Translations under genes and position numbers: made by a program | The notes under the pieces: generated by a model | Database searches by the model: none | What the model saw: only the letters and a program-made list of their open reading frames with translations | Told to the model about the DNA's origin: nothing | Shown: positions 1 through 64,000 of the stretch, piece after piece | How positions within the stretch are numbered: position 1 is the first letter of the stretch | How the letters are laid out: each line of letters opens with the position of its first letter | Virus record (IMG/VR): IMGVR_UViG_3300010413_000011 | Coordinates: 1-64,000 of that record | Length of the DNA: 64,000 bases | Origin: a virus | Direction: 5' to 3' (one strand)

Positions 1-1
1 T

Positions 2-379
2 CATACAGCAAGACTATCGTTTTTAAATCAAATGGACAGTATTATCGAAGAGTATAATCGTTTTGATCCTATACTTTGTGGAATAGAGGCTAACGGTTTT
101 CAGTTTGTTATGTCTGATACTTTACGAACTCATAGTGATCTCCGAGTCACACCGATCACAACCTTAAAGGATAAAGAAAGTCGAGCATATAAATTTTCAG
201 CAGTAACCGAAGGTGGTCATTTATTTGTTAAAAGGAGTATGCATCGACTCGTTGCGGATTTAATTTCGTTTCCGAATAAAACAGATTTATTTGACGCCCT
301 CGATCTTGCTTATCAAACATCTAGAAAGAAGAGGCGTCGTAGGCTGCGAAGTCGCGAGGACGAACCCGGATTGATTTAA
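2..379 (+). CDS. terL: Terminase large subunit, C-terminal fragment (5' end outside window)
   Basis: The frame is open from the window edge, and the first ATG (position 32) has no ribosome site, so this is the tail of a longer gene. The visible ~125 residues resemble the end of the terminase nuclease domain: a GIEANGFQ segment, a DKESRA segment typical of the region that positions DNA, and a C-terminal FPNKTDLFDAL motif in which the Asp would supply a metal ligand. The protein ends in a basic, Arg-rich tail. TerL cuts concatemeric DNA and drives ATP-dependent packaging at the portal. The portal gene follows 15 bases downstream, the usual order. The identity rests on short motifs and gene order; the ATPase half is not visible. 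Confidence 0.75.
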   Translation, partial: HTARLSFLNQMDSIIEEYNRFDPILCGIEANGFQFVMSDTLRTHSDLRVTPITTLKDKESRAYKFSAVTEGGHLFVKRSMHRLVADLISFPNKTDLFDALDLAYQTSRKKRRRRLRSREDEPGLI

Positions 380-394
380 GAAGGAGGCTATGTT

Positions 395-2170
395 ATGACA
401 AAACGTTTTGTTAAAAAGGATGAGGCAACGAATGTTTCAATAACGGGACAAGAAATGATTGTCCCGATTGAGGAACGACTCGATCGCAGAACTGTTCTCA
501 AGGCAATGGTGATCGGACCTGACGAAGGACTTCCCTATTCCAAAAATAGTCCGTGGGATAATGCCTCTTTTCCTTATATAGAGCCACCGTTTGATTTATT
601 TCAATTATCTTTATTGCCAGAAAATAACGCGGAGCTGTCAGGTTGTATTGATGCCATGAAAATTAATATTGATAGCTTCGGTCATCGTTTTGTTCCGCGG
701 CCTTGGGTTAAAGATTCAGAAGAAAGTGAGGTCCAGGCGGAGCAACTCGAGTTGATTAATTTTTTCGATAATTGTAATCCAATCAAAACTTTCACAACTC
801 TTCGAGAGGATCTTAGGTCCGATTTGGAGAAAACCGGAATCGGTTTTTTGGAAGTTATTCCAAATTTGAAGGACGCTAGTAAAATTGAGGCCTTCGAACA
901 TTTGGAATCTTATACAATGCGACTAACTGGACTTGACAAAAAACCGATTCGGGTCACTTTCCAAAAATTAATTCTTACCAAAGATGGTCCTGAAATCAAA
1001 ACGGTTCCTACGTTAAGAAAATTTAGGAGATTCGTTCAATACAAAAACGGTAATTATGTATGGTTCAAGGAATGGGGCGACCCTCGGCAAATATCGATCG
1101 AGGATGGAACAGTTTCGGCAACCAAACTTCCTTACTCGAAGCAGGCCAACCCAGTTATATATTTCAAGATATACTCTCCTCGTTCACCGTATGGTTTGCC
1201 TCGTTTTATGGGATCACTCTTGACGATGTACGGGATGCGATCAGCGGAAAATATTAACTACGCAACACTTCATAACAATAATATTCCTAGCGTACTGATG
1301 TTAGTAGCTGGCGGCGCCTTAACTCCAGGTTCTGTCGATCGAATAAAAGAATTCGTTAACGCTAGTCGTACTGGAATGAATTTTAGTCGATTTTTAATCA
1401 TAGAAGCTGAACCCCTAGAAGAAGGATACGAAGCTTCTTCGTCTACTAAGGTTCAATTAAAGGCACAACCAATGGCAAACCAACAGAAAACCGACGCAAT
1501 GTTTGTCCAATATGACGACAAAGGCGCAGCGAAAATCAGGACGACCTTTAGAATACCAGGTATTGTCCTAGGAAAAGGAGAGAACTATGGAAGAGCAACG
1601 GCACTAGCTGGACTTCGCCAAGCGGATGAGCAGATATTTGGACCCGAAAGAGGAAAATTTGATGCCATCGTCGATAAGAGAGTACTGCTAACTCAAGGAT
1701 GGAAATACCATATGTATCGATCTAACGGACCAAGTACTACAGATAACACCGAACTCGCGGCCATATTGACTCGGGCTGAAAGAACTGGCGGTATGAATCC
1801 GAGAATTGCTAGGAAGATTATGAACCAAATTTTCGGTGAAGACCTCGGGAAGGTAACCAAAATAGATCCCGACATTCCGTTCACCTTACAATTGGCTGAA
1901 GCAGCTAAAAAATTGGCACCAGTAAACCAAGGTACGGTTGCAGGTATTACGGCACCCGGAGAACGGGCAGCTCAAGGAGTTGAAAGAGGAGTCGAAAAAA
2001 GAAAGCACGTGACGATAATAGTCGAGGAACTAAAACGACTTCGAAAAATGTTATCGGATGAAACCCAACCGGTTCTGGATGCGATCACCAATAAACTTTT
2101 AGAAGAGCAAGTTTCATTCGAGGAGGATTTCGATAACCTAGACGATCTTATGGAAGACTCAAATGTTTAA
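395..2170 (+). CDS. Phage portal protein
   Basis: A 591-residue protein with the hallmarks of the PBSX/HK97-like portal family: an N-terminal stretch describing an antigen-like clip region, a central segment (about residues 250-290) with SPRSPYGLPRF and repeated NYATLHNNNIP, and a long helical C-terminus. Twelve portal subunits form the ring at the capsid vertex through which TerL pumps DNA. A strong AAGGAGG site precedes the ATG. The gene overlaps the next gene by 8 bases, consistent with translational coupling. Its place directly between terL and the minor head gene supports the call. Confidence 0.88.
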   Translation: MTKRFVKKDEATNVSITGQEMIVPIEERLDRRTVLKAMVIGPDEGLPYSKNSPWDNASFPYIEPPFDLFQLSLLPENNAELSGCIDAMKINIDSFGHRFVPRPWVKDSEESEVQAEQLELINFFDNCNPIKTFTTLREDLRSDLEKTGIGFLEVIPNLKDASKIEAFEHLESYTMRLTGLDKKPIRVTFQKLILTKDGPEIKTVPTLRKFRRFVQYKNGNYVWFKEWGDPRQISIEDGTVSATKLPYSKQANPVIYFKIYSPRSPYGLPRFMGSLLTMYGMRSAENINYATLHNNNIPSVLMLVAGGALTPGSVDRIKEFVNASRTGMNFSRFLIIEAEPLEEGYEASSSTKVQLKAQPMANQQKTDAMFVQYDDKGAAKIRTTFRIPGIVLGKGENYGRATALAGLRQADEQIFGPERGKFDAIVDKRVLLTQGWKYHMYRSNGPSTTDNTELAAILTRAERTGGMNPRIARKIMNQIFGEDLGKVTKIDPDIPFTLQLAEAAKKLAPVNQGTVAGITAPGERAAQGVERGVEKRKHVTIIVEELKRLRKMLSDETQPVLDAITNKLLEEQVSFEEDFDNLDDLMEDSNV

Positions 2171-3224
2171 TATTGAGAAATTTGTAAAGCGACTCGACGA
2201 ATTGTCCGATCATCTAGGACTAGCTTGGTTTATGTCCGAAAGTGAAGAGTTTCTAGCCGAGTTTGGAAAAGTTGAGGAGGTTCCATTTCTTTCGAAACAG
2301 GCGACTACCAAAACGGCTGATGCGATACAAAAATCTTTAACTCCTGCTTTAAGTGGTCAATATAATCAAAACTACTCAATAGTGATCGATGATGCCTTAA
2401 ATGCCTTGGAAAAGAGACGACCTAGCGGAGTTTGGAGAAAATCGGATATCGACTTTGTAACCAATCGAGTTTCTAAAGGTCTTTCGAAATCTTTAATTCT
2501 CGATCCTAAATTAATCGATCCAGCTGCTTCCTCTCTGTATGAATTAGAGCGAATCGCTATGGCCACAGAATTAAAAACACCATTGAAGTTGAGTGGAGTG
2601 GATAGACAGCTTCAAAAATTTTTACAAGACAACTCTAAGTATTGGGCTTCGAAGCTATCAGACGGAATAGATCCTCGAGTCACCGATATCATTTCCAATA
2701 CTCTGGGTGATACGGAATTAACTAGAAAGAATTCGTTAACCAAATTAAGGAAAGATTTATTGTCAGACACAGGAGTGCGTGGTCGAAAGGTTATCCGACC
2801 ACCAGGTACCGTAATACCTCCTGGTTGGAAAGGTAGTTTAAAGGATTATTACACCGGAATGACCCAAAATTTAAGAACACAAGCACAAAGTCTTGCGAGA
2901 ATTACTACCTTCGAATTAGCAGGCGTTGAATCTTTTAGAGTTACCGCGATACTCGATAACCGAACCTCTGACGTTTGTCAATTAATGGACGGAACTGTTT
3001 TTAGTGTAGCAGACGGAATTAGACTTCGCGATAAAATTTTGGCTATGAACAGTCCCGCCGACTTAAAAGAGGTAGCCGGATGGCGGTCAGTTAATGAAAT
3101 TAAGAGTATAAGTAAGGCACGGGGCGGGAGGATTAGTGGGCCTGGGGCGTCCCGACTAGCAAAGGCTGGTGTTGCGTTGCCACCTTATCATTTCAGATGT
3201 CGAACTGAAATTGTACCTATATAA
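2163..3224 (+). CDS. Minor head / head morphogenesis protein (SPP1 gp7-Mu F family)
   Basis: A 353-residue protein whose last ~120 residues carry the family signature: helical RITTFELAG, then LDNRTSDVCQLMDGTVF, and a terminal PPYHFRCRTEIVP with paired Cys/His residues. This family sits inside or on the capsid near the portal and helps DNA delivery or head assembly. It starts inside the end of the portal gene (ATG after a GGAAG site), so the two are probably co-translated. About 100 bases of AT-rich non-coding DNA follow. Confidence 0.85.
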   Translation: MFNIEKFVKRLDELSDHLGLAWFMSESEEFLAEFGKVEEVPFLSKQATTKTADAIQKSLTPALSGQYNQNYSIVIDDALNALEKRRPSGVWRKSDIDFVTNRVSKGLSKSLILDPKLIDPAASSLYELERIAMATELKTPLKLSGVDRQLQKFLQDNSKYWASKLSDGIDPRVTDIISNTLGDTELTRKNSLTKLRKDLLSDTGVRGRKVIRPPGTVIPPGWKGSLKDYYTGMTQNLRTQAQSLARITTFELAGVESFRVTAILDNRTSDVCQLMDGTVFSVADGIRLRDKILAMNSPADLKEVAGWRSVNEIKSISKARGGRISGPGASRLAKAGVALPPYHFRCRTEIVPI

Positions 3225-3330
3225 TACTTTTCCGAAAAATTTGCTGCACACTATACAATTTTATTTGATACCAACTTCTTCGTATGGGATCCTATCTCCT
3301 GTAAACGTATAAGTTCGACTGGAGTTTCGA

Positions 3331-4644
3331 ATGTCTAATGGGGATAACGAAAAAGTTGTGTCAATCTCTTCTGTAGAGAAGAGAGAAGTATCGAATTCTA
3401 TTAATTCGGTACTCGATCGGCTCGACGAACACGGCGAGGTACTTTTAGTTCCCGACTTCGTTTGTGCGGTCGGATCTTCTGTTACTAAAAATTCAACTGA
3501 ACCTTCCGATTCCGATCTAGACATTTTGTTTCGGCAAACCGATATCGACGAAAGTTTAATTTTAGCTTTCCATAAGGCTATAGGACGCGATTTAGAATTC
3601 CATGCCATTTTCAATCCTCGAGGACCGCACTCTGACTATATTGGTCTATTCGATCTCGTTTTAAAGAAAAAATCGGAATTCGTATATAAAATTCTCAAAC
3701 AAAAGGAACTCCAAGAAGAACCTGGACGAAAACCTACCGATCCTACTTCTGGTTTGACTATCAAAGAAGGCATGACAGGTCAATTTGTTATGCAAACTCA
3801 CAAACGGGGACAATCCGAACATACCGATCTACGACTTCATCCAACCTCGCCTAAAAAATACGAACATTTGGAAGGCGTAACTCTCAACACTCCAGGCTCT
3901 ATCGGAGAAAGGAATAAAGCACTCAATCCAGAGGGTAACGAAAAAATTCTTGTCGAGTTTAAAAAACCACAACCACTAGCATGGTTAAGGTTTGAAGGTG
4001 AAACGAAACCGGGAGAAGTCGGAGCCACAACCAATTATCCAGGTGTTTTTAAAATCGTCGACAAAGGATCTTGGAGAGCTGGAGTTCAAGAACCTCATTT
4101 CAAAGAATTTGAATTCGAAGGCAATCGATTTAAAGGGCGATGGATTTTAACATTCGCTCCGTTGCCTCGAGGCGGTGAACAAGTCCGGGTGTGGTTATTG
4201 TCGAAGCCTGAAGATCAGGTCTTAAACGCAGATAAAGAGAAGGAGGAAACCATAGAGAAACAAAAGGGCGAAGTCTCGATTGTAAAGATCGACGAATATC
4301 GCAGATTGGTAACCGGTGAAGTATTAGTACCTGATGAGTACGACAGTCAAGGCGACATCTATGATGAGAGAACAATAGAAGATGCGGCGCATGAGTTTTT
4401 GGCGAAATATCGCCAGGGAAGTGCCACCCTCGGATTCATGCATCAGCAACTCGACGTTCCTATAGAGTTGGTTGAGTCCTTCATCGCTCCAATTGCGTTT
4501 AATATAGAGGAAAAGAAGATAAAGAAAGGAACTTGGTTGATTACTGTCAAGATTTTGAACGATGCAATTTGGAATCACATCCTTGATGGTAACTTGACTT
4601 CGTTTTCAGTCGCCGGAAAGGCTCTTGCTAGGCCGGTTATATAA
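3331..4644 (+). CDS. Nucleotidyltransferase / LigD-phosphoesterase-like / XkdF-type protease fusion
   Basis: Three domains can be read in 437 residues. Residues 40-110 look like a nucleotidyltransferase fold: GSS at 48-50 followed by DSDLDIL, giving the paired acidic residues D62 and D64. Residues 150-280 resemble the LigD 3'-phosphoesterase: FVMQTHKRG, then EHTDLRL (H164, D166, R168), FEGETKPGEVG, and a terminal FKGRWILTF. The second-half His/Tyr usual in that fold seem to be replaced (VEFKKPQPLAW). Residues 318-432 match the XkdF/Peptidase S78_2 prohead protease: VLVPDEYDSQGDIYDERTI, H371 in GFMHQ, VESFIAP, KKGTW and a terminal LTSFSVAG Ser. The position before scaffold and capsid genes fits a maturation protease. 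What the two nucleic-acid-type domains do here is unknown. Confidence 0.75.
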   Translation: MSNGDNEKVVSISSVEKREVSNSINSVLDRLDEHGEVLLVPDFVCAVGSSVTKNSTEPSDSDLDILFRQTDIDESLILAFHKAIGRDLEFHAIFNPRGPHSDYIGLFDLVLKKKSEFVYKILKQKELQEEPGRKPTDPTSGLTIKEGMTGQFVMQTHKRGQSEHTDLRLHPTSPKKYEHLEGVTLNTPGSIGERNKALNPEGNEKILVEFKKPQPLAWLRFEGETKPGEVGATTNYPGVFKIVDKGSWRAGVQEPHFKEFEFEGNRFKGRWILTFAPLPRGGEQVRVWLLSKPEDQVLNADKEKEETIEKQKGEVSIVKIDEYRRLVTGEVLVPDEYDSQGDIYDERTIEDAAHEFLAKYRQGSATLGFMHQQLDVPIELVESFIAPIAFNIEEKKIKKGTWLITVKILNDAIWNHILDGNLTSFSVAGKALARPVI

Positions 4645-4675
4645 CGACTGGAACCTTTCGAATGGGAGGTAAACA

Positions 4676-5437
4676 ATGACAACTGAATGCGAAGAACCAA
4701 AAGCCCGAAGGCGTAGGCTTCTGAAGATCGACGTCGATGAAATTTCGGTCGTCGACCAAGGGGCCAACAAACGGGAATATTTGGTCGTAAAAAACAGCGA
4801 AGGAGGTAACAAAGAAATGTCGGAAGAAGAGATCAAAAAGGATCAGACTGATGATAATTCTCCTCCGAACGACGATGACGGCAATATCGGAAAGAAAACC
4901 GATGTGAAAAAGGTGGATACCGAAGCCCAGGCCAGTTCGTCGAAGGATGAGAACGCGTCACAGACCGATCAGTCGGAAGCCGGCTCCGATGAGTCCGGAT
5001 CGTCCAATGACTCTTCCACCGAAAAAGTCGACGTCGAGAAACAGGAAGCTGCTCTTCGGAAAGTGATGGGCGAGGCCATCAAAATGATGGAACAGTTCAC
5101 CAAAAAGATGAAGGGTGCCCTCGACAAATCTTACGGAACGCCCGTGAAAAAGGAGGAAGTCAAGAAAGGCGCCTCCGAAGACGACGATCCGTTGGTAAGT
5201 CTTTCCGTTACCGTCCAGGAACTGGCGAAGAGATTCGATGAGCAGTTCCCACCCAAGAAGGCGGACAAGAAAGGCGACGACTCGGTGGAACAGGCGATCG
5301 AAAAAGCGATCAAACCTTTCAAGGACCGTATTAAGGAACTCGAGGAGTCCGTGGGAATCTCCAAGGGAGAGGAAACGGACGAGACCGACGCCCCGATTTC
5401 GAAAAAAGAGGGCGAAGGTTGGAACGGGATCCTTTAA
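4676..5437 (+). CDS. Scaffold-like capsid assembly protein, long form
   Basis: A 253-residue, highly charged protein: an N-terminal basic stretch, then IDVDEISVVDQGAN (residues 18-31), a low-complexity acidic and Ser-rich middle, and helical segments (about 123-150 and 170-230) likely to form coiled coils. Such composition between a protease and a capsid gene is typical of scaffolds that guide procapsid assembly and are later removed. The DEISVVDQGAN motif normally lies at the C-terminal end of XkdF-type proteases, so here it appears to have moved onto the scaffold's N-terminus. A GGGAGG site precedes this ATG. An internal in-frame start at 4817 probably makes a shorter form. Confidence 0.65.
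   Translation: MTTECEEPKARRRRLLKIDVDEISVVDQGANKREYLVVKNSEGGNKEMSEEEIKKDQTDDNSPPNDDDGNIGKKTDVKKVDTEAQASSSKDENASQTDQSEAGSDESGSSNDSSTEKVDVEKQEAALRKVMGEAIKMMEQFTKKMKGALDKSYGTPVKKEEVKKGASEDDDPLVSLSVTVQELAKRFDEQFPPKKADKKGDDSVEQAIEKAIKPFKDRIKELEESVGISKGEETDETDAPISKKEGEGWNGIL
4817..5437 (+). CDS. Scaffold-like protein, short form from an internal in-frame start
   Basis: At 4800-4810 lies a near-perfect Shine-Dalgarno sequence (AAGGAGGTAAC) six bases before an in-frame ATG at 4817. It would yield a 206-residue product lacking the first 47 residues, that is, lacking the IDVDEISVVDQGAN segment. Nested scaffold genes sharing a C-terminus with a longer protein are well known in lambda (C and Nu3). The ribosome site is as strong as those of the neighbouring capsid genes, so the short form may be the abundant one. 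This is inferred from sequence only. Confidence 0.55.
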   Translation: MSEEEIKKDQTDDNSPPNDDDGNIGKKTDVKKVDTEAQASSSKDENASQTDQSEAGSDESGSSNDSSTEKVDVEKQEAALRKVMGEAIKMMEQFTKKMKGALDKSYGTPVKKEEVKKGASEDDDPLVSLSVTVQELAKRFDEQFPPKKADKKGDDSVEQAIEKAIKPFKDRIKELEESVGISKGEETDETDAPISKKEGEGWNGIL

Positions 5438-5474
5438 TCGATCCTTGATCAAATTTTAAAAGGAGGAATAGAAC

Positions 5475-5783
5475 ATGTCAAGTACTGTTCTGGCAACCCG
5501 GCAGAGCGCCTTTCTCGGCGCTGGTGCTGCGGTCGAGATCGAGGAAACCGGTGTCGACTGGAAGGCCTTCGCTCTCCTCAACGTAACGGATCTGATCCTT
5601 TACGTAAAGACGAGGATGGACAAGGGAGAGGCGTGCACGGTTCTTCAGAACCATGACACGACTCAGATTTCCAGGGTCGCCGAGGATGGAAACGGAATCG
5701 TCCTCGACGGCGACAAAGTAACCATCAACGCGGCTGTGGCTGTGGCTGACAAAGAATTCATCTACCTCGGCTTTATCGTATAA
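5475..5783 (+). CDS. Small capsid-associated protein, possible decoration protein
   Basis: A 102-residue protein preceded by AAAAGGAGGA. It has no signal or membrane segment and looks beta-rich (alternating hydrophobics such as ALLNVTDLILYVK and GIVLDGDKVTI). Genes of this size directly before the major capsid gene usually encode head-decoration or stabilising proteins, but I recognise no specific family. Codon use is GC-rich like that of the capsid gene, consistent with high expression. Confidence 0.55.
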   Translation: MSSTVLATRQSAFLGAGAAVEIEETGVDWKAFALLNVTDLILYVKTRMDKGEACTVLQNHDTTQISRVAEDGNGIVLDGDKVTINAAVAVADKEFIYLGFIV

Positions 5784-5831
5784 AGCCTGTGGGTGGACGG
5801 ATCGAAAAATTAAATAAGGAGGAATTATAAC

Positions 5832-7025
5832 ATGCCTACGAACGAAGAACTTATTCAAAAGGGAACGATCGTAGCAGAAGACCTGGCCGCGGCGGGAAAG
5901 CTCAATCCCTGGCAGTCAAACAAGTTTCTAGACTATGTGTTCGACGAAACCTGGCTCCGGAAGATTGCGCGGACCGTCAAATTCAAACCCGAGAGCGCCA
6001 AGATCGACAAAATCGGTGTTGGACGCAGGGTGGCGATGGCGAAGAAGTCTGCTACCGATCCTGGCAAACGGCGGAAGATCAGTACCTCTGCGATTGAACT
6101 GACGCCCCGGGAGATCATCGTCCCATTCGAGATCGAAGACGCCTTCAAAGAGATCAACATCGAAGGTGACAATGTCGAAGATCATATCATCAAAATGATG
6201 GCGACTCAGGCCGGCAACGACGTTGAGGAATTGTCGATTCGCGGAGATATACTCGGAGAGGCGGCGCTGGAAGGCGACCTGTTCGACGGAGGCTCCACGA
6301 CTCGGTATATCAAAGACGAATTCCTGGCCTTGGTCAACGGCTGGTTACGGCTCGCCGACAGCGGACACCAGGTGGACGCAGGGGGAACGGCAATCGAGTC
6401 TTCGATCTTTGGCGACTTGATCAAGGCCCTCCCTCACAAATTTTCCCGCGACAGATCCAAGCTGAAATTCTTCTGCTCTCCGACTCTGGAGCAGGAGTAC
6501 AGAGAAAAAGTGTCCACCCGTTTGACGGCAACCGGCGACGCGGCTTTGATGTCGAAGCTGAACCTCACTCCGTATGGGATCGAGTTGGTCCCTGTTCCGC
6601 TGTGGCCCGACAATCCGGTTGTGGTCGAGAACATCACAATGACTGGCACCGGCGCCCACAACTTGAGGTTCAACCATCTTCCGACGGCCGGGTCTTTCGT
6701 AGTAACCACCAGTACTCTCGCGGAAATCCCTGAGAATGCATATGCGGAAACGACCGACTACACAATCGACCGGACAGCCGGTACCATCACCAGAGTTGGC
6801 GGCGGATCGATCACCGATGGGCAGGTTGTCAAGGTCACCTACGAAACCGGACCGGTGGTCATCTTGACTCACATACAGAATTTCATCGTGGCCATTTCTC
6901 GGGACGTCAGGATCGAGAAGGACCGGAACATCTTCAGGACTGTCAACGAGTACGCGATCACCTTAAAAACCGATGTCCAGATTGAGGAAGTCGACGCGCT
7001 GGCCAAAGCTTCTAACATCGGCTAA
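5832..7025 (+). CDS. Major capsid protein (HK97-like fold)
   Basis: A 397-residue protein in the expected slot after scaffold and decoration genes, with a strong ribosome site (AAGGAGGA) before the ATG. Features fitting a HK97-fold capsid include an N-terminal helical arm (residues 1-45), an RRKISTSAIELTPREIIVPFEI segment resembling the E-loop and spine region, MATQAGNDVEELSIRGD in the spine helix, and IVAISRDVRIEKDRNIFRT near the C-terminus, typical of the P domain. Around residues 275-340 an extra beta-rich insertion (TAGSFVVTTSTLAEIP and following) may be a surface domain. Codon use is clearly more GC-rich than in most of the window. Confidence 0.85.
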   Translation: MPTNEELIQKGTIVAEDLAAAGKLNPWQSNKFLDYVFDETWLRKIARTVKFKPESAKIDKIGVGRRVAMAKKSATDPGKRRKISTSAIELTPREIIVPFEIEDAFKEINIEGDNVEDHIIKMMATQAGNDVEELSIRGDILGEAALEGDLFDGGSTTRYIKDEFLALVNGWLRLADSGHQVDAGGTAIESSIFGDLIKALPHKFSRDRSKLKFFCSPTLEQEYREKVSTRLTATGDAALMSKLNLTPYGIELVPVPLWPDNPVVVENITMTGTGAHNLRFNHLPTAGSFVVTTSTLAEIPENAYAETTDYTIDRTAGTITRVGGGSITDGQVVKVTYETGPVVILTHIQNFIVAISRDVRIEKDRNIFRTVNEYAITLKTDVQIEEVDALAKASNIG

Positions 7026-7056
7026 ACGGCATCGCTAAACGTCTAGGAGGCGGATT

Positions 7057-7311
7057 ATGAAAGCGAAAATAACATTGTTACAAGGTCTTTCAAAGTCCTG
7101 CAGGTCTCCGAAGGTTCTGATCAGGAAAAACAAACCTTTGGTGACCGAGGATCCGAAAGTAATTGCGTACTTCAAAAGAGAATCTGGAGTCCAAGTTGAG
7201 ATTCTTCCTGAGAAGGGAAGGCCGCCGAAGGAAGTTGCGGAAGCTGATGCGGCTGCCAACGGACAGCAGGTTAAGAAGAAACGCAAGAAACTGGTAAAGA
7301 AGGACGACTAA
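7057..7311 (+). CDS. Small basic protein after the capsid gene, unknown function
   Basis: An 84-residue protein with ribosome site AGGAGG before its ATG, ending in a strongly basic tail (VKKKRKKLVKKDD). The N-terminal half reads like a small beta domain (KITLLQGLSK, PKVLIRKNKPLVTEDPKV). It is the last gene before a strong terminator, so it belongs to the capsid transcription unit. It could be a head-completion or DNA-contacting protein, but I recognise no family. Confidence 0.6.
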   Translation: MKAKITLLQGLSKSCRSPKVLIRKNKPLVTEDPKVIAYFKRESGVQVEILPEKGRPPKEVAEADAAANGQQVKKKRKKLVKKDD

Positions 7312-7319
7312 CTAAATAA

Positions 7320-7350
7320 GGGCCGGGTCGAAAGGCCCGGCCCTACTTTT
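7320..7350 (+). terminator. Intrinsic terminator after the capsid operon
   Basis: GGGCCGGG (7320-7327) pairs perfectly with CCCGGCCC (7336-7343) around an 8-base loop and is followed by a short T run (7347-7350). It separates the highly expressed capsid genes from the fibre and connector genes. Confidence 0.8.
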
Positions 7351-7363
7351 AAGGAGTGCTATC

Positions 7364-7648
7364 ATGCCAACACAAAGTTGCAAAGATATGTTTTATGCAG
7401 AAGAGTCAGTAGGAGATTCCTATTCGAGTACTCCCTACGAATTTGATTTCGACAGTGTCGGGATGACCTTAATTAACGACTCGGCTCAAGATCTTTTCTT
7501 CTCTGTGGACGGTCAAAGCGACTATGGAAGAATAACACCATCGGACCGGACAATTTCTTTCGACAATTTTTCTATCAGAAAGGTGTGGGTCCGAGCAACG
7601 GCCGGTCAGACCGTAGATTTTCGCCTTTGGAGTTGGCCTGAAACGTAA
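7364..7648 (+). CDS. Small beta-rich virion-associated protein, unknown
   Basis: A 94-residue protein preceded by AAGGAG. The sequence (GMTLINDSAQDLFFSVDG, IRKVWVRATAGQTVDFRLWSW) reads as a compact beta sandwich of the type found as small decoration or adaptor modules next to phage fibres. No catalytic motif is visible. It is the first gene after the capsid terminator and directly precedes the long beta-helix protein, so an accessory role for that fibre is plausible. Confidence 0.5.
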   Translation: MPTQSCKDMFYAEESVGDSYSSTPYEFDFDSVGMTLINDSAQDLFFSVDGQSDYGRITPSDRTISFDNFSIRKVWVRATAGQTVDFRLWSWPET

Positions 7649-7715
7649 TATCTTCATAATAAATTGATTGGAGAAACGTCGATCACTATACTATGGAGAT
7701 ATTAGGAGGGTTACT

Positions 7716-10160
7716 ATGAGTGGAGTCGGATCCGCTGTCAGTGTTACATATGTTAGGGAAACAGTAGACGCAGTTCAACCCGAGGCGTTAGTACAAGTTT
7801 CTCCCGATTTTACCAATGATGACCAATTTAATACGTATAATACCATTCAGGCGGCATTGACTCGAGCCGACGCACTTTTAATTGGTGGTGCTGATCGAGT
7901 AGAAATATATTGCCACGCCGGAGAGTATGAGGAAGATAACTTAGTAATCAAATCGAAAATAATTCTTTCTGGATCAGCAGCTGCAGTTTTACTAGGTGTT
8001 CCTTCCCCGACCGTTACTAATCCGATATTAAGACTTCAGGGGACTGCGATAGTTAGAAATATTACGATCTCTACTCAGGCAGCAAGGAATAATCAAATTT
8101 ATTTAGACCCTCTTGCACAGGCAACAATGGAAGGGGTCTTTATCGATTGTCAACCAGGCGGAATTTTTGTTCAAAATCATATTTTCTTAGAAGAGGATCC
8201 TTTACAAGCGGCTGGTCCGAATAATACTCATTTATATTTTATTTTTAGTACTGCTACCATTGCTAAAAATGGCAGTTCTGGCGCATTAGTAGCTATTCGA
8301 ACTGAAGGTCGTGCAAGAATTTCTCTATATACTTCAAATGTCCTAATTGCAGGAGGAACAGCAGGAATCTATTTAGAGAATACGACCCAGCCTTTCGGAT
8401 CTCTTCAACTCGAGGCTTGGAATTCTACCGTCGTAAATATTTTCGGCGATTCAATAGTAGGCGAAGCAAACTGTAAATGCGATCTGCTCGGTACATCAAC
8501 TAAGATCGAAGATATAACAATGGCAGACGGAAAGGACGCGATCGCCAGGTGGCCTTTCGGAGCTAAAGATATAAGTCAAACAACGTATCCAGAAGCTCCT
8601 TCGGCAACCGTCGGATCGGTTCATTATGCTTTAGAAACAATAAAAGGGAAGCTGATAGTCGACCGGTCTGATATCGAAAGAAATCTAAGTAACATCGCTC
8701 TCCATGCTGCTGAAGCTGCTCGCGATGCTCAGATTGTAGCAGGTGATTACGAAGCTTTACTTGTGGAGGGTTACGAAAACGATTCTGACATCGATTTAGC
8801 GAATAGTCAACTCTACGAAATTGAGAACGGATTAGTCGAATTTGTTAAATCGATCGATATCGACGATTTCGAAAGTTATGCTAACACGACTGCTTTACGC
8901 GCCGTTTGGGTTCCTGACGGATCAACTACCTTTACTTGTAATCTTCTTCTGACTGGAGGTTATTTAGGTGGCAAATTTATGGAACTTCCTTTCTCACTTT
9001 TAACAACAAACGGTTACGTACAAAAAACTTACGTTACACCCCAGGATTGGACTTTTATAAATCAATTTTGTTTCTATGTCCGAGGTACAGGAGACTCCGA
9101 GTTAATCGATTTAATTATTAAAATCGAAGACAATAACGGAAGTGTTGCAACTTTAGAGACTCTCAAAGTTGTAGCTGGAGTACCTTGGATACATTTACCT
9201 TGCGACGATTCTGTCTACACGGCACCTTCAAATTTTAGATGGTGGGCCATAAAAAAAATACGATTCGTTTGTGGAACAGTAGCCGGCGGACAGACTGGAA
9301 CCTGGCAAATAGACGTAATCGATGCGCATTTATCCGACGGTTTTGTACAATCGTCTTTAATCGACGCAATGGATTCGGTTGGATCTCCTCCTACAAATGG
9401 ATGGACGATCGACGTAGGTTCGATAAATGTCGTTACATCGTCGGCTGCTCGTCAAGGTACTGGCTATTTCGAAGTCGACTCAGTCTCTTGGACTTTGACG
9501 AGGCAATGGCCAGGGTCGGGATCATATGCAGCCAATATGTCGGGAGATACGCTAGTACGCTTATGGGCGAAAGTAGGAACCGTGACCGTCGGCGGATCGA
9601 TAAACAGTTTCATACTCAAATTAACAGACGAAAGTGGAAACAAAGTCCAAAATGTAGGACTGATAACCTATTTATCTTCGTCTGAATCGGCTTGGCGACC
9701 AATCAGTTGGTTCCTTTCTGACATGACGTTGGTTACGGGAACGAGTTTCGATTTTACTAAAATAGTAAAAATAGAAATAGCAGTGAACGGAGTGACCGGA
9801 ACATGGAAAGTTCATTTAGATCTATTCGAAGTCGGAGACGGAACAGTCGTTCAAGAAATTCAACAAACGAAGAATTCTTTTAATCAAATTAAAGCGTTTG
9901 TTCCTTTCGGGGGCACGGACCATTTCAGGTTAGACGTATCGGGAAATTCGGCGGCAGGTTTCGATTTGAATAATATGTTCCAGAGTGGTTCGAATTTTGG
10001 TATACGATACGGAGGTACTGGATCGAAAGCAATGGGATCCTGGGTAAGTTTAGTAAATGTTTCGAGTAAAATCCAATTTCGTCTCGTAGGAATCGGCTAT
10101 CCAGGTAGTGAGCGTACAGTTGTTTCCGGTGTTTCAATATTGTGGAGGACAAGTTCATGA
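7716..10160 (+). CDS. Large fibre or spike protein with right-handed beta-helix
   Basis: An 814-residue protein. I chose the ATG at 7716 because it follows TTAGGAGGG at the right distance; an upstream ATG at 7668 lacks such a site. Residues ~30-250 show the rhythm of a pectate-lyase-type beta-helix: YNTIQAALTRADAL, a rung of YCHAGEY, NLVIKSKIILSG, NPILRLQGTAIVRNITI, and so on. The rest is beta-rich, with two similar stretches (around 400-540 and 560-700, each with a WxV/WIDV strand) resembling carbohydrate-binding sandwich domains. Such proteins bind or cleave surface glycans. The location among head genes, far from the tail tip, suggests a head fibre rather than a tail spike. No catalytic residues could be assigned. 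Confidence 0.65.
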   Translation: MSGVGSAVSVTYVRETVDAVQPEALVQVSPDFTNDDQFNTYNTIQAALTRADALLIGGADRVEIYCHAGEYEEDNLVIKSKIILSGSAAAVLLGVPSPTVTNPILRLQGTAIVRNITISTQAARNNQIYLDPLAQATMEGVFIDCQPGGIFVQNHIFLEEDPLQAAGPNNTHLYFIFSTATIAKNGSSGALVAIRTEGRARISLYTSNVLIAGGTAGIYLENTTQPFGSLQLEAWNSTVVNIFGDSIVGEANCKCDLLGTSTKIEDITMADGKDAIARWPFGAKDISQTTYPEAPSATVGSVHYALETIKGKLIVDRSDIERNLSNIALHAAEAARDAQIVAGDYEALLVEGYENDSDIDLANSQLYEIENGLVEFVKSIDIDDFESYANTTALRAVWVPDGSTTFTCNLLLTGGYLGGKFMELPFSLLTTNGYVQKTYVTPQDWTFINQFCFYVRGTGDSELIDLIIKIEDNNGSVATLETLKVVAGVPWIHLPCDDSVYTAPSNFRWWAIKKIRFVCGTVAGGQTGTWQIDVIDAHLSDGFVQSSLIDAMDSVGSPPTNGWTIDVGSINVVTSSAARQGTGYFEVDSVSWTLTRQWPGSGSYAANMSGDTLVRLWAKVGTVTVGGSINSFILKLTDESGNKVQNVGLITYLSSSESAWRPISWFLSDMTLVTGTSFDFTKIVKIEIAVNGVTGTWKVHLDLFEVGDGTVVQEIQQTKNSFNQIKAFVPFGGTDHFRLDVSGNSAAGFDLNNMFQSGSNFGIRYGGTGSKAMGSWVSLVNVSSKIQFRLVGIGYPGSERTVVSGVSILWRTSS

Positions 10161-10813
10161 GCGTAAAGTTTAAATCAGTCGACCGATTAAAGAGTTCGCC
10201 CTTTATAATATTAGAAGAATCTGGACTTACGATCAAGATTCTCGGAGGGCTTGCCAATTTCAAAAACGACACACTGGTTATTCCTCCAGTTACGATCCAA
10301 CTTGTTGCAAATTCCACCAATTATATCTATATTAATTGGAGTACTGGGTCAATCGAGTCAAACGAATCTGGATTTATACAAGATGGAATCGATTTATGGT
10401 CAATATCCACTGATACTACCAAAGTTGTAGCAATAAATGATTACAGATCTGTTCTTCGAGTTACAGTTCATACAGACCATATCACGATGCAGACTGAAAA
10501 TAAAAATCATAATGCCAATAATTGGCTGTCAATTGGAAGAGCAATGGTGGATTTCTCGAGGTATCGACCGAATACCAAAGTCCATTTATTGTGTATGGCG
10601 AAAAAGGAAGGAGGAGGAACAGGTGTAATCCGAGTTTATGATTATCTCGGATCTCAAGAACTGATTTCGTTAAATATATCTGAATCCGGTTGGACGGTCA
10701 AAAAAATTGAGTTATCTATCGTCCCTTCGTCGGAGGCGGCTCTCGATCTTCAAATCAAAACAGACGGAGTTGGTGTTATTTATTGCGGAGGGGCAGCAGT
10801 CGAAGTTTTGTAA
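10157..10813 (+). CDS. Fibre-associated beta-rich protein, unknown
   Basis: A 218-residue protein starting at an ATG that overlaps the stop of the fibre gene (ATGA), with GGAGG nine bases upstream. An in-frame GTG at 10142 is less likely. The N-terminal half (KFKSVDRLKSSPFIIL, TIQLVANSTNYIYINWSTG) resembles domains at the ends of phage fibres. The C-terminal half (INVSESGWTVKKIELSI-like pattern) looks like a small jelly-roll. It is probably a fibre partner or cap. No family is recognised with certainty. Confidence 0.5.
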   Translation: MSVKFKSVDRLKSSPFIILEESGLTIKILGGLANFKNDTLVIPPVTIQLVANSTNYIYINWSTGSIESNESGFIQDGIDLWSISTDTTKVVAINDYRSVLRVTVHTDHITMQTENKNHNANNWLSIGRAMVDFSRYRPNTKVHLLCMAKKEGGGTGVIRVYDYLGSQELISLNISESGWTVKKIELSIVPSSEAALDLQIKTDGVGVIYCGGAAVEVL

Positions 10814-10856
10814 AAATGAAAGATTGTCAGAAATTTTCAGAAAGGGGTTTTAAGTT

Positions 10857-11234
10857 TTGAAAAAATTGATTATAGTTTTAATACTCTTTTTGTCGGCATT
10901 CCTTTCCGATTGTTCGGGATCCGAAATTAATAATCCGATCTGGATGAATCTAAAGATTATTTTTGAATACGGAGGACTGCCGGCAGTTATTTTATTGTTC
11001 GGTCTTCTCTATCTGAGAAGTGTTAATAAACAATGGGGAGATTTGGTTAGTCAAAATCAAAGTCGATTCGAACAGCAACAATTAATACTGATCCAGGCTC
11101 TCCAGAATAATACGGCGGCTCTGTCTGTTTTAACAACGAAATTTGGAATGGGCTGTAGTCTTTTCCGAGATACTTCGAAAGTTTCGGAACAAGGGGAGAT
11201 AGATGTTTCGAAAGAAAAAAATAGAACCGAATGA
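10857..11234 (+). CDS. Small membrane protein with signal-like N-terminus
   Basis: A 125-residue protein starting at TTG behind AAAGGGG. Residues 3-17 form a hydrophobic signal or anchor (LIIVLILFLSAFLS) followed by Cys20 in SDC, a poor match to a lipoprotein box. A second hydrophobic span covers about residues 36-55 (YGGLPAVILLFGLLYL), followed by a Gln-rich helix. Topology alone would suit a holin or a membrane anchor, but the main lysis cassette lies at 26.7-28.7 kb. Function unknown. Confidence 0.5.
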   Translation: MKKLIIVLILFLSAFLSDCSGSEINNPIWMNLKIIFEYGGLPAVILLFGLLYLRSVNKQWGDLVSQNQSRFEQQQLILIQALQNNTAALSVLTTKFGMGCSLFRDTSKVSEQGEIDVSKEKNRTE

Positions 11235-11466
11235 CGATAAAAATCATCATTTAACGGAAGCTCTGGAAGCTCAAAGTTCAGTCGTGGATGACTTACTTGA
11301 GTTAGCTGGTTTAACTAGAGATGAAGTATTCGATGAAGATGTGACTTCTCTTAAACTAGATTTATCGGAAAGTGAGTCATTGAACCGGATAAAAAAAGAG
11401 GAAACAGGAAACGGAAAAGGAGTCTTCGATTCGATTTGGGATTGGACTTTTAACAAAGGAAAGTAA
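11203..11466 (+). CDS. Small acidic hypothetical protein
   Basis: An 87-residue protein overlapping the end of the preceding gene by 32 bases in another frame, with AAGGGGAG before its ATG. It is acidic and predicted helical (LTEALEAQSSVVDDLLELAGL), with a short basic start (FRKKK) and an aromatic C-terminal FDSIWDWTF. No family is recognised. It is tightly packed before the connector gene and may be a small neck or chaperone component. Confidence 0.45.
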   Translation: MFRKKKIEPNDDKNHHLTEALEAQSSVVDDLLELAGLTRDEVFDEDVTSLKLDLSESESLNRIKKEETGNGKGVFDSIWDWTFNKGK

Positions 11467-11468
11467 TA

Positions 11469-12188
11469 ATGTATTTAACAGTCGAAGAAATTCGGGATCA
11501 GGACCCAACCGGTCAGGGATATTCTGACTGGACCGATAACGAAATTGAGGATTTGATTCTTAAGTGGCAAGGTATCGTTGAGTCGGAACTCCAACAATGG
11601 TTCGAAAGTCGGGATAAAACAATTGAAATAAAAGGATCTGGTACGCGTATTCTTCATCTCTTTATTCCGATTATCAGTATCACTGAATTGTATTTGAATG
11701 AGGATACCGTCGCACTGGACCCGACTTTTTATCGTGCGTACAAAACCGTTGACTACCCAGACGATCGACCGAACCCGAAGATTGAGCTGATCAGTGACAG
11801 TGGGTCCATCTACACAAGCATCAGCGGAATTTTCGAAACCAATAAAATTCAAAAATTGGTTGGTCAGTTTGGTTATGTAGATAGTGCTGGAAATACTCCA
11901 GAGGCTGTTAAACACGCACTCATTTTAGTCGTAACGGATAAAATGGGAAGTAAATATATAACCGATCCTGTATTTAAAAGGATGGCAACCGCATCGAAAG
12001 TTACCGAAGAAAAACTCGATAAATATTCTTATAAATTAAGCGATGCGGCTAGCTCTGGCAGAGGCCTCGAGGCTAGGCTCTACAGCGTCCTGGGTAACCG
12101 AGAGGCGGCAATTCTTCTGAGCAAGTTCTTCAGACCTATAATTGTATCGTCGACCGGCGACCCCGATGTGCCGTATGGGGATTCTTAA
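11469..12188 (+). CDS. Head-tail connector (gp6/gp15-like adaptor)
   Basis: A 239-residue protein with the pattern of the HK97 gp6/SPP1 gp15 adaptor family: an N-terminal helix (YLTVEEIRDQDPTG), an acidic helix (DNEIEDLILKWQGIVESELQQW), the central strand region (SGTRILHLFIPIISITELYLN) and a C-terminal helical part. Such proteins bind under the portal ring and extend the DNA channel. It lies three bases after the preceding gene and before the head-closure-like gene, the usual order of neck genes. Confidence 0.65.
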   Translation: MYLTVEEIRDQDPTGQGYSDWTDNEIEDLILKWQGIVESELQQWFESRDKTIEIKGSGTRILHLFIPIISITELYLNEDTVALDPTFYRAYKTVDYPDDRPNPKIELISDSGSIYTSISGIFETNKIQKLVGQFGYVDSAGNTPEAVKHALILVVTDKMGSKYITDPVFKRMATASKVTEEKLDKYSYKLSDAASSGRGLEARLYSVLGNREAAILLSKFFRPIIVSSTGDPDVPYGDS

Positions 12189-12216
12189 TAGATCGTCATA
12201 GTAATTGAGAATAACA

Positions 12217-12810
12217 ATGACAATTTTATTTAAAGACGACGTTATTGTATTGAGAAAAAGTGATGTCCTTTTCGAAGGTAACATTAAGAATGCAGATCCG
12301 ATTCCTGTCATCGGAATCAGCGGAAAAAATTATAAATTATTCATTAGAGTTACTAATCCTGCAGCTTACCCAATAACAGTAGAGATAATTTTTTCAGTCG
12401 GCAATTATATCTTTACTGTTTCAGACTCTAATAATCTAAATCAAATATCTGATGACATTTTCACCGATCCCGCAACTGAAGTAGTAGGTGGTGGCAATTT
12501 TCCTTTCGATGTCGAACTAAGTCACCGAACACCAAGTAACGAGCCGATAAAACAATATGGTAATTTAGGCACGGTCCGAGGTTCCCTCCAAAGACAAACC
12601 GGACGACTAGTTATGACTACTCCTGGTGAAGACTCTCACCAGGTTAAATGGATTCATGTAGAGGATACAATTGAAATTAAATTAAAAGATTTACTACAAG
12701 TTGGAGGACAAAACTATGAAGTAATCGAAGTAAGTCATGTGGAATCAGCATTAACCAATATTATATCTTTTTACGAATGTAAGGTTGAATTGAGGGAAGG
12801 CCGATGGTAA
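12217..12810 (+). CDS. Head closure-like protein
   Basis: A 197-residue protein with ATG at 12217; an in-frame TTG at 12205 is an alternative, and neither has a strong ribosome site. The C-terminal ~90 residues (GTVRGSLQRQTGRL, then IKLKDLLQVGGQNYEVIEV and a terminal strand) resemble the small beta-barrel of head-closure or stopper proteins such as SPP1 gp16. The N-terminal half is an additional beta domain of unknown role. Its order after the adaptor and before the neck/terminator genes supports the assignment, apart from the intervening glycosyltransferase. Confidence 0.5.
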   Translation: MTILFKDDVIVLRKSDVLFEGNIKNADPIPVIGISGKNYKLFIRVTNPAAYPITVEIIFSVGNYIFTVSDSNNLNQISDDIFTDPATEVVGGGNFPFDVELSHRTPSNEPIKQYGNLGTVRGSLQRQTGRLVMTTPGEDSHQVKWIHVEDTIEIKLKDLLQVGGQNYEVIEVSHVESALTNIISFYECKVELREGRW

Positions 12811-15185
12811 ACATATTAATAGTTATACCGACATACAATAATATAGGCCACTTATCGAAATGTCTCAATTCGATAAACAAGTGCTCGCGTTACGAACCCG
12901 GGTTCTCTTTGGTCGTTGTTGTTGCAACCAACGGATGTGACGATGGAACTTCGGAACTACTCGAGCATTGGTCTAACAAATTGTCGAACAACCTAGACAA
13001 GAACCGACTTCAAATATTTGAGTTGTCTCTGGATCGCAATATGGGTTTCGCTATGGCAATCAATGCTGTCCTCGAAGGTCGTTCGCTCACCTGTTACGAA
13101 TTTGTTGTTCTATTGAACGACGACGTCGTAGTTACTCCGAGATGGCTAACTGGGATGGTTCAAGGTTTTCCTTGTTTCCCAGCGGTTGGAATGGTCGGAC
13201 CTGTCTCGAATGAGGCAATCGAGGCTCAGAAGGTCGACGATATTCCTCCAACTTTGATAGTAGCATCGGATGAAAATCTTTACAAGTACGCTCAAGATTT
13301 CAAAGCACTAAATACCGATATAAAACCATTTGTAACTGGTTTTATATCTGGTTTTTGTATGATGATTTCTCGAGAAGTTCTCCAACAAACTGGGTTTCTG
13401 GATGAGCGTTTCGGTCTCGGTGGGTTCGAAGATAATGATCTATGTCTTCGTGCTCTGGATCTGGGTTATATTTCGGTCGTCGTACCCAACGTCTTCGTGT
13501 GGCACTCTGGTCATATAACGATTAATCGTTTTCCTGAGATGAGACACGGGTTAGCTAATCGTCATCTCTTCTATAAGAAGTGGCATAATCCTGAAGTCCG
13601 AAAAAAGTTGTGTGTCCTCTACCGAGTTAGAGACGACGCCTACAATTTTAGCTGTAGTCTAAGACGAACCCTCGAGTTTACCGACTTCGTCGCCGTTCTC
13701 GACGACGGTTCGGAAATACTTCCTAACTCGAAAAAGTCAGCAATCCAAATCACCTGCGAAGATCTCGATCAAGGAACAAATCAAATTGTTTATTATCGCC
13801 AAGAGAAAGATTCCTCGAATGAAAGAGATGATCGGAACCGACTCATCCAAATGGGAAAAGAAACTGGTGCAGATTGGGGCCTTTTTCTAGACTCCGATGA
13901 AATAATCGAGAACTCTTTTACCCAGGAATACGTTCAGAGAATAATGAACAGCCCCGATCCTGGGGCTCGGGCGTTCGGATTTAATTGGTATACTTTTTGG
14001 GACGATAATAACTGGCGAGCAGATGGTATTTTCGGCAATATGTTCGGATTCAGAATGTTTAAATTGTCTGAAGGTCAATCGATAATAAGAGGAACCGAGC
14101 AAGGACTTCATTGCGGGAACCTCCCAGAGTTAGGTCCTAACACGAAAAAGATGACCAGTATTCGTATTAAACATCTTGGTTATGATACCGATGAAATCCG
14201 ACAAAGAAAATTCGAATGGTATGAAAATTTCGATCAAGACAGAACTCCAGAATTGGTTGGAGGAGAAAGTTATCGACATTTAATCGATAAACGAGGGGTC
14301 GAATTGAAACCTTGGATAGAGGAAAATGATATCGGTCTGTTTATGATTGTTCGCAACGAGGAGGATCAATTACACGAGGCTCTATCCGAGGTACATCAAT
14401 TCTTTACTCAATTAGTAATTGTCGATACCGGCAGTACCGACGCAACGAAAGAAATAGCATCGATGTATACCGACGAAGTTTATGAATTTGAGAAATTCGA
14501 TCCTGAGCTTCCCGATTTCAGTGCGGTTCGAAATTTTGCTCTATCGAAAATGACAACTCGGTGGGTGATGTTTCTAGATGCCGACGAAAGAATAACGGGA
14601 TCTCTGTTAGTTTCACTAAGAAGGTCACTCTCCGAGAGTCTCTATGATGCATTTGGTTTTCAAATCTATAATAGATTTAAAAATATGGACGTTCCTATCG
14701 TTACAGAGGCAGTTAGATTATTCTATAATCGGGAAGGTCTTGAGTTTAAAAATAAAGTCCATGAAACGATTACTGAAAGTATACAACAAATTCCAGACTT
14801 TCGAATCGGAACAGCTCCAATCCCAATTTATCATTTAGGTTATCTACGGAATCCGGAAAGGATTAAGGCTAAACATAAGGCATACGAAAAGGTATTACGC
14901 CAAGAGGATTCGGCTCTAGCGGACTTTTCGCTTGCTATGTCTAAACTCGAAGACAGTAATTTCGACGCCAAGGAAATTGAAGCGTTATTGGAAAAGGCTA
15001 TCCAAAAAGAACCAAATTTTTATCAAGCGAAAAGAGAATTAGCCTATATGTATCTCCGACTCTCGGCAGCCAACTTTCTGATGATTAGTCAAAAACTAAA
15101 ACCTGAACATCCGTTTGTAGTGGTGGCCAAAAAATACTTAAACACCCTTTCGAAAATGATTCCTCCGATACCGAGGTCAATATAA
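12804..15185 (+). CDS. Multidomain glycosyltransferase (three GT2-type domains)
   Basis: A 793-residue protein. Domain 1 (residues 1-270) is a GT-A glycosyltransferase of family 2: IVIPTYNN, the LLNDDVVV metal site, and GFLDERFGLGGFEDNDLCLRA. Domain 2 (about 275-480) has a second DSDE site (LFLDSDEIIE) and WYTFWDDNNW. Domain 3 (about 505-700) begins IGLFMIVRNEED, continues VIVDTGSTDATKE and LFLDADERI-type DAD, and resembles SunS/WaaE-like enzymes. The end is a helical, TPR-like repeat (about 710-790). It overlaps its neighbours by 7 bases and 1 base, so it is embedded in the neck operon. It probably glycosylates a virion protein or a host surface glycan. The acceptor is unknown. Confidence 0.8.
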   Translation: MVNILIVIPTYNNIGHLSKCLNSINKCSRYEPGFSLVVVVATNGCDDGTSELLEHWSNKLSNNLDKNRLQIFELSLDRNMGFAMAINAVLEGRSLTCYEFVVLLNDDVVVTPRWLTGMVQGFPCFPAVGMVGPVSNEAIEAQKVDDIPPTLIVASDENLYKYAQDFKALNTDIKPFVTGFISGFCMMISREVLQQTGFLDERFGLGGFEDNDLCLRALDLGYISVVVPNVFVWHSGHITINRFPEMRHGLANRHLFYKKWHNPEVRKKLCVLYRVRDDAYNFSCSLRRTLEFTDFVAVLDDGSEILPNSKKSAIQITCEDLDQGTNQIVYYRQEKDSSNERDDRNRLIQMGKETGADWGLFLDSDEIIENSFTQEYVQRIMNSPDPGARAFGFNWYTFWDDNNWRADGIFGNMFGFRMFKLSEGQSIIRGTEQGLHCGNLPELGPNTKKMTSIRIKHLGYDTDEIRQRKFEWYENFDQDRTPELVGGESYRHLIDKRGVELKPWIEENDIGLFMIVRNEEDQLHEALSEVHQFFTQLVIVDTGSTDATKEIASMYTDEVYEFEKFDPELPDFSAVRNFALSKMTTRWVMFLDADERITGSLLVSLRRSLSESLYDAFGFQIYNRFKNMDVPIVTEAVRLFYNREGLEFKNKVHETITESIQQIPDFRIGTAPIPIYHLGYLRNPERIKAKHKAYEKVLRQEDSALADFSLAMSKLEDSNFDAKEIEALLEKAIQKEPNFYQAKRELAYMYLRLSAANFLMISQKLKPEHPFVVVAKKYLNTLSKMIPPIPRSI

Positions 15186-15664
15186 TGTTTGAAATTGTGG
15201 GCACACAAAAAGTAGTCGATAATCTTCGCGGTGCCGGTCTTATCATCGGAGATGCGGGCCATGGAACGATTATTCTTGCTTCTGATATAATGAAAAAGAA
15301 GTTGGTAGAGAATGTCTCTTTACTCGATCATAGTTTGGAAGACTTAAGAAAACTTGGTCATCCATATGCCAAAAGGTCTCGAAGTAGGCGGGTACATTCT
15401 CCGTTTTGGCTTATTCATCGACAAACGATCGGTCTCGGGAGAGCCGTTAGGAAAAAAACTTTTAAAAGAAAAGATGGAAGTTTTAGTGAGGTTTTTATCG
15501 ACCCTGGGATAGCACCAGAGGCTAGCTACGTTATCAACGGAACTTCTAAAATGATTGCACGACCTGTAGTCTGGAAAACTTTGGAATCAGTCCGAGGTGA
15601 AATTCATCAAGCGATTTATTATGGAATTTCTCAAGGATTAAAATCTCAATGGAAAGTTCGATGA
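15185..15664 (+). CDS. Neck / tail-completion protein (HK97 gp10-like)
   Basis: A 159-residue protein starting on the stop codon of the glycosyltransferase (TAATG). The N-terminal pattern (EIVGTQKVVDNLRGAGL, followed by a helix ending VENVSLLDHSLEDLRKLGHPY) and a basic linker resemble the HK97-gp10 neck family. The C-terminal helix fits subunit packing. Gene order (connector, closure, neck, tail terminator) supports the call. Sequence similarity is modest. Confidence 0.55.
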   Translation: MFEIVGTQKVVDNLRGAGLIIGDAGHGTIILASDIMKKKLVENVSLLDHSLEDLRKLGHPYAKRSRSRRVHSPFWLIHRQTIGLGRAVRKKTFKRKDGSFSEVFIDPGIAPEASYVINGTSKMIARPVVWKTLESVRGEIHQAIYYGISQGLKSQWKVR

Positions 15665-16074
15665 CTGACTTTGTTAAAATAGCAAAAGAAGACGTTATTC
15701 AAGGAATCGTGAATATTGGTTCTTTGAATGAAAAACTAGGTGGGAGAATATATCCTTCAGAGTTAGCTCTAGTTCGAGAACCAGAATTTCCTTGTGTTAA
15801 TATTGATATAACAGACGATCTTTCTCCTGTTAAAATGTTGTCTGATAAAATTCGGTTCGCGACACTTCGGATTTGGGCTTGGTCACAGGAGTCACATTAT
15901 GAGACTAGGAAAATTTATGAACCGATTAAAGAATTATTTAACAACAAAAGGAGGACGAAAAATGAAACATCGATAGTTTACAGTGAGATAAGTGGCCCGA
16001 CTGAAGTGGCCGATAAGGAAACCAACGTATACGGAGTGATGACACTCTGGGAAGTAAAAATAATCGGAGGATAA
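15661..16074 (+). CDS. Tail terminator-like protein
   Basis: A 137-residue protein. The chosen ATG at 15661 overlaps the previous stop as ATGA and follows GGAAAG; another in-frame ATG at 15649 would add four residues. The layout (an N-terminal helix, LGGRIYPSELA, a central strand IRFATLRIWAW, a helical RKIYEPIKELFN and a C-terminal strand) fits the small alpha/beta fold of tail terminators such as lambda gpU or SPP1 gp17. These cap the tail tube and join it to the head. It immediately precedes the tail genes. Confidence 0.6.
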   Translation: MTDFVKIAKEDVIQGIVNIGSLNEKLGGRIYPSELALVREPEFPCVNIDITDDLSPVKMLSDKIRFATLRIWAWSQESHYETRKIYEPIKELFNNKRRTKNETSIVYSEISGPTEVADKETNVYGVMTLWEVKIIGG

Positions 16075-16076
16075 CC

Positions 16077-16406
16077 ATGGCACTTCCAGGTCTAAGTTTA
16101 AAAGGCATGCCGAGGCCTCACGGAGATGGACCGGATCAGGAATGGAGATGTCACTCCTGTAAGGCTTTACTTGGCAAGGTAGGGGCGAATCCTGAGTTAC
16201 CCACGTATGGGTTTCTCAGAATTAAATATAAAGAACTATATGTCCAAACTCGAGGCGGTTATGTAAAAATAACCTGCTATCGATGTGGCGCTGAGAATGA
16301 GACCGTGGACGAGGACTATTTAGAAGTCATCAACAGAGAAAAAGAGGACGGCAATTCTCAGCAAAAAGAGGGTGGCACCAAACAAGACCTAATCGTAACG
16401 AAATAG
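16077..16406 (+). CDS. Com-like zinc-finger protein
   Basis: A 109-residue protein with CGGAGG before the ATG. It contains one four-cysteine zinc site: WRCHSCKALL (C42, C45 region) and ITCYRCGAENE, separated by a ~40-residue beta stretch. This spacing and the terminal IxCxRCGAxN pattern resemble phage Mu Com, an RNA-binding protein that activates translation of the mom DNA-modification gene. Here the spacer is longer and an acidic/Gln tail follows. Whether it binds RNA is not shown. It lies between the tail terminator and tail tube genes. Confidence 0.5.
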   Translation: MALPGLSLKGMPRPHGDGPDQEWRCHSCKALLGKVGANPELPTYGFLRIKYKELYVQTRGGYVKITCYRCGAENETVDEDYLEVINREKEDGNSQQKEGGTKQDLIVTK

Positions 16407-16422
16407 GAAAGGAGGTTAACGA

Positions 16423-16980
16423 ATGCCGGGTTACAATCTACCATCCTACGATGTAAAAAATCTCAGTTTCGGCCCTGGTATTGCTTACCTCGGTGCGGCA
16501 GGAACAACTCCGACAACCGATGTCGGAGCCGTCGACCCGGGGATGACTCTTTCAGTCGCCCGAACGATTTTGGACGTACTCCAAGGAGTACCCAAGCGTT
16601 TGATTGAAAGATTCGCAACGCAAGAAATGGTTGATTTTGAGTTCGCTGGGATGGAATGGAATCTGGATCGTCTCCAGAAGGCTCTCGGTGCTGGGAATTA
16701 TTCCGTGGCCGGCGACACCCAGACTTTAAAGTTCGGAGGTTCTTTGACCTTTGAGGATCTGGCGGTCCGGTTTATTCACCAGACTGCGAAAGGTGGAACG
16801 GTCGATCTGAAAATTTGGAAATGTAAGCCTTCGGGCGAAGTTTCCATTGAGTTCGGTGATGACCTTCACAAAATTCCTTTCAAAGCGACGGCTATCGCCG
16901 CTAACGAGAACTGGGGAGGCGAAGCACTTGGCGATGAGGAAATGTACTACGAAATCGTGTACATGGTTCCTCCCGCTTAA
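16423..16980 (+). CDS. Major tail tube protein
   Basis: A 185-residue protein with a very strong AAGGAGGT site and GC-richer codons than its neighbours, as expected for an abundant structural protein. The sequence is beta-rich: LSFGPGIAYLGAAG, DVGAVDPGMTLSVARTI, LKFGGSLTFEDLAVRF and a final MYYEIVYMVP strand. It is followed by the G/GT chaperone pair and the tape measure, which is diagnostic of the tube gene in long-tailed phages. A phage with only this tube and no sheath gene would have a flexible non-contractile tail. Confidence 0.82.
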   Translation: MPGYNLPSYDVKNLSFGPGIAYLGAAGTTPTTDVGAVDPGMTLSVARTILDVLQGVPKRLIERFATQEMVDFEFAGMEWNLDRLQKALGAGNYSVAGDTQTLKFGGSLTFEDLAVRFIHQTAKGGTVDLKIWKCKPSGEVSIEFGDDLHKIPFKATAIAANENWGGEALGDEEMYYEIVYMVPPA

Positions 16981-16982
16981 CC

Positions 16983-17033
16983 GTTTGTCTTAATTGAGAC
17001 AAACCTAATTCAATCCTCGGAGGCCGGGATTGA
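16983..17033 (+). terminator. Tandem hairpins after the tail tube gene
   Basis: Two perfect inverted repeats lie back to back: GTTTGTCT/AGACAAAC (16983-16990 and 16997-17004, loop of 6) and TCAATCC/GGATTGA (17010-17016 and 17027-17033). Neither is followed by a T run, so partial termination, or protection of the tube message, is more likely than full termination. Confidence 0.5.
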
Positions 17034-17073
17034 TCATTGAAGATTATAAGGCACAATAAGGAGGATTTTTATT

Positions 17074-17535
17074 ATGAGTAACGAAGAAGAAAAGAAAATG
17101 GAAGAAGAGAAGAAATCGTTGGTGGATAGTTCGGTAGACGACGTTCTTATTCCTCCAACTTTGGAGATGAACCTTGGTGGCGAAAAAATTAAAGTACCCA
17201 CGAAGGTCCCTCTCGAAAAACAAATCCCAATCGCTCGAGCACTGAAAACGGTACTTCAAAGAGTGCCCAAGTTATTCGAAATGGATTGGGAAAAAATAAC
17301 AGTCGATCAAATACTCAATGTTTTATTCGAGGCTCTTGACGTTGTTATCTCCGAGGAGTTGGCTGACATCGTTGCTGTACTTTTGGATAAGGATAAAGAA
17401 TGGGTATTGAAACATGTCGACCTAGCTGATGCGGTGGAGATGCTTATCCCTTTTTTCGTCCGTACGGGGAAGCAGATCGCGGAACAAGTTCAAAGGGCGA
17501 TCTCTCTGGACAAGATTACTCTGACCAAAGTTTAG
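17074..17535 (+). CDS. Tail assembly chaperone, short form (gpG-like)
   Basis: A 153-residue, acidic, mostly helical protein preceded by AAGGAGG. It has a charged Lys/Glu start, a central region (PLEKQIPIARALKTVL) and C-terminal helices. Its position between tail tube and tape measure marks it as the shorter of the two chaperones that coat the tape measure during tail assembly. Near its end, CCCTTTT at 17448-17454 in frame as C CCT TTT is a canonical -1 slippery site, which leads to the longer product. Confidence 0.8.
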   Translation: MSNEEEKKMEEEKKSLVDSSVDDVLIPPTLEMNLGGEKIKVPTKVPLEKQIPIARALKTVLQRVPKLFEMDWEKITVDQILNVLFEALDVVISEELADIVAVLLDKDKEWVLKHVDLADAVEMLIPFFVRTGKQIAEQVQRAISLDKITLTKV

Positions 17536-17822
17536 ACTCCGCGTTAAGGAAAATTCTAGGCGCACTGTTTCATAGAGGTTACAAAATATCGGACATCTTA
17601 GCACTTACTTTCGAACAGGTTTTATTTATAGCAGAATGTGAGGCGGCTTATAATGAATCACTTAAAGAAGTTCTCGACGCAAAACAAGAGGAGACTGGGG
17701 CACCAGTTCGGACTTCGACTCCTTCTGCTCAAACAGCTCCAGGCCATTTTAAATTTGCGGATTCGAATATCGGGGAATTACAATCGGCAGGTTTTAATAT
17801 TAAAGTAAGAAAAGGAAAGTAG
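17074..17822 (+). CDS. Tail assembly chaperone, long form by -1 frameshift (gpGT-like)
   Basis: Slippage on CCCTTTT (17448-17454) moves ribosomes to the frame starting at 17454. That frame is open to a TAG at 17820-17822, next to the tape-measure ATG. Its previous stop is at 17427, so only ribosomes that shift in this short interval can enter it. The extension adds 122 residues (helical DSALRKILGALF and FEQVLFIAECEAAYNESL), giving about 249 in total. It has no ribosome site or suitable start of its own. This is the same arrangement as lambda G/GT. The frameshift is predicted, not shown. Confidence 0.8.
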
Positions 17823-20800
17823 ATGGGTGCTGGAACATTATCTCTGGGACAACTTCTTGTTAAGATAGGGACGAGTACTGCCGATCTTAATAAGGGGCTC
17901 CAACAATCCACAAAACAAATTCAAGATTGGAGCAAAACAAACCTGGGTACCGCACAACGAGCCGCCGATGGTTGGCTCAGTTTTATGAAAAAAGCAGCGC
18001 TGGGATTGGCAGTAGTAGGTACTGCTGTAGCCGTTCTGGGTGCCCAATTCGAACAATCAGTTCGAACCACCGCTACCATTGCCGGGGGAGGTTTTGCTGA
18101 AATAGAAAAGGCTGCCCGGGAGGTCGGCAGGACTACTGCCTATACAGCGTCTCAGGCAGCCAATGCCATGTATAATCTCGCTTCGGCAGGTCTCTCTGTT
18201 CAACAAGTTACTACTGCTGTTCGACCTGCCGTGTTGTTTGCCGGTGCGGCTGCTGCGACTTTAGAACAGGCAACTCATATCGCAGCTTCCACAATGAAAC
18301 AGTTCGGTCTCGAGGCCGAAGAGGCAGGACGGATCGCGGATGTCTTTTCCCAGGCAATAACAAGTTCTCAATTAAATATCGAACGATTAACCGAAGGTAT
18401 GAAGTTCGCTGGTACTACCGGTGCTGGATTAAGTTGGAGTCTAGAAGAAACCACCGCGGCTTTGGCAGCCTTTGTAGACCTTGGTCTAGAAGGTTCGATG
18501 GCCGGCACCAATCTACGCGGCACAATGAATCAGTTATTGAAACCTACCGATGATGCCAAAAATTCTTTAAAAGGATTAGGTCTTACAATCAAGGATATTA
18601 GTCCAACTACTCATACTTTTGGAGAAATTTTAGAAACTTTAGCTGGAACTTCTTTCGATGCGCAGGACGCGATAGCTTTATTCGGAAAAAGATTCGGATT
18701 AAATATTTTGGCTCTGGTAGACCGAACGAGGCAGGGTACCGTAGATGTAAACGAGTTCACGAAGATGCTACAGAACTCGGCTGGCAGAGCTGAAGCGATG
18801 TACACTGAGATGATGGATACCGTAATGGGATCCTCCAAGATTATGGTCTCGGCTCTCCAGGATTTGGGAATTACTTTATTCAATATGATAAAAGGTCCTT
18901 TAAAGGCTGGACTCGATACCTTTAAAGAATGGGTTGATTCGGTTAATACTTTCATACAGACCAATCCGGCTTTAATCAAAACCCTCGTGGCAGCTACAGC
19001 AGCGACTTTAACGTTCGCTACCACGATAGCTCTTGTGGTGAAATACGGTCCGCTTGTCGTTTCTGCAATTAAGGGAATAGGTATCGCCTTAATGTGGTTG
19101 GCGGCAAATCCGGTCGGGGCTGTAATAGTAGCTGTTGGCCTTTTGATAGCGGCTGCTGTTGCTCTTTATACTGCTTGGAAAACTAATCTAGGTGGTATTC
19201 AGGATAAGTGGGCCACCTTTGTTCAGTGGATCAAAGACCATTCGAAATTAGTAATGGTTGCTCTCCATCTAATCAACATGCCAATCGCTTTACTCATCGA
19301 CGCGATTCTTTTGTTAAAGAGAGCTTGGGAAGAAAATTTCTTAGGAATTCAAGATTCGGTTACGCAGTTTAAGGATTTTCTTGTCGGAGTAGTTTTCCTA
19401 CTTATGATGTGGGCGGATCAAATCGAAGCCAAAATTGGCGAGGTCGTTAATCAACTTGGTTTTTATGCTGACGCGGCTGAAATAATTTTGGACGAAGTAG
19501 TTTCGGCAGCGGTCGACATTTTTAATATACTCAAAGACGGACTAAGCGATTTAATTGGAGCTGTAGGAAATTTCGTTTCAGTTCTGGTTGAGACGGTCGG
19601 AAAAGCATGGGACGCGATCAAATCGGCACTTCGTCTCGACGAAATGAGTACAGCTTTCCAAGTTCTGTTCGAATCTTTAGTAACTATTGTAACGAGTAGT
19701 TTCAATTCAGTTGTTAATAAAGTACGCGAATTCGTTGGTAAAGTTCAAGGTTTGATACAAGGCTGGGTTGACGAGTCGAAAAAATCCGTCGAAGGTATGT
19801 GGGACGGAATGATTTCGGCAGCACGAGCAGCTGGCGAAGCCTTAACTACTGTACTTAGTAATTGGGGTCGTTCAATTTGGGACTTCGTTAATAATGTTTG
19901 GAATGTAGCGGTTGGAGGCATGAAGGCCGTTGTTGGTCGAGTCTTCAATGCTATTAATAGTACTTTCGGAAAATGGATAAATGGAATCATTACGACTGCT
20001 AAAAGATTGTTTAATGCTCTCTTAAATATGTTGAGCGAGTTTCTGAGACCGATCACTTCTGCCTTTGGGGGAATCAGTGATATTATTGGAGATACTTTTA
20101 GTAGTGTCGTTGCTCGAGTTTCGGCAGGAGTTGAGGCTGCTAAGGCCCGGATTGCTGATTTAGGAGTTGCAGTTACTACGAGTGAATCTGATACGACAGC
20201 TTCTGTTGCTCAAGGAGAAAAAGATAAAACAGATATAACTAAAAAGAATATAAAGGATCGAAGTGATGCGAAAGATAAGGGTGGCGAAGATGATGCTGCC
20301 AAAGAGGAAGAACAGAGACAGAAATTATTTGAGCAGAGACGAACAGCTAATTTAGATGAATTGGCTAAACTCGAAGAACAAAAGGCTAAAGAGCTTGCGA
20401 TGTTCGAAGAGTCAGATGCGAGACGACTTGAAATTTTGAGATATTGGGATGAACAAATTGCTGCATATAAAGAAGAAAAGGCAGCTAAGGAGGATGAGGA
20501 AAGACAAACTGCTTACGAAAAAGCAGAGAACGATTTGTTGACCGATCTTGAAAGGGCTCAACGGCAAAAGGAAGCTGAGTTGGGAATCTTCAACGACGGT
20601 GATGCCCGCATCGCTACTGTGTCAGCCTATTGGGAAAAAACAATATCTGATATTAAATATAAGAATGCAATGCAGAGACTCGCAACAGCGAAATCTATAG
20701 CAGGAAGTCTTGGTAAGTTGTTTGGTCTAGGGGTCCAGGATCAAGCGAAGGTAATGATACCGTTTGAGATTGCTGAAGCGACAAAAGAATTCGCTCGGTT

Positions 20801-21164
20801 TTTAGGAACTCGAGATCCCGCAGCACTCGCGTCGTCTTTGAAGCATGCTCTGGCTGCTAAGCAATATGGCGAGGCTGCCTCGAGTGCTGGTAAATCGACT
20901 GGCGCTGGAGGTATTGGGGCGATCGCTGCGCCGCCGGCAGCCGCCGCCGCGCCGGCCGGTCCCCCTGCCGCCGCTCTCCCGCCGGCTGCGCCCATCCCTG
21001 GTGCGGCGCCTGAGACGGAGGCAGAAAAAGGAAAAACATTTATAACGGTTAATGTTGCTCCGGGAGTCGAATTGGATCGATATGCGTTCGCAAGGGATCT
21101 GGTTGGCGTCATCAATGAAAATACGGCAGACGACGTTGTTTTAGATGTAGTACCTGTGAGTTAA
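17823..21164 (+). CDS. Tape measure protein (TP901 type)
   Basis: A 1113-residue protein. Residues ~75-330 match the TP901 core: ARTTAYTASQAANAMYNLASAGLS, AASTMKQFGLE, TGAGLSWSLEETTAALAAF and so on. Hydrophobic spans follow at about 385-410 and 425-455, typical of segments that enter the host membrane. A helical, charged coiled-coil region covers about 810-930. Around 1035-1065 there is a Pro/Ala-rich linker encoded by an unusually GC-rich DNA patch. The protein sets tail length; at roughly 0.15 nm per residue this predicts a tail near 165 nm. Its ATG abuts the stop of the frameshifted chaperone. Confidence 0.9.
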   Translation: MGAGTLSLGQLLVKIGTSTADLNKGLQQSTKQIQDWSKTNLGTAQRAADGWLSFMKKAALGLAVVGTAVAVLGAQFEQSVRTTATIAGGGFAEIEKAAREVGRTTAYTASQAANAMYNLASAGLSVQQVTTAVRPAVLFAGAAAATLEQATHIAASTMKQFGLEAEEAGRIADVFSQAITSSQLNIERLTEGMKFAGTTGAGLSWSLEETTAALAAFVDLGLEGSMAGTNLRGTMNQLLKPTDDAKNSLKGLGLTIKDISPTTHTFGEILETLAGTSFDAQDAIALFGKRFGLNILALVDRTRQGTVDVNEFTKMLQNSAGRAEAMYTEMMDTVMGSSKIMVSALQDLGITLFNMIKGPLKAGLDTFKEWVDSVNTFIQTNPALIKTLVAATAATLTFATTIALVVKYGPLVVSAIKGIGIALMWLAANPVGAVIVAVGLLIAAAVALYTAWKTNLGGIQDKWATFVQWIKDHSKLVMVALHLINMPIALLIDAILLLKRAWEENFLGIQDSVTQFKDFLVGVVFLLMMWADQIEAKIGEVVNQLGFYADAAEIILDEVVSAAVDIFNILKDGLSDLIGAVGNFVSVLVETVGKAWDAIKSALRLDEMSTAFQVLFESLVTIVTSSFNSVVNKVREFVGKVQGLIQGWVDESKKSVEGMWDGMISAARAAGEALTTVLSNWGRSIWDFVNNVWNVAVGGMKAVVGRVFNAINSTFGKWINGIITTAKRLFNALLNMLSEFLRPITSAFGGISDIIGDTFSSVVARVSAGVEAAKARIADLGVAVTTSESDTTASVAQGEKDKTDITKKNIKDRSDAKDKGGEDDAAKEEEQRQKLFEQRRTANLDELAKLEEQKAKELAMFEESDARRLEILRYWDEQIAAYKEEKAAKEDEERQTAYEKAENDLLTDLERAQRQKEAELGIFNDGDARIATVSAYWEKTISDIKYKNAMQRLATAKSIAGSLGKLFGLGVQDQAKVMIPFEIAEATKEFARFLGTRDPAALASSLKHALAAKQYGEAASSAGKSTGAGGIGAIAAPPAAAAAPAGPPAAALPPAAPIPGAAPETEAEKGKTFITVNVAPGVELDRYAFARDLVGVINENTADDVVLDVVPVS

Positions 21165-21182
21165 AAAGTGGGAGAGGAATGA

Positions 21183-21968
21183 TTGGCTCAAGATTATCCC
21201 ATAATTGCTCCGGCCTTAAATCTTCTAGTCCATGAGGACGTCACCGTCACTCATTCAGTAGACGATTCTTCTTTTCCTTTTTCGAACTTATTAGATCCCC
21301 GAGCACCACTTCAATGGAAAAGTTCTGCGGCTGGTGATCTTTTTATTAAATTTGATCTCACTGGATATCCAGGTGGCGACGAAACTGTCACGGTATGGGG
21401 AATTGTTCGCCATGATCTGTACACTCAGGGTGCGACTATTAAACTTCAATATTCGACTGACGATATTTCGTACTTCGATATCGATTCAGTTACTCCTATT
21501 TCGAATCGTCTTTTTCTCAGAAAAGTCGATAGCGGAGGGGATAAGGCTTATTATAAGATATTAATACCATCCGGTTACACCAGTCAACCGAAAATTGGTC
21601 ATCTTGTGGTCGGCCAGTTTTTACTCATACCTAGGTTTCCCGAAGACGGATTCGATCCGTATAAAAGAGTCGAAGTAGATCGATACTTTTCTCCCAAATC
21701 GGGAGAGATTACGAGGCGAAGTGTTGTTTATCGAGATTTGAAATTAACACCAGTTTTTCCTTTTCTTCAAGAAGCGTTTATCAATTCATGGAAAAACTGG
21801 TTCGATGAATGGGGACTCAAACCTTTTTGGTTTTTATGGGACCCTGGTGACCACCCAAATGATGCGGTTTATGTCGAATTAGATTCATCTTGGAACGATA
21901 AACAGCCTCTTGGAAGTGGTGCCGATTTACGAACCTTAACGTTGAATATGAATGGTAAATACGAATGA
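21183..21968 (+). CDS. Distal tail-like protein, copy 1
   Basis: A 261-residue protein starting at TTG behind GGGAGAGGA. The N-terminal half is a beta sandwich reminiscent of a discoidin-like module (PFSNLLDPRAPLQWKSS, FIKFDLTG, TVTVWGIVRHDLY). The C-terminal part has the WFDEWGLKPFWFLWDPGDHP motif. The gene after this one shares the same architecture. Position after the tape measure and before the hub protein fits a distal tail ring. Fold assignment is by pattern only. Confidence 0.55.
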   Translation: MAQDYPIIAPALNLLVHEDVTVTHSVDDSSFPFSNLLDPRAPLQWKSSAAGDLFIKFDLTGYPGGDETVTVWGIVRHDLYTQGATIKLQYSTDDISYFDIDSVTPISNRLFLRKVDSGGDKAYYKILIPSGYTSQPKIGHLVVGQFLLIPRFPEDGFDPYKRVEVDRYFSPKSGEITRRSVVYRDLKLTPVFPFLQEAFINSWKNWFDEWGLKPFWFLWDPGDHPNDAVYVELDSSWNDKQPLGSGADLRTLTLNMNGKYE

Positions 21969-22741
21969 GAACTCAACCATTTATAACTGTCTTCAATGCG
22001 TTCTGGGACACTACGAATTTCGATACCGATAGTTCCACAGACGGAGCAGTGGGATATCCTATCGAAAATTCGCGGGATCCTAGGCGATACACTATTTGGA
22101 AAAACGGATTATTCCCAAGCGGAGGGGCGGAATTAATCGTCGAATATACCGGCGGTAGTTCAGTTGATCCTCCTTTTACTGCTTGGGGATTAGCCCAACA
22201 TAATTGTTCCGGAGAGTTAGTTCGGTTGTATGGAAGCACTAACGGTACAGTTTGGAACTTATTAGACAGTTACACTCCTCCTAATGGAGATGCTTTTTTA
22301 AGAATTTTGACAGCTAGTTCTTCCTACAAATATCATTCGATTAAATTTCCGGACGCCTTTGAGGCAAAGATAGGAATTCCTTTTGTTGGTCGACATTTGA
22401 AGATGGAAAGATATCCCGAAGACGATTTTGATCCTAAAGGAAGAAAATTGGAAATTAAAAGTTCGAGAAGTAGAACTGGTGAATTATTAGGAAAAGTTTT
22501 GATTCATAAACAAAATCAAATGACTTTGACTTTCAACTATTTAGGTGAAACTTTTATGGAATCGGTAGGAGTTGATTGGTGGGACGAATATGGTTTCTTT
22601 CCTTTCTTTTTTCTGTGGGATCCAACTGACCACCCTCTAGAAGTGTTATATGCGGCGTTAGATCCAGAGAAGGGACTCGAGGCACCAATCGGTCCAGCCG
22701 CACTAAGGGTAATAACTTTTGACATAAGAGGTCGAGTTTAA
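21965..22741 (+). CDS. Distal tail-like protein, copy 2 (paralogue)
   Basis: A 258-residue protein starting within the stop of copy 1 (ATGA). It aligns with copy 1 along its length: IENSRDPRRYTIWK against LLDPRAPLQWK, FTAWGLAQHNC against VTVWGIVRHDL, YPEDDFDPKGRKLEI against FPEDGFDPYKRVEV, and WWDEYGFFPFFFLWDPTDHP against WFDEWGLKPFWFLWDPGDHP. The two are clearly a tandem duplication that has diverged. They may form a hetero-oligomeric ring or stack at the tail tip. Confidence 0.55.
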   Translation: MRTQPFITVFNAFWDTTNFDTDSSTDGAVGYPIENSRDPRRYTIWKNGLFPSGGAELIVEYTGGSSVDPPFTAWGLAQHNCSGELVRLYGSTNGTVWNLLDSYTPPNGDAFLRILTASSSYKYHSIKFPDAFEAKIGIPFVGRHLKMERYPEDDFDPKGRKLEIKSSRSRTGELLGKVLIHKQNQMTLTFNYLGETFMESVGVDWWDEYGFFPFFFLWDPTDHPLEVLYAALDPEKGLEAPIGPAALRVITFDIRGRV

Positions 22742-22744
22742 ATA

Positions 22745-25729
22745 ATGTCTTATGATTCAGAAATAAAAAGTTTTGATAGAGAAGTTCAATATGCAATTAA
22801 CGTTTGTTTGGACCATTGTGCCAACTATTATGGCGTTTCTCCTTGTACTGCCTCCGGTTCTCCTTATTGCTACTACACTAGATATACTTGCCAAGATCCT
22901 GCTAACTTCATTAAAACGGATAAGGTTTTCAGATTCTGTTTAAATGAAGGAACTCCCATTGAAGATCATTTTCCACTTGTCGAAACGATAACAGACGTAC
23001 CTTCTGAAATTGATGAAAAGAATTTTGTTACTCGTCGTGCTCGAGTAACAATTCAAATGATAGACGATTTTCCTTTACCTTTGGCAAATGCTGATAAAAT
23101 TTTACCAATAATTAATCAACCTTCGTTTGGAAATAAAACTCTGGTATACTCAAACTCACCTAGTTTAGTGGATCGACCGGCTTTGTTACAACTAACAAAC
23201 GGCGATATACTTTGTTTTTTCGACGAAAGTGCCAATGTATATTGTGTTAAATCCATAGATGGGGGTGTTTCGTGGGGAAGTAGAGTAACGGTATATGCTG
23301 GGGCGAGTTTTGATATAACCGTTTCCGTAATTCAATTAAATAATGGTGACATACTTTGTGCTTTTGCTACTGACGAAGACGATTCGATTTTTAAATATGA
23401 TATTAAAACAGTAAAATCAACAGACGGAGGTTCCTCATGGGGAAGTAAAACCATCGTTTATGCTGCTGCTGGTAAAATTAATATTTGGCCTTCAATAATT
23501 AAGACTAGTGATGGAGATTTGCTTTGCGCATTCTCGACAGACGAAGACGGTTCGGTTACTAATATAAAAATGGTCAGGTCTCTAGACGGAGGTTCGTCGT
23601 GGAGCAATAAGGTGACCATATATCCCGGCACGGCTTCTTTCGCAGCGAACACACCTTATTTATTCGAACTACCAAGTAAGAAAATACTTTGCGCCTTCTC
23701 TACATCGGAAGATACTTATCCCTATTATGCAATTAAACAAGTCGAATCTTCGGATCACGGATGGACTTGGTCAAATACAATCGTCTTGTTAACATCGCCT
23801 TCAGCATCTTATCAAAGACCGATCATTACTTATAATCATCAATTATCTAGTCTACTTTGTTTTTTCGGAACTAGTGAGGCTGGGAATTTTGATATAAAAG
23901 TTATTGAGTCCAGCGATTTCGGTAGTTCTTGGGGTTCAACTAAAACAATTGTGTATGCTTCTGCCACGACCGACACTAACCCAGGTGCTATTCTGAAAAC
24001 TGATGATAAAATTCTTTGTGCGTTTGCTACTGTTGAAGACACTTATTGGGCTATTAAAACCGTCGAGCGAGACTCATTCACAATAACCGGTTACACTAAT
24101 TACAGTAATACAGAAACCGACGGAACTTTCTTTAGAAATCTAATCGCAAGATTTCCATATTTTAAAGGCAGACTTGTCGAAATAAAACAAGGCTTCGAAG
24201 GATTAGATTTATCTGAATTCCGAACTATATTTTATGGAATAATCGATAATATTGAAATAGATAAAAATGGTAAGGTTAAAATAGTAGCCAAGGACCAATT
24301 TTCAGCTTTACAACAAAAAGTGCCTAATATTTCCTCTACCGACAATAAATTAACCCAAACTTATAACGGCGGAACCAATATGTATGTAACGAACGCCGAC
24401 AAATTTCAGGACCCTTCTGATTATCCAGATGGATTAGCAGTAGTTCAAATCGAACAAGAATTAATAACTTATACTGGTAAGGATTTGGCAGGGAATAGAT
24501 TGACCGGTTGTATCGGAGGTCAATATGGTACGTCGTCTGTTTCGCATAATATTGGGGAAACTATTAAACAAGCAGTTTCGTTTACTACTTTAGCGGCCGG
24601 CGACAATATAGTGCCTACCATCATTTACATGGATTTACTTTGTTGGTGGGGACAAATAGATCCAACCCTTTTATATTATCCGGATATCAGCACTACTTTA
24701 ACTAGTTTGATCTCAGATTCTGCTACGACGATTCCTGTTTCCTCTGTGGCTTATTTATCAGACTCAGGGGGTATCGTTAAAATAGAAGGCGCTGGAGCAA
24801 ACGAAGATGAACTAATCGAATACGGAGGTCTTTCGGGTAGTAGTTTAATAAATTGTAAGAGAGGAAGATATGGAACGACTCCTGCTTATCATGAAACTGG
24901 GGCTGGAGTCAGACCTCCTTCGATAGGTTTGGAATTAGACCGGTGGATGACAGGAACTGCTTATGCTAGAACCTTAACGTCTCCACAGACGGTAAGTCAA
25001 TTGTTAAATGAGTTTAGAGGACAGACTTTAGTTTCACTTTGGCACGGAGAGGATTCCTTAATTCGAGGAAAAGTCATGGCTCCTCCTTGGTTCGAAAATC
25101 CTCCGTACGAGTTAGACGACGAAAGTGGACTTATCGACGATTCGGTTGATATCGATTATAACGAAGAAAGTAGAATTTCTCGAGTCTTTGTTCATTTCAA
25201 ACCTAATTCAGACAATCCCGGAAAGGATCCTGATAAATTCGATGATCTCTATGTAGCTGTTGACAACGAAACTGAGGACAAAAATTTCTACGGCGAAGTT
25301 GTCCCTAGAACTATCTTTGCAACTTTTATTAATAGAGAAATTGAAGCACGAGTATTAGGTGCTCGGTTATTGGCCAGATTCAGATTGGGAACGAAAAAAG
25401 TTAAAGGTAGCGTCGAACTTAAAGATTACGAATTAACAACTGGAGACTTTATTTACATCACAACTCGAGATATTTTAAATGTGAATGGGACTCCGAAGAA
25501 AGTTTTGTATGAAATTTTGAAGAAAGGTTACAAAAAGAAAAACGAATATGAACTTCTGTTTCTGGACACATCAATCGTCAGACGATATCCAGTTATTTCC
25601 CCTACTACGATAACCTACGATTACGATAGTGCCTCTGAGAATGAGCAATCTAGATATGGATGGGTTGGCGACTCTGACAATCTAGTCGGAACGGCACCAA
25701 ATAAAGTGGATGGATATTATATAATTTAA
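22745..25729 (+). CDS. Tail hub protein with inserted Asp-box (sialidase-like) propeller
   Basis: A 994-residue protein. The N-terminus has a Cys-rich motif found in phage tail proteins (CLDHC at 21-25, then SPCTA, YCYY and YTCQDPANF). Around residue 117 the hub sequence is interrupted. Residues ~118-445 carry five Asp-boxes of the S-x-D-x-G-x-x-W type (beginning near 170, 225, 279, 335, 389), each after a DILCAF strand, making a beta-propeller. The hub resumes at TNYSNTETDGTFFRN and continues with VKIVAKDQFSALQQ, two repeats with ELITYTG / ELIEYGG and GCIGGQYGT / CKRGRYGT, and a C-terminal hub-like part. The propeller probably binds or trims host surface sugars. Full sialidase catalytic residues were not identified. 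Confidence 0.72.
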   Translation: MSYDSEIKSFDREVQYAINVCLDHCANYYGVSPCTASGSPYCYYTRYTCQDPANFIKTDKVFRFCLNEGTPIEDHFPLVETITDVPSEIDEKNFVTRRARVTIQMIDDFPLPLANADKILPIINQPSFGNKTLVYSNSPSLVDRPALLQLTNGDILCFFDESANVYCVKSIDGGVSWGSRVTVYAGASFDITVSVIQLNNGDILCAFATDEDDSIFKYDIKTVKSTDGGSSWGSKTIVYAAAGKINIWPSIIKTSDGDLLCAFSTDEDGSVTNIKMVRSLDGGSSWSNKVTIYPGTASFAANTPYLFELPSKKILCAFSTSEDTYPYYAIKQVESSDHGWTWSNTIVLLTSPSASYQRPIITYNHQLSSLLCFFGTSEAGNFDIKVIESSDFGSSWGSTKTIVYASATTDTNPGAILKTDDKILCAFATVEDTYWAIKTVERDSFTITGYTNYSNTETDGTFFRNLIARFPYFKGRLVEIKQGFEGLDLSEFRTIFYGIIDNIEIDKNGKVKIVAKDQFSALQQKVPNISSTDNKLTQTYNGGTNMYVTNADKFQDPSDYPDGLAVVQIEQELITYTGKDLAGNRLTGCIGGQYGTSSVSHNIGETIKQAVSFTTLAAGDNIVPTIIYMDLLCWWGQIDPTLLYYPDISTTLTSLISDSATTIPVSSVAYLSDSGGIVKIEGAGANEDELIEYGGLSGSSLINCKRGRYGTTPAYHETGAGVRPPSIGLELDRWMTGTAYARTLTSPQTVSQLLNEFRGQTLVSLWHGEDSLIRGKVMAPPWFENPPYELDDESGLIDDSVDIDYNEESRISRVFVHFKPNSDNPGKDPDKFDDLYVAVDNETEDKNFYGEVVPRTIFATFINREIEARVLGARLLARFRLGTKKVKGSVELKDYELTTGDFIYITTRDILNVNGTPKKVLYEILKKGYKKKNEYELLFLDTSIVRRYPVISPTTITYDYDSASENEQSRYGWVGDSDNLVGTAPNKVDGYYII

Positions 25730-25741
25730 GGAGGGATAAAT

Positions 25742-26614
25742 ATGGCTTTTGTTCAAATATTACCAGGTGAAACTGATGCTAATAGTCCTTTAAATCAAAC
25801 TTTATTCGATAAATTAAGAGGTAACCAAGATTATTTTTACTATGATCGGTTAGGAGCATCAGGTCATAATCACAATGGAACACTGCCTAACGGGCCTCAA
25901 TTAACATCAGCAGCCTATGGCGCGGGATCGGTCGACCAGCCTGCGATCGGTGCGTCCGCGGTTGGTCTTGGACAAATGAAAGTCACATTTGGAGATATGA
26001 CATTAACTACCGCCGGTGGTGCGCCCGTTAATCAACAGTTCCGATTTGGTTATAATTTTTTACCTTTTTGGCCCGGCAATTTCATTCAAAATGTTGCGAC
26101 CGCGTCCGCCCATTACGTTCGAGTTATGGAAAACAATCCCGCTGACCCCACCGGTAGTACGCCACCGGGCGTGTTTAGCAGTATTTATAACTTCGTTTGG
26201 ATGCAATTCACATCCTCTGGCGGGAATGCTTTTACTTCAAGATTTTATTACATTCAGGCCACCCGAAACGATCCTACGGTTTTTCTGCTTTATGAGAAAG
26301 CTACTAATAGGATCGTGGCTGCAATGTTCATGGCAGAGGTCAAGACTAAAGATGATCTTCACCCGTTTCCATATCACTGGAACGATCCCACCCACGAATG
26401 TGTCGCACTCGAACTGAACCGGAGTGACGCTTTGAGGACTCATTTATTTTTCGACAATTTAAGGGAAAAACCAGTCACGGTTTCAATTATCGATCTTATA
26501 AAGGAAGGGAAGATAGTGCTTAAAAATGAAGCCGAACCAATTGTACCTGCAGAATTCGGTATTCCTTTACACGGTCCGAACCTTAAAAATTTGAATTTCG
26601 ATTATCTTTCGTAA
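25742..26614 (+). CDS. Tail tip or receptor-binding protein, unknown family
   Basis: A 290-residue protein with TAAGGAGGGA before the ATG. The N-terminus (LPGETDANSPLNQTLFDKLRGNQDYFYYDRLGASGHNHNGTLP) resembles the start of many phage tail-tip and fibre proteins, with an SGHNHNG His motif seen in metal-binding trimeric fibres. A beta-rich domain follows (FRFGYNFLPFWPGN, NFVWMQFTSSGG), and a helical IDLIKEGKIVLKNE near the end. As the last structural gene before lysis, it may contact the host. No precise family. Confidence 0.5.
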   Translation: MAFVQILPGETDANSPLNQTLFDKLRGNQDYFYYDRLGASGHNHNGTLPNGPQLTSAAYGAGSVDQPAIGASAVGLGQMKVTFGDMTLTTAGGAPVNQQFRFGYNFLPFWPGNFIQNVATASAHYVRVMENNPADPTGSTPPGVFSSIYNFVWMQFTSSGGNAFTSRFYYIQATRNDPTVFLLYEKATNRIVAAMFMAEVKTKDDLHPFPYHWNDPTHECVALELNRSDALRTHLFFDNLREKPVTVSIIDLIKEGKIVLKNEAEPIVPAEFGIPLHGPNLKNLNFDYLS

Positions 26615-26673
26615 AGAATAATTTCGATTATAGAGAAAATTTAAAAGAAAGATTTCGTTTAAAGGAGGTTAAA

Positions 26674-27675
26674 ATGAATCCGACAATTATTTGCGGAGAA
26701 AAGCTATCAGATCCCACTCTCCTTTCAGTTGTGAGAGAAATCCAAGAGAAACTCTGGGACGTGGGAAGTGTTGGTCCGGATAATCCTTTTTGGACATCCA
26801 AAGTCGCACTTCGCGCAGGGATAACAAATCCCGAAGATCCGAGAGCAAAAGAATTTTGGGTCGACGGTGACCCGGGCGCCTGGACAAAAGAAGCAGTGAT
26901 CCATTTCCAACTTCGTCATATTGGTCCGAATAAAATTCCTCTCGATGAAACCGAAAAATTGGGAACCGTGGGAGAAGAAACCTGGTGGGCTCTGGAGCAT
27001 TGTGAAGGAGATTCACAACATCAATGGATCCCTGCGGTGGGTTTAGTGTCTAAAGGCTTGGGTCAAGCGATCGTCGAAGTTTGGGAACATTATATTAATA
27101 AAGGTCTCATCGAAATTCCTTTGGGATCCAATCGAGGACCAGTTATTGAAGGACTCGATCCCAAAAACGAAGGTGGTATCGATGTTTGGACTGGGTACAA
27201 AGGCAAGGCAAGTTCAATCAAGGGGCCTGCCTGGTGCTGTTGGTCTCGAACTGGTATTGAAAGGGAAACGGCATTGATCGTTCTCGGAAAAGATTTGTAT
27301 TTCCAGGGTCACACAGGTCTTTGTTATGCCAATTATCAATGGGGAAAGAAAAAAGGATACTTTGCGACTAAGGACGATGTCATAACTGGTCGAGCCAAAC
27401 TTCCTGTTGGTGCCGCGATGATAATGAATTACGGGGGAACTCGAGGCCATACAGGAACGGTGGCCGGTATCAAATATCAGGGAGACTTACCCGTTCAAAT
27501 CGAAACTCGAGAAGGGAACATCTCCGATCGAGGCGGTCGCCGAATCAGAAGTCTAAAGGCAGACTCAATCAAATGGTTCATCATTTCACCCGAGATAACC
27601 AGCAACAATCCCGACTACATAGGAACCTTTAACACCGGAAGAAAAGTTTCGAGCGAAACCGAAAAAACTAGCTAG
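26674..27675 (+). CDS. Endolysin: peptidoglycan-binding and CHAP-like amidase/peptidase
   Basis: A 333-residue protein with AAAGGAGGT before the ATG. The N-terminal ~110 residues, with GDPGAWTKEAVIHFQ and GTVGEETWWAL, look like a helical peptidoglycan-binding domain. Residues ~130-310 match a CHAP-like cysteine hydrolase: GSNRGP (152-156), GPAWCC with the nucleophile among C188/C189, RGHTGTVAG with H259, and IETREGN near 277-282. It degrades host peptidoglycan at the end of infection. There is no signal peptide, so release depends on the holin encoded downstream. Confidence 0.82.
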   Translation: MNPTIICGEKLSDPTLLSVVREIQEKLWDVGSVGPDNPFWTSKVALRAGITNPEDPRAKEFWVDGDPGAWTKEAVIHFQLRHIGPNKIPLDETEKLGTVGEETWWALEHCEGDSQHQWIPAVGLVSKGLGQAIVEVWEHYINKGLIEIPLGSNRGPVIEGLDPKNEGGIDVWTGYKGKASSIKGPAWCCWSRTGIERETALIVLGKDLYFQGHTGLCYANYQWGKKKGYFATKDDVITGRAKLPVGAAMIMNYGGTRGHTGTVAGIKYQGDLPVQIETREGNISDRGGRRIRSLKADSIKWFIISPEITSNNPDYIGTFNTGRKVSSETEKTS

Positions 27676-27683
27676 GAGGAAAA

Positions 27684-27935
27684 ATGAAAATCCCAAAATT
27701 TCTTCGAAATGGAAAATTCTCCAATACGACTTTGATGTTTTGGATCGTATTGCTGAATACAGTCGTTCTCACAAATGCCACGTGGTGGTTCGCCGTAATT
27801 CGAGGAAGTGAGATGGTGATGGGGGGACTCACAGCCTTGGTTACTCTGATTGGAGTTCCTTTAGCGGCAGTTGGAACTTTTTATCAAGTGTCGAAGTATC
27901 AAGACAACAAACAGACAAATGGTGATGAATCATGA
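27684..27935 (+). CDS. Holin-like membrane protein
   Basis: An 83-residue protein with two hydrophobic spans (about residues 17-38 and 46-66), a basic N-terminus and a charged C-terminal tail, preceded by TAGGAGGA. Size, topology and position between endolysin and spanin-like genes fit a class II holin that permits endolysin release. The start codon of the next gene overlaps its stop. Confidence 0.6.
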   Translation: MKIPKFLRNGKFSNTTLMFWIVLLNTVVLTNATWWFAVIRGSEMVMGGLTALVTLIGVPLAAVGTFYQVSKYQDNKQTNGDES

Positions 27936-28693
27936 CCAAAAAAGAAAAAGTTCTTCTAGTAGTGCTCGCAATTTCTTGGCTAATCATCGGAGGTTATTAT
28001 TATACTGTTAAAGGAGATTGGAACGCAGCTAAAGCCGAAAATAAAGAGTTGCGAGAAAACCTGAAAGACCTTGAGAAGAAAAAAGTTTTGTTGGACGAAC
28101 AAGTTGAGACTCTTCGCCATAACAAGAACATTCTTCTCGAGGAAAAGAAAAAAGCTGACGAAATAATTGTTGACCTCCGAAAGAGAAAAAAACCAATCAA
28201 AATTACAAGAGATATGTCCGATCCTTGTAAAGAATGTGCGCGCAACAACGAAATTTCTGTTACGGTTGAAGACAATCAACATCTTGTTCGAATGAAAGTC
28301 CGCGATGTTTTCCAACCCGAGGAAGGAGGCGAACTCGAATTTTTACCAGAGTTCGACCGACAAATTCTTCAGCCATACGAACAAGCACTCGATAAATGTT
28401 CGGGAGATCTTGGCGAATGTCTAGCCAATTTAGATAGATCCACCAGCGGAACCGTGGGATCAGAACCTGAAAAACCTATTTCCTTTATCAAACAAACTAG
28501 TGTCGCGGTCGGCGCTGGACTAATACCTACCGGCGCTCTAGGTTATACGGGTCGGTTTTCATACCGAGCGATCCGACTAGGTCATTCCAAAAATTTCAAT
28601 GTCACAGCAGGTCCTGATATTTCCGGCAATGCTCAGTTCGATGGATCCAATTTAACGGGCTCCGCTACCCTGGTGGTCGAGGCGACCTGGTAA
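27932..28693 (+). CDS. Spanin-like protein with N-terminal anchor and coiled coil
   Basis: A 253-residue protein. Residues 6-24 form a membrane anchor (KVLLVVLAISWLIIGGYYY). Residues ~30-80 are a charged coiled coil (ENKELRENLKDLEKKKVLLDEQ pattern), as in inner-membrane spanins (Rz). A CKECARN segment follows, and the C-terminal third is beta-rich (SVAVGAGLIPTG, GSATLVVEATW), which classic Rz proteins lack. In the lysis cassette of a Gram-negative phage it would link the two membranes. No separate outer-membrane partner was found. Alternatively it is an unrelated anchored coiled-coil protein. Confidence 0.5.
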   Translation: MTKKEKVLLVVLAISWLIIGGYYYTVKGDWNAAKAENKELRENLKDLEKKKVLLDEQVETLRHNKNILLEEKKKADEIIVDLRKRKKPIKITRDMSDPCKECARNNEISVTVEDNQHLVRMKVRDVFQPEEGGELEFLPEFDRQILQPYEQALDKCSGDLGECLANLDRSTSGTVGSEPEKPISFIKQTSVAVGAGLIPTGALGYTGRFSYRAIRLGHSKNFNVTAGPDISGNAQFDGSNLTGSATLVVEATW

Positions 28694-28731
28694 CCAATCT
28701 CATTCTACCTTCTTAGTACTAAAGAAAAGGC

Positions 28732-28767
28732 TTGATCTTTTTTATAAAGAGATATATAATATCCTTA
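28732..28767 (+). promoter_or_regulatory. Sigma70-type promoter with near-leaderless start
   Basis: TTGATC (28732-28737) and a perfect TATAAT (28755-28760) are separated by exactly 17 bases. Transcription would begin about seven bases after the -10 box, at the ATG of the next gene (28767). There is no ribosome-binding sequence between the -10 box and the ATG. Confidence 0.75.
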
Positions 28768-29213
28768 TGTCAAAATTTGTTAAAAAAGAGAAACGCTTTT
28801 TCGTTAAGTCGTTCGATCGGTGTTTGAAGGACTACCATGGATACATTGCAAATGAAATAAAAATACTTCGCGATCGGCTACCTTCATACACCATTTTAGA
28901 TAACAATGACCTATGGCAAGAGGCCCGCCTTATTTTATTTAAGGTCTGGATGAAATTCGATCCCTCTAGGAACGTCCAATTCCAAACTCTATTAGTTCGA
29001 TACCTCAAAAGATATTTCACAAACATACTCGCCTCCCATTTTAGATCTTGTAGAACTCCCGGTGTTCAAATTGTTGAGTTTGATTGGGAAAATTTAGTTG
29101 ATGAGAATGCCACTCAAATCATTTTCGATGAGGATCTAAGACGACTCCAACTCAGGTATAACAAGAAAAGAAGGAAGTTTGTCAAGGTATCAGATCGGAA
29201 ATGGGCCGCGTAA
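28767..29213 (+). CDS. Sigma factor region 2-like protein
   Basis: A 148-residue protein with a sequence resembling sigma70 region 2: LDNNDLWQEARLILFKVWMKFDPSRNVQFQTLLVRYL (about residues 43-80), where the D-L-x-Q-E-A and F-D-P motifs contact core RNA polymerase and the -10 element. The C-terminal part is basic, and no region 4 is present, so any -35 contact is lost. It may redirect host RNA polymerase to phage promoters or act as a co-regulator. It is expressed from its own promoter, apparently with no leader. It overlaps the helicase gene by 13 bases. Confidence 0.6.
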   Translation: MSKFVKKEKRFFVKSFDRCLKDYHGYIANEIKILRDRLPSYTILDNNDLWQEARLILFKVWMKFDPSRNVQFQTLLVRYLKRYFTNILASHFRSCRTPGVQIVEFDWENLVDENATQIIFDEDLRRLQLRYNKKRRKFVKVSDRKWAA

Positions 29214-30616
29214 AAGCAAAACTAACTATCCGAAACAATTGGACCACACTTGAGACGAATAGTAGTTCGTTTCGAAAGGCGGTCGACACCCATCTAAAAG
29301 TTAAGGACCGGAACGCGTATTACTCTTGGAATCGAATCGGACCTTTGGATCCTTATAAACATTTCCTAACAGATGCCGACAGGTTCATGACCGGCTTGCT
29401 TCCCTCGGTCCTCGAGTTATGCGCAGAGGAGAGTGTCGAGGTCGTCTACAAAGACCAGCGACGGTCTCCGCCGCAAGTCCTGCCCAAAATCCCCAAACTC
29501 AAAGACCTGCGCGACTACCAAAAAAGAGGTATCGAATTATCGTGTTCATCTGCTCGAGGTATTGTGGATGCCGCAACAAATGCGGGAAAGACCAATATCA
29601 TAATTGGAATAGTTCGGCGAGTCCGTTGTCCCTCTTTAATATTGGTTCGAAATGCCGATCCAGTTAAACAACTCCATTCAAATTTTTTGAATCATTTTGA
29701 TCGTTCTTTGATGGGTCAAATACGAGGAGGAGTTTTTGAACCAAATGTGATAACGATTGCTACTGTTCAATCTGTTTATAAATTAAATAACAAATTCTTC
29801 GAACCATTTGAGTGTCTGTTGTTTGATGAATGCGATGAGGCAACTTCCAGAACTAGCAAACTGACGATTCGGAAAATGACTCGAGCATATTATCGAATCG
29901 GTCTATCTGCCACGGCTCTCAAAAAGGATCCAATTCGAAATATGACTTTGACTGGACTGTTCGGACCTCGGTTGTTAGAGGTCTCCCAAAAAGAGTTAGT
30001 ACAGCGAGGAATATCTTGTCAGGCTCGGATTGAATTTTATAGAGTCGAACAACCGGGCTTGAAAAATGCCAATTATGATGATGCCCAGTGGTCAGGCATA
30101 GTTGGAAGCGAGATTAGAAATCGATCCGTCGTCGGAGTGACCCAGGATTATGTCAGAGAAGGTCGGGCTGTTTTTGTTGTGGTTGACAAAAGAGACCACG
30201 GTGAATTATTAGTCCGAGAGTTGGAGGACCTAGGGATCTCTGCTGTTTATGTCCACGGCGGAATTAAAAGTCAAAAGAGATGGTCATATTATGAGAGATT
30301 AGGTAGAGGGATCGATGTTATTGTCGGAACAAAGGTCTTGAACCGCGCACTAAATCTGCCATTGATCTCTGGTATAGTAAATGCAGCAGGTGGATATGCT
30401 GATACCAATACCCTTCAAAGGCTGGGTCGAGGACTTCGACAAAAAGAGGACCCGATGAATCCGCCTCTCCGAGTTGCAGATTTTATGGATGGTCCAAACA
30501 AGTATCTAAGACTGCATTCTAAGCGTAGAAAAAAGACCTATAAAAAAGAGGAGATTTTCGATGTGGTGGAACTCGAATATAAATATAGGCGCCGTTACTT
30601 TACGAAGGCAGAATAA
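29201..30616 (+). CDS. SF2 DNA helicase, UvsW-like
   Basis: A 471-residue protein with SF2 helicase motifs: LRDYQ (Q-like, about 103), ATNAGKTN (Walker A, 125-132), LLFDECDEA (motif II, a DECD variant), GLSATA (motif III) and QRLGRGLRQ (motif VI) in the second RecA-like domain. The N-terminal ~95 residues form a separate small domain, as in T4 UvsW. Such enzymes unwind branched DNA and promote origin and recombination switching. It overlaps the sigma-like gene and is followed by a gene with its own promoter. Confidence 0.8.
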   Translation: MGRVKAKLTIRNNWTTLETNSSSFRKAVDTHLKVKDRNAYYSWNRIGPLDPYKHFLTDADRFMTGLLPSVLELCAEESVEVVYKDQRRSPPQVLPKIPKLKDLRDYQKRGIELSCSSARGIVDAATNAGKTNIIIGIVRRVRCPSLILVRNADPVKQLHSNFLNHFDRSLMGQIRGGVFEPNVITIATVQSVYKLNNKFFEPFECLLFDECDEATSRTSKLTIRKMTRAYYRIGLSATALKKDPIRNMTLTGLFGPRLLEVSQKELVQRGISCQARIEFYRVEQPGLKNANYDDAQWSGIVGSEIRNRSVVGVTQDYVREGRAVFVVVDKRDHGELLVRELEDLGISAVYVHGGIKSQKRWSYYERLGRGIDVIVGTKVLNRALNLPLISGIVNAAGGYADTNTLQRLGRGLRQKEDPMNPPLRVADFMDGPNKYLRLHSKRRKKTYKKEEIFDVVELEYKYRRRYFTKAE

Positions 30617-30709
30617 GGGCTGTATTTTTCCGAAGAAATCTGATGATGAAATTCCTGCAAGTAACTGATTTTACGAACAAAAACAATTCCACCGGAATCC
30701 ACTTTTCGC

Positions 30710-30746
30710 TTGTCTTTTGGAATGTAATGTGGTACGATCCCTATGA
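30710..30746 (+). promoter_or_regulatory. Extended -10 promoter with near-leaderless start
   Basis: TTGTCT (30710-30715), a 17-base spacer, then TACGAT (30733-30738) preceded by TGG as an extended -10 element. Two ATG codons follow at 30743 and 30746. The second sits eight bases past the -10 box, at the expected transcription start, and there is no ribosome-binding sequence. Confidence 0.55.
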
Positions 30747-31159
30747 TGACTGAAATAGCCAAAATAGATCTGAACTGGGCTCGCAACGTTTGGTGTATTG
30801 CAGGAGGAGGCCACCGGGTGATTTTACTGGATGACGCCTCTATTAAGTTGTTGTTGGACCCTGGCGGAGATATGACTCTCACAGTCCCGGTGGATTGGCT
30901 ATTGAAAGTCAACGATCAAGGATTAACGATGGTGGTTATTTCTGTAGCACTGTGGGAGCACGTTAGTTGGAAAACGGCGGCTCTCCGGGTGGCTAAAGGG
31001 GACAGCGGGAAAGGTTGTCTATACTACAAAAGGTCTGCTCTTAAATTATGGCGGATGCTTATCGAGGAGGTTTACGGGAGGAGGTCAGGGAATGGCACAA
31101 GAAGGTTCGCGCCGGTTTGCGAAAAAAGAGAAACCGGCAAGTGGCAAAAAGTTCGTTAA
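30746..31159 (+). CDS. Hypothetical protein from a leaderless-type promoter
   Basis: A 137-residue protein (138 if the preceding ATG is used). The N-terminal half looks like a small beta domain (NVWCIAGGGHRVILLDDASIKLLL, MTLTVPVDWLLKV) and the C-terminal half is basic and helical (KLWRMLIEEVYGRR). No family is recognised. It overlaps the next gene by 68 bases in another frame, and that gene's ribosome site (GGAGG) lies inside its end. Confidence 0.5.
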   Translation: MTEIAKIDLNWARNVWCIAGGGHRVILLDDASIKLLLDPGGDMTLTVPVDWLLKVNDQGLTMVVISVALWEHVSWKTAALRVAKGDSGKGCLYYKRSALKLWRMLIEEVYGRRSGNGTRRFAPVCEKRETGKWQKVR

Positions 31160-32684
31160 ACAAGGCAAGGTTAAAACCAAGGATGGTTGGCCAGTCAAGA
31201 GTGCTTGGCCAACAGAGAGAGGACGAGAATTAGGCACATGGCCTACGGCGGGAAGGTTCGAGTCTCTACCAGGAGATTACAGTACTGAGTACAGCGATCG
31301 AGAGTTAGTAGATCTCAAGGTACAATCTATGAAGAGAGCATTCGGATTAGTGGCACCAGAGGTTTGTGACGACAAAGAACTGCTTTCAGTACTTGCGAGA
31401 CTCGGGCCTAAGACCTTAGTCAAACTGACCGAGATCATCAGAGATCTCGTGCTGTTTTTAGCATATAGGTCGGACGCGCCAAAGACGGCTTTGGGCTTTT
31501 GGCTAAAAGGCGATGGAACCGTAAAGGTTAACAGGCCAGTTCATGCTGGCGGAAACAAAGGGCCTAAACGAAGGCTCGTAAAAAAACAAAGGAGGTTTAC
31601 GATGGCAAAGGGAAAGAAAAAAGAGTCCAAGAAAAAGGACGGCAAGAAAAAAGGGTCGAAGAAGGATGCGCTCAAGGGCTACACCAGAGACGACCTGAAG
31701 AAAATCGCGAAGGAAGTTGGCGTAAAGGTCAAAAAGTCGATGTCCGATGAGGAACTCGTCGAGGCTTTGGAAGCGGCTATTGGGTCCGTAGACCCGGACG
31801 AGTGCTCGTCCAAGGTTACCAAGTTCTACGGCGCTCTCGGCTATGTCATCAAGGACGATGACGACGAAGACGACTCCAAGAAAAAGAAGGGGAAGAAGAG
31901 CAAGAAAAAGTCCGAACCGGAACCCGAGGACGATGAGGACGAAGACGAGGACGAAGACGAAGACGAGGACGAAGACGAAGACGAAGACGAAGATGAAGAC
32001 GAGGACGAAGACGACTCCAAGAAAAAGAAGGGGAAGAAGAGCAAGAAAAAGTCCGAACCGGACGAAGACGAAGACGAAGACGAAGACGAAGACGAAGACG
32101 AAGACGAAGACGAGGACGACGAAGTCGACTCCGACGACGAAGAGGACGAAAGCGAAGCGACCGAGTTCGAAAAAGGCGACCGGGTCGTGGCAGAGATCGA
32201 GGGTGAGGACTACGCCGGCGAGATCATCAAACTGGTCGGCGAGGATGAGGCCAAGATCAAGTTCGATGACGGGGACAAGATGACCTTGGCTCTGTCGGAA
32301 CTCCGGGCCGAAGACGATGACGAGGAAGGCGACGAAGACGAAGACGAAGACGAAGACGAGAAACCCAAGAAGAAGTCCAAGAAAGGCAAGGACCGCAAGG
32401 CAGCGGCCGCCGAAAAGAAAAAGGCCAAAGAGGAGCGCCGGACCAAGATCGAAAAGGGAATCCCGTACTCTGACAAGGCTCTGAACAAAATGATCAGGCG
32501 GGAACTCCTGGTCCTGGCCAGCATACTCGGCGTCAACACCTGGGAACTGAAGGACACTGACAAAATCAGGGAAGCCTGCAAAAAGGCGCAGAAGAAAGGC
32601 AAGGGCGGCTCCGAGAAGTCCGAAAACAAGAAGGAAAAGAAATCGAAGGACAAAAAGTCCAAGAAGAAAAAGAGCAAGAAATAA
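31092..32684 (+). CDS. Long form of acidic SAP/Tudor-like protein with extra N-terminal domain
   Basis: A 530-residue reading frame starting at ATG 31092 behind GGAGG. Residues 1-170 form a basic, then helical, domain (DRELVDLKVQSMKRAFGL, LLSVLARLGPKTLVKLTEII) whose codons are AT-rich like most of the genome. From residue 171 the codon use becomes GC-rich and a second strong ribosome site appears, so the sequence reads like two genes joined in frame. Residues 171-530 are described under the short form. Both products may be made. The N-terminal part has no recognised family. Confidence 0.55.
   Translation: MAQEGSRRFAKKEKPASGKKFVKQGKVKTKDGWPVKSAWPTERGRELGTWPTAGRFESLPGDYSTEYSDRELVDLKVQSMKRAFGLVAPEVCDDKELLSVLARLGPKTLVKLTEIIRDLVLFLAYRSDAPKTALGFWLKGDGTVKVNRPVHAGGNKGPKRRLVKKQRRFTMAKGKKKESKKKDGKKKGSKKDALKGYTRDDLKKIAKEVGVKVKKSMSDEELVEALEAAIGSVDPDECSSKVTKFYGALGYVIKDDDDEDDSKKKKGKKSKKKSEPEPEDDEDEDEDEDEDEDEDEDEDEDEDEDEDDSKKKKGKKSKKKSEPDEDEDEDEDEDEDEDEDEDDEVDSDDEEDESEATEFEKGDRVVAEIEGEDYAGEIIKLVGEDEAKIKFDDGDKMTLALSELRAEDDDEEGDEDEDEDEDEKPKKKSKKGKDRKAAAAEKKKAKEERRTKIEKGIPYSDKALNKMIRRELLVLASILGVNTWELKDTDKIREACKKAQKKGKGGSEKSENKKEKKSKDKKSKKKKSKK
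31602..32684 (+). CDS. Acidic chromatin-like protein with SAP-like and Tudor-like domains
   Basis: A 360-residue product starting at an internal ATG preceded by AAAGGAGGT, as strong as any site in the window. Order: a Lys-rich start; a SAP/Rho-N-like helix pair (GYTRDDLKKIAKEVGVKV, SMSDEELVEAL); long Asp/Glu tracts interleaved with Lys-rich blocks; a small barrel resembling Tudor/SH3-like modules (FEKGDRVVAEIEGEDYAGEI and IKFDDGDKMTLALSEL); more acidic residues; a second SAP-like helix pair (IRRELLVLASILGVNTWEL); and a Lys tail. This combination suggests a DNA- or protein-organising role such as a histone mimic or nucleoid protein. Function is not established. Confidence 0.6.
   Translation: MAKGKKKESKKKDGKKKGSKKDALKGYTRDDLKKIAKEVGVKVKKSMSDEELVEALEAAIGSVDPDECSSKVTKFYGALGYVIKDDDDEDDSKKKKGKKSKKKSEPEPEDDEDEDEDEDEDEDEDEDEDEDEDEDEDDSKKKKGKKSKKKSEPDEDEDEDEDEDEDEDEDEDDEVDSDDEEDESEATEFEKGDRVVAEIEGEDYAGEIIKLVGEDEAKIKFDDGDKMTLALSELRAEDDDEEGDEDEDEDEDEKPKKKSKKGKDRKAAAAEKKKAKEERRTKIEKGIPYSDKALNKMIRRELLVLASILGVNTWELKDTDKIREACKKAQKKGKGGSEKSENKKEKKSKDKKSKKKKSKK
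31866..32061 (+). repeat. Exact 55-base direct repeat plus GAC/GAA tract
   Basis: The same 55 bases occur at 31866-31920 and 32007-32061, offset by 141 bases, so the reading frame is kept. They encode a DDSKKKKGKKSKKKSEP block. Between and after them lie runs of alternating GAC, GAA and GAG codons up to about 32120. The layout points to recent in-frame tandem duplication within the acidic gene. Confidence 0.85.
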
Positions 32685-32714
32685 ATAGTCCTGGGCGTCG
32701 CTCCCCGATTCAAG

Positions 32715-32747
32715 ATGGGGCCGGCCGTAATGGTCGGCCCCATTTTT
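32715..32747 (+). terminator. Terminator between convergent operons
   Basis: ATGGGGCCGGCC (32715-32726) pairs with GGTCGGCCCCAT (32732-32743) as a 12-bp stem with one G-T pair and a 5-base loop, followed by TTTTT on the plus strand. It ends the acidic-protein operon and overlaps the 3' end of the minus-strand primase-helicase gene. Confidence 0.82.
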
Positions 32748-34443
32748 ATCGTTTGAATTTTTTGGGTGAGGTTATCAGAGATTTGGCCCCGTCAAAGTCC
32801 AACCACGTATCCCCTCCCTCGGAGTACCGAGAGCGGTCTATTCTGACCAGGAGACGCCTGGAGAGCACTTTTCTCCTGGCCGCGCTGCCGTCGGTGGTCT
32901 CCTCTCTGTGAAGCACCACAATGGCATCGGCATCCGCCTGAATTAGACCGCTGTCTCGCAGATTTTCAGAGGACATAACCTTGCCATGGAGTTTGGTTGG
33001 TTGAGCGACCAAAATAATTGGAACCTCCAACTCCTCTGCCAATAACTTGAACGAGTTGCTCAAGACACCAATTTCAGCCGTCATATTTTTAACATCGCGG
33101 CAAAGGAAGTTGAGGTTGTCAAAGCAGACTATTTTGATTCCATGGCGTCTCACTGACGCCTTTATCCGGTCGAAAACTTGGTTGGCGGAGTTCCGTCTGT
33201 AGTCCTTGACAAAATAAAGTGGTAAGTTTTTCAGCTCCGCAGCGCTTGCCAGAACCCCGACATCCTCGACCTCCGCCCGTCTCCGGTACAATGAAACCAA
33301 TTTTTTAGCAAGTCTGACGTCCCGCATCTCTAAACAATAGAGCATTGCCGGAGTCTGGCCTCGAGCAAGATGATATAAGACGTTGAGAGCGAAAGTCGTC
33401 TTCCCTACTTTGGGTCGGCCCGAGAGAACTATCAAATCTCCGGGTGCCATTTGGACCATCGTATTAACCTTTTCCCATGGTGTCTTGAGAGTTGAGAGCG
33501 CATCACCATCCATCATTATATTTTCCGCCAGCTCCCAGATCGACTCGGCGGCAGAGACTACAAATGGGATTTTGTACGGTTTAGATTTGTCTAATATTTT
33601 TTGGAATCGTTTTTTGGTCCCACCGAGTTGGAAAAATTCGATGGTATCTTTTCCTTTTGGTAGTTGAACATCATAACATTTGTCGTATCCTACTCTGGCT
33701 GCGAGTTCACCGGCCCCTCTGCGTCCTTTGACATCGTAGTCCAGACTCATATAAACTCGTTCCTTTTGAGATAAGAGATCAATCCATTCGGTAGGGAATC
33801 CCATTGCTCCCGCTGTTATGCCGACCACATTTTTGAATCCCTTCTGCCAAAGGATCATCGCGTCCAATTCACCTTCGGTTATGATAATGACATCATATTT
33901 GTCGATGGCATCTTGGTTAAACAACATGGTCGGACAACCATATACGCGTTTGAACTCTTTTTCGTCTGGAGGGATTGATCGGAATTTCATATTCCAAACT
34001 TTATCCTCGACGGTATGAGGAATGGCCAACCATTTTCGTCCACCTTGTTTCCGGATCCCCAATCGAAAATGTTTGATTGTCTTCAAAGTGAGGCCTCGAC
34101 CACTTAGATATTTAAGAACAGAAAGGTCCTCGAGGAGATTTTCATGGTACTGGTCAACTCGGTTTAGAATTTTTTGAGACTTCTTCGGTATTTTTTTCTT
34201 TTTTCTTTTGTCTCGAAGTCTGGAGGCAGGATCACTCGCATCGCCTACGAGTCGTTTCAATTGTTTCAACGTACCTCTTTCATTACATTTGAAACAATTG
34301 AACTGACCGGTTTCTTTGTTAAGAGAAAAGTGCTCGCCACTATCGCTACAGAAAGGACAAGTTGTAATAACTAATTGTTCGCCCCTTTGTCGATAGTTCC
34401 AACCTCTACTCTTTACAAAATCTTCTACTCTTTTTCTTGCCAT
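32746..34443 (-). CDS. Bifunctional DNA primase-helicase (T7 gp4-like)
   Basis: A 565-residue protein. Residues 29-53 form a zinc-binding primase site (CPFC and CFKC). Residues ~165-250 form the TOPRIM domain: IIITEGELDAM with the catalytic Glu, and YMSLDYDVKG with the metal-binding Asp pair. From ~310 there is a RecA-like hexameric helicase domain: IVLSGRPKVGKTTFALNVLYH (Walker A), LYCLEM, IKIVCFDNLNF (Walker B) and ILVAQPTKL. It primes and unwinds DNA for the polymerase encoded at 37.7 kb. It is the last gene of a short minus-strand operon and overlaps the gene upstream. Confidence 0.9.
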   Translation of the reverse strand: MARKRVEDFVKSRGWNYRQRGEQLVITTCPFCSDSGEHFSLNKETGQFNCFKCNERGTLKQLKRLVGDASDPASRLRDKRKKKKIPKKSQKILNRVDQYHENLLEDLSVLKYLSGRGLTLKTIKHFRLGIRKQGGRKWLAIPHTVEDKVWNMKFRSIPPDEKEFKRVYGCPTMLFNQDAIDKYDVIIITEGELDAMILWQKGFKNVVGITAGAMGFPTEWIDLLSQKERVYMSLDYDVKGRRGAGELAARVGYDKCYDVQLPKGKDTIEFFQLGGTKKRFQKILDKSKPYKIPFVVSAAESIWELAENIMMDGDALSTLKTPWEKVNTMVQMAPGDLIVLSGRPKVGKTTFALNVLYHLARGQTPAMLYCLEMRDVRLAKKLVSLYRRRAEVEDVGVLASAAELKNLPLYFVKDYRRNSANQVFDRIKASVRRHGIKIVCFDNLNFLCRDVKNMTAEIGVLSNSFKLLAEELEVPIILVAQPTKLHGKVMSSENLRDSGLIQADADAIVVLHREETTDGSAARRKVLSRRLLVRIDRSRYSEGGDTWLDFDGAKSLITSPKKFKR

Positions 34444-35173
34444 TGATTAACCTTTGTGTTCTCGCGTCGAGTTCACCTAAATGTAGTCGCTGTTTGAAAA
34501 TGATATAATCGATTTGTCCAGGACTCGCTGTCCCGTCCTCGAGACAATCCAGAGCCTCAAGGTATTTTCCGTCATCACCTAACTCGAGATCGACAGACTC
34601 GCCGTATTTCAATTTTCGAATTTCATTTTCGATTTTGTCGATCGAAATTAATTGGTTTGGTAAAGGAAATCTACCAAAACTTTTGAATCGTTTGATGTGT
34701 AATCTGATGTAGTCAGCATAAGAAATCCCATGCTCGTCTGCGATCGCTGCCGCCTTGACTAAAAAGTGATATACTTTTGAGGAAGGAGTTATAGGTCTTA
34801 AATGTTTGTTACCCAGGTGTTGAGATCTGAGCAGAGTATAAATTCGATTAAAGTGGTCAACCTTAGATTCTTGACTAACCACCGGCTTCGATGTCACTTC
34901 GAATCTTGCCAAATTGTTTAAGCGGATGGCGACAATGGAGCCATCTCTTCTAATGAGACCAGACTTCCTCAAGGTCTTCATACACCGTTTGGCATCTCTT
35001 AGTTCAATATCTAAAGTACTCGCCCATTCGCTCGCCTTCATTGGGATTTTCGATACGAATCGATATCTCATATACATCGAAACATAGAAAAATCTTGCCT
35101 CCAAAGGTAGGTCAAGTGTGTTTAAAGAGACGACAACTCGTCGAGTTTCAGCTAATACTTTTTCAGATTTCAT
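34406..35173 (-). CDS. Winged-helix replication protein, unknown family
   Basis: A 255-residue protein. I chose the ATG at 35173 because it follows GAGGAT; an in-frame ATG at 35185 lacks a good site. Residues ~20-110 read as a winged helix (LPLEARFFYVSMYMRYRF, ASEWASTLDIELRDAKRCMKTLRKSGLIRRDG). The C-terminal half is helical and charged. It overlaps both the phosphoribosyltransferase and the primase-helicase genes, so the three are likely co-translated. Similar winged-helix proteins next to phage helicases act as initiators or loaders, but I can only infer that here. Confidence 0.55.
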   Translation of the reverse strand: MKSEKVLAETRRVVVSLNTLDLPLEARFFYVSMYMRYRFVSKIPMKASEWASTLDIELRDAKRCMKTLRKSGLIRRDGSIVAIRLNNLARFEVTSKPVVSQESKVDHFNRIYTLLRSQHLGNKHLRPITPSSKVYHFLVKAAAIADEHGISYADYIRLHIKRFKSFGRFPLPNQLISIDKIENEIRKLKYGESVDLELGDDGKYLEALDCLEDGTASPGQIDYIIFKQRLHLGELDARTQRLINGKKKSRRFCKE

Positions 35174-35645
35174 TGAGATCCTCATACGGAAAGACTACCT
35201 TGCCATCATTAGGACCTATTCGTTGGGAAAAATAAATGGGTCGATATAACGTCTGCCCTAGATCTCGGTAAAATATAAACGCGCCTAGAGATTTTACCGA
35301 CATGCCGCTAAAACAAGCACCCTGAAAAGTCAAACCAGTATCTAAAATATCGTCGACAAAAATACAGCGGCCAACCGGTCTATCTAATCTTATGTCGAGT
35401 TTAAGGAAGTGAGATAACATTACGGCGGGTATGAGACCGCCCCGGGGCTCGCCCCATAATTTCCAAAGATGGTTCGGAGACCAAACAGTTTCCTCGGGAA
35501 TAATTAGATGACCTTGAAGTTCTTTTTGTAGTCGTTCAAGTTGTCTAATATTTGTAGTAGCCAAAATTTTTTTAATATCGATTGCCATCAACTCGATGTA
35601 ATCTATATAATCCTTCCATTCAACTTTAATCGGATTCGAAGACAT
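35163..35645 (-). CDS. Type I phosphoribosyltransferase
   Basis: A 160-residue protein with the PRPP-binding motif CIFVDDILDTGLTFQG (about residues 94-109), preceded by GEPRGGLIPAVMLSH, typical of purine or guanine/xanthine phosphoribosyltransferases. The enzyme would join a free nucleobase to PRPP to give a nucleotide. A ribosome site, AAAAGGAG, lies before the ATG. It heads the minus-strand operon with replication genes. In a phage with possible base-modification genes it could salvage a normal or an unusual base; the substrate cannot be told from sequence. Confidence 0.75.
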   Translation of the reverse strand: MSSNPIKVEWKDYIDYIELMAIDIKKILATTNIRQLERLQKELQGHLIIPEETVWSPNHLWKLWGEPRGGLIPAVMLSHFLKLDIRLDRPVGRCIFVDDILDTGLTFQGACFSGMSVKSLGAFIFYRDLGQTLYRPIYFSQRIGPNDGKVVFPYEDLNEI

Positions 35646-35702
35646 ATTCCACTCCTTTTTAAAACTTTTGTGACCGAAGGACTCAGTATTAGTTTTACCT
35701 TT

Positions 35703-35731
35703 GGTATAACTTTAATGACCTAATATTTCAA
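35703..35731 (-). promoter_or_regulatory. Minus-strand sigma70-like promoter
   Basis: Read on the minus strand, TTGAAA (35731-35726) and TATACC (35708-35703) are 17 bases apart, about 57 bases upstream of the phosphoribosyltransferase ATG. The 149-base divergent gap (35646-35794) is AT-rich and probably also drives the rightward genes, for which I found no clear promoter. Confidence 0.5.
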
Positions 35732-35794
35732 AACTTTTTTGTTTCCCACGGAACTCTAACGGCTATATAGAATATAGGGAGGATGACTTGAAAA

Positions 35795-36403
35795 ATGAAA
35801 TTCTTAATCGCAGTTTTAGGTACTCATGGCTCTGGCAAAACTGAAATCTGCCAAAAAGTCTCAAGTCTTATACGTCACGCATTCTCAGACCTATCTGTTT
35901 CCTCAGTAGATAAAAAAGATAGTGTACCGAGATCTTTGGCAGAGGCAACGCAGTTATATAAAAATATCGACCATCGAACCCAGGTAGAAATTTGTTTTAA
36001 GGTTTTAACAAATGCGATGGCCGGTCTTGTCTATTATGACGTCGTTTTTGTCGATCGACTATTGGTCGATTCTATTGCTTATATTCGAACGGCAGAAAAA
36101 GTCGATCGCGGTATTATTGCCTCTCTAGATTCAGCAATTCGTTTTTTGTTTTTCGAGAGTCCTCATATCCATACCATAGTAGCTGTTCCGGCACCGAGTT
36201 TTCCCCTACCTAAAGATAATTTCAGATTCGAAGACGAAGAGTATCGCCAATATATTTCAAGATTGATTACGCGAGAACTAATTCGAATGGCTATACCGTA
36301 TTATTTTCTTGATCAAAAATCTTTAGATGAACGAATAAGTTATCTGACGAGTTACGTCAGTTCAGCAATATCATTATCGAAATTGAAAGGAGAAAAACAT
36401 TGA
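35795..36403 (+). CDS. P-loop deoxynucleotide kinase-like protein
   Basis: A 202-residue protein with Walker A GTHGSGKT (residues 9-16), then a DVVFVDRLLVDS motif near 86-97 that resembles the DR(Y/L) substrate motif of thymidylate and AAA_28-type kinases. A C-terminal helical lid is seen. It probably phosphorylates a nucleoside monophosphate and belongs to the nucleotide-supply group with the genes downstream. The ribosome site AGGGAGG lies 12 bases before the ATG. Confidence 0.6.
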   Translation: MKFLIAVLGTHGSGKTEICQKVSSLIRHAFSDLSVSSVDKKDSVPRSLAEATQLYKNIDHRTQVEICFKVLTNAMAGLVYYDVVFVDRLLVDSIAYIRTAEKVDRGIIASLDSAIRFLFFESPHIHTIVAVPAPSFPLPKDNFRFEDEEYRQYISRLITRELIRMAIPYYFLDQKSLDERISYLTSYVSSAISLSKLKGEKH

Positions 36404-37215
36404 AAGTAGCTCACATAGTCGGTATTAACCATTTGAATTTGGTCAGGGATAAAAATTTCCATTTAGTTCTTGCTCATCTTCTCGACGAAAGTGCCACCTA
36501 CAGAAATTTCTATAAGGAAGTAGGTAACGAAGGTGCCTTTTTAATCTTGGACAACTCTGCGTTTGAGTTAGGCGAACCTTATCCGCCAGAGGAAATGATA
36601 AAACTAGGTAACGAAATCAACGCGTCGGAAATTATGGCGCCCGAGATTTACCAAGATGGCAGAGGAACGATCGAAGTAGTCGAGGAGTTTGCCGCAAAGG
36701 TTAAAGAATTAACTAATAAGAAATGGAATATCATAGCAACCATCCATGGTAAAACCTTCGACGATTGGATGAATTGTTTCAAAGCTATTATCTCGATCAA
36801 CAACATAACCACGATTGGTTTATCTTGTAGAGCGGCAGAGTATTTCACTGACCTACGGTCGAGTTCAGTCACCACCCAAAGAACTTTTAATCGGATTGGT
36901 CTTACTCATATCCTCAATAAAACCTGCGTCGGCAAGTTTACTCCTTTGAGACAGTACCATCTATTAGGTTCCACCGATCCTGTCCTCGAGTTAACTGTTC
37001 AAACGAAATACGATTGGATAAGAAGTATTGATACGAGTTCCGCTTTTGCTCATGGTTGTCAAGGTATAAACTTTGGTACCCGGGCTCTGGCAACCGAGAG
37101 GATAGGGGATATCGATTTCAATACGCCCCACGATCCTCATAAGATAAAAACCATTGTTCACAATATGAGAATACTTGACGAATTGGCAGGAGAAGAAAAT
37201 GATTTTACCAGGTAA
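36400..37215 (+). CDS. TIM-barrel protein resembling tRNA-guanine transglycosylase/DpdA
   Basis: A 271-residue protein starting with TTG on the stop of the kinase gene, behind AAAGGAG. The pattern AFLILDNSAFELGE (about 47-60), IMAPEIYQD, WNIIATIHGKT, IGLSCRA, HLLGS and IRSIDTSSAF (about 205-214) is that of a TGT-like barrel, with an Asp after the first strand pair (DNSAF) and a second Asp in SIDTSS. These positions correspond to the catalytic acids of base exchange enzymes. The four-residue zinc site of tRNA TGT is not seen. A DNA- or nucleotide-base exchange role is inferred. Related genes lie at 49.5-51.8 kb. Confidence 0.5.
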   Translation: MKVAHIVGINHLNLVRDKNFHLVLAHLLDESATYRNFYKEVGNEGAFLILDNSAFELGEPYPPEEMIKLGNEINASEIMAPEIYQDGRGTIEVVEEFAAKVKELTNKKWNIIATIHGKTFDDWMNCFKAIISINNITTIGLSCRAAEYFTDLRSSSVTTQRTFNRIGLTHILNKTCVGKFTPLRQYHLLGSTDPVLELTVQTKYDWIRSIDTSSAFAHGCQGINFGTRALATERIGDIDFNTPHDPHKIKTIVHNMRILDELAGEENDFTR

Positions 37216-37729
37216 CAAAGTAATAGACTTTATAGAAACTGATTTACCAAGGACCTACTATCCCGAAGGTGGGGTCTCTCCTGAACAATTACAACCGAAC
37301 GGAGTCGACTGTCGTTTATTTTTTGTAAGGAGAGTCGACCCGGATCGTATTATGATATTTCGTAAAAATGAGAAGGATGTACCAGAGCTGGAGATGGTCG
37401 AACCTATAATCCATAGGTCCTTTCATGAGCGCGACAAACAACACGCCTTTTTCAATTTGGAACCTGGGGCCTATAATTTTGAAATGGCCGAACGAATAAA
37501 AGTTCCTCAAGGTATTGCGGCAATGTTCTTTGGTCGGAGTACCCTTAACCGAAACGGAATACTCCTTTTGTCGTCGGTCTATGATACGGGTTATGACGGT
37601 AGAATAGGAGGGACGGCGTATGTCTGGCGGCGGATACAAATAGAAATGTTTGTTCGAGTCGGACAAATTGTTTGTTGGGAAGCTCACGAAACGAAGGAGT
37701 ATGACGGTCAATATGGCGACGGAAAGTAA
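37199..37729 (+). CDS. dCTP deaminase / dUTPase superfamily protein
   Basis: A 176-residue protein starting at ATG 37199 behind CAGGAG and overlapping the upstream gene by 17 bases. It shows the fold's signatures: GVDCRL near the start (about 35-40), FFGRSTLNRNGI (motif 2, with the Arg-Ser pair) and YDTGYDGRIGGTAYV (motif 3). Enzymes of this superfamily hydrolyse dUTP or deaminate dCTP and keep uracil out of DNA. A UDG-polymerase fusion directly follows, which suits that role. Confidence 0.75.
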   Translation: MILPGNKVIDFIETDLPRTYYPEGGVSPEQLQPNGVDCRLFFVRRVDPDRIMIFRKNEKDVPELEMVEPIIHRSFHERDKQHAFFNLEPGAYNFEMAERIKVPQGIAAMFFGRSTLNRNGILLLSSVYDTGYDGRIGGTAYVWRRIQIEMFVRVGQIVCWEAHETKEYDGQYGDGK

Positions 37730-40313
37730 ATGGCATAAGACTTCAATCGATCTTACTAGAAGTAAGCAGGGTCGTAAGACCTGTTTGAAGTGTCCTTGGT
37801 TTAAAAAGTTCGAGCAGGGAAAAACCGATTCGATCAACTTTTGTGTTGGCGGATACGGTTTAGTACCTGCCGATGTAATGATTGTTGGTGAGGCCCCGGG
37901 TTGGCCCGAGGCTAATGCGCGACCTCATCAACTTCATCCTTTCATGGGAGAGGATTCCTATATATTAGATTTCCTATTAAAAAAAGCAGGACTATCTCGT
38001 CGACAATTCTATATAACTAACGCTATCAAATGCAAACCTCTTCAATATGGCAAAGTCCCGATCGATATTGTTAACCGTTGTGCCTCACATCTTTGGTACG
38101 AAATAGAAATGGTTCAACCTAAATTAATAATTGCTCTAGGTGCTGACGCTCTCAAAGCCTTGACAGGTAGACCATTTTCGATAACACAGGAAAGAGGATT
38201 CAGGCGAACGTTTAGTGACTTCGTCAATTTAGAGAGAATAGGACTAGCTGAATCTAATTGGTCGGATCTCGAGGACGATTTCGGAGACATTTGGGTTTAT
38301 CCGATGAGACATCCTCATTTACTTTATAAAGATCCTAGATGGTTATCTACTTTTAAGTTCGACTTTAAAGAAATAAAACGGTTGATGAGAAAAGGATTTC
38401 CCGACCATAACGAACCACCTAAGATTAAAGTTACCGATACTCTAGAACGTTTCGAAGAATTCTATAAGGCGATTCAGAAGGCACCGGCTTACTCGGTCGA
38501 TACTGAAACGACCTCCACTAGTATGATTGATGCCAAAGCTCTCTGTATCTCCTTTTCATGGGGTAGAAAAAATACCTGGGTCGTACCACTGAGGGGCCAA
38601 GGAGGAAAAAGATTTTGGCAATCTGGTGCCGATGAAATTATTCGGAAGGACCTAAAACAAATTTTTAAGGAGAAAAATATTTATCGTATTGCTCAAAATT
38701 TTAAATTTGATTATAACGTTCTCCGGAAGGAAGGATTCGGTGAGGTTTATTTTGAGTTCGACACAATGACTGCTCATCACGTTATCGACGAGACCGGTCC
38801 TTACGATTTAGAAAATATTGCCAACTTTTACGGACTCGACCTTGGTTATTGGCCAGATTCGATTTGGAAATATACTCCTCGGAATAAAAAAGCTCAGTTT
38901 GCTGACATTCCAAATAAGATTCTCTGGCAATATACCGGAGTTGACGCGTGGACTACTTGGGAACTAGGTAAGCCGAACGGTGGTAGAGTTAGGACTGAAT
39001 TAGAGAAGAACCCTAATTTAGTTCGACTGGTTAAAGAAGTTACCTTCCCACTTTCTTATCCGTTAGCAGATATGGAATACTATGGAGTCAAGTTAAACCT
39101 AGATCGAATTGGGAAATTGGAAAAATTATATCAGAAAAAATTGGATATGATAACTGGTAGACTCCGCGTACTAGCGAATAAAGAAGATTTCAATCCCTTT
39201 TCTCCCGATCAAGTTATAGAATTACTATTCAATAAGTTGAAGATGACTACTAGAGGACTAACACCTGGTCGCAAACCAAAGACCGATGCCGATGTACTAG
39301 AGATAATGTTAAGAGAGGAACGGTCGCCCAAAAAGAGAACGATCCTTCGTCTCATAATTTTAGCTCGAAGTTACAGAGCAACAATTTCTAGAGAATTACA
39401 AGGGCTCCGAAAATTGGCTCCAGACGGAAATATAAGAACGACCTATTTGATTCCAGGAACCAGAACTGGTCGTCTCTCTTCAATAGGTCCCGACTTACAA
39501 AATGTCAAACGCGGTCCTGAAATCAGAAATTGTTTTACAGTAGAAGAGGACTCATTATTTGGAGGCGGTGACTACAAGGCGATAGAACTTCGACAAGCAG
39601 CGTTGTTAAGTGGTGACCCGGAGATGTTAGATATCTTTGAGAAGGGTATAGATTTTCATACAGTCACGACAGCTCGAGTTCGTAAAATACCAGAGGAGGA
39701 AGTTACCAAAGAACAGAGAGCACGAGGAAAAGCGGTTGTGTTCGGTGGAATAATGTATGGTAGATCGATTCAAACAATGGCCGACGAATATGATTTACCA
39801 TACGAAGAAGTAGAAGATATGATGGATGGAATAGCCGAGTTGTACCATGTATTCATGAAATGGCGTGAAAGCAATGTACGAGAGGCGAAAGAAAAGTTTT
39901 ATTTGGAAACGGCTTTTTGGAAACGGACTAGACATTTCCCTGCTTTCGAGATGATCGCGGATAGTAGATTGGCTAAGGTTCAGAGATTAAGGAATCAGTT
40001 AGGTCGCGAATTCAAACAGACGGTAGAGAAAACTGTTCGAGAATGTTACAATTATAGGATTTCCTCGCCGGCTGCCGATTGGGTTAATAAAGGAATTATT
40101 AGGCTTCATACTCGACTTCGCGAAGAGAATATGAAAACCTATTGTTTAATGCAAGTTCATGACGCGCTGTATTTGAGAGTATTTAAAAAAGAAGTTTTAT
40201 TCGTTAAACAGTTGATTAAAGAGGAAATGGAAACCACCTTGAGGTATAAAGGCAATAGACTTAAATTAGAATTTGATACTGAAATGGGAAGGTGTTGGGA
40301 TGAAAAAGAGTGA
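37713..40313 (+). CDS. Uracil-DNA glycosylase / family A DNA polymerase fusion
   Basis: An 866-residue protein from ATG 37713 (an ATG at 37701 is also possible; AAGGAG precedes both). Residues ~20-230 are a family 4-type UDG with iron-sulfur ligands C24/C27, C107 and C123, plus GEAPG (59-63) and TNAIKCKP. Residues ~250-440 are a 3'-5' exonuclease: VDTETTS, NFKFDYNVL, YTGVDAWTT. The rest is a Pol I core: GGDYKAIELRQ (motif A), RARGKAVVFGGIMYG (motif B, with Phe at the O-helix site) and MQVHDALYL (motif C, with Ala where most Pol I enzymes have Glu). SPO1-type polymerases also carry a UDG-like domain. This is the replicative polymerase. Confidence 0.88.
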   Translation: MATESKWHKTSIDLTRSKQGRKTCLKCPWFKKFEQGKTDSINFCVGGYGLVPADVMIVGEAPGWPEANARPHQLHPFMGEDSYILDFLLKKAGLSRRQFYITNAIKCKPLQYGKVPIDIVNRCASHLWYEIEMVQPKLIIALGADALKALTGRPFSITQERGFRRTFSDFVNLERIGLAESNWSDLEDDFGDIWVYPMRHPHLLYKDPRWLSTFKFDFKEIKRLMRKGFPDHNEPPKIKVTDTLERFEEFYKAIQKAPAYSVDTETTSTSMIDAKALCISFSWGRKNTWVVPLRGQGGKRFWQSGADEIIRKDLKQIFKEKNIYRIAQNFKFDYNVLRKEGFGEVYFEFDTMTAHHVIDETGPYDLENIANFYGLDLGYWPDSIWKYTPRNKKAQFADIPNKILWQYTGVDAWTTWELGKPNGGRVRTELEKNPNLVRLVKEVTFPLSYPLADMEYYGVKLNLDRIGKLEKLYQKKLDMITGRLRVLANKEDFNPFSPDQVIELLFNKLKMTTRGLTPGRKPKTDADVLEIMLREERSPKKRTILRLIILARSYRATISRELQGLRKLAPDGNIRTTYLIPGTRTGRLSSIGPDLQNVKRGPEIRNCFTVEEDSLFGGGDYKAIELRQAALLSGDPEMLDIFEKGIDFHTVTTARVRKIPEEEVTKEQRARGKAVVFGGIMYGRSIQTMADEYDLPYEEVEDMMDGIAELYHVFMKWRESNVREAKEKFYLETAFWKRTRHFPAFEMIADSRLAKVQRLRNQLGREFKQTVEKTVRECYNYRISSPAADWVNKGIIRLHTRLREENMKTYCLMQVHDALYLRVFKKEVLFVKQLIKEEMETTLRYKGNRLKLEFDTEMGRCWDEKE

Positions 40314-40734
40314 TATACGAAAAGATTTAGATATAGATGTGTCGAACATCAATAGGGAGATGATCGAACATCCTTTATCTCTCCAACGGTGGGGAGTTAA
40401 GTTGGCCAGAGCAAAACGAGTAGCAGCGAAGGCGAAGGCCCGATTACAATTTCGTGAAGCCAAATTGGATGAGGTTTACAGAATAAAGAACGAAAAATAT
40501 ACGGAACAACAAATTAAAATGAAAATAAGGAAGTCCACTTCGTATCGGGAGGTTCAGAAGGAGTTGATCGAGGCGGAATTCATAGTCGATACTTTAGACA
40601 TGGCGGTCAAGGCTTTGATGGCTCGGACCGGAATGTTGTTATCTCTCGGAGCTGTAGATCGTAAAATTTCCGATGGTGATGATTTACATATAATGAAAGA
40701 TAAAGTCAAACGTAAACTGGTTAAAAGGAGGTAA
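40300..40734 (+). CDS. UvsY-like recombination mediator (putative)
   Basis: A 144-residue, highly charged, all-helical protein starting inside the end of the polymerase gene behind GGGAAGG. Its layout (KKSDIRKDLDIDVSNINREMIEHPLSLQRWGVKLA, then a Lys/Arg-rich middle, a YREVQKELIEAEF helix and a C-terminal helix) matches the size and pattern of T4 UvsY. UvsY loads recombinase onto SSB-covered DNA. It sits just before an SSB gene, and a RecA is encoded at 54.3 kb. Similarity is low. Confidence 0.5.
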   Translation: MKKSDIRKDLDIDVSNINREMIEHPLSLQRWGVKLARAKRVAAKAKARLQFREAKLDEVYRIKNEKYTEQQIKMKIRKSTSYREVQKELIEAEFIVDTLDMAVKALMARTGMLLSLGAVDRKISDGDDLHIMKDKVKRKLVKRR

Positions 40735-40737
40735 CCA

Positions 40738-41640
40738 ATGCCAAAGAAAAAGGAAAAAAAGAAGGGCGGTAAAAAGAGTCTTATTGAAGAGGTTCAAAAG
40801 ACTCTGAAGGAACAAAATCGCAAGAGTGCCGGAGCGATGTTCGGCGACACTTCCATTTGGACTCCGGGTAAAGGGACCAATAAAATTCGGATACTACCGA
40901 GTTGGAACCCAGACGAAACTCCGGTCTTCTACAAAGAAGTTGCCTACCATTACTCGGTAGGACCTGATGAGTCGATTGTCATGTGTCCTCAAAGGATGGC
41001 CGGTAAACGGTGCTTCATCTGTGAGCAGGTCAAGGAGCTAAAAAAGGCAAAAGGCAAAGGAGCGAAGAAGGCAAAGGCTATCATCGAGAAGGTGAGAGCA
41101 AAGGGAAGAATTCTCTACAACATCGTGGACCTCAACGACAAAAAGGCTGGGATTCAGGTCTTTATCTCTGGACCAAAGATTTTCAAGGAATTGTTATCGA
41201 TGGTCATTGATGAGGATATCGGAGACATCTCCGACCCGAAAGAGGGATTCGATATCAAAATCATCCGCGAAGGTGAAGGTCTCGACACCGAGTACAGGGT
41301 CCGGGCCGCTGCGAAGGCAACAGCAATCAAGAAAAAGGCTTGGCTAAAAGGCCTGAACGATCTCGACGCTCTGGCTGGTGATCTCCCGAGTTATGAGGAT
41401 ACCAAGGCGGCTTGGGAAGGCGAAGACGAAACGGACGACGAAGAGGATGACGACGACGAGGAAGCAGACGACGAAGAGGATGACGACGAAGACGAAGAGG
41501 ATGACGACGAAGACGAAGAGGACGAGGATGACGAAGACGAAGAGGACGAGGACGACGATGAAGAAGATGACGATGACGAGGAAGAAGAGGAGCGTCCGAA
41601 GAAAAGTAAAAAGAAAAAGAAGGGAAAGAAAAAGAAGTAA
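40738..41640 (+). CDS. Single-stranded DNA-binding protein, gp32-like, with long acidic tail
   Basis: A 300-residue protein with AAAGGAGGT before its ATG. Residues ~45-220 resemble the T4 gp32 core: NKIRILPSWN, KEVAYHY, a CPQRMAGKRCFICEQ segment with three Cys that could hold zinc, and GRILYNIVDLND. The N-terminus is Lys-rich, as in gp32's cooperativity region. From ~225 the chain is almost pure Asp/Glu for about 55 residues and then ends in a Lys block (KKSKKKKKGKKKK), unlike known SSB tails, which end acidic. It coats ssDNA at forks and partners with recombination proteins. Confidence 0.72.
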   Translation: MPKKKEKKKGGKKSLIEEVQKTLKEQNRKSAGAMFGDTSIWTPGKGTNKIRILPSWNPDETPVFYKEVAYHYSVGPDESIVMCPQRMAGKRCFICEQVKELKKAKGKGAKKAKAIIEKVRAKGRILYNIVDLNDKKAGIQVFISGPKIFKELLSMVIDEDIGDISDPKEGFDIKIIREGEGLDTEYRVRAAAKATAIKKKAWLKGLNDLDALAGDLPSYEDTKAAWEGEDETDDEEDDDDEEADDEEDDDEDEEDDDEDEEDEDDEDEEDEDDDEEDDDDEEEEERPKKSKKKKKGKKKK

Positions 41641-41652
41641 CTGGTACTTGCC

Positions 41653-42570
41653 ATGATCTTAATTATCGACGGTAACAATGCGGCCTTCAGGGCTAATTCG
41701 GTTCTTACCATGAGTTGGAAGACCAAAAGGACAAGTGCCATTTTCGGAACTTTATCGATAGTTCGGTCAGTCATGAACAGAGTGGATCCTAGTAAAGTTA
41801 TCGTCGTATGGGACATCGGCGGTTCAAAATACCGAAAAAGATTGTTTCCTGAGTATAAAAAGAAACGAATCGAAAAAAGAGATGACGATGATTTCCAAAC
41901 TTTCATCGACCAAGTTCAAATACTCAGAGATCGAATCTTTCCAGTTCTAGGGATTACTCAAGCGGTAAAGTCTGGAGTCGAAGCGGATGATGTTATATAT
42001 CGTCTCGCAAAATACTACTCGGTTAAAAAGGAAAAAGTGATTATACTTTCGGGAGATACCGACTTGTATCAATTGGTGAGCAAACGAGTTTCAATAATCT
42101 CACCTAGTCGGAAACGAAACGATTTTATAACCAATAAAAACTTTACCCGGATTACTAAAGGATTGGATCAAGATCAATTTGTGTCATACAAAATGTTAGT
42201 CGGAGATCCTTCCGATGGTATCCCGGGCGTACCAGGTTTCGGTGACAAAACTTCTCGTGTGGCCTTGGGACACTATAAGTCGGCAGAGGAGGCGGTCGAG
42301 CATTATGACGAACTGGTTAAACTGATGCCTCGGATTGCCAGATATGTAACCAGTAAGAAGGCAGAGAGTATCGTTGACCGAAACCGAAAATTAATCGATT
42401 TAAGTATCTACAATCGACCGAAACGGGTAAAGGCTTCAACGAAATTATTAATTGAGTCTGAACTAAATGAACAGGAATTTCGAAAAATTTGTAAAGAGTT
42501 CGGGTTCGTTTATATACTATCTAATTTTATGGATTGGATTGAACCATTCAAAGAGTTGGACAGGGGGTGA
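41653..42570 (+). CDS. 5'-3' exonuclease / flap endonuclease
   Basis: A 305-residue protein with the PIN/FEN nuclease acids: ILIIDGNNAAF (D6), VVWD, GVEADDVIY (about 112-120), SGDTDLYQL (about 135-143) and LVGDPSDGIPGVPGFG, the helix-hairpin-helix DNA-binding site near residue 180-195. It removes RNA primers and flaps in lagging-strand synthesis, as T4 RNase H or the Pol I N-domain does; the phage Pol I lacks that domain. The next gene begins within 3 bases. Confidence 0.85.
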   Translation: MILIIDGNNAAFRANSVLTMSWKTKRTSAIFGTLSIVRSVMNRVDPSKVIVVWDIGGSKYRKRLFPEYKKKRIEKRDDDDFQTFIDQVQILRDRIFPVLGITQAVKSGVEADDVIYRLAKYYSVKKEKVIILSGDTDLYQLVSKRVSIISPSRKRNDFITNKNFTRITKGLDQDQFVSYKMLVGDPSDGIPGVPGFGDKTSRVALGHYKSAEEAVEHYDELVKLMPRIARYVTSKKAESIVDRNRKLIDLSIYNRPKRVKASTKLLIESELNEQEFRKICKEFGFVYILSNFMDWIEPFKELDRG

Positions 42571-42572
42571 CC

Positions 42573-43550
42573 ATGTATGGTTATCAAATTTATCTGACCC
42601 ACGGCTGTAATCTGCGGTGTCGGCAATGTGGTGTCTGGAGGGCCAAATCGATCGGTCGGGAAAAACAATGGACCGAATGGGCAGCTATCCTACCGACCAT
42701 GGTCCAGGTTTTCGAGAAAACATTTCATCGGAAACCAGCGTTCAAATTGATGGGAGGCGAACCAACAATTTATCCGGGTTTCGAAGAAGTTTGTAGAGCA
42801 ATTAAAACACTCGGTTGTAATATTTCTGTTCTGTCGAATGTTAGTAAAACCTGGCAGTGGGAAATGTTGACTCGAGTTTTGGGAAAAGGGGATTCAATTT
42901 TCGTTTCAATGGATTTCTTTCCGAATAGAAGGAAACAATATGAGATGAGATCCGATCCGGCAGAAGAGAAGGCTTTTGCTGCCCTCCATTTCATCGAGAC
43001 CTTTCCCGACAACCAAACCGATTTCGAGGTCGGCGTAAATATTACGGTATCTTCGGATACCTTGCCTAGATTATCTGGCCTTATTGATTGTTTGGTTCAG
43101 TTGAACGCTAAGATGAATATTTGTCTTCGGCAAGGCAGCGAACCGAATGAGGACGAACTCTACCACGTTCTTAGGGCACCGAATCGAACTGGCAATTTAA
43201 ACCAGGAGGAGGTCGACCAGTTAGTCAAAATTATGCTATCCGACTTATTGCCAGTTCCAGATCTTTTTCTCGGATCAAAGGAATACATTAGGATAATTCA
43301 GGTTCACGGAGCGAATAACGATTGGCATTGTAGAGATCAACTCCACCTTCCGTATATTTATTTGGATTGCGATGGTTCGGTAATGGCGTGTCCAGACGTC
43401 GCCTTACCAGATCCTCAGGTTTTACCTTTAGCGAGTCCGACTCCTTTTGTTTGGACCGAGAGGATGTTGAAGACCTATCGTGCCAAATGTTGTGGCTGTA
43501 CTATTTCGTCAGCGATGACCGATGTTGTCGCAGCACTCTGGGAGAAATAA
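42573..43550 (+). CDS. Radical SAM enzyme with C-terminal cysteine-rich region
   Basis: A 325-residue protein; ATG 42573 follows GGGGGTGA. The N-terminus has the cluster motif GCNLRCRQC (C12, C16, C19), FKLMGGEPTIYPGF (SAM-binding GGE) and ISVLSNVS. The C-terminal part has more cysteines in LDCDGSVMACPD and KCCGC, as in SPASM/twitch auxiliary clusters. Such enzymes make radicals for peptide, cofactor or base chemistry; the substrate cannot be told. The first cysteine loop is not of the QueE type. It is the first gene of a tight cluster with an aldehyde:ferredoxin oxidoreductase two bases downstream. Confidence 0.75.
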   Translation: MYGYQIYLTHGCNLRCRQCGVWRAKSIGREKQWTEWAAILPTMVQVFEKTFHRKPAFKLMGGEPTIYPGFEEVCRAIKTLGCNISVLSNVSKTWQWEMLTRVLGKGDSIFVSMDFFPNRRKQYEMRSDPAEEKAFAALHFIETFPDNQTDFEVGVNITVSSDTLPRLSGLIDCLVQLNAKMNICLRQGSEPNEDELYHVLRAPNRTGNLNQEEVDQLVKIMLSDLLPVPDLFLGSKEYIRIIQVHGANNDWHCRDQLHLPYIYLDCDGSVMACPDVALPDPQVLPLASPTPFVWTERMLKTYRAKCCGCTISSAMTDVVAALWEK

Positions 43551-43551
43551 A

Positions 43552-45462
43552 ATGATACTTTCTGCTCCTAAAATTGCCCATATTGGCTTGGACAATCGAG
43601 TTTACCAAACTCATTGCCTTCATCCGAAAAATTTTTTACAATTTTTGGGAGGGCGAGGATTGAACAGTCATCTGACTTTTCAAAACCGCTCTATTAATTT
43701 CCCGATGGTTTTTATTACTCCAGGGTTGTTGACTGGAACTCTGTGTCCATCGTCGTCTCGCTGTACTATTGGTACTAATATATCACCCTCTTTAGGAAGA
43801 TGGGCTGATGGGAATCTCGGAGGATTTTTTGGAGCTGAACTAAGAAGAGCAGGTTGGAATCAAATTTGGTTAGAAGGTATTTCCGAAAAACCTATTTTAA
43901 TATATATTGAAAACCAAAAAATAAAAAGTGTTGACGCTGGTAATCTTTGGGGACTCGGAGTTCATGACACAACTGAGAGAATCCGAGAAGAGTTTGGGCC
44001 GGACGCTCAGTCTCTTGTAATCGGGCCGGCCGGAGAAACCCAGGTCGCGTACGCCTGCGTTATGTCGGGCGATAGAGCGGCAGGAGGAGGCGGTATTGGT
44101 GCCGTCCTCGGGAAAATGAAAGTCAAGGCGATCGTTGTTCGGGGAACTAGAGGTCTTGAACCTGCCCAACCCGAGGAGTTTATGGACGCTTGTCTGGCGG
44201 CTCATAAACAAGTTCGATCGAATCCTTTGTTCGGTGAGTTTTCACAATCTGGTACTTCAATTATTACATCCATTTATAAAGGAGTCAAAGCACTACCGGT
44301 TAATTATTGGGATAAAGGAGATTCGCCACACGCTTACAAATTCGAACCAGGAAATTTGAAGACGAAAGTTGTAAAAAGTCGAGCTTGCTATGGTTGTTCG
44401 ATTCATTGCTCTCATGAACTTACTTTCGGGTTCGAAGGGGTAGAGTACGAGGCGTTGAACGGGCTCGGTCTTAAAATTGGAATCACCGATCTAGACGAAT
44501 GCCTTCGTTTGATAAAATGGTTCAACAACCTGGGTCTCGATGTAGTCCAGACCTCTGGCGTTCTAGGTATGTTGATGAAAATGACCGAAGATGGCTTCGC
44601 GATGAATATGGATCGAATTAAATTTGGAGATGCTGAGGCTATTTGGACGCGAGTTGCTAGTTGGATGGATAGTAGAAGAAGAGATCTCAGTTTTTGGAAT
44701 GGTCTTGACGCCGGGTTCGAAAGATATTCTGAGATATTTCCTCCAGGTCCTGACGGAAATAAGGGCGATGTTCTTAAACGATTCCGTCGAAAGTATTCGG
44801 TCGATATTAAAAATTCAATGCCACCCAGCCTAGACTTCAGGGTTCCAGAAAACTTTGCGGCTACTATTGCTTGTATGACGGCTACTCGAGGCGCTGACCA
44901 TCTTAGAAGTTTGGCACCGATTGAGGCCTACGGTCAGTGGTACGGGAGAGAGGATCTCGAGGCGATGGCTATTCATTTTGGAATACCATCTGATATTATG
45001 AAAGAATGGTTGGACCTGGACGGGTTCGATCCTAAAATAAATTCGAAAAGTATAAGAGGAAAGGTTGCTATCATTTCTTACTTTCAAGATCAAAATGCTG
45101 TGACCGATGCCCTGGGTCTTTGTCGATTCGCCTCAAGTTGGAGAATGGGAGTCGGCCTCGAGTTGATGGCGGAGATGGTTTCGACTTTTCTTGGTATAGA
45201 TATGAACTGGTGTGGCCTGCGAGCAGTGGGCCAGAGGATAACCGTCTTAGAAAGATATCTGAACTCGAAAGTGTACGGCATGAATAAGTTCAGTGATTAT
45301 CCTCCCGAGAAATTTTTCGTAGAGCCTTTGAATGGGAGGAATCAACTCTCACATCATGACGTAAGATCAGCCCGCGATCAGTTCTATGAGTATAACGGAT
45401 ATGACGAGCAGGGATGTCCGACACCGGATACTTTTGAAAAATTAGGATTGGTTGTCAAATGA
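43552..45462 (+). CDS. Aldehyde:ferredoxin oxidoreductase family tungstoenzyme
   Basis: A 636-residue protein of full family length. It has GGRGLN (33-38), PGLLTGT (57-63), a GGGGIGAVLGKMKVKAIVV pterin-binding motif (178-196), the [4Fe-4S] ligands C279, C282 and C286 in CYGCSIHC and a fourth Cys at 524 in DALGLCRF, VEYEALNGLG (298-306) and RGADHLR (446-452). These are the conserved sites for a bis-tungstopterin and an adjacent cluster, so the enzyme looks intact. The family oxidises aldehydes or, in reverse, reduces carboxylates or activated rings with ferredoxin. It needs a host tungstopterin cofactor. It sits between a radical SAM gene and its likely electron-transfer ferredoxin. This is not a usual phage gene. 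Confidence 0.88.
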   Translation: MILSAPKIAHIGLDNRVYQTHCLHPKNFLQFLGGRGLNSHLTFQNRSINFPMVFITPGLLTGTLCPSSSRCTIGTNISPSLGRWADGNLGGFFGAELRRAGWNQIWLEGISEKPILIYIENQKIKSVDAGNLWGLGVHDTTERIREEFGPDAQSLVIGPAGETQVAYACVMSGDRAAGGGGIGAVLGKMKVKAIVVRGTRGLEPAQPEEFMDACLAAHKQVRSNPLFGEFSQSGTSIITSIYKGVKALPVNYWDKGDSPHAYKFEPGNLKTKVVKSRACYGCSIHCSHELTFGFEGVEYEALNGLGLKIGITDLDECLRLIKWFNNLGLDVVQTSGVLGMLMKMTEDGFAMNMDRIKFGDAEAIWTRVASWMDSRRRDLSFWNGLDAGFERYSEIFPPGPDGNKGDVLKRFRRKYSVDIKNSMPPSLDFRVPENFAATIACMTATRGADHLRSLAPIEAYGQWYGREDLEAMAIHFGIPSDIMKEWLDLDGFDPKINSKSIRGKVAIISYFQDQNAVTDALGLCRFASSWRMGVGLELMAEMVSTFLGIDMNWCGLRAVGQRITVLERYLNSKVYGMNKFSDYPPEKFFVEPLNGRNQLSHHDVRSARDQFYEYNGYDEQGCPTPDTFEKLGLVVK

Positions 45463-46079
45463 GAAAAGAACGAATTAAAAGTCTATGGAGTCATCTTACA
45501 TCGACACCGGTCGAAATCGTTCGAGGTTTTTCTCGTGCCGTTGTTTTGGTGACAAGGCAGTTAATCCTTTTAGAGAATCCTGTAGAAAGGATCTTACCGA
45601 AGTCAGCGCTCCTCTGTTCTTTTCAGCCTAAAAAACTTTCATACGAAAAGGCTGACTCATACCTGGGTTTCCTCCTAACCAAAAGGATTAGAGTCGATTA
45701 TACTAAATGTACGGGCTGTAAGGCATGCGAGTTGGCGTGCTCTTTAAACCATTACGGACGCTGCGAACCCGAGGAATCGAGAATCAGAATTGACCGACAA
45801 TGTAAAAAGTCGGCAGAGTTCTTTCCTTTCGTTTGTCAACACTGTACGATGCCCGAATGCGTTGTGGTCTGCCCGTCTGGAGCTTGTACGAGAACAAAAG
45901 AAGGTCTCGTAGTCGTAGACCCGGAACTTTGTATTGGTTGTAAACTTTGTATAATCGTTTGTCCGCTGAGTTCAGCGGCATGGAATTGGAGATTAGGTCA
46001 ATCGATGAGATGCGATCTTTGCGAAGGTGAACCGGTCTGTGTCAAGGTTTGCTCGACTAAGGCCATCGATTTTCATTGA
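45459..46079 (+). CDS. Ferredoxin-like electron-transfer subunit (four [4Fe-4S] sites)
   Basis: A 206-residue protein whose ATG overlaps the stop of the oxidoreductase gene. Residues ~75-206 have cysteine patterns for four clusters: CTGCKACELAC, CQHCTMPECVVVC, CIGCKLCIIVC and CDLCEGEPVCVKVC, as in HycB-type and AOR-associated ferredoxins. The first ~70 residues are a basic extension with a hydrophobic stretch (AVVLVTRQLILL) not usual in this family. It probably carries electrons to or from the tungstoenzyme. Confidence 0.85.
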   Translation: MRKERIKSLWSHLTSTPVEIVRGFSRAVVLVTRQLILLENPVERILPKSALLCSFQPKKLSYEKADSYLGFLLTKRIRVDYTKCTGCKACELACSLNHYGRCEPEESRIRIDRQCKKSAEFFPFVCQHCTMPECVVVCPSGACTRTKEGLVVVDPELCIGCKLCIIVCPLSSAAWNWRLGQSMRCDLCEGEPVCVKVCSTKAIDFH

Positions 46080-46090
46080 GGAGATAGATC

Positions 46091-46351
46091 ATGGTAGAAA
46101 CAGAGCAACAAAAAGTCTATGAGGCTCTAGTTGGTTTAGGATATATTTACGGAGTGAATTGCGCACTAGAGCATATAGGCATTGACCATCGAATAATGCC
46201 AGAACAGGATGACGAGAAAGAAGGAATACTCTATCCTTGGTACGATAAAGGACCATCGGGACAAATGGAAAAGAAATTAAAACAATTGGCAAGTAATTTG
46301 GTTCAAGATGGAATTTCAGTAGCTGACGTGGAACAATGGGGTTCGTTTTGA
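46091..46351 (+). CDS. Small hypothetical protein in the redox cluster
   Basis: An 86-residue protein, mostly helical (QQKVYEALVGLGYIYGVNCALEHI, EKKLKQLASNLVQ), with GAGGAGATA before its ATG. No motif is recognised and there is only one Cys. Packed between the ferredoxin and UbiD-like genes, it may be a small partner of one of them. Confidence 0.5.
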   Translation: MVETEQQKVYEALVGLGYIYGVNCALEHIGIDHRIMPEQDDEKEGILYPWYDKGPSGQMEKKLKQLASNLVQDGISVADVEQWGSF

Positions 46352-46379
46352 TCCCTAAAGGTCAAAGAAGGAGAAGATT

Positions 46380-47957
46380 ATGAAATGGAATGAAGGAATC
46401 TTTAAGGCAAGAGAATTTCCAGACGAGCCGTTGAGTATGTTTTCTTGCCTAGCGGAATTGTGTAATTCGCAACCATCGGTCCCCTGGAATTATGCTGGTC
46501 GAATGATTCGAGTAACCGAAAAAGTTTCGATCGACTACGAGATAATGAAATTCGTTCGCGCTTCGGCTGACGATCCCTCTGGATTTAGCCCCGGGTTCAT
46601 ATTCGAGAATGTTTCGAGTGAGATGGCACCAGATCCGAAAACGACTCGATATCCAATCTCTGTTGTCGCTGGAATGTATGGAACCGAGGCACGAGTAAGT
46701 CGTATATTGGATTGGTGTTTAGGAACCAAAGAAAAATTCGACTTAAGTACTCCGGCCTGGCGAAAATATCAGCGAGCGTTGAACAGAACGTCACATGGCG
46801 TGGTTCGGATTTTTCCCGAAAGAGACGACTTAGGTCATGTATACGACATTCGATACGAACTCCAAGACCTTCCGATTTGTCTTCACAACGAAAGAGACGG
46901 AGGTCGATTCATCACCGGAGGTGTCCAGATCGTCTGGGATCCGGAATTCGAATGTTATGTCTCTGGTATTCACCGAATGAAGGTCATCGATAAAAATACT
47001 CTCGGGTGTTTGGCTACCGGCGAAAGAAGGATCGGTAGAGCGATAATGAAATGGCATGAACGAGGATTTAAGGCACCTGTTATTACATTAATAGGAGCCG
47101 CACCTTGCGACGTTTTCGCGTCTCAAGCCAAAGTACCTCATAACACGGATAAGTATGCTGTCGCAGATCGCTTCACACCCGGAAACGAGAAGAGAGATTT
47201 TTGTGGTTGGACTCCTTCCAAACATGCGAAATACGCTCCCGACCACTTACATATTATCCCTACAGATTCTGAAATTGTTATTTTGGGATTAGTTCCATTA
47301 GGCGAACCGAACAAACCAAACCTTATTAACGACAACCCGTTTGGGGAATTTCCTGGTACCTATTCCTTTTCGAATACTTCCGCGGCTTGGAGAGTAGAAG
47401 TAGAATATGTTATGACCAGATCCGACGCACCGATCTATCAAACCATGACCACCGGATTCCCTGTGCTCGAGGATCATATTCTTTGTGGCACGGCGAATGT
47501 TCCTTACCTCTTCGAAATTCTTCAAAGAGCCTGTTCAGAAGTGGTCGATATTAGCTTGGGAAAAGAAGGCAACTATGTTTTCGATGCTCACGTTTCCATT
47601 AAAAAGAGAATGTCTGGCGAAGCGCGCAATGTTATTTTAGCAGCGCTCTCGACCGTCACTATAAAAAGTGTTTGGATATACGACGACGACATCGACGTTC
47701 ATAATCCTCGTGACCGGCAGTTCGCATGGAACACGAGATACCAGCCTGCGACCGATACAATTATTATTGGCCATCCTTTGGTTGGTTCGAGTCTCGATCC
47801 ATCTTGTCCTGTCTTTCGGCACACGACTAAGGTAGGTTTTGACTGTACCAAACCTTTAGGTCAGGAGGATCGATACAAAAAGGCTTTGTGGCCAAAGGAT
47901 GAAATAGAAATCTATTCGAAAAAAGTACTCGATTTAATCGATAAGTGGGAGGACTAA
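46380..47957 (+). CDS. UbiD-family (prenyl-FMN-dependent) decarboxylase
   Basis: A 525-residue protein of full family length, with AAGGAGA before the ATG. Its motifs follow UbiD: LPICLHNERDGGRFITGGVQ (164-183), SGIHRMKV with R199, NPFGEFPGTYSF with E323 (the usual proton-relay Glu), a DAPIYQT segment, the PVLEDH motif and the C-terminal DIDVHNPRDRQFAWNTRYQP and GSSLDPSC. The residue five before E323 is Asp318, where most members have Glu. UbiD enzymes remove or add a carboxyl group on aromatic or unsaturated rings using prenylated FMN made by UbiX; no UbiX gene is seen here. A phage copy next to an AOR is very unusual. Confidence 0.85.
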   Translation: MKWNEGIFKAREFPDEPLSMFSCLAELCNSQPSVPWNYAGRMIRVTEKVSIDYEIMKFVRASADDPSGFSPGFIFENVSSEMAPDPKTTRYPISVVAGMYGTEARVSRILDWCLGTKEKFDLSTPAWRKYQRALNRTSHGVVRIFPERDDLGHVYDIRYELQDLPICLHNERDGGRFITGGVQIVWDPEFECYVSGIHRMKVIDKNTLGCLATGERRIGRAIMKWHERGFKAPVITLIGAAPCDVFASQAKVPHNTDKYAVADRFTPGNEKRDFCGWTPSKHAKYAPDHLHIIPTDSEIVILGLVPLGEPNKPNLINDNPFGEFPGTYSFSNTSAAWRVEVEYVMTRSDAPIYQTMTTGFPVLEDHILCGTANVPYLFEILQRACSEVVDISLGKEGNYVFDAHVSIKKRMSGEARNVILAALSTVTIKSVWIYDDDIDVHNPRDRQFAWNTRYQPATDTIIIGHPLVGSSLDPSCPVFRHTTKVGFDCTKPLGQEDRYKKALWPKDEIEIYSKKVLDLIDKWED

Positions 47958-47958
47958 A

Positions 47959-48363
47959 ATGGCAAAGAAGAAAAGTTTAAACAATAGGGAAAGGGAAATC
48001 GGACGTAAGTTAGGAGTTACCCGGAGGGCTGAACACGACTATGCGACAGAGTTTGATCCTTTCGAACAAGGATACCGAGAGTCCATGGAACACGAGTCTG
48101 ACGAATTCAAATACGTTCTGCCCGGATGTTTCGGTAGGATGAATTTTTGGCCTCCTCGAGAAGAGTTGAAGGCCGTGTCTGGCATGGACGAAGGTTTCGT
48201 AATTCAAAAGGGAGTTGCTCAGTATTTGGAAGGTGAGAGACAAGCCGGGATTGTCAAAAAGTGTTTAGGTTGTTCTCAATACCAGCGATGTGCTTTGGCT
48301 ACCGTAGTTGGTAAAACTTCCTCAATCCGAGAGAAAACTAAACCTACTCCCGTAGACGAATAA
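47959..48363 (+). CDS. Cys-rich hypothetical protein
   Basis: A 134-residue protein starting immediately after the UbiD-like gene. It is basic at the N-terminus. Near its end CLGCSQYQRC (about 101-110) has three cysteines, which could bind metal or a cluster. No family is recognised. Tight spacing suggests co-expression with the UbiD-like and ThyX-like genes. Confidence 0.5.
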   Translation: MAKKKSLNNREREIGRKLGVTRRAEHDYATEFDPFEQGYRESMEHESDEFKYVLPGCFGRMNFWPPREELKAVSGMDEGFVIQKGVAQYLEGERQAGIVKKCLGCSQYQRCALATVVGKTSSIREKTKPTPVDE

Positions 48364-48383
48364 TTTTTGAGACAGGAGGAATT

Positions 48384-49349
48384 ATGAAAATCGAATTAAT
48401 GCGCCACACGGTTGAACCAGAAGAGCTGTTGGAAGAACTGGTAGAGCTTAGTTACCGGACGCAACACTTCCCGAAACACCCTGCTCTTGTCGAATTTAAG
48501 AGTGGTCGTCAAGTTCCTTTGACCCAATTGAAAAATCTTACCATGATTCCGAAACCCGGTACTGTGATCCCTGGGTTTGAAAAAGACGACGTAGAAGTTG
48601 TTAAGGTGATCCCCAGGACAGCAGAGAAGGCAGTCAGGTTCGCCATCGCCATCGGACATTTCGCTTTGTTCCGTCAGGTAACTGTAACCTGGAGAGTCGA
48701 ACTCAGCAGGAAATCTGTTCTTCATTATTTGAGATACCAACATACAGCAGAGAACATGGTGTCACAAAAATACCTCGACCAAGGTCAGTTCGAATTTATA
48801 ATGCCGACAACCCGAGATTATCCTCCCGAGGAACTCATGGTCTATAAAGAAGCAATGCAAACGATTCAGTCATATTATGAACGCCTTCGGAATTTCGGCT
48901 GGGACCCGGAGGATGCTCGACTGGTTTACCCGAACTCTGCTCTTCAAAAATTTATCTTCACCGCTAATATGGAAACCATGCGTCGGCTATTTGATATCCT
49001 ATGCGACGAGGACTACGTCGATGAGATGCATCGGTTCGGTTTGGCCATGTTGGCTACCATTAAAAAAGTTATGCCAGCGTTCGTATATGATTACAGATTC
49101 TATTCGAGGAATGACGACGGACATATTTATGCGAAGCGTCGGAGAAGAAAAGGTGGAGACAACGTTAAAGTGAATTGGACTGATCCGAATTGGATGGAGG
49201 AAGATGAGAAACGAGAAACCGACGAAGTTTGTCGACTCCAAGAAAAAATACCTAATGAGTTAATAAATTTTGCGAATGAAGGTCAACGATTCTTCACTGT
49301 AGTTCCTGAAAACGAAATTCCAGAACCGGAACATTGGGAAACAGAATGA
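48384..49349 (+). CDS. Divergent ThyX-like flavin-dependent thymidylate synthase homologue
   Basis: A 321-residue protein with AGGAGGA before its ATG. The overall ThyX outline is visible: GHFALFRQVTVTWRVELSR, then RYQHTAENMVSQKY (117-130), which aligns with the RHRxxSxNExSxRY motif but keeps only R, N, S and Y, and later ARLVYPNSALQKFIFTANMETMRRL, typical of the C-terminal half. ThyX makes dTMP from dUMP with FAD and methylenetetrahydrofolate. With several key residues changed, it may act on another pyrimidine or group, or may be inactive. It lies in the cluster with UbiD-like and DpdA-like genes. Confidence 0.65.
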   Translation: MKIELMRHTVEPEELLEELVELSYRTQHFPKHPALVEFKSGRQVPLTQLKNLTMIPKPGTVIPGFEKDDVEVVKVIPRTAEKAVRFAIAIGHFALFRQVTVTWRVELSRKSVLHYLRYQHTAENMVSQKYLDQGQFEFIMPTTRDYPPEELMVYKEAMQTIQSYYERLRNFGWDPEDARLVYPNSALQKFIFTANMETMRRLFDILCDEDYVDEMHRFGLAMLATIKKVMPAFVYDYRFYSRNDDGHIYAKRRRRKGGDNVKVNWTDPNWMEEDEKRETDEVCRLQEKIPNELINFANEGQRFFTVVPENEIPEPEHWETE

Positions 49350-49525
49350 AAGTAGTCGCAACACAACTAAAACTCGAGAACATAGAAATTCTCCACAATG
49401 CGAAGAAGGGAGATACGCTCTCCCTAAAAATAATTAATACGCAGGAAGTGCCACTTGATGAAGACGGACTCGACCCAGACAGCTGTCTCTTGGTTCTCTT
49501 CGGACGATTGGGAACCGGGAACTAA
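49346..49525 (+). CDS. Small hypothetical protein overlapping the DpdA-like gene
   Basis: A 59-residue product whose ATG overlaps the stop of the ThyX-like gene (ATGA). It overlaps the start of the next gene by 68 bases in another frame. The first ~45 residues look like a small beta domain (VVATQLKLENIEILHNAKKGDTLSLKII). No clear ribosome site is seen, so translation would depend on coupling. It may not be real. Confidence 0.4.
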   Translation: MKVVATQLKLENIEILHNAKKGDTLSLKIINTQEVPLDEDGLDPDSCLLVLFGRLGTGN

Positions 49526-50597
49526 CGATAGAATAGGTTTTGAAAAAGTTTGCAATAAAGGAGTGCGCCGAGACACTTACAACGGTTTATACTTTAAGGG
49601 TGGATCAGGCGCCTCTGAATTTTTCAAAACCGAGCCAGATCAAAAGCAGATCAAAATTCATCGAACCAAGATCTTCTTAACCACTACTCGAGCACAACAC
49701 ATGTGGGGCCTTCTCGACGCGAACTACCCTTACATTTTAATGTCGTTTTGGTACTACAAGACCGTGACAAATGTTTTCGGTTCCCTCCGGAATGCCTTTG
49801 CTGCTCGAGATAAAAACATCGACGATTTCGAAATTATGGTAGATAGCGGCTCGTACAGTGCTACGGTCAAAGGTACCTCGGTAGATCTGGATACTTATAT
49901 TGAATGGCTCTACCACGAAGAGGATAATGTCGATTGGTATGTTAACCTCGATACTCAGTTCAAACCAGAAGAGGGACTTCGAAACTGGGCGATCCTTTGT
50001 GCGAACGGATTACATGACGCCATTCATGTCCACCATAGACCAGAGCCTTGGAAGTACTGGGATATTATAGCAGATCATTGTGGAGAGTTTGGAGGTCTTA
50101 GTCCGATGCCTCGAGCAAAGAGAGGCGTTAAACTCGAGTACTTTACCAAAGCTCATTCAATGCACCCACAGAAGAAACTTCATTGGTTTGGCTCTGTCGA
50201 TAAAGAGTTGGCCAAAATGTTCGATGTATATTCTATGGACTGCTCGAGTGCTGACGCGGTCGCTTATCGCGGGATTGTTTGGACTCCTTGGGGAGCGGTT
50301 AACCTGGGTTTTAACCCGAACTACAGTAATCACATTGATCGCTTACCTCTTGACATCCGCTCTAAGGTCACCGAATGGTTTATGACACATGGTTTTGAGC
50401 TTCATGATTTAAGGCCCGGGAGACCCTATATGCCTTCGCATAGATTCAGAATTTATTTCAACGCACTGGGTTATCTCGCGTCCATGGTCGAGATTGAAAA
50501 AGAGAAAAGTTTAATTGAGTTACCAGATCCAGAATGGATTCGGTCTTCGGAAATTTATACTAATTATGAAAGTGAGTTACCAAAAGGATGGAAGTGA
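49458..50597 (+). CDS. DpdA/TGT-like base-exchange protein, copy 1
   Basis: A 379-residue TIM-barrel protein; ATG 49458 follows CAGGAAG. Patterns shared with DpdA and tRNA-guanine transglycosylases: FEIMVDSGSY (D129), VDWYVNLDTQF, AIHVHHRPEPWKYW, FGGLSPMP, LHWFGS and YSMDCSS with a second Asp. DpdA swaps guanine in DNA for a 7-deazaguanine base. The first ~65 residues are an extra domain. It is paralogous to the gene at 50821. No preQ0-synthesis genes (folE, queD, queE, queC) are in the window, so the base would come from the host or from elsewhere in the genome. Confidence 0.62.
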   Translation: MKTDSTQTAVSWFSSDDWEPGTNDRIGFEKVCNKGVRRDTYNGLYFKGGSGASEFFKTEPDQKQIKIHRTKIFLTTTRAQHMWGLLDANYPYILMSFWYYKTVTNVFGSLRNAFAARDKNIDDFEIMVDSGSYSATVKGTSVDLDTYIEWLYHEEDNVDWYVNLDTQFKPEEGLRNWAILCANGLHDAIHVHHRPEPWKYWDIIADHCGEFGGLSPMPRAKRGVKLEYFTKAHSMHPQKKLHWFGSVDKELAKMFDVYSMDCSSADAVAYRGIVWTPWGAVNLGFNPNYSNHIDRLPLDIRSKVTEWFMTHGFELHDLRPGRPYMPSHRFRIYFNALGYLASMVEIEKEKSLIELPDPEWIRSSEIYTNYESELPKGWK

Positions 50598-50824
50598 TGG
50601 CAACCTCGTATTTTAGAGGTCACAAAGGTTGGTACGACAATATTGAAAAAGTATGGAAGTATTTCGATACCAATCTTCCTATCGATCCTCGTCGCCCTTG
50701 TGTCCGATGTGGTAAAGAACCCACTCCCGAAGGTCATGACGCGTGTTTGGGACGGCTAGACGGTGCGTGGTCAGCCTGTTGTGGTCATGGAGTAATAGAA
50801 CCATATTTAAAAATTACATTATGA
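50597..50824 (+). CDS. Small zinc-binding protein between the DpdA-like genes
   Basis: A 75-residue protein whose ATG uses the last base of the preceding stop. Cys/His-rich: CVRCGKEPTPEGHDACLG (about 35-52) and SACCGHG (about 59-65) could bind one or two zinc ions. Similar short proteins with the pattern CxxCGxxPTxEGxDACLG occur in many phages without known role. It is overlapped on both sides by DpdA-like genes, suggesting a partner. Confidence 0.6.
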   Translation: MATSYFRGHKGWYDNIEKVWKYFDTNLPIDPRRPCVRCGKEPTPEGHDACLGRLDGAWSACCGHGVIEPYLKITL

Positions 50825-51843
50825 GAAACCCTACAACATTTAAAGTCGGAACCGGTCGAGTCATGGTCCCGCACGATCACAAAAAGACTCGACTTTTTCT
50901 TGCCGTTAGTAACATGACAAGTTTTAGACCGATCGTCCGCTATACCTATCCATATCTTTTGATGAGTTATGCCTTTCTGAGAAGGTGGTGTCGGAGTTGG
51001 CGCTGTAACTCGATGAAGGAACTCTTTGCTTTATATGGTGGTGACATTCGAGACTTCAAAATAATGATTGACAGCGGTTCCTATACAGTCACGACTAAAG
51101 GAATTAATATAACAATTGACGACTATATAGAATTCCTATATGAAGAATGGGGTTCCTATAATTGGTATGTCAATTTGGATCTCCAATTTAAACCCGAAGT
51201 TGGCCTCGAGAACTATTTAATAATGTGCGCCAACGGCCTTCACGACGCAATTCATGTTCATCACCGACCGGAACCCTGGAAGTATTGGGATATGATTTGT
51301 AACGATATGGGTCCGTATGCCGGGCTCAGTCCCATGCCCAGGGCTTCAATGACGATCAAGAGAGAATATTTTTTGAAGGCCCATTCAATGCATCCCGATG
51401 TAAAAGTTCATTGGTTTGGGTCTGGCGCAATAACATTAATCAAACAGTTCGGTCCTTACTCTGTAGATGTTTCCTCTTATACTCAGATGGCTGGAATGGG
51501 TCATTGCTATTTTCCTTTTGGTACTTTCTACTTTGGTAGAAATACTTCGATTAAAAATTATTATGGAAACCTCGATAGTTCAATTCGAAAACAAATAAGA
51601 AAGTATCTCAAAACCGTTCCCCATTTTGTCGAAGATCGATTTATTAAACCCGAAGATCTGTTGTCACCAGTTCAAGATGAAACGGAAGCTCGTACCGCAG
51701 TCAATGTATGGTACTTCATGACTCATCTTCAATCGGCAATAAACGAAGAAAGAAATCTTTTGTCTCTTGAGGATGGTGACTTAATTCGCTACTCACCGTG
51801 GTATCACGGATGGGAAGATAAACCAATAGAGAAATGGAGTTGA
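50821..51843 (+). CDS. DpdA/TGT-like base-exchange protein, copy 2
   Basis: A 340-residue paralogue of copy 1, sharing long identical stretches such as LHDAIHVHHRPEPWKYWD, KAHSMHP and VHWFGS. The chosen ATG (50821) overlaps the preceding stop. It keeps both candidate catalytic acids: FKIMIDSGSY (D84) and YSVDVSS. It lacks the N-terminal extension of copy 1. Two adjacent, diverged copies may form a heterodimer, as some transglycosylases do, or act on different bases. Confidence 0.62.
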   Translation: MRNPTTFKVGTGRVMVPHDHKKTRLFLAVSNMTSFRPIVRYTYPYLLMSYAFLRRWCRSWRCNSMKELFALYGGDIRDFKIMIDSGSYTVTTKGINITIDDYIEFLYEEWGSYNWYVNLDLQFKPEVGLENYLIMCANGLHDAIHVHHRPEPWKYWDMICNDMGPYAGLSPMPRASMTIKREYFLKAHSMHPDVKVHWFGSGAITLIKQFGPYSVDVSSYTQMAGMGHCYFPFGTFYFGRNTSIKNYYGNLDSSIRKQIRKYLKTVPHFVEDRFIKPEDLLSPVQDETEARTAVNVWYFMTHLQSAINEERNLLSLEDGDLIRYSPWYHGWEDKPIEKWS

Positions 51844-51846
51844 AAA

Positions 51847-53961
51847 ATGACAGAATTGAATCCAAACGTTGTAACGTTATTGAAAAAAAGATACCTAAAA
51901 ATAAAAGAGGACGGATCACAAGAAACACCCGACGAGATGTTCGAGCGCGTTGCCAAACACGTCGGTGGCGCTGTATCCGTTGGAGCTTGGGAAGTGTTTA
52001 AATCAGTCCTCTGCGAATGGGATAGCGCCACAACTTATTTCGAAGAAGTAATAAAAAGTTTACATTTTATGCCTAGCACCCCTTGTTTGATGAATGCCGG
52101 TTCTCCAAACGGTCAACTATCTGCCTGTTTTGTTTTGCCGGTCAAGGACACCTTGTTAGGACCTGGGTCGATCATGGGAACTCTCCAAGATATGGTAGCC
52201 GTTCATCGATCTGGCGGAGGGACCGGATTCGATTTCTCTAACACAAGGCCGAAAGGAGCAACAGTTTGGTCGACCGGAGGGAAGACGGATGGACCTCTGG
52301 CATGGATTTCAATTTACGATGAGGCGTCTGAAGCTGTCAAACAAGGCGGTAAACGACATGGTGCGAATATGGGAATCCTAAGTATCCACCATCCCGACAT
52401 ACTCAGTTTTATAAAAGCTAAACAAGAAAGTGGCAAGTACGAAAATTTCAATTTTAGCGTTGCCGTTACAGACGAGTTTATGGACATGCTAAAAGAAAAT
52501 CCTGGTGAAAACTGGTCTGCGTTTTTCGATAACGGGGATGAATTGATTCGCGAGGAGTTCAATGTTGGTGAACTCTGGAATTCACTTTGTCAATCGGCGT
52601 GGGAGAGCGGTGAACCAGGAGTTTTCTTCATTGATGTCGTTAACGAATTTAATCCTTTTGAGGAAAAAATAACTTCGACCAATCCGTGTGGTGAACAACC
52701 TTTGTTACCGTATGAGTCTTGTAATTTAGGTCATATTAATTTGTCGAAGTTATATGATCCTAATGGCGAAGACTTTATTAATCATGAGTCATTCAGAAAA
52801 CTTTGTTGGTTGGCAGTTTTATTTCTTGACTCTTGTATTGACATCAATTGTTATCCAATAAAACAAATTGAGACCGCTACCTTCAACACAAGAAAAATAG
52901 GAGTTGGAGTTTTAGGCTTTGCCGATTTATTATTGAAGGCAGGAGTACCTTACTCTTCTGATCGAGCTGTCGAAATTGCAGATGTGATTGCTTCGTCTCT
53001 TACCAGATATACAGATCAAGCATCAACAGTTCTCGGTAAAGCTCTAGGTAACTACCCTGCCGTCGTTATGTGTAAAGATGTAAGTCGAAGAAAACACTTT
53101 CCGAAACGGCGAAACCTTACAACAACTACGATCGCTCCAACGGGCATTACTTCTTGGATATGTGGTGCTTCGTCAGCTATTGAACCGGTGTTCGCTTGGG
53201 AAACAGACAAATATGTTCTCGAGCAGACTATGAAAGAGGTTCATCCTATCTATAAAAAATGGCGTGAAGAGAATCCTCCTAATACAGTAAATTTACCAGA
53301 ATATTTTGAAGTCGCTCACGACATACCGGCCGAGCAACATGTTAAGGTCCAAGCGGCTTTTCAAAAACATATTCACTCGGGAGTATCGAAAACAATTAAT
53401 CTCCCCGAGTCGGCAACGCCCGAAGACATTTCAAACATTTATAAATTTGCTTGGGAATTAGGATGTAAGGGAGTTACGATCTACCGAGATATGAGCAGAG
53501 ACAATCAGGTACTTGCTAAAAAAGGTTCTCGGATTAAACAAGTCGACGTAGAACGACCGGATTCAATACCAGGAGAAATTCATAAAATTCAGGTAGACAT
53601 TGGTAAGGAGAAATTATCTAACGTTTATTGTGCGGTCGGTTTCAAAGAACAGGGTGTACCATTCGAGGTTTTCATAATTGCTCATCCAAAAGGAATGAAA
53701 GATGTTCAATTTATGGAAACTCTTACTCGATGCGTTTCTCTCTGCCTAAGATATAAAGTTCCCCTGCCCTCCCTTATTAAACAGTTGAAAAAAGTAGAGG
53801 GTACAGCCCTGGGTTCTCTACCGACTGAAATTGCTCGAGTCCTCGAGTTGTATACAGAGAACCCGACCTGGGTTTGTCCAGAATGTAATTGTCGACAACC
53901 GATCGAAGGAATCACTCGGTGTCGAACTTGTAGGAATTGTAATCACCAAGAGTGCGGATAA
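51847..53961 (+). CDS. nrdJ: Class II (cobalamin-dependent) ribonucleotide reductase
   Basis: A 704-residue protein with the catalytic set: [67 protein letters not shown] (cysteine and glutamate of the radical site) and [12 protein letters not shown]. The C-terminus has Cys pairs (CPEC, CRTCRNC) for substrate-reduction electron delivery. Class II enzymes use adenosylcobalamin and need no oxygen, in keeping with an anaerobic host. No B12 riboswitch is seen upstream. It supplies dNTPs for replication. Confidence 0.88.
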
Positions 53962-53971
53962 GGAGGAAACC

Positions 53972-54211
53972 ATGATTAACATTCAATGTGGTTGTTGCGA
54001 AAAAGTATTCAGACCAAGCCTCGAGGACCTTGACGTTTTTACAGGGCCTGACGGGTACCTTCACATTCGGTTCAGCTGTTCTAACTGTAACGAGTTGTCA
54101 ATTTGGAGGTCTGGGCAGAAGGGTCAGGTCGAGCAGGACAAGATAGCTGACCTAAGGAAAATGGAGGCACACGAAAAAACAAAGGCGAGGCAAGCCGGAA
54201 TAAAGGTTTAG
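53972..54211 (+). CDS. Small zinc-ribbon protein
   Basis: A 79-residue protein with AAGGAGGAA before ATG 53972. It has two Cys pairs (QCGCCEK and SCSNC), giving a zinc ribbon with a beta stretch between, and a charged C-terminal helix. No family is recognised. It lies between the ribonucleotide reductase and recA. Confidence 0.6.
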   Translation: MINIQCGCCEKVFRPSLEDLDVFTGPDGYLHIRFSCSNCNELSIWRSGQKGQVEQDKIADLRKMEAHEKTKARQAGIKV

Positions 54212-54213
54212 TT

Positions 54214-54420
54214 ATGGCTTGGACAAAAATAGAGGCGGCTGAAACAAATATTACTCATCATGGGACAGAGACATTATTCGACGACATAAGGAGTTATAAT
54301 GGCGAAAAAATTCAAAAAGAAAAAGAGCAGTCTGAAAAAGGATGCAGAGGCTATTGCCAAAGAATTTGGCGAGTCTGTATTAATTTTGGATCCCGATTCC
54401 GCAGACGACGTTCTCGTTAA
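54214..54420 (+). CDS. Doubtful small open reading frame overlapping recA
   Basis: A 68-codon frame with ATG two bases after the previous stop and a weak AAAGG site. Its first ~28 codons fill the 87-base gap before recA, and the rest overlaps recA in another frame and is Arg-rich. The overlap and composition make it unlikely to be a true gene; a short coupling peptide is possible. Confidence 0.2.
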   Translation: MAWTKIEAAETNITHHGTETLFDDIRSYNGEKIQKEKEQSEKGCRGYCQRIWRVCINFGSRFRRRRSR

Positions 54421-55294
54421 AGGAGTACCGTCGTTCTCTACTGGATCGATGGCCCTAGACCTTTGTCTGGGTACCGGAGGAGTTCCGGTAGGTCGAATCG
54501 TAGAGGTCTTCGGTCCTGAGGCGGGAGGAAAAACAACTCTGGCGTTACATATTGTCGCCTCCTGTCAGAAGGAAGGCAACCTCGCGGCGTATATAGACGC
54601 CGAGCATGCTCTTGACCTTCGGTATGCCCAGAAGATTGGAGTCGATACTGCTGCCCTTCTTTTCTCTCAACCTGATAGTGGAGAGCAGGCTTTACAATTG
54701 GCTGACAAACTATGTTCCAAAAAGCAGATCAGCGTTATCGTTATCGACTCGGTTGCGGCCTTAATACCAAAGGCAGAGTTGGAAGGTGAAGTAGGCGAGT
54801 CTAAAGGCGGTATGGCTCTACACGCTCGATTAATGTCTCAGTCACTTCGCCGACTAAATCTGAAGGCTTCGAAAACCAAGACCCTCGTAATTTTTATCAA
54901 CCAAATAAGAGAGAAACCAGGCGTTATGTTTGGCAACCCGGAGACGACAACCGGTGGTAACGCTCTCAAGTTCTATGCTTCGGTGCGATTAAGGATCTCG
55001 AGATCGAAAAGTATGAAGCAGGGAAATAAGATAGTTGGCTTCAATACGAAGGTCCAGGTAGCCAAAAATAAATTGAGTGCTCCTTACAAAACCGCTAACC
55101 TTCAATTACTTTTCTCTCAAGGTTTCGATGAGACCTTTGGGATTGCTGATGCTCTGGTAACAATGAACCTTTGTAGAAAATCGAAACGCGGGCTCAAGAT
55201 TTTATTCGGAGACCAAAAAGGAGAGTTCCTCGAGGAGGACTCCGAAGAGTTGGTCGAGTTCGCAAAAGAGATTTTGGATGAGTTGAAGGAATAG
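54299..55294 (+). CDS. recA: RecA recombinase
   Basis: A 331-residue protein. A Lys-rich start is followed by the RecA core: EVFGPEAGGKTTLALH (Walker A, about 70-80), YIDAEHALD, VIVIDSVAAL (Walker B), GEVGESKGGMALHARLMSQ (L1 region), TLVIFINQIREKPGVMFGNPETTTGGNALKF (L2 region). It is slightly shorter than bacterial RecA at the C-terminus, which ends acidic (FAKEILDELKE). It drives strand exchange with the SSB and possible UvsY-like mediator at 40-41.6 kb and the SbcCD-like pair downstream. Confidence 0.93.
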   Translation: MAKKFKKKKSSLKKDAEAIAKEFGESVLILDPDSADDVLVKGVPSFSTGSMALDLCLGTGGVPVGRIVEVFGPEAGGKTTLALHIVASCQKEGNLAAYIDAEHALDLRYAQKIGVDTAALLFSQPDSGEQALQLADKLCSKKQISVIVIDSVAALIPKAELEGEVGESKGGMALHARLMSQSLRRLNLKASKTKTLVIFINQIREKPGVMFGNPETTTGGNALKFYASVRLRISRSKSMKQGNKIVGFNTKVQVAKNKLSAPYKTANLQLLFSQGFDETFGIADALVTMNLCRKSKRGLKILFGDQKGEFLEEDSEELVEFAKEILDELKE

Positions 55295-55297
55295 AAA

Positions 55298-55837
55298 ATG
55301 CCAGGTCCTAAATTTCCAATATTAGTGGACGAGAACTATCGGAAGTGTCCAGAGTGCGGTTCAATTTTGGTCCGACTGTCAAAAGATCCGCCCGATTATT
55401 GTGACAACTGTGGATGGACTGAGAAGCAAGTCGGTGAATACCCAGGTTCGTTAAAAGCAGAAGCTATTGAAATTTTAGAAAATGGTCCTGAAGTTTCTGT
55501 CTATCTTTTTATTGATCAACTAGGAGGATTTCTTTGGCGAACACATCATGATGCTGCTCACGGGCGAATCAAAATAACTGAAAAATTACAAAAGGACATA
55601 ACTAATACTCAATATGCCGTAGAATATGCTGTATTGAAATCTAGAAGATTCGGAGTAGAAATCGAGACACCGGAAAAAGGGAAACATATAGTTCGTACAG
55701 AGTCATATAATAAATGGTTTAGATGGTGGGATGACTACGTTAGCGGGCTGTTAGAGGAACAGTTCCGAGACCTAGATCATCTACTGGCTACCAATCAAGA
55801 CGTCTCAATGTATCGACCGAAAGGCGATTGGAAATAA
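55298..55837 (+). CDS. Zinc-ribbon hypothetical protein
   Basis: A 179-residue protein starting three bases after recA. An N-terminal zinc ribbon (CPECGS and CDNCGW, about residues 17-40) precedes a helical, aromatic-rich body (QYAVEYAVLKSRRF, YNKWFRWWDDYVSGLL). No family is recognised. Its link with recA suggests a DNA-related role. Confidence 0.55.
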   Translation: MPGPKFPILVDENYRKCPECGSILVRLSKDPPDYCDNCGWTEKQVGEYPGSLKAEAIEILENGPEVSVYLFIDQLGGFLWRTHHDAAHGRIKITEKLQKDITNTQYAVEYAVLKSRRFGVEIETPEKGKHIVRTESYNKWFRWWDDYVSGLLEEQFRDLDHLLATNQDVSMYRPKGDWK

Positions 55838-55881
55838 AAACGGGTCAAGAAGAAATTCTGGATAAGTTGAAGGAGTAAAAA

Positions 55882-56814
55882 ATGGGAGGTATTTTCGATG
55901 GCAAGAAGCGATGGCATGTTCCAGATACGAAACCTAAGAATCTGAAAGAGTTATTACCGAGAACATCGATCAATAAAAAAATCGGTATATTAATTCAATA
56001 CCGGAACCGATGTCATTACGTTGAGATGTGTTTAACTCGCATCTTAGCGAACACTACTTATCCTTGGAGGAACATTAGTCTTGTGTTAGTCGACGACGAC
56101 TCTGACAATTGGGTTACGGAACGAATCGCAGCCCTTGTCGAACAACACCACGAAAAACGAATAAGACTAATTAAAAATAAAAAAAGACGAGGCACGACGC
56201 CTTCGTTTATCGATTTCCTAGAGGAGTATTCTGATCATGACTTTCTAGTCAAGTTAGACAGCGACCTTCTGGTTTGCCGAGGATGGTTATCGGCCGCGGT
56301 CGATTGGCTAAACAAACATCCTGACGTATCGCTCGCCAATTTTAGGCTGACTTACTTAGCAAGGGAACCAAAACCGGACGACCCATGGATTACATACCTT
56401 GACAATTTGAACGGTGCTCTTATTTTTCGGAACTCCTTAATTCCTTTAATCGATATGACCACCGATGGGAAATGGGAGTTCTGGACGGACGCCAATTGGC
56501 AAAGAAAATTGAGTAGCGAAAATCATTTGTTGGCGATCATGCCGATCGACGTCGAGCACATAGATGGTACTCCGGTATTCGGTGCCTTTGGTTCAGTTTG
56601 GGAGAAGGGTCCTCACCCGTTGTGGTTAGGCAACCGGCAAAATAAATTGGAGGGTACCGAGCAGATTGGACCAATTTTTACGAACCAACTCGAGTCCTAT
56701 GCGGACTTCAATCCAGAGGACGCCTGGCCTCGAGCACGAGAAATTCGGCATGGTAAGCGAATGGGCGAGTATCAACTAAAAGTTAAGGCACGAGAAGGAG
56801 AACTCATTAAATGA
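55882..56814 (+). CDS. GT2-family glycosyltransferase
   Basis: A 310-residue protein with GAAGGAG before its ATG. GT-A fold motifs: IGILIQYRNRCHYVEMCL, LVLVDDDSDN, LRLIKNKK-like strand, FLVKLDSDLLVCRGW (DSD metal site, about 115-125) and a WTDANWQRKL acceptor-site region. It is likely to add a sugar to a base, protein or host glycan. It lies among recombination genes, far from the larger glycosyltransferase at 12.8 kb. Confidence 0.75.
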   Translation: MGGIFDGKKRWHVPDTKPKNLKELLPRTSINKKIGILIQYRNRCHYVEMCLTRILANTTYPWRNISLVLVDDDSDNWVTERIAALVEQHHEKRIRLIKNKKRRGTTPSFIDFLEEYSDHDFLVKLDSDLLVCRGWLSAAVDWLNKHPDVSLANFRLTYLAREPKPDDPWITYLDNLNGALIFRNSLIPLIDMTTDGKWEFWTDANWQRKLSSENHLLAIMPIDVEHIDGTPVFGAFGSVWEKGPHPLWLGNRQNKLEGTEQIGPIFTNQLESYADFNPEDAWPRAREIRHGKRMGEYQLKVKAREGELIK

Positions 56815-57134
56815 AACAGATTAAAGAAGGTAAGGTAAAAAAAGGAGGAATCAACAATCCTCCGACAACACCTCGTCCTGCTCCGCCGAAAGGACGAGGG
56901 GGAAAGGAAAGAGGAAATGTTATGAAAACTGTTTTGGAATTGTTGATTGAGTTGTTACAAAGAATAAGTTCGGGAGAATTCAAAAACGTTCCGCGCCAAC
57001 TAAGTCAGGTTTTAGAAATCAAAAGCGGACAACCGGCCGATACAGGATGGCTTGTGGAAATAACAGACGAAGACAAGTATCGATTTGAGTATAGTAAAAT
57101 CGACGGTGAGTGGGATTGGAGACATATCAGATAA
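56811..57134 (+). CDS. Small hypothetical protein with Pro-rich linker
   Basis: A 107-residue protein starting within the stop of the glycosyltransferase. A Pro/Lys/Gly-rich start (INNPPTTPRPAPPKGRGG, about 14-31) precedes a helix (LLELLIELLQRISSG-like) and a small beta end (YRFEYSKIDGEWDW). An in-frame ATG at 56922, with GAGGAAA upstream, could make a 70-residue form without the linker. Unknown function. Confidence 0.5.
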   Translation: MKQIKEGKVKKGGINNPPTTPRPAPPKGRGGKERGNVMKTVLELLIELLQRISSGEFKNVPRQLSQVLEIKSGQPADTGWLVEITDEDKYRFEYSKIDGEWDWRHIR

Positions 57135-58183
57135 TGAAAATAGCAGTATTTACAGATCTCCACGCTCATAACTATCGGTACTTTTCAGAACCGACACACG
57201 ACGGGCTCAACTCTCGACTCCTCGAGGCGATGGAAGCCGTTCTCTATATTGCCGGCATCGCCCGAGAGGAGGGTTGTAAGTATTTGATCTTCGCCGGGGA
57301 CTGGTTCGAGGAAGGAAAGAAAGTCGACGCCGACATCCTTTGGTTTAGTAGTCGACTTTTAAAAGAGGTCTCCAAGTGGTTTAGCGAGGTCATATTAATA
57401 CCTGGCAACCATGACTTTTTCCAGTTTGTCCGGGGTCGAACTCTACTCGAGAATTTTCACTCTGGCAACATACGAGTAATATCGAAACCTACAACTCTAG
57501 TTTTCTCGAGTTGTTTTATTTATTTGTTTCCATTTTCTTTAACGTTCCAAGATGATCTCGAGGAGGCGATGAGAAAGGCACCCGGTAAGGATAGAGCATG
57601 GATATCGATTGCTCACGCCGGAACTGACAATGTCTCCTTTTATTGTCAAGGGGATACGGTATTGACTAATCCGGTCTCTCATAAACTTTTTGATCGGTTC
57701 GATTTAACCCTTCTGGGTCATTATCATATTCGACAAGCAATAACCAATAGGATAAAATATATTGGCGCTTGTCGTTGTCGAAACTTTAAAGATGAAGGAG
57801 TATCACCAGGTTTTGAAATTGTCAATGTTGGTCGTGACCATCTAATGACCCAGCCTTTTGATTTAGATATGTTGCCTACGTTCAAAACTGTTAATGTAGA
57901 TTCCGATGACGACCTCCCGATCATAACTCGACAAAAAGAGTTTGTCAGGATTAAGGCTGCTACTCCTCTTTTAGAAAGGCGAGCCCGAGAGCTTCACCCT
58001 AATATTCCTATCGTCTCTGGTAGAGCGATTGAGAAAAAAGAATCGCGACCCGTTGAACAATTTTTATCTCTATCAGACGCGATGGTCCAATTTATTGATA
58101 AGGCAAAAAAGGCTGGGGCCTGCGAAGACCTAAGTACTCGTCGATTAAAATTACTTGGTCAATATTGTTTAAATAGGATCTAA
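57134..58183 (+). CDS. SbcD/gp47-like nuclease
   Basis: A 349-residue metallophosphatase. I chose ATG 57134 (TAATG overlap with the previous stop). Motifs: KIAVFTDLHAH (first metal site), LIFAGDWF, VILIPGNHDFF (GNHD), ISIAHAG and LTLLGHYHIRQ (final His site). With the SbcC-like protein encoded 2 bases downstream it forms the nuclease arm of a double-strand-end processing complex, as T4 gp46/gp47 do. Confidence 0.85.
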   Translation: MKIAVFTDLHAHNYRYFSEPTHDGLNSRLLEAMEAVLYIAGIAREEGCKYLIFAGDWFEEGKKVDADILWFSSRLLKEVSKWFSEVILIPGNHDFFQFVRGRTLLENFHSGNIRVISKPTTLVFSSCFIYLFPFSLTFQDDLEEAMRKAPGKDRAWISIAHAGTDNVSFYCQGDTVLTNPVSHKLFDRFDLTLLGHYHIRQAITNRIKYIGACRCRNFKDEGVSPGFEIVNVGRDHLMTQPFDLDMLPTFKTVNVDSDDDLPIITRQKEFVRIKAATPLLERRARELHPNIPIVSGRAIEKKESRPVEQFLSLSDAMVQFIDKAKKAGACEDLSTRRLKLLGQYCLNRI

Positions 58184-58184
58184 A

Positions 58185-59981
58185 ATGAAAATACTCTCGG
58201 TCCATATTAGGAATTTCCTTTCCTATAAAAAATCTGACTTGAGTTTAGATGGGCGAGGGCTCTGTGTTGTCTTGGGCGAGAAGGACACGGGAGGGTCCAA
58301 TGGAGCCGGCAAGTCAGCGCTATTTGAATCTATCTATTGGTGTCTGTTTGGTCGCACTATAAGAGACCTATCACCCGACGAAATTGTTAACAACAAAGTA
58401 AAAAAGAATTGTCGAGTCTCTGTTGTCTTGGAAACCGAGTCCGGCACGAAGGCTAAAATTACTCGTTATCGAGGACACTTCGAATATAAAAATTCAGTCT
58501 CAATTAAATACGACGACCATAAAAAAATTCGATACGGAACAACCGACGGCAACCGTGCCATCAATCTTCTTGTTGGCATGAGTCCCCAGACTTTTCTTCG
58601 GTCGGTCATGTTAGGTCAGGGAGGAATTTTTTCTAAACCTTTCGCAGAGTGTACGGACAAAGAGAGAAAAGATATTCTCGAGTACTTAGTACTAGACCCG
58701 GAGAAATTAAAAGAGCTGTCGCAGATTGCCAAACAAGAAAGAAACGATCGACAAAAGGAGATCGATAAAATACAAAATGATATTGAAGTCTGTGTGATGA
58801 TGAGTGCTCATCTATCGGAACAAATTACTGAACAGAAGGATAGAATAAAAGATTGGGAAGAGAAACAAAAGAAAAAAATAAAAGAACTACAAAAGAAAGT
58901 AGACGAATTTTCAGAGGTTCGAACAGTACCAGAGATTAAAAGGGAACTCGACCGCCTCGAGGCAGACATGAGTCATGCCGACAAACAGAACTCAAGAGGG
59001 TCGGTTATTCTAGATAAGCTGAATAAAAAATTGGCAAGAGAAGAGGCACGACTAACAGGTTGGAAAAGAATCCTAACAACTAAAAAGAAACTTATTGCAG
59101 ATAAAAACTGTCCGACCTGCGGTCAATCTACAAAGGCTCTAAAGAAATCATTCGATTTAAAAATTCTCCCTGCCTTAATTAGAGCTGCACAGGGAGATGT
59201 GGAGGATCTAGAATATTTGTTTGAATATGTTCGAACTCTTAAACATGAATTTCAATCAGAAGTAGAAAATTCTCGACCTATCCATATCGATCTCGAGGCA
59301 GAGAAGGAAGTCGCTATTGATGCGGCCTATCAGCGCAACGAACTCGAGGCGGCTATAAAGGAATTGAATCCGTATACCGATGCCACCGACTCGCTTCGTA
59401 AACAACTAAAAGAAAATCGAGTCAAGAAAAAAGAGTTAAAACGATCCAAAGAGAAAAAAGAAGTCGAGTTGAGGCATTGGGAATTTTGGGTTCAGGCGTG
59501 GAGTGACCGAGGTATCAAAGCCTTGATATTGGAGTCAGTGTTACCGTTGCTCGAGGAATATACTAACTATTACGTATCTCTTTTGGCAGACGATAAACTA
59601 ACCGTAACTTTTGATGTGGATGTAAAGGACGCGAAAGAGAAATTTGTGGTTAAGGCAAAAAATGAAGACGGTGCCGATGTCTACCGTGGTAACAGTGGAG
59701 GAGAAAAACAAAGAGTGGACCTAGCGATTTACTTTGCATTAGGTTCAATTTCGGCTCTTCAACAAAAGGAACCCATGCGAACAATGTTTATTGACTGCGG
59801 TCGTTTGGGCGAACTCGACGAAGAGGGACTCGAGGAGTTAGTCAGACTCCTTGAGACCGAGGTCTCGAAGAAGTACGACACGATACTAATTGTTTCACAT
59901 ATGAGAAGAGTCGAAGATTTAATCGAAGATCAAATAACGATAAGGAAAATTAAAGGAGTATCGGAGGTGTACAATGGCTGA
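58185..59981 (+). CDS. SbcC/gp46-like ATPase
   Basis: A 598-residue SMC-type ATPase: Walker A GSNGAGKS near residues 38-45, a long coiled coil (about 165-470) broken by a zinc hook CPTCGQ near 311, the signature SGGEKQRVDLA near 500 and a Walker B-type FIDCGRLGELDEEG. It pairs with the nuclease encoded just upstream to process DNA ends for RecA. Walker B has Cys-Gly after the Asp rather than the usual Glu. Confidence 0.85.
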   Translation: MKILSVHIRNFLSYKKSDLSLDGRGLCVVLGEKDTGGSNGAGKSALFESIYWCLFGRTIRDLSPDEIVNNKVKKNCRVSVVLETESGTKAKITRYRGHFEYKNSVSIKYDDHKKIRYGTTDGNRAINLLVGMSPQTFLRSVMLGQGGIFSKPFAECTDKERKDILEYLVLDPEKLKELSQIAKQERNDRQKEIDKIQNDIEVCVMMSAHLSEQITEQKDRIKDWEEKQKKKIKELQKKVDEFSEVRTVPEIKRELDRLEADMSHADKQNSRGSVILDKLNKKLAREEARLTGWKRILTTKKKLIADKNCPTCGQSTKALKKSFDLKILPALIRAAQGDVEDLEYLFEYVRTLKHEFQSEVENSRPIHIDLEAEKEVAIDAAYQRNELEAAIKELNPYTDATDSLRKQLKENRVKKKELKRSKEKKEVELRHWEFWVQAWSDRGIKALILESVLPLLEEYTNYYVSLLADDKLTVTFDVDVKDAKEKFVVKAKNEDGADVYRGNSGGEKQRVDLAIYFALGSISALQQKEPMRTMFIDCGRLGELDEEGLEELVRLLETEVSKKYDTILIVSHMRRVEDLIEDQITIRKIKGVSEVYNG

Positions 59982-60882
59982 CGAAAAAATATATTTATAT
60001 ACTCATACCGACCTGGACGGCGCAGGTTGTGCCATTGTCGCACGAGCTGTGTTCGGAAACAGTATTCAAATTTTTTACTGCGACTACTCGACTTTCGACA
60101 AAAAAATAAAGTCCGATATCCGAGAAATGCCTCATGATTCATCGGTATATATGGCGGACATTTGTCCTAATGACGAGAAGACTCTTCGTATTATTCGAAA
60201 ATATATGAAGGCAAAGAATCTAAACGTCATTATCTACGACCATCATATTTCAAAAGAACCTTTGGCTAATAGATTTAAATTCCTCACTGTCGATACAAGT
60301 CACTGTGGAACGAAGTTGTTAGCAGATCATTTACTAGCCGGTCAACGTCTAAATCTAAATACTTTCGCTCAAATTATCGACGTTTATGACCGATGGCTTT
60401 TGAAGGATCCGTTACGACCTCACTCTGAAAAAATGAATCAACTATTCAATTTTATGGGTATGGACAGATTTGTTGAAAGAGGTCCTAGACCAGAATTAAC
60501 CGATGAAGAACAGGAGTTAGTCAAAACTCTTCAAGAGAGAAAAGATCGTTCAATCTATTTCGCGAAGAAGACCGCTGTATTACTCGAGGACTACAAGGGA
60601 AGACTTTTTATGTTTGTCCCTTCTTCTATCTACGCGGGCGATGTTGCGGACGCTTTGTTACCCAAAAAAGGAAAAACAAAGTACGCCATGTTCGTTGACT
60701 TTGGTAGATACGAAGTTAGTTTGAGATCTCGAGATCCCAATTTTGATGTCAGTAAGATCGCCGCTCGTAAAGGAGGAGGCGGACATCCAGGTGCGGCAGG
60801 GTTTCCGATAAAAGGAAACGAAAAGTTCGTTTGGAAATATTTCCGACTCTATATGGAATATCGAAGTGAGATGATGAAATGA
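59974..60882 (+). CDS. DHH-family phosphoesterase
   Basis: A 302-residue protein with the DHH motifs: YTHTDLDGAG (metal ligands H11, D13, D15), MADICP, IIYDHHIS (DHH), and a C-terminal DHHA1 domain with GGGGHPGAAG. Family members degrade ssDNA, short oligonucleotides or cyclic dinucleotides. Its place between SbcC and RuvC-like genes favours a nuclease role. Cleaving host cyclic-nucleotide signals used in antiphage defence is an alternative. It overlaps sbcC by 8 bases. Confidence 0.75.
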   Translation: MADEKIYLYTHTDLDGAGCAIVARAVFGNSIQIFYCDYSTFDKKIKSDIREMPHDSSVYMADICPNDEKTLRIIRKYMKAKNLNVIIYDHHISKEPLANRFKFLTVDTSHCGTKLLADHLLAGQRLNLNTFAQIIDVYDRWLLKDPLRPHSEKMNQLFNFMGMDRFVERGPRPELTDEEQELVKTLQERKDRSIYFAKKTAVLLEDYKGRLFMFVPSSIYAGDVADALLPKKGKTKYAMFVDFGRYEVSLRSRDPNFDVSKIAARKGGGGHPGAAGFPIKGNEKFVWKYFRLYMEYRSEMMK

Positions 60883-61616
60883 AAAGATTAAAAGTCTTAG
60901 GTGTTGACCCATCACTTAACGGAACTGCCCTTGTAGTTCTGGCGGTGGGTCCTCATCCGAAAAATTATGAGATGGTCGACGCCATTGTTTTCAGCGATAA
61001 CAAGCAAGCTCAGAAGTTAAAGTATGTCAGACCTCTTGACATTTCGACTTATGACAGCGAACAGACTCAACTCGACCGAGCGCACTTAGTCGGTTGTGCC
61101 ATCTATGATCTTTGGAATAAACATGAAACCATAAGTCATTGTGGAATAGAAGGGTACGCGTACGGCATGCGCCAAAAGAGTCGAGCTGTTTATCAACTAG
61201 GAGAAGTGATTGGTCATATAAAAAGGACTGTATATGAAATAGGGTTTCCGTTTCAGGTCCTGCCGCCGACCAAGGTTAAACAATTCGTCACAGGGAACGC
61301 GCATGCTAACAAGGCTTCCATGATGGTAAGTGTCGCGAAACATTATGGAATGGATTTCGAACCATGGTTGATTAATACAACTGTTACTCCAGGTTTCGAT
61401 TTGGCTGATGCCTATTCGGTTGCTCGAGTTATTTCGACTAAAGTTTTAATACATCGAGGAGTCTTGAGTGTAAGAGATTCAATGGATGTCTCGGCTAATG
61501 AGAAGAAGGCTTTAATGACGGCGCCTAAAGGATCGTCGTCTATATTCGATACGCCCTTCACTAGACTATCGAGAAAAAGAATCTGGATTAAAGTAAAGGA
61601 GGAAAGTAATGGCTAA
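60879..61616 (+). CDS. RuvC-like Holliday junction resolvase
   Basis: A 245-residue protein with the RuvC/RNase H fold acids: LGVDPSLNGTALVV (D9), HCGIEGYAYG (E near 91), and FDLADAYSVARV (Asp pair near 185). A VTGNAHANKASMM segment resembles the DNA-binding region. It would cut branched DNA before packaging. It overlaps neighbours by 4 and 8 bases. Confidence 0.75.
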   Translation: MKRLKVLGVDPSLNGTALVVLAVGPHPKNYEMVDAIVFSDNKQAQKLKYVRPLDISTYDSEQTQLDRAHLVGCAIYDLWNKHETISHCGIEGYAYGMRQKSRAVYQLGEVIGHIKRTVYEIGFPFQVLPPTKVKQFVTGNAHANKASMMVSVAKHYGMDFEPWLINTTVTPGFDLADAYSVARVISTKVLIHRGVLSVRDSMDVSANEKKALMTAPKGSSSIFDTPFTRLSRKRIWIKVKEESNG

Positions 61617-62679
61617 ACACCCTCACGTTATTGTTGTTTGCGTTGACGCGCTCCGGAAAGATCACATGCCGAAGATGCCGATTCTTCGAGGAATGGCGGC
61701 ACAAGGAATTTCTTTCGAACGGCATACGGCGACCAACGACTATACTCTGCCTGCGGTAGCTACTCTATTGACCGGGTTGTTGGCTTCCGATCACGGAGTA
61801 TATCGGTTCAGTTCCGAACTAGATGACAAAATACCAACACTGTCTCCTCTCGGTGTAACAACCTTCCCAGAAGTTTTTCAATCGGTGGGTTACAATACTG
61901 CCGCGGTCGTACCCGGCGGCTGGACGAGTGCTCAGTTTGGTTTTAATCGAGGATTCAAAGATTATCTCGAGTTACCAAACCGAGTTCGCCAAGAGTCGTT
62001 AAAACTCTTAAAGGATTTGTTAAAGTCTCAACATCCGATGTTACTCTACATTCATTTGTTAGAGGTTCATGACTGGTTCAAACATACCCAAATCACAATT
62101 CAAGAGTGGAAGAAAAAAGCCTTTGAGAGAACCTTAACTCGAGAAGATCAGATCGCTGCTATGTCGGCGTACGGATCGATGTGTTCTCTGGTAGACGATT
62201 TCTTACTCGAGTTGGTCGAGTTGTTACCAGAACACAAAGAAACCTTTGTGTTGGTAACCGCCGATCACGGCGAAGGTTTTGGAGAAGGACACCCGAGTCA
62301 TTTCCACCATGACGTTATTTGTCCGAGGACCAGGCAGTTAACCCATATTCCGTTCGTCATATATTCAACCAATCCAAAAACATTTCAAGCTGAAGGCGGG
62401 TTCAAAGTCTTCTCGAGGACCTGGGATTATGATTTCGCTCCCACAATCCTTCATCTTTTAACGATGGCTATACCGTTCAGGTCTGAAGGAGTAAATTTGT
62501 TCGCGAGTCTTTCGGCTGAACTCTTTCAAAGACAAAGTAACATCTATAAACACATTCCCAGACTGGGCTTGACCGAGGATCTTGGCGATGGTTATTCTTA
62601 TGAGGAGGTCGACGACAAAGGAGTCATCGAGAAACAACTACAAGGCCTTGGTTACATAGATGAAGACAAAGAACATTAA
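61609..62679 (+). CDS. Sulfatase/alkaline phosphatase superfamily hydrolase
   Basis: A 356-residue protein with the superfamily's metal motifs: VIVVCVDALRKDHM (acidic metal site, about 9-20), TADHGEGFGEGH (about 218-230) and a following HFHHD. The nucleophile position reads YTLPAVATLLTG: Thr stands where sulfatases carry the Cys/Ser that becomes formylglycine, and Val replaces Arg of CxPxR. This resembles phospho-transferases such as LtaS/EptA more than true sulfatases. There is no signal peptide or membrane span, so it acts in the cytosol or virion. AAGGAGG precedes the ATG. Substrate unknown. Confidence 0.72.
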   Translation: MAKHPHVIVVCVDALRKDHMPKMPILRGMAAQGISFERHTATNDYTLPAVATLLTGLLASDHGVYRFSSELDDKIPTLSPLGVTTFPEVFQSVGYNTAAVVPGGWTSAQFGFNRGFKDYLELPNRVRQESLKLLKDLLKSQHPMLLYIHLLEVHDWFKHTQITIQEWKKKAFERTLTREDQIAAMSAYGSMCSLVDDFLLELVELLPEHKETFVLVTADHGEGFGEGHPSHFHHDVICPRTRQLTHIPFVIYSTNPKTFQAEGGFKVFSRTWDYDFAPTILHLLTMAIPFRSEGVNLFASLSAELFQRQSNIYKHIPRLGLTEDLGDGYSYEEVDDKGVIEKQLQGLGYIDEDKEH

Positions 62680-62689
62680 GGAGGAAACA

Positions 62690-62863
62690 ATGAAAAATTG
62701 GGTTTGTACCGTTATTGCTGCTATATTGCCTGAGCGAGTCGTTTATTTTGTGGCGATTCGGTTAGGCGCTTACGCTACAACAGGAAAATATTCGGATACG
62801 GTCGTTCCAGAGCTTCCCTTTATGGAAGCTATCAAACGATGGGAAAAAGACAAACTAAAATAA
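62690..62863 (+). CDS. Small hypothetical protein, possible membrane-associated
   Basis: A 57-residue protein with TAAGGAGGA before ATG 62690. The first ~27 residues are hydrophobic (WVCTVIAAILPERVVYFVAI) and the end is charged (MEAIKRWEKDKL). No family is recognised. Confidence 0.5.
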   Translation: MKNWVCTVIAAILPERVVYFVAIRLGAYATTGKYSDTVVPELPFMEAIKRWEKDKLK

Positions 62864-62881
62864 AAAAGGAGGAAAAAGGAA

Positions 62882-63199
62882 ATGGAAAACTCAAACACAT
62901 GGTTGGTGGTTGCTGTCGTTGTATTGGCGGTCTACTCGTTTCTATCTACAGCAATTCTGATGTTCACCATCGGAAAGTACAACAACATCAACAGTTGGGA
63001 AGACGCCAAGGATCTCTTTGAAAAGGAAAAGGATCGAATCCTCGAGGAGGCGGAGAAGAAGGGACGTGACAAAGTCATCACTCTTCTCCAAGAGGAGTTC
63101 AAACCTCTTGGAATAAAAATCGTCGATGGCGGAGGAGGAGAGAAACCAAAAGTGGTTCACGAACCAATAAAAGTTTCGGGAGATAAGGAAGCAACATAA
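62882..63199 (+). CDS. Membrane-anchored coiled-coil protein
   Basis: A 105-residue protein with one membrane span (residues 7-29, WLVVAVVVLAVYSFLSTAILM) followed by a charged helix (DLFEKEKDRILEEAEKKG). AAAGGAGG lies upstream. Topology is N-out/C-in or the reverse; it may anchor something at the inner membrane or alter the host envelope. Unknown family. Confidence 0.5.
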   Translation: MENSNTWLVVAVVVLAVYSFLSTAILMFTIGKYNNINSWEDAKDLFEKEKDRILEEAEKKGRDKVITLLQEEFKPLGIKIVDGGGGEKPKVVHEPIKVSGDKEAT

Positions 63200-63240
63200 A
63201 AGGCTAATTGAGGCCTAAATAAAAAAGGAGGTAAAAGGAA

Positions 63241-63558
63241 ATGGCAAGTATAACAGATGTCGCTCGTGAGGCTGGCGTCAAAAGAGATGATGTAAAGAAA
63301 GTGATGAACGCTATCACCGGTATCGTTCGCAGGGGCGAACGGGTCACTTTCAAAGAGTTCGGCACCTTCTTTCCCAGGACCAGGAAGGCCAGGACTGCGC
63401 GGAACCCGAGGACGGGAGACTCCGTCAAGGTCCCGTCCAAAACCAAGATGGCATTCCGGACCAAGGTCGAGTTGAAAGACACGGCCAAGAAAAAGAAGGG
63501 AAAAAAGAAGCTCACCAAAGAGAAGGCCAAAAAGGCCGGCAAGAAAAAGAAGAAGTAA
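63241..63558 (+). CDS. HU-like DNA-binding protein with Lys-rich tail
   Basis: A 105-residue protein with AAAGGAGG before its ATG. Residues 1-80 match HU/IHF: ITDVAREAGVKRDDVKKVMNAI, FKEFGTF and the arm motif ARNPRTGDSVKVPSKTKMAF, which inserts at a DNA bend. The last ~25 residues are almost all Lys with Ala and Gly, like histone H1 tails. It probably compacts or organises phage DNA. Codons are GC-rich, as in the capsid gene, suggesting high expression. Confidence 0.85.
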   Translation: MASITDVAREAGVKRDDVKKVMNAITGIVRRGERVTFKEFGTFFPRTRKARTARNPRTGDSVKVPSKTKMAFRTKVELKDTAKKKKGKKKLTKEKAKKAGKKKKK

Positions 63559-63585
63559 TAATTTACCAGGTGGGCTTATCCTAAA

Positions 63586-63622
63586 AGTGGTCGGCCACCC
63601 AGGTGGTCGGCCACTCTTTTTT
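63586..63622 (+). terminator. Intrinsic terminator after the HU-like gene
   Basis: AGTGGTCGGCCAC (63586-63598) can pair with GTGGTCGGCCACT (63603-63615), allowing two G-T pairs, with a 4-base loop and then TTTTTT (63617-63622). The two arms are near-identical copies, so each can also fold on itself. Confidence 0.75.
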
Positions 63623-63638
63623 AAGAGGAGAAATTGGA

Positions 63639-64000
63639 ATGAAGATCGATACAACAAAATTAATGAGATTGTGGTGCTCGAGTGTTGATGGCGAAATTTA
63701 TCCTCTGCCAGACGGACCGGTCACGGAAGCTGTTCCCGAAAAGTTCGAGTACTACCATAGTCGACTTCCGCTCCAAATTGAAGAGCACGTTCACCGAAGA
63801 GTTTTCCAAAAGGATGTCGACGGTTGCGACCACCCAGACGAACTCGTTCGACCGACCGACGGTTGGATTGAAGGCTGGGAAGGCAGACAGTGTATGAAGT
63901 GCTACGGTACCCAATCGAAAAAAGTCGAGGACGAATGGCCTGACTTCTGGGATGCGGACGAGATGATCAGGATCTTTGTTGGCATGGTCGGTGTCCATGA
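63639..64000 (+). CDS. Hypothetical protein, 3' end outside window
   Basis: An open frame from ATG 63639 (behind AAGAGGAGA) that runs off the right edge with at least 120 codons. The visible part is acidic and aromatic, with a few Cys/His residues (DGCDHPDE and RQCMKCYG) that might bind zinc, and a DDFW-like tract (EWPDFWDADEM). No family is recognised. It is the first gene after the HU terminator. Confidence 0.6.
   Translation, partial: MKIDTTKLMRLWCSSVDGEIYPLPDGPVTEAVPEKFEYYHSRLPLQIEEHVHRRVFQKDVDGCDHPDELVRPTDGWIEGWEGRQCMKCYGTQSKKVEDEWPDFWDADEMIRIFVGMVGVH

Follow-up and report, generated by a model that had tools for sequence, protein, structure and literature searches.

A viral prohead protease joined to nucleotidyltransferase and LigD-phosphoesterase-like domains

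The 92.7-kb IMG/VR record IMGVR_UViG_3300010413_000011 represents a tailed virus for which metagenomes are the only source, and its positions 1 to 64,000 form the stretch of DNA analysed here (hereafter referred to as the window). Close to the start of the window, one open reading frame (ORF) encodes a protein in which a nucleotidyltransferase (NTase) domain, a LigD-type 3′-phosphoesterase (PE) domain and an XkdF/T4 gp21-type prohead protease domain follow one another, with about 310 residues lying N-terminal to the protease part (Table 1). The ORF begins with an ATG codon preceded by an SD-like GGAG, contains no internal stops and has a coding-like codon-position composition. The individual domains are already known, and we found no description of the NTase–PE–XkdF combination in the open-licence literature.

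The fusion gene holds the usual locus of an XkdF prohead protease, between the MuF gene and the scaffold and capsid genes. The acidic protein on its downstream side, whose N-terminus is similar to the head of XkdF proteins, probably serves as the scaffold, and a small ORF lies between its gene and that of the major capsid protein. The latter protein is about 54% identical to the major capsid proteins encoded beside XkdF-fused, ligase-bearing modules in three other contigs (L080, L093 and L098). An apparent C-terminal end of a terminase lies at the start of the window and an N-terminal part within the final 1 kb of the record (which ends at 92700); one terminase gene thus seems to be divided between the two ends, and the record may represent an almost complete genome that was opened inside this gene.

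Table 1 Features of the fusion gene and its head-gene neighbourhood in the window
Feature	Positions	Strand	Basis
Terminase large subunit, C-terminal end (tentative)	32..379	+	Precedes portal; sequence; matching N-terminal part at 91672-92700
Portal protein	395..2170	+	phrog_12, E 5.8e-24
MuF-type minor head protein	2163..3224	+	phrog_115 / phrog_241, E ~1e-10; Pfam Phage_Mu_F, E 8e-4
NTase–PE–XkdF fusion protein, 437 residues	3331..4644	+	Single ORF; three-domain AlphaFold model; relatives with matching domain order
Minimal Pol-beta-type NTase, residues 24-128, D62/D64 and D108	3400..3714	+	Family profile; residue counts; MNT-like fold, Z 3-5
LigD 3′-phosphoesterase-like domain, residues 149-290	3775..4200	+	TIGR02777; family profile; LigD-PE structures; residue counts
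Charged flexible linker between PE and protease, residues 291-316	4201..4278	+	pLDDT below 50 over residues 274-313
XkdF / Peptidase_S78_2 prohead protease, residues 317-431, H371 and S426	4279..4623	+	PF14550; T4 gp21 structure
Acidic, coiled scaffold-like protein	4676..5437	+	phrog_3017, E 2e-7 over profile 3-48; position
Major capsid protein	5832..7025	+	phrog_1623, E 2.4e-76; matches annotated major capsid proteins

Domain assignments and the altered phosphate site

PHROGs matches for the window protein cover its protease part only. Because public libraries detect the NTase only marginally (Pfam Polbeta, E 0.075; NCBIfam MntA, E 0.14), we collected relatives and built NTase, PE and XkdF profiles from the viral members with the window sequence left out. 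On these profiles, the window protein scored 45 bits for the NTase (against 6.5 bits for the best of 2,000 shuffles), 114 bits for the PE and 113 bits for the XkdF domain. An AlphaFold model based on 60 aligned sequences has three confident domains with low-confidence linkers between them. Foldseek returned nothing under E 0.001 for either the three-domain model or the NTase alone, and structural comparisons were made by running VIA-align on the PDB chains of Foldseek's list. The profiles, the model and the PDB comparison bear out the three domains that a preliminary description of this DNA had proposed, and the residues it named (GSS, DSDLD, H157, H164, D166 and R168) are present.

By its sequence, the C-terminal domain is certainly an XkdF protease. 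Pfam Peptidase_S78_2 (PF14550) matches residues 317 to 431 with 91.3 bits (cut-off 24), the catalytic H371 and S426 are kept in 28 of 28 cases, and the best PDB match of the model is the T4 gp21 protease (5jbl; Z 9.2, r.m.s.d. 2.8 over 113 residues, spanning residues 313 to 437). The domain, its catalytic His/Ser and its locus before the scaffold and capsid genes are thus shared with XkdF proteases and T4 gp21, whereas an ordinary XkdF, that of Pseudomonas phage NoPa, is a stand-alone protease of 154 residues. The annotation of that NoPa gene as a "DNA methyltransferase" was considered as a precedent for a methylase–XkdF fusion and set aside as a likely misnomer, as the small gene is mostly an XkdF match. 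In the window protein, the linker ahead of the protease is a candidate self-cleavage region. Within it, at positions 4236 to 4255, a strong SD-like AAGGAGG lies a few bases before an in-frame ATA codon and ahead of the XkdF domain; this may be chance codon usage, or possibly an internal start yielding free protease.

The PE domain is matched by the NCBIfam model TIGR02777 (LigD_PE_dom) over residues 134 to 296 and nearly the whole model (E 9.3e-8), at scores below the curated cut-offs of this equivalog model (32 versus 144 bits) and of PF13298 (13.8 versus 31.1 bits). In the structural comparison, in which T4 gp21 ranked first, ranks 2 to 6 were taken by LigD-PE structures aligned to residues 145 to 292, comprising the bacterial and archaeal domains 3p4h (Z 8.4), 3p43 (8.1), 3n9b (6.8) and 5dmp (6.6), together with 2lj6 (4.7). 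The preliminary description had named a missing structural match of residues 150 to 280 to the LigD PE as the result that would speak against it; five such structures match. The key residues of the window PE are H157, H164, D166, R168, K211, Q214, W218 and E259. The first three correspond to the LigD manganese site (His42, His48 and Asp50) and are invariant in all aligned rows with letters at these positions, and R168, the counterpart of LigD Arg52, is retained in all family rows but one. The phosphate site, by contrast, differs from that of LigD: in counts that are alignment-based and take in related sequences, the position of His84 (Q214 in the window) is Gln in 26 and Glu in 23 of 57 rows (49 of 57 for either), that of Tyr88 (W218) is Trp in 56 of 57, the Lys three residues ahead of the His84 position (K211) is kept in 55 of 57, and a downstream Glu is invariant.

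Mutation of the residues His84 and Tyr88 inactivates the P. aeruginosa LigD PE (reviewed in PMC8656161). Because both residues are replaced family-wide around an invariant metal site, their replacement, as judged from the alignment, is a conserved alternative active-site face and not decay in one protein. The preliminary description had taken the missing second-half His and Tyr as an apparent loss, after which the domain may bind rather than cut. The two residues are indeed absent from the window protein, but their absence is not a loss of its own, and binding in place of cutting is possible for the whole family and does not point to decay in this member. The window PE departs from the common family residues at three positions (H to K258, F to E261 and R to T274). 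By its predicted fold and metal site, the domain belongs to the LigD-PE superfamily; by its phosphate site and its scores relative to the curated cut-offs, it would lie outside the enzyme family. The LigD phosphoesterase superfamily now reaches the head genes of viruses, a context that also sets these domains apart from the LigD enzymes, and does so with a consistently altered phosphate site.

For the NTase modelled alone, the best PDB matches were the minimal nucleotidyltransferases 1no5 (Z 5.1) and 8xeh (Z 4.7), and in this test of the Pol-beta palm fold the first nine structural rows were all minimal NTases, at modest Z scores of 5.1 to 3.2. The Pol-beta motif set, consisting of G-[GS], a pair of Asp residues and a third Asp, is complete in the window protein (GSS, D62, D64 and D108); family-wide, the Gly and the first Asp are conserved in 48 of 48 sequences, the second Asp in 47 of 48 and the third in 28 of 47. 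The domain may be polymerase-like (TdT/Pol mu), as a sequence match suggests (E 0.12), or MNT-like, as its fold suggests. Protein rather than DNA can be the target of MNT-type NTases.

Relatives and architecture of the module

When 50,697 annotated phage records were searched by tblastn with the PE part, the ANMV-1 virus was the sole match. We scanned viral and genome contigs with patterns (a degenerate form of the conserved PGEVGATxxxPG motif) and with profiles, and found the module on about 70 contigs, mostly viral and nearly all unannotated; as one of the 70 apparently occurs in two collections and several are near-identical, they represent fewer independent lineages, and the counts given here come from motif-biased scans, with stop-to-stop ORFs as the gene calls at each locus. 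Among 18 motif matches in genome contigs, 14 were dropped because they were unrelated proteins or the motif lay outside any open frame; the four relatives belong to MAGs carrying the labels Archaeoglobales, Euryarchaeota, Thermoplasmata and Dehalococcoides. Genomes seldom contain the module, since only 3 of 301 matched in an even draw from the phylum of the Dehalococcoides MAG.

The commonest domain order is NTase, ATP-dependent ligase, PE and a second PE, arranged in one chain of up to 2,000 residues or in two to three adjoining ORFs. A DNA ligase is present in most relatives, its KxDG lysine being retained in 44 of 45; further domains include a Dam-type methylase and a metallo-beta-lactamase (MBL) fold, and visual inspection of the L074 and L078 sequences showed a UDG-like stretch. 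XkdF and PE occur together on 38 contigs, in the same ORF on 25 and in neighbouring ORFs on 13; in the latter, the module forms an ORF of its own ahead of XkdF, so that not every member is physically linked to the protease. Wherever the genes are visible, their order is portal, MuF, module, XkdF and capsid. The NTase–PE and PE–XkdF junctions are seen again in independent contigs (L009, L022, L074, L078, L098 and others), and the same domain order, which the preliminary description had suggested looking for in other phages, is found in other viral contigs. An assembly or sequencing error joining separate genes, which that description had also raised, is refuted by this recurrence and is disfavoured by the single, coding-like open frame; we regard it as hardly credible and the fusion as genuine.

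The closest PE–XkdF relatives of the window protein (L081, L074 and L078) all retain the ligase, and searches of the 92.7-kb record gave no match to a ligase (PF01068, PF01653) or Ku (PF02735). On the simplest reading of these sequences, the window protein would be a reduced member whose fuller ancestor had the ligase and the second PE, both since lost. In L013 and L032, too, the ligase is a remnant or absent, and it was undetected in L057; the NTase and the PE, which stay where the ligase is reduced or absent, therefore form the durable core of the module.

A comparison with known systems places the family in context. The ANMV-1 virus of methane-seep archaea encodes, directly after its portal gene, a protein annotated as an ATP-dependent DNA ligase (AJP62006.1; KP703175), in which the unannotated NTase and PE are homologous to those of the window protein (29% identity for the PE); it differs in having a ligase and a second PE and in carrying no XkdF domain in the ORF. 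Like LigD (POL–PE–LIG, prokaryotic NHEJ), the fuller relatives join a PE, an ATP-dependent ligase and a nucleotidyl-transfer domain, but they have a Pol-beta-type NTase in place of the AEP polymerase, a protease fusion and no Ku, and the window member has no ligase. Polyvalent proteins, known from phages and conjugative elements and described in the part of Iyer et al. 2017 (PMC5512222) available to us, are multi-domain chains with Pol-beta NTases beside portal and MuF genes, as in the window; among the domains named in that part, the LigD PE, DNA ligase and XkdF protease do not appear. The window protein is likewise a multi-domain, head-associated virus protein, encoded among the head genes of a phage of the portal-terminase type; like polyvalent proteins, it may also be packaged in the virion and injected.

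Possible handling of DNA ends in the phage head

In HK97-type heads, protease and scaffold are assembled together into the procapsid. We read the window protein, at a little under an even chance, as a head-assembly protein in which a DNA/RNA 3′-end-handling module is attached to the prohead protease. The protease would probably enter the procapsid with the scaffold, bringing the NTase and the PE inside or to the portal vertex, and might then cut the flexible linkers (residues 129 to 140 and 291 to 316), leaving both domains with the DNA. The NTase would add nucleotides there, and the PE would trim 3′ ends in a metal-dependent manner or capture them, and genome ends would in this way be repaired or protected, during packaging or just after entry. 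Since the record yielded no ligase, sealing in the window virus would have to fall to that of the host.

This end-handling reading is backed by the kept catalytic residues (the DxD of the NTase, the ligase lysine, the H/H/D of the PE and the His and Ser of the protease), by the constant head-gene order with XkdF fused or next in 38 of 38 contigs, and by the DNA-directed character of the co-occurring modules (ligase, Dam-type methylase, and UDG-like and MBL stretches). The preliminary description had tied nucleic-acid domains to a capsid maturation protease, and the DNA ligase of the relatives, in the same chain or operon, strengthens this tie. Against the reading count the PE without the LigD His84 and Tyr88, the variable third Asp of the NTase, the lack of ligase and Ku matches in the record, the 13 split ORFs, and the possibility that MNT-type NTases target proteins.

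In the first minutes of infection, a linear phage genome has to come through nicks, damaged ends and circularisation, a task often left to host enzymes. Our observations suggest that head building and a DNA-repair kit are linked in some viruses. If the coupling is real, phage particles would bring along, or recruit, DNA-end repair of their own, and protease fusion with self-cleavage would be a route for loading enzymes into phage heads. In a fuller version of this idea, which we consider somewhat unlikely, the module would be a virion-borne end-joining kit: a virus-assembled, LigD-like set of Pol-beta NTase, ATP-dependent ligase and modified PE, arisen independently of LigD's AEP polymerase, would be loaded into the head through the maturation protease and would heal and join genome ends while the genome is delivered or immediately afterwards, the window virus being a stripped, host-ligase-reliant case. 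In support of the end-handling reading, a capsid maturation protease is present in purified virions of phage Corndog (PMC4351075), and infection by Omega and Corndog is reported to make use of phage Ku and host LigD (PMC7719229), a precedent for a viral need of end joining.

Other readings explain parts of the same evidence. The head-borne domains could be injected conflict effectors in the manner of polyvalent proteins, acting on host or defence targets after ejection, with the MNT-like NTase modifying a host protein or RNA and the PE, methylase and UDG countering defence or repairing the damage it inflicts. The location next to MuF in a phage of the portal-terminase type agrees with the setting given in PMC5512222, the NTase fold is nearest to MNT proteins and the modules are shuffled among relatives; however, the recurrent partner is a DNA ligase, which points to DNA over a host protein, and no effector-type domain was recognised, and we judge this reading distinctly unlikely. 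The same low grade seems right for repair at the packaging stage, in the cytoplasm or at the portal, where the polyprotein would be cut before closure and concatemer nicks and gaps mended for the terminase with nothing retained in the virion. Adjacency to portal and MuF, the combination of ligase with end-processing domains and the split ORFs in 13 contigs agree with it, whereas the recurrent fusion to the protease would be left unexplained and the window member has no ligase.

A non-enzymatic role, in which the NTase and PE are former enzymes that now extend the protease at its N-terminus as a DNA-binding or scaffold-like part, would accommodate the replaced His84 and Tyr88, the three departures of the window PE and the loss of the ligase here and its remnant or undetected state in L013 and L032. 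It has a slim probability in our view, since the H/H/D set, the Arg, K211, W218, E259 and D62/D64 are conserved in very divergent sequences, beyond what a spacer needs.

Other genes of the record

The virus is rich in base-excision-type functions: positions 37650 to 40313 encode a family A DNA polymerase (PF00476, E 2e-69) with an N-terminal uracil-DNA-glycosylase (UDG) domain (PF03167, E 4e-19), and a second UDG lies at 90297 to 90971 of the record (L107). Positions 43522 to 46079 hold a complete-looking aldehyde ferredoxin oxidoreductase (PF02730, PF01314) and, behind it, a 4Fe-4S ferredoxin, and a radical SAM protein (42567 to 43550) precedes them; such metabolic genes are unusual in a phage and point to an anaerobic host. 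A UbiX-type flavin prenyltransferase-like flavoprotein (PF02441, E 5e-36) is encoded at 89064 to 89696 of the record (L107:5565-6197).

Two tandem paralogous genes without a Pfam match occupy 49455 to 51843, and a stretch homologous to them forms the N-terminal part of the ligase–PE–XkdF protein of L095. L023 has a weak DpdA-like match, and a link of the tandem genes to 7-deazaguanine DNA modification is possible. A sulfatase-family protein is encoded at 61609 to 62679 (E 1.8e-28), and among the tail genes a double glycosyltransferase (12804 to 15185) has a full-length relative in L057 (31% identity). The proteins encoded at 31092 to 32684 and 40738 to 41640 carry long Asp/Glu and Lys repeats, with acidic low-complexity tails in a lysine-rich context.

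Follow-up and report, generated by a model that had tools for sequence, protein, structure and literature searches.

The aldehyde:ferredoxin oxidoreductases (AORs) convert aromatic and heterocyclic acids to aldehydes and have a broad aromatic substrate range (PMC9295118). UbiD enzymes carry an E(D)-R-E ionic network, and the solved members closest to the phage protein described below have furandicarboxylate and indole-3-carboxylate, two five-membered heteroaromatic acids, as substrates; indole-3-carboxaldehyde has been made in vitro by a UbiD together with a carboxylate reductase (PMC8988006). Phages that carry dpdA alone are also described (PMC6884629). This study was concerned with a window of 64,000 nucleotides, positions 1 to 64,000 of the 92.7-kb virus record IMGVR_UViG_3300010413_000011. 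A sequence-only reading had placed radical SAM, AOR and ferredoxin genes at 42573-46079, and three intact genes were found there. No enzyme of the AOR class is, as far as we know, described from a virus, and AOR, UbiD and UbiX are, to our knowledge, part of no described 7-deazaguanine modification system. The three genes are as follows.

42573-43550, plus strand: radical SAM protein, 325 amino acids from the ATG (PF04055, 40.5 bits against a cut-off of 29.5)
43552-45462, plus strand: AOR family protein, 636 amino acids (both AFOR domains above cut-off; residues for catalysis and cluster binding retained)
45459-46079, plus strand: AorA-type ferredoxin subunit of the four-cluster type, 206 amino acids (Fer4_11 over cut-off)

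The AOR family assignment was confirmed by profile search, in which AFOR_N scored 169.8 bits (curated cut-off 29.8) and AFOR_C 221.3 bits (curated cut-off 27). In an alignment of seven AOR sequences, the cysteines C279, C282, C286 and C524 and the glycines of the GxxGxGxV loop were invariant, as were E298, E300, D330, H450 and D519; the cluster cysteines and motifs are thus intact, as first read, and their possible loss, which had been named as a test, was not seen. Read against the 1AOR alignment, the four cysteines correspond to those that bind the cluster in the Pyrococcus enzyme, E300 and H450 the active-site Glu and His, and D330 and D519 the pterin-side Asp residues. The PDB relatives of the phage AOR are 1aor, 9mqx and 8c0z. 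Tungsten, rather than molybdenum, is the expectation from the family.

The radical SAM frame has an alternative GTG start at 42567, but a better ribosome-binding site (AGGGGGT) precedes the ATG at 42573. The protein contains a CX3CX2C motif and additional C-terminal cysteines, shows weak homology to the radical SAM proteins of four archaeal AOR loci, and is probably a partner or maturase of the AOR. Its score against TIGR04317 (tungsten cofactor maturase) was 33.5 bits, below the cut-off of 380, and it is not assigned to that family; it may act similarly. QueE was considered for this gene and rejected, the QueE-like PHROG match being weak and the extra C-terminal cysteines being present. The ferredoxin has an N-terminal extension of about 74 amino acids, and in the PDB it best matched the Fe-S subunits that belong to the AOR complexes 9mqx and 8c0z. 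The earlier assignments of both partners are borne out by PF04055 and Fer4_11. Coupling of the genes also held: the AOR and ferredoxin genes overlap by ATGA, and the three genes are coupled to one another and to the phage flap exonuclease.

The functional unit had been taken to end at 46079. It likely extends further. The next enzyme gene encodes a UbiD-family decarboxylase, which lies between two orphan frames.

46091-46351, plus strand: orphan protein of 86 amino acids between the ferredoxin and UbiD (open frame with a ribosome-binding site)
46380-47957, plus strand: UbiD-family prenyl-FMN-dependent (de)carboxylase, 525 amino acids (three Pfam domains over cut-off)
47959-48363, plus strand: orphan protein of 134 amino acids with a cysteine cluster (open frame, one base after UbiD)

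Family searches gave no match for the 86-residue orphan and nothing over cut-off for the 134-residue one. The UbiD protein scored 98.4 bits for UbiD (cut-off 23.3), 25.8 for UbiD_N (24.3) and 76.2 for UbiD_C (24.2), and 197.4 bits for TIGR00148, below the cut-off of 244.85; on its sequence it is a divergent member of the UbiD family. The closest solved UbiD enzymes are 6h6v (HmfF) and 7p9q (AnInD). The ionic network is present as a D-N-P-F-G-E variant, in which the R and E align with HmfF and the first Glu is replaced by Asp. In addition, a UbiX flavin prenyltransferase (TIGR00421, 136.2 bits against a cut-off of 108.9) is encoded on the same record, about 41 kb from the cassette.

Further enzymes in the window are related to the guanine transglycosylases of phages.

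35795-36403, plus strand: P-loop NMP-kinase-like protein (AAA_28 over cut-off), overlapping the third transglycosylase gene
36400-37215, plus strand: putative third transglycosylase, with related genes in phiST (gp042) and in Campylobacter phages
49455-50597, plus strand: DpdA-like guanine transglycosylase paralogue a (phrog_887, E 1.4e-15; tblastn matches; frame read from TTG, start tentative)
50743-51843, plus strand: DpdA-like guanine transglycosylase paralogue b (phrog_887, E 5.8e-21; likely start ATG 50821)

Paralogues a and b lie 1.5-4 kb downstream and are 41% identical, and paralogue b matched Streptococcus phage MS1 (tblastn, 5e-14). Their DS, D, H, KxH and SxDxxS positions are invariant in comparison with three phage DpdAs, and the DpdAs that share these residues belong to phages with deazaguanine genes. 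The protein at 36400-37215, which we presume to be DpdA3-like, matched Cellulophaga phage phiST (4e-8) and Campylobacter phages CP20 and CPt10 (9e-10) by tblastn and has conserved LDN and SxD motifs; a profile comparison with the two DpdA paralogues was not significant. phiST gp042 lies within a QueD-QueE-FolE cluster, QueC being absent from the phiST stretch examined. A gene related to the kinase adjoins the third-transglycosylase homologue in CPt10 (pairwise E 3e-4 with 35795-36403), and homology between phiST gp041 and the kinase at 35795 was not significant. The description of an otherwise ordinary phage proved wrong. The host is probably an anaerobic microbe.

We propose, with a probability of about 0.48, that the cassette serves 7-deazaguanine DNA modification as a module for heteroaromatic carboxylates and aldehydes, acting for instance on 7-carboxy-7-deazaguanine (CDG). 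The AOR and its electron-transfer subunit would interconvert a heteroaromatic carboxylic acid and its aldehyde, with the radical SAM protein probably servicing the AOR, and UbiD, with prenyl-FMN made by UbiX, would interconvert the same acid and its decarboxylated form. The DpdA-type transglycosylases would then exchange the product base for guanine in phage DNA. The most likely substrate would be CDG drawn from the host queuosine pathway, which the AOR could convert to 7-formyl-7-deazaguanine using low-potential electrons and UbiD to 7-deazaguanine, or UbiD could carry out the reverse carboxylation. The host would supply cofactor and tungsten, and the two or three transglycosylases might insert different bases. 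CDG is a pyrrole analogue of indole-3-carboxylate. This reading is favoured by the position of UbiD after the AOR with UbiX on the same record, by the substrates of the closest solved UbiDs, by the acid-to-aldehyde chemistry of AORs and the in vitro synthesis of indole-3-carboxaldehyde, by the two DpdA paralogues downstream, and by the relation of the third gene to phiST gp042. The narrower proposal that a tungsten enzyme puts 7-formyl-7-deazaguanine into phage DNA, in addition to 7-deazaguanine made by UbiD, is doubtful on the sequences at hand. The roles suggested at the outset were chemistry on a base or a cofactor, or a boost to metabolism; of these, base chemistry has the best support, given UbiD, UbiX and the DpdA-type transglycosylases.

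Several results count against the deazaguanine reading. First, FolE, QueD and QueC gave no match on the phage record, with the controls working; the base would therefore have to be host-derived. Secondly, Pfam TGT models did not match the DpdA paralogues, and the predicted structures were of low quality (mean pLDDT of 34 for the 36400 protein and 40 for the DpdA pair). Third, the cassette was found in one phage genome only. The bacterial relatives of the cassette count partly for this reading and partly against it. The nearest bacterial AORs found, in G335 (Chloroflexota) and G303 (Desulfobacterota), are 35-37% identical to the phage AOR, share an insert with it and group with it in the tree (94/88). 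Among 144 AOR loci surveyed, a UbiD gene adjoined the AOR in these two and only one other, an association that favours the deazaguanine reading, and both clusters contain an AorA-type ferredoxin. On the opposing side, they also contain PaaK-type CoA ligase, hydantoinase, cupin and transporter genes, and from this gene content look catabolic. Identity between the UbiDs of the phage and of G303 is also only 23%. No relatives of the phage UbiD were found at 1e-50 in 400 Chloroflexota genomes, and neither Bacillota nor the class of G303 yielded a closer member of the UbiD-linked AOR subfamily.

The main rival is phrased in metabolic terms: an auxiliary module by which the phage boosts anaerobic aromatic or heteroaromatic metabolism of its host, with the proximity of DpdA coincidental. 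UbiD and AOR would channel an arene or an aromatic acid or aldehyde, and low-potential electrons would be supplied or drained by the AOR. The neighbours of the bacterial relatives and the breadth of AOR aromatic substrate ranges (PMC9295118) favour it. However, the phage record showed neither a CoA ligase nor a transporter nor any further catabolic gene, and the cassette sits within a replication and nucleotide operon, between the flap exonuclease and the ThyX/DpdA/RNR genes; we consider it rather unlikely.

Pyrimidine hypermodification is improbable. In that case the ThyX-like enzyme at 48384-49349 would help to make a derivative of thymine or uracil, which UbiD and AOR would then convert, for instance from 5-carboxyl to 5-formyl. 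This adjacent protein scored 53.1 bits against NCBIfam ThyX, below the cut-off of 87.9, and is divergent in its motif region, but it is over the Pfam cut-off, and the guanine-transglycosylase paralogues indicate purine chemistry. ThyX is a frequent, ordinary thymidylate synthase in phages. Even less probable is counter-defence, by which UbiD and AOR would deplete the CDG or related deazaguanines of QueC-family defence systems (qatABCD, type IV CBASS). Such deazaguanine-using systems exist (PMC13279940), but the DpdA paralogues and the investment of five genes would be left unexplained, and no defence-related partner was seen.

The three-gene unit had been noted as known from no described phage, and its rarity was upheld: no AOR was found in 50,697 phage records, nor by two signature patterns in 2.9 million IMG/VR contigs, both patterns having matched several bacterial AORs. 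One IMG/VR match to the second signature (L152), on the strand opposite a portal-like gene, was rejected as chance. Related phages were also sought in IMG/VR with AOR, polymerase, UbiD and DpdA queries, and none was found; a DpdA-specific pattern had no match there. A bacterial operon joined into a phage contig during assembly would account for the lack of a second phage with the cassette, but is extremely unlikely on indirect evidence: an exonuclease stop (42570) no more than 2 bases from where the radical SAM gene starts, an AOR GC content of 0.445 that matches phage genes, AOR codon usage that also matches them (RSCU r = 0.82; structural genes, 0.81-0.85), a single coding strand from 36 to 62 kb, UbiX on the same record, the absence of MoaD or any other bacterial neighbour, and the low identity of the nearest bacterial AOR found.

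If 7-deazaguanine DNA modification is fed by the cassette, low-potential acid/aldehyde chemistry and prenyl-flavin decarboxylation would join the routes by which phages rewrite guanine. The formyl product, if real, would add to DNA a base that has not been described, and its enzyme would be the first virus-encoded tungstoenzyme known to us. The cassette also points to a bacterial subfamily of UbiD-linked AORs, which can now be tested for substrates.

Compared with known systems, the phage AOR is like AorAB of Aromatoleum aromaticum (8c0z) and the AOR/Fe-S complex 9mqx in both AFOR domains, the cluster cysteines and the active-site residues, and likewise has, beside the gene for the catalytic subunit, one for an Fe-S partner of that type. 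It differs in being phage-encoded, in having no MoaD or FAD subunit, in the N-terminal extension of the ferredoxin and in the UbiD and DpdA genes nearby. The G335 and G303 clusters share with the phage the AOR insert, UbiD beside the AOR and the AorA-type ferredoxin; unlike the phage, they include MoaD and genes that look catabolic but gave no radical SAM match, and their UbiDs are distant from that of the phage. The phage UbiD resembles HmfF and AnInD in all three domains, in the R/E(D)/E positions and in having a UbiX partner, and its identity to them is low. Cui et al. reportedly predicted DpdL, in 2023, to be a CDG decarboxylase, the same reaction as is proposed for the phage UbiD. The CDG-type cluster of phiST includes a gene related to 36400-37215, and phiST searched with the phage UbiD gave no match; UbiD would therefore be analogous, not homologous, to DpdL. 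Set beside the DpdA-based 7-deazaguanine DNA modification systems (Hutinet et al. 2019, PMC6884629), this phage record is without FolE, QueD and QueC, and is alike in its DpdA-type transglycosylases and their place in the replication region.

The radical SAM, aldehyde:ferredoxin oxidoreductase (AOR) and ferredoxin genes reported in the sequence-only reading were all found intact at 42573-46079. The AOR scored far over the cut-off for both AFOR Pfam domains, retains the four cluster cysteines claimed earlier (C279, C282, C286 and C524) and is joined to the ferredoxin gene by an ATGA overlap, which the sequence-only reading took to indicate coupled synthesis. Alignment, with positions read against the Pyrococcus AOR, indicated that the active-site residues E300 and H450 are kept, as are D330 and D519 from two pterin-side motifs. 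In the PDB, the ferredoxin matched best to the Fe-S subunits of two AOR complexes, 9mqx and 8c0z; judged by sequence, it is an AorA-type subunit. The radical SAM protein is a superfamily member by Pfam match but missed the tungsten-cofactor maturase cut-off by a wide margin; among 144 AOR loci it matched radical SAM proteins at only four, all archaeal (E 6e-7 to 8e-6). Its gene begins with an ATG at 42573, after the exonuclease stop at 42570, or with a GTG at 42567 overlapping the exonuclease, and one base separates it from the AOR.

A tblastn search of 50,697 phage records found no AOR, and neither did two AOR signature patterns run on 2.9 million IMG/VR contigs. As controls, the first pattern matched four of six plasmid AORs and the second matched several bacterial AORs from among the closest to the phage one, including that of genome G335 and excluding that of genome G303. 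Divergent copies can escape exact patterns and the set searched may omit near relatives of the window; thus, these searches indicate rarity, not absence. The cassette is known from a single phage genome.

The virus contig is 92.7 kb long and carries what appear to be large-terminase halves at its two ends, so the genome is probably nearly complete and circularly permuted. Genes 3' of the ferredoxin are, in order, an 86-aa orphan, a UbiD-family decarboxylase, a 134-aa orphan, a divergent ThyX, two DpdA-like transglycosylases and a B12-dependent ribonucleotide reductase.

Features of the virus record
1-379 and record 91681-92700, large-terminase-like halves (read by eye)
31092-32684, Lys/Glu/Asp-rich repetitive protein, 530 aa
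37650-40313, family A DNA polymerase with N-terminal uracil-DNA-glycosylase-superfamily domain
40738-41640, gp32-like single-strand binding protein whose acidic Asp/Glu tail is very long
48384-49349, ThyX-like protein, 321 aa, under the NCBIfam ThyX cut-off, motif region divergent
55882-56814, family 2 glycosyltransferase, in replication region
61609-62679, sulfatase/phosphodiesterase-family protein, in replication region
record 67943-68284 (3944-4285 of stretch L002), minus strand, S-adenosylmethionine decarboxylase (AdoMet_dc 76.5 bits, cut-off 25)
record 89082-89699, UbiX

A second UDG-looking protein was read by eye at 10310-10975 of stretch L003.

UbiX supplies the prenyl-FMN required by UbiD. 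The carboxylate of 7-carboxy-7-deazaguanine (CDG) occupies a position on the pyrrole equivalent to indole C3. AORs are capable of reducing aromatic as well as heterocyclic acids to aldehydes (PMC9295118), and UbiD enzymes reversibly decarboxylate heteroaromatic acids (PMC8988006). Of the solved UbiD structures, the two closest to the phage protein belong to enzymes acting on furandicarboxylate and indole-3-carboxylate, and in vitro, indole and CO2 yield indole-3-carboxaldehyde when UbiD is paired with a carboxylate reductase (PMC8988006). The sequence-only reading had suggested base or cofactor chemistry, or a metabolic boost in an anaerobe; it is supported in part, and base chemistry is the part extended here. 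Found in no other phage, the cassette has a context that yields a specific, testable prediction. Given the AOR and UbiD chemistry, the likeness of CDG to indole at C3, and the two DpdA paralogues (49455-50597 and 50743-51843), whose conserved residues align with DpdAs of phages carrying deazaguanine genes, the best-supported account is as follows. Host-made CDG would be the starting material; the AOR and UbiD, whose substrate, direction and metal are presumed here, would convert it to 7-formyl- and/or 7-deazaguanine; and the transglycosylases would exchange these into phage DNA, where the base would then be present. Of this account, the sequence itself shows the gene families, their motifs, the coupling of the genes and the association with neighbours.

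When the phage AOR was searched against roughly 1,100 genomes, the closest AORs were those of G335, a Chloroflexota genome (381 bits, 37% identity), and G303, a Desulfobacterota genome (283 bits), the phylum labels being those of the loci used as search centres. All three share an insert before the C-terminal cysteine and group in a tree (94/88), a grouping to be read with caution given the long branch of the phage protein. A UbiD gene adjoins the AOR or stands two genes away in G335 and G303 alike. UbiD was present at 3 of 144 AOR loci (these two and one other) in a taxonomically biased survey of short windows; thus, the UbiD-AOR association is only suggestive and not a census. These bacterial clusters contain a CoA ligase, a hydantoinase and transporters, and from their gene content look catabolic. 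The phage UbiD shares only 23% identity with that of G303. The strongest rival explanation is that the phage acquired a metabolic module from an aromatic-degrading anaerobe. In Desulfobacterota genomes (e.g. G725:C90, G707:C41, G218:C34, G262:C114 and G776:C209), several AOR genes have one in-frame TGA and others one TAG, possibly selenocysteine or pyrrolysine, or sequencing errors.

Less likely is a pyrimidine route via the divergent ThyX-like protein, which could be an altered enzyme. Depletion of CDG against defence systems that use deazaguanines is also less likely. Lastly, the GC content and codon usage of the AOR fit the phage genes, and assembly chimerism seems unlikely.

For incorporation of a CDG-derived base, a profile search with working controls did not find FolE, QueD or QueC in the phage, so the base would have to come from the host. 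At 35163-35645 (minus strand), near a kinase and the putative third transglycosylase (36400-37215), a phosphoribosyltransferase-like VDD-TG motif was read by eye; the protein had no family match. The gene at 36400-37215 is kin to Cellulophaga phiST gp042 and to Campylobacter phage genes. In phiST the gene is part of a QueD-QueE-FolE cluster; QueC is absent from the genes shown, and by gene content the cluster would end at CDG. Cui et al. 2023 reportedly found 7-carboxy- and 7-deazaguanine in phage phiST and gave the name DpdA3 to the gp042 type of gene, to which the 36400-37215 gene may belong.

Follow-up and report, generated by a model that had tools for sequence, protein, structure and literature searches.

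The UbiD-family gene at positions 46380-47957 of this viral DNA is real, complete and phage-borne, and the same record very probably encodes, as judged from sequence, the phage's own prFMN synthase, UbiX. We propose, at a probability of roughly 0.4, that this phage prFMN unit (de)carboxylates a nucleobase-type acid, most likely turning 7-carboxy-7-deazaguanine (CDG) into 7-deazaguanine, which DpdA-like enzymes would then put into DNA. The window, i.e. the whole 64-kb stretch analysed, covers positions 1-64000 of a virus record that is 92,700 bases long; features discussed below are collected in Table 1. The terminase large-subunit gene is split across the record ends (91681-92700 and 2-379), and because both ends fall within this one gene the record is probably near complete, which suggests a circular or permuted genome. 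The two terminase pieces do not join exactly, a short stretch being apparently missing.

Table 1. Features discussed in the text (window coordinates unless marked as record coordinates)
Feature	Position	Strand	Basis
Possible purine phosphoribosyltransferase	35163..35645	-	motif VDDILDTG
P-loop nucleotide-kinase-like protein	35795..36403	+	Pfam AAA_28 4e-8; directly upstream of DpdA-like c
TGT/DpdA-like protein c	36400..37215	+	homologs in Youna2, phiST, Campylobacter CP220 group
Radical SAM protein, possibly AOR-associated maturase	42567..43550	+	Pfam Radical_SAM 4e-10
Aldehyde:ferredoxin oxidoreductase (AOR), tungstopterin family	43522..45462	+	AFOR_N 8.3e-50, AFOR_C 3.1e-65
Fe-S electron-transfer subunit/ferredoxin	45459..46079	+	best PDB matches: Fe-S subunits 9mqx_E, 8c0z_C of AOR complexes
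Small ORF between ferredoxin and UbiD	46091..46351	+	no family match
UbiD-family prFMN (de)carboxylase, 525 aa	46380..47957	+	Pfam UbiD/UbiD_N/UbiD_C; AlphaFold2 and Foldseek
Small ORF directly 3' of UbiD	47959..48363	+	no family match
ThyX-like protein, degenerate signature	48384..49349	+	Pfam Thy1 3.2e-23; TIGR02170 under cut-off
TGT/DpdA-like transglycosylase a	49455..50597	+	PHROG 887 1.4e-15
TGT/DpdA-like transglycosylase b	50743..51843	+	PHROG 887 5.8e-21
UbiX flavin prenyltransferase, 205 aa	record 89082-89699 (L003:10083-10700), outside the window	+	TIGR00421, Pfam Flavoprotein

The UbiD gene and its active site

The UbiD reading frame opens with an ATG preceded by AAGGAG, a consensus ribosome site, and its product exceeds the gathering scores of three Pfam domains (UbiD 4e-28, UbiD_C 2.9e-21 and UbiD_N 1.1e-5). 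It also matches the NCBIfam model for the UbiD subfamily (3.4e-58), although its 197 bits lie under that model's cut-off of 245. AlphaFold2, given a 46-sequence alignment, returned a model with a mean pLDDT of 84.0 and a pTM of 0.86, for which Foldseek found HmfF (2,5-furandicarboxylate decarboxylase, 6h6v) as the best PDB match (E 2.6e-35), together with the prFMN/FMN-bound structures of E. coli UbiD (5m1d) and AnInD (indole-3-carboxylate decarboxylase, 7p9q). Family and fold match far beyond chance, so that the UbiD-family identity proposed in an earlier, sequence-only reading stands, and the DIDVHNPRD and GSSLDPS blocks were found where that reading had placed them. HmfF and AnInD, the best matches in both sequence and structure, have the UbiD fold and the catalytic Arg/Glu pair in common with the phage protein; they differ from it in showing only 22-25% identity in structural alignments, in lacking its insertions near residues 268-287 and 308-312, and in carrying Asn and His where it has V194 and R216/R217.

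The R-Xn-E/D-X4-E/D catalytic network described for UbiD enzymes is present as R199, D318 and E323, the counterparts of R173, the E277 position and E282 in Fdc1 (PMC5818171). R199 is invariant in all 96 aligned homologs and the column of E323 holds Glu in 95 of them, which confirms the catalytic pair read from the sequence alone. Asp318 had been singled out at the same time as an unusual residue, yet its column holds Glu in 85 homologs and Asp in 11, and Asp is common to the four nearest cellular relatives (L005, L006, L007 and L009); the alignment therefore presents it as a clade mark and a normal minority state, not as an oddity.

The true oddity of the phage enzyme, overlooked by the sequence-only reading, appears from the same alignment to be its phosphate end. 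Two columns, which by comparison with Fdc1 we take to be the Asn and His ligand sites for Mn/K and phosphate, are occupied here by Val194, where 90 of the 96 homologs have Asn, and by Arg216/Arg217, where 77 have His; neither V194 nor R217 occurs in any of the 96. Both presumed ligands, Asn and His, of the Mn2+/K+ site for the prFMN phosphate are thus replaced. In characterised UbiD enzymes this phosphate is bound through Mn2+ together with a monovalent ion (PMC7976604; for AnInD, PMC8988006), and the activity of HudA was highest with Mn2+ and K+ together (PMC7976604). We did not treat the replacement as disqualifying, since the two residues do not seem to define the family: the relatives in the sister clade keep Asn in four cases of four and His in two of four (Gln stands there in L005 and Asn in L009), and 6 of the 96 homologs lack the Asn. 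Perhaps an arginine could contact the prFMN phosphate directly in the phage enzyme. A third metal ligand (Glu/Asp; Ala286 or Tyr285 region) was left uncounted because conservation in its column is low and the model has little certainty in that region. Loss of the prFMN-binding site, which had been put forward as grounds for abandoning the proposal, is therefore seen in part, as an alteration of the phosphate end (V194, R216/R217), while the catalytic end (R199, E323) is intact.

UbiX and the gene neighbourhood

It had been stated that no UbiX is encoded and that the host must provide prFMN. The first statement is right for the 64-kb window and wrong for the rest of the record, in which a UbiX gene is located a few genes ahead of the terminase. 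Its product scores 136.2 bits against TIGR00421 (curated cut-off 108.9), matches Pfam Flavoprotein at 4.5e-36 as well as solved UbiX/PAD1 enzymes in the PDB, and retains every residue that does not vary across nine cellular UbiX proteins, including E49 and Y159, which by our own matching would correspond to E49 and Y169 of PaUbiX, residues whose roles have been studied (PMC6541611). With UbiX in the same 92.7-kb record, the host need not supply the cofactor. UbiX and UbiD lie about 41 kb apart in the phage, in contrast to many of the fetched cellular loci, in which both are found within a few kb. On this sequence evidence a functional phage UbiX/UbiD pair is likely. Shortly after UbiX, a second protein of the uracil-DNA-glycosylase superfamily is encoded (record 90309-90974; L003:11310-11975); a domain of the same superfamily is fused to the N-terminus of the family A DNA polymerase PolA (37650-40313).

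UbiD itself stands in a plus-strand series that runs from PolA through a gp32-like SSB, a 5'-3' exonuclease, the radical SAM protein, the AOR, the Fe-S protein and a small ORF to UbiD, and onward through a second small ORF, the ThyX-like protein and two TGT/DpdA-like proteins to RNR and RecA, the last being called by reading of the sequence. The oxidoreductase nearby, already noted from the sequence alone, is shown to be of the AOR type by its AFOR_N and AFOR_C matches. Its true start is likely the ATG at 43552, and its PDB matches are Pyrococcus AOR (1aor) and the AOR complexes 9mqx and 8c0z, whose AFOR domains, cluster cysteines (Cys 289/292/296/534, all kept) and Fe-S subunit are matched by the phage genes; residues ~371-512 of the phage AOR are uncovered among the listed alignments to solved AORs. 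The radical SAM protein reaches 2.4e-8 against TIGR04317, the maturase model for tungsten oxidoreductases, which is far under the cut-off. An identity as QueE was rejected, since the protein was unmatched by phage QueE queries and its PHROG match was weak and partial; a match to viperin was also weak and far under cut-off.

The two small ORFs flanking UbiD match no Pfam, PHROG or NCBIfam family, and no phage relative was found for the upstream one; that neither matched UbiD partners of the VdcD/LpdD/YclD type (Pfam, NCBIfam) is weak evidence. The ThyX-like protein is longer than usual and its signature reads RYQHTAENMVSQKY, at a position where the family has RHRxxSxNxxSxR; it may have another substrate or reaction. 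Elsewhere in the record, a SpeD-like S-adenosylmethionine decarboxylase (record 67943-68284, minus strand, L002; AdoMet_dc 2.4e-21) hints at possible polyamine synthesis by the phage. The window also encodes a sulfatase/phosphodiesterase-superfamily protein (61609-62679; Sulfatase 1.8e-28) and glycosyltransferase family 2 proteins (12804-15185 and 55882-56814), one of them with two GT2 regions.

Relatives in cells and viruses

The genome scan for UbiD was restricted to one conserved pattern, and 80 loci were kept. In a tree the phage UbiD groups beside L005, L006, L007 and L009 (SH-aLRT 96), from Compostimonas, Oscillospiraceae, Bacillota and Chloroflexi, all of which likewise have Asp five positions ahead of the catalytic Glu. 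Its branch is very long (2.41), so that both its placement and a function shared with this sister clade are uncertain. Identity of the phage protein is 31-36% with the nearest cellular proteins that the searches gave and 31-33% with the sister clade. This clade is rare, with few members in ~300 genomes searched in each of two orders. Unlike the phage gene, these relatives are cellular, and several belong to N-heterocycle catabolic clusters. The UbiD of L009 is surrounded by genes for carbamate kinase, XdhA-like, PyrK-like and PyrD-like proteins and UbiX; that of L007 by a member of the allantoate amidohydrolase/carbamoylase family and a deaminase-like amidohydrolase; and that of L104, 74% identical to the L007 protein, by carbamoylase-family and dihydroorotase-family genes. 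Such neighbours suggest catabolism of pyrimidine- or purine-like N-heterocyclic rings. A comparable pairing of UbiD with AOR is seen in a cellular genome, an Anaerolinea MAG (L075), in which UbiD is followed by two AOR genes.

Among viruses, scans of viral contigs with UbiD, AOR, UbiX and one DpdA-like protein gave no close phage relatives; because such scans depend on short exact peptide patterns, a missing match is weak evidence and we make no claim of uniqueness. The UbiD and AOR alignments found nothing, and the UbiX alignment found three contigs, with aroQ and an integrase, a comM-like gene and a recombinase, and UbiD and a LysR regulator, respectively, beside UbiX; all three look to us like the margins of prophages, host genes included. 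An annotated phage collection held no convincing phage UbiD and no AOR, its UbiD and UbiX matches being judged mostly bacterial DNA. MW495066.1 (L004), AGRM01000002-3, AFYI01000004 and OR848109 resemble bacterial chromosome; in one of these records, "Microcystis phage MaAM05", UbiX is flanked by murJ, bioD and pcnB. BFVD contains one other putatively viral UbiD, of 309 residues, assigned to the metagenomic "Siphoviridae sp. ctwzt2". The literature searched yielded no UbiD or AOR as a phage auxiliary gene, and to our knowledge no phage has been shown to carry a complete prFMN (UbiX and UbiD) unit.

A possible route to a modified DNA base

The proposed mechanism would start with the phage UbiX, which would prenylate FMN with dimethylallyl phosphate or pyrophosphate to give prFMNH2; UbiD would mature this product and then (de)carboxylate a heteroaromatic acid. 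The most likely substrate would be CDG, made by the host QueE in the queuosine pathway, and its decarboxylation would leave plain 7-deazaguanine for insertion into DNA by the phage DpdA-like transglycosylases, while the AOR and its Fe-S subunit would work on molecules of this type as well, e.g. by reducing the carboxylate to a 7-formyl group. We infer enzyme activity, substrate, order of steps and DNA as destination alike.

Several observations speak for this scheme. UbiD and UbiX are found in one record; UbiD retains R199, E323 and D318, and its closest folds, HmfF, UbiD and AnInD, are decarboxylases of heteroaromatic or aromatic acids; and N-heterocycle genes adjoin UbiD in the Asp318-sharing sister clade (L009 and L007, also L104). 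Because the locus sits among PolA, the exonuclease, ThyX, two TGT-like genes, RNR and RecA, the gene context favours an altered base, and modified bases are a plausible substrate for UbiD. 7-Deazaguanine in particular is suggested by protein c, since its homologs in Youna2 and phiST lie close to QueD, QueE-like and FolE genes. As in known phage 7-deazaguanine systems, both conserved Asp columns are kept in all three TGT/DpdA-like proteins of the window, and the P-loop gene beside protein c recurs as a P-loop ATPase/NTPase gene next to the DpdA-like gene in phiST (gp041) and CP220 (CPT_0057). We take the phiST/CP220 type of protein to be the DpdA3 of Cui et al. 2023, who reportedly predicted a CDG decarboxylase, DpdL; dDG is known as an end product in phages. 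If the phage UbiD performs the DpdL step, it is probably no relative of DpdL, as the phage collection yielded UbiD homologs solely in records that are likely bacterial.

The phage differs from these systems in having no Que or FolE genes that we could find. Phage queries detected no QueD, QueE or QueC (phmmer, E<=1), and the sole FolE-query match at the same threshold was that of a VpKK5 ORF annotated as GTP cyclohydrolase, which fell on the possible phosphoribosyltransferase, a protein with no Pfam match and with E 0.003 to the purine phosphoribosyltransferase 1vdm over just 19 residues. CDG would therefore have to be host-derived. Such biosynthesis genes are not required where the host supplies the base, and host intermediates may be used by phages that encode only DpdA (PMC6884629). 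As for the reaction, indole-3-carboxylate is decarboxylated by the UbiD enzymes AnInD (PMC8988006) and HudA (PMC7976604), but HudA did not decarboxylate pyrrole-3-carboxylate (PMC7976604), the smallest analogue of CDG, and this weakens the case for CDG. The scheme as a whole is weakened as well by the changed residues at the presumed metal and phosphate ligands, by the very long UbiD branch and by the distance between UbiX and UbiD. We place a role of UbiD/UbiX in DNA modification at somewhat short of even odds and consider CDG as the substrate doubtful. Slightly more doubtful is the full picture, in which UbiX and UbiD, together with the tungsten AOR, make a DNA base of the 7-deazaguanine or 7-formyl-7-deazaguanine type from a carboxylated host base, with an arginine holding the cofactor phosphate where a metal site would normally do so.

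These genes could instead be auxiliary metabolic genes that have nothing to do with phage DNA; while infection proceeds, UbiD/UbiX and AOR/ferredoxin would then serve an anaerobic metabolism of the host type, directed at aromatic acids and aldehydes. The adjacent UbiD and AOR genes of the cellular Anaerolinea genome fit this idea, as does the match of the phage AOR and Fe-S subunit to cellular AOR complexes; however, the surroundings of UbiD showed no recognisable CoA ligase, transporter or further catabolic gene, the UbiD and AOR genes are placed between replication and nucleotide genes, and the nearest UbiD clade has neighbours for N-heterocycles, not for aromatic degradation, so that we regard it as unlikely. 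The reactions might also run in the opposite direction, UbiD adding CO2 to a ring carbon and the AOR reducing the acid to an aldehyde, for a net formylation of a base or nucleotide C-H. UbiD reactions are reversible, AnInD with a carboxylate reductase gave indole-3-carboxaldehyde in vitro (PMC8988006), and the AOR gene lies upstream of UbiD on the same strand and stretch. Yet net carboxylation was assayed at a very high bicarbonate level, 1 M NaHCO3 (PMC8988006), and in a cell it probably needs a strong pull, which makes this direction quite improbable.

An altered or dead UbiD, binding FMN or a nucleotide poorly without the phosphate-site Asn and His and serving some other role, would agree with its private V194 and R217 and its long branch. 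It is nonetheless improbable, considering that the catalytic R199 and E323 are intact, that the His position had already changed in two members of the sister clade, L005 and L009, and that the phage retains a UbiX with conserved residues, which would be pointless without UbiD. That UbiD stems from contaminating host DNA or from a chimeric assembly, as the UbiD- and UbiX-matching phage-collection records that resemble bacterial DNA might suggest, is very improbable here: the gene lies within a continuous same-strand phage operon, its GC and GC3 (0.451 and 0.428) are in line with the flanking genes, its product is distant from the closest cellular proteins found, and UbiX stands a few genes ahead of the terminase.

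Our preferred reading, a phage prFMN unit acting on a nucleobase-type acid, bears on both the phage and the enzyme family. The Val/Arg phosphate site offers a test case for whether the metal site of UbiD enzymes is dispensable. If UbiX and UbiD feed DNA modification, they would bring a new type of cofactor into phage base chemistry and provide a concrete base-decarboxylase candidate that can be assayed, and, with the AOR taking part, prFMN and tungstoenzyme chemistry would join the DNA-modification repertoire.

Follow-up and report, generated by a model that had tools for sequence, protein, structure and literature searches.

The window analysed here, the whole stretch of 64,000 nucleotides, comprises bases 1-64000 of a linear, 92.7-kb and possibly incomplete IMG/VR virus record. 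An operon on its plus strand carries two DpdA-family transglycosylase genes in tandem: P0001 (copy a, 379 aa, 49458..50597), whose start codon is uncertain, and P0003 (copy b, 340 aa, 50821..51843). Between them lies P0002 (50597..50824, plus strand), which encodes a 75-aa Cys/His protein and overlaps P0001 by 1 nt (TGATG) and P0003 by a 4-nt stop/start (ATGA). The initial annotation had described this arrangement, tandem copies around a Cys/His-rich protein with stop/start overlaps on both sides, and its coordinates are exact. The ThyX thymidylate synthase gene (48384..49349, plus strand; PF02511, E 3e-23) lies upstream of P0001 in the same operon, and a ribonucleotide reductase gene (51847..53961, plus strand; PF02867, E 5e-103) follows 3 nt after P0003. 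A possible 59-aa gene at 49346-49525 starts at the ThyX stop (ATGA) and overlaps the assigned P0001 start by 68 nt. Neither tRNA genes nor Rfam families were found in the whole record.

Both tandem proteins match phrog_887, the phage family named 'queuine tRNA-ribosyltransferase' (DpdA), with E 1.4e-15 for P0001 and E 3.6e-21 for P0003, and neither matches Pfam or NCBIfam. Relatives were located at 14 viral loci by conserved-pattern scanning, and the two copies were aligned with relatives from viral loci and two annotated phage DpdAs, invariance being assessed over 15 aligned sequences. Besides M1, the invariant columns of P0003 are D84, S85, Y102, D120, N131, H197, S214, D216, and G227. All of their equivalents are kept in P0001 (D129, S130, Y147, D165, N176, H242, S259, D261, and G272), where H193 also occupies a conserved position. 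The aspartate of the DSG motif and that of the S-x-D motif are present in both copies and invariant in the 15 aligned sequences, and catalytic roles can be proposed for both. D129 and D84 had earlier been put forward as catalytic acids; they are conserved in both copies, but they occupy one alignment column (DSG) and are not two acids. In the TGT mechanism a second conserved acid is the nucleophile, and by this analogy the invariant S-x-D aspartate, D261 in P0001 and D216 in P0003, is the likely nucleophile. In place of the HxGE motif found in most phage DpdAs, both copies have HHRPEPW.

Structure prediction points to the same family. An AlphaFold model built with the two copies as input reached a pLDDT of only 42 and was discarded, whereas the model of P0003 from a 13-sequence alignment has a pLDDT of 82 and a pTM of 0.82. 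Foldseek places an archaeosine TGT at the top for this model, followed by other TIM barrels, and upon re-alignment in VIA all entries listed are TGTs or DpdA 7ui4, with Z scores of about 20-21. The match to 7ui4, a DNA preQ0 insertase, has a Z of 20.4 and an rmsd of 3.1 A over 276 residues at 16% identity. As modelled, P0003 is a TGT-type (beta/alpha)8 barrel. The DpdA/TGT-like identity given in the initial annotation is thus supported by the phrog_887 matches, the TGT/DpdA barrel of copy b, and the invariant residues of both copies; the annotation had proposed structure prediction and named a fold other than the TGT-type barrel as the contrary outcome, and for copy b the predicted fold is that barrel. 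The protein resembles bacterial DpdA 7ui4 in fold, but it is shorter, has no detectable single-copy sequence match to it, and reaches it only at E 0.36 with the family profile. The phrog_887 DpdAs of Streptococcus phages MS1 and Dp-1 and Cellulophaga phage phi38:2 share the sequence family, the invariant residues, and the TGT-type barrel, and differ in that the present record has two diverged tandem copies, HHRPEPW for the usual HxGE, and no preQ0 genes.

BLASTP aligns P0001 and P0003 over 318 aa at 42% identity (E 5e-82), and their Smith-Waterman score of 642 compares with a maximum of 56 in 200 shuffles. The long identical motifs reported earlier for the two copies are real, the longest common block being CANGLHDAIHVHHRPEPWKYWD, within which many codons differ synonymously. 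Different codons are used at 85 of the 130 identical degenerate residues, and synonymous divergence is saturated and therefore has no estimate. In the maximum-likelihood tree the two proteins are sisters with a support of 100/100, joined by a common stem of 2.98 changes per column and with tips of 0.86 and 0.93. Judged from the synonymous codon differences within identical residues, the pair arose by an old duplication, not a recent one, and selection on the protein has maintained both copies.

Each of the 16 other DpdA-bearing records has a single complete copy (2 other matches, both partial, overlap that same gene), and a tblastn search of 50,697 phage records with P0003 finds one place per matching record, a pattern that describes this sample, in which many viral records are fragments. 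Compared with these records, an old duplication in which both active sites seem to be intact is unusual. It raises a testable question, namely whether one phage writes two different deazaguanine marks or whether two subunits are required. The eukaryotic queuine transglycosylase QTRT1/QTRT2 is a heterodimer of two paralogous TGT-fold subunits that acts on tRNA, and QTRT2 has lost catalysis. By analogy, P0001 and P0003 could form an obligate heterodimer in which one copy catalyses and the other mainly binds DNA, as might be expected of old paralogues that have stayed together, their genes adjacent and overlapping in a way that suits coupled translation. This is rather unlikely, since the invariant residues are intact in both copies, unlike in QTRT2, and the single complete copy in 16/16 other DpdA records indicates that a partner is not generally needed. 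IMG/VR scans with P0001, P0003, their alignment, and the UbiD, aldehyde ferredoxin oxidoreductase (AFOR), and ribonucleotide reductase proteins of the operon confirmed no close relative, and two scans of 84,980 bacterial and archaeal genomes likewise confirmed none; both used short exact peptide patterns, which are weak evidence of absence. A degenerate HHRPEPW pattern hit 23 loci, none of which encodes a homologue.

The intervening P0002 has no match in Pfam, PHROG, or NCBIfam. Its position with overlaps on both sides and its Cys/His-rich sequence led to the earlier suggestion of a three-part enzyme, with P0002 as the zinc subunit of the P0001/P0003 pair. The distribution of its relatives speaks against this. 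They occur in Vibrio phages, Nitrincola phages, and one uncultured phage, and the DpdA and P0005 profiles (P0005 being a third TGT-like protein, described below) find nothing in the whole records of 4 representatives; conversely, the available sequence flanking 14 further viral DpdA genes contains no P0002 relative that could be found. Moreover, the cysteine spacing of P0002 differs from that of the TGT zinc site, and conserved zinc cysteines are lacking from the aligned phage DpdAs, which leaves P0002 no vacant zinc site to fill. A three-part enzyme can hardly be expected, and P0002 as a DpdA subunit was rejected on the distribution of its relatives; the putative zinc protein is probably a passenger.

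FolE, QueD, QueE, QueC, QueF, and YhhQ were not detected in the whole 92.7-kb record, searched in six frames at E values up to 10 with profiles from phage FolE, QueD, QueE, QueC, and QueF and one YhhQ sequence. The Pfam families QueC, PTPS, and GTP cyclohydrolase I are also absent from the record, and positive controls were detected. The absence of preQ0 genes noted initially for the window therefore extends, with the rest of the record now searched, to all 92.7 kb at the sensitivity used. One candidate was considered and rejected: the radical SAM protein at 42567 scores better with a general radical SAM family (1.7e-11) than with the QueE-like phrog_2076 (E 3.5e-6), its NCBIfam matches, a tungsten-oxidoreductase maturase among them, fall far below cutoff, and the QueE profile is silent. 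Since no preQ0 synthesis genes are detectable in the record, the base is most likely supplied by the queuosine or archaeosine pathway of the host. A phage DpdA commonly, but not necessarily, has its base supplied by preQ0 genes of the phage itself. In Hutinet et al. 2019 (PMC6884629), no group is larger than that of the phages with DpdA and without preQ0 genes. Of two such DpdA-only phages tested, Salmonella phage 7-11 contains a little dADG, whereas no modification is detectable in Mycobacterium phage Orion, which infects a host that makes no preQ0 (PMC6884629). In phage CAjan, DpdA is essential for modification (PMC6884629).

The preferred reading, with a probability of about 0.6, is that P0001 and P0003 are paralogous phage DpdAs that put host-derived 7-deazaguanine into DNA and are specialised or heteromeric. 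By TGT double displacement, the nucleophilic aspartate (D261/D216) would cut the guanine glycosidic bond in phage DNA, general acid/base catalysis would fall to the DSG aspartate (D129/D84), and each copy would reinsert, in place of guanine, a 7-deazaguanine base taken from the host queuosine or archaeosine pathway. The modified phage DNA would be shielded from host restriction. Since the two copies diverged long ago and neither shows signs of catalytic loss, they are probably specialised (for sequence context, strand, or base) or paired as a heteromer. The DpdA reading is supported by phrog_887 membership, the copy b fold, the invariant residues, the 100/100 sister grouping with long branches, the constraint on the protein, the lack of detectable preQ0 genes, and the precedent of DpdA-only phages. 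On the other hand, HHRPEPW in place of HxGE in both copies and the lack of detectable modification in some DpdA-only phages, Orion among them, count against it. The same altered motif and the long common stem would also suit enzymes acting on tRNA or other RNA, or enzymes that now use this fold for another reaction, and tRNA TGTs match the structure equally well. Such a change of substrate or reaction is clearly unlikely, given that the family-invariant residues are all kept in both copies under protein constraint, that the proteins belong by sequence to the phage DpdA family, and that the operon context is one of DNA precursors, with ThyX and ribonucleotide reductase. The pair would be a phage DpdA in duplicate, with its base probably coming from the host.

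A third, distant TGT-superfamily protein, absent from the initial annotation, is encoded elsewhere in the window. P0005 (271 aa, 36400..37215, plus strand) carries DNSAFE...HLLG...SIDTSS, and its gene overlaps by 4 nt that of a thymidylate-kinase-like P-loop protein (35795..36403, plus strand; phrog_2107, E 5e-11). The family profile of P0005 matches the DpdA profile with a probability of 92.7% (pairwise E 4e-7) over 154 columns, and the DSG, H-x-x-G, and S-x-D motifs line up. Single sequences score low against the same DpdA profile, 0.1-0.7% for six unrelated window proteins and just 1.3% for P0005 itself, so that P0005 is placed by its family profile. This profile comparison supports P0005 as a member of the TGT superfamily.

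Relatives of P0005 (phrog_20335/19058) are found in Flavobacterium phage immuto, where the protein is annotated as DpdA, and in Cellulophaga phiST, Weizmannia Youna2, Vibrio D479, and Campylobacter CP220 (gp056). Those of immuto, phiST, and Youna2 sit among QueD, QueE, and FolE genes, and a GTP cyclohydrolase lies near that of Vibrio D479; the annotation of CP220 shows no pathway gene within 6 kb. Each of these proteins, like P0005 itself, has as its neighbour a P-loop kinase or a kinase-like protein (6/6 P0005-type genomes, that of Youna2 being judged from the P-loop alone), although only some of the kinases are detectably related to one another. A phrog_887-type DpdA was not detected in the records of the five relatives (5/5), whereas the present record has both types. 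The DNA of CP220 has its dG 100% replaced by dADG (PMC8306585); no DpdA was recognised in the CP220 group in 2019, and a modified-dGTP route was proposed for phages such as CP220 (PMC6884629). The constant presence of P-loop kinases beside this family fits a base exchange on the nucleotide before DNA synthesis, and it is proposed that the P0005 family performs this exchange and that the neighbouring kinase would later phosphorylate the product. With a member in CP220, where dG is wholly replaced, P0005 may matter more generally. A comparison of P0005 with the DpdA2 of Vibrio phage nt-1 gave no meaningful match: in hhalign against the single nt-1 sequence (YP_008125322), the DpdA profile scores 0.9% and the P0005 profile 5.8%. 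The P0005 profile also weakly matches gp69 of Halovirus HVTV-1 (NC_020158, 33803-34963, minus strand; full-sequence E 3e-4, hhalign 84%), which lies beside FolE and is a candidate, from its sequence, for the transglycosylase not identified in HVTV-1 in 2019.

Upstream of the tandem DpdA genes and on the same strand (42567-47957), the window encodes the radical SAM protein, an AFOR (43522..45462, plus strand; PF01314, E 3e-65; PF02730, E 8e-50), a 4Fe-4S protein, and, in the same operon, a UbiD-family decarboxylase (46380..47957, plus strand; PF01977, E 4e-28; TIGR00148, E 3e-58, below its cutoff). UbiX, which makes prFMN, is encoded elsewhere in the record (89082-89699). Among solved structures, UbiD matches best 6h6v and 7p9q, which we take to be furan- and indole-acid decarboxylases, and the scores do not discriminate. 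Together with UbiX, this operon suggests an anaerobic host and unusual carboxylate chemistry, and a link of UbiD and AFOR to deazaguanine chemistry may be hypothesised. In such a scheme the operon would make a new base: UbiD (with UbiX) would decarboxylate, or AFOR would reduce, the 7-carboxy-7-deazaguanine of the host, the two DpdAs, each specialised, would insert the products into DNA, and the kinase-linked P0005 would work on the free nucleotide. As a whole, the scheme is highly unlikely.

Other features of the record concern repeats and DNA metabolism. At about 77.0-80.3 kb of the record, outside the window, convincing genes are few and a 154-nt direct repeat occurs seven times in diverged form, with TGCGGTAGGTACCGCA at the end of several units. 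At 37650-40313 of the window, a family A DNA polymerase carries a UDG-superfamily domain as an N-terminal fusion, and a second, stand-alone UDG-superfamily protein is encoded at 90309-90974 of the record.
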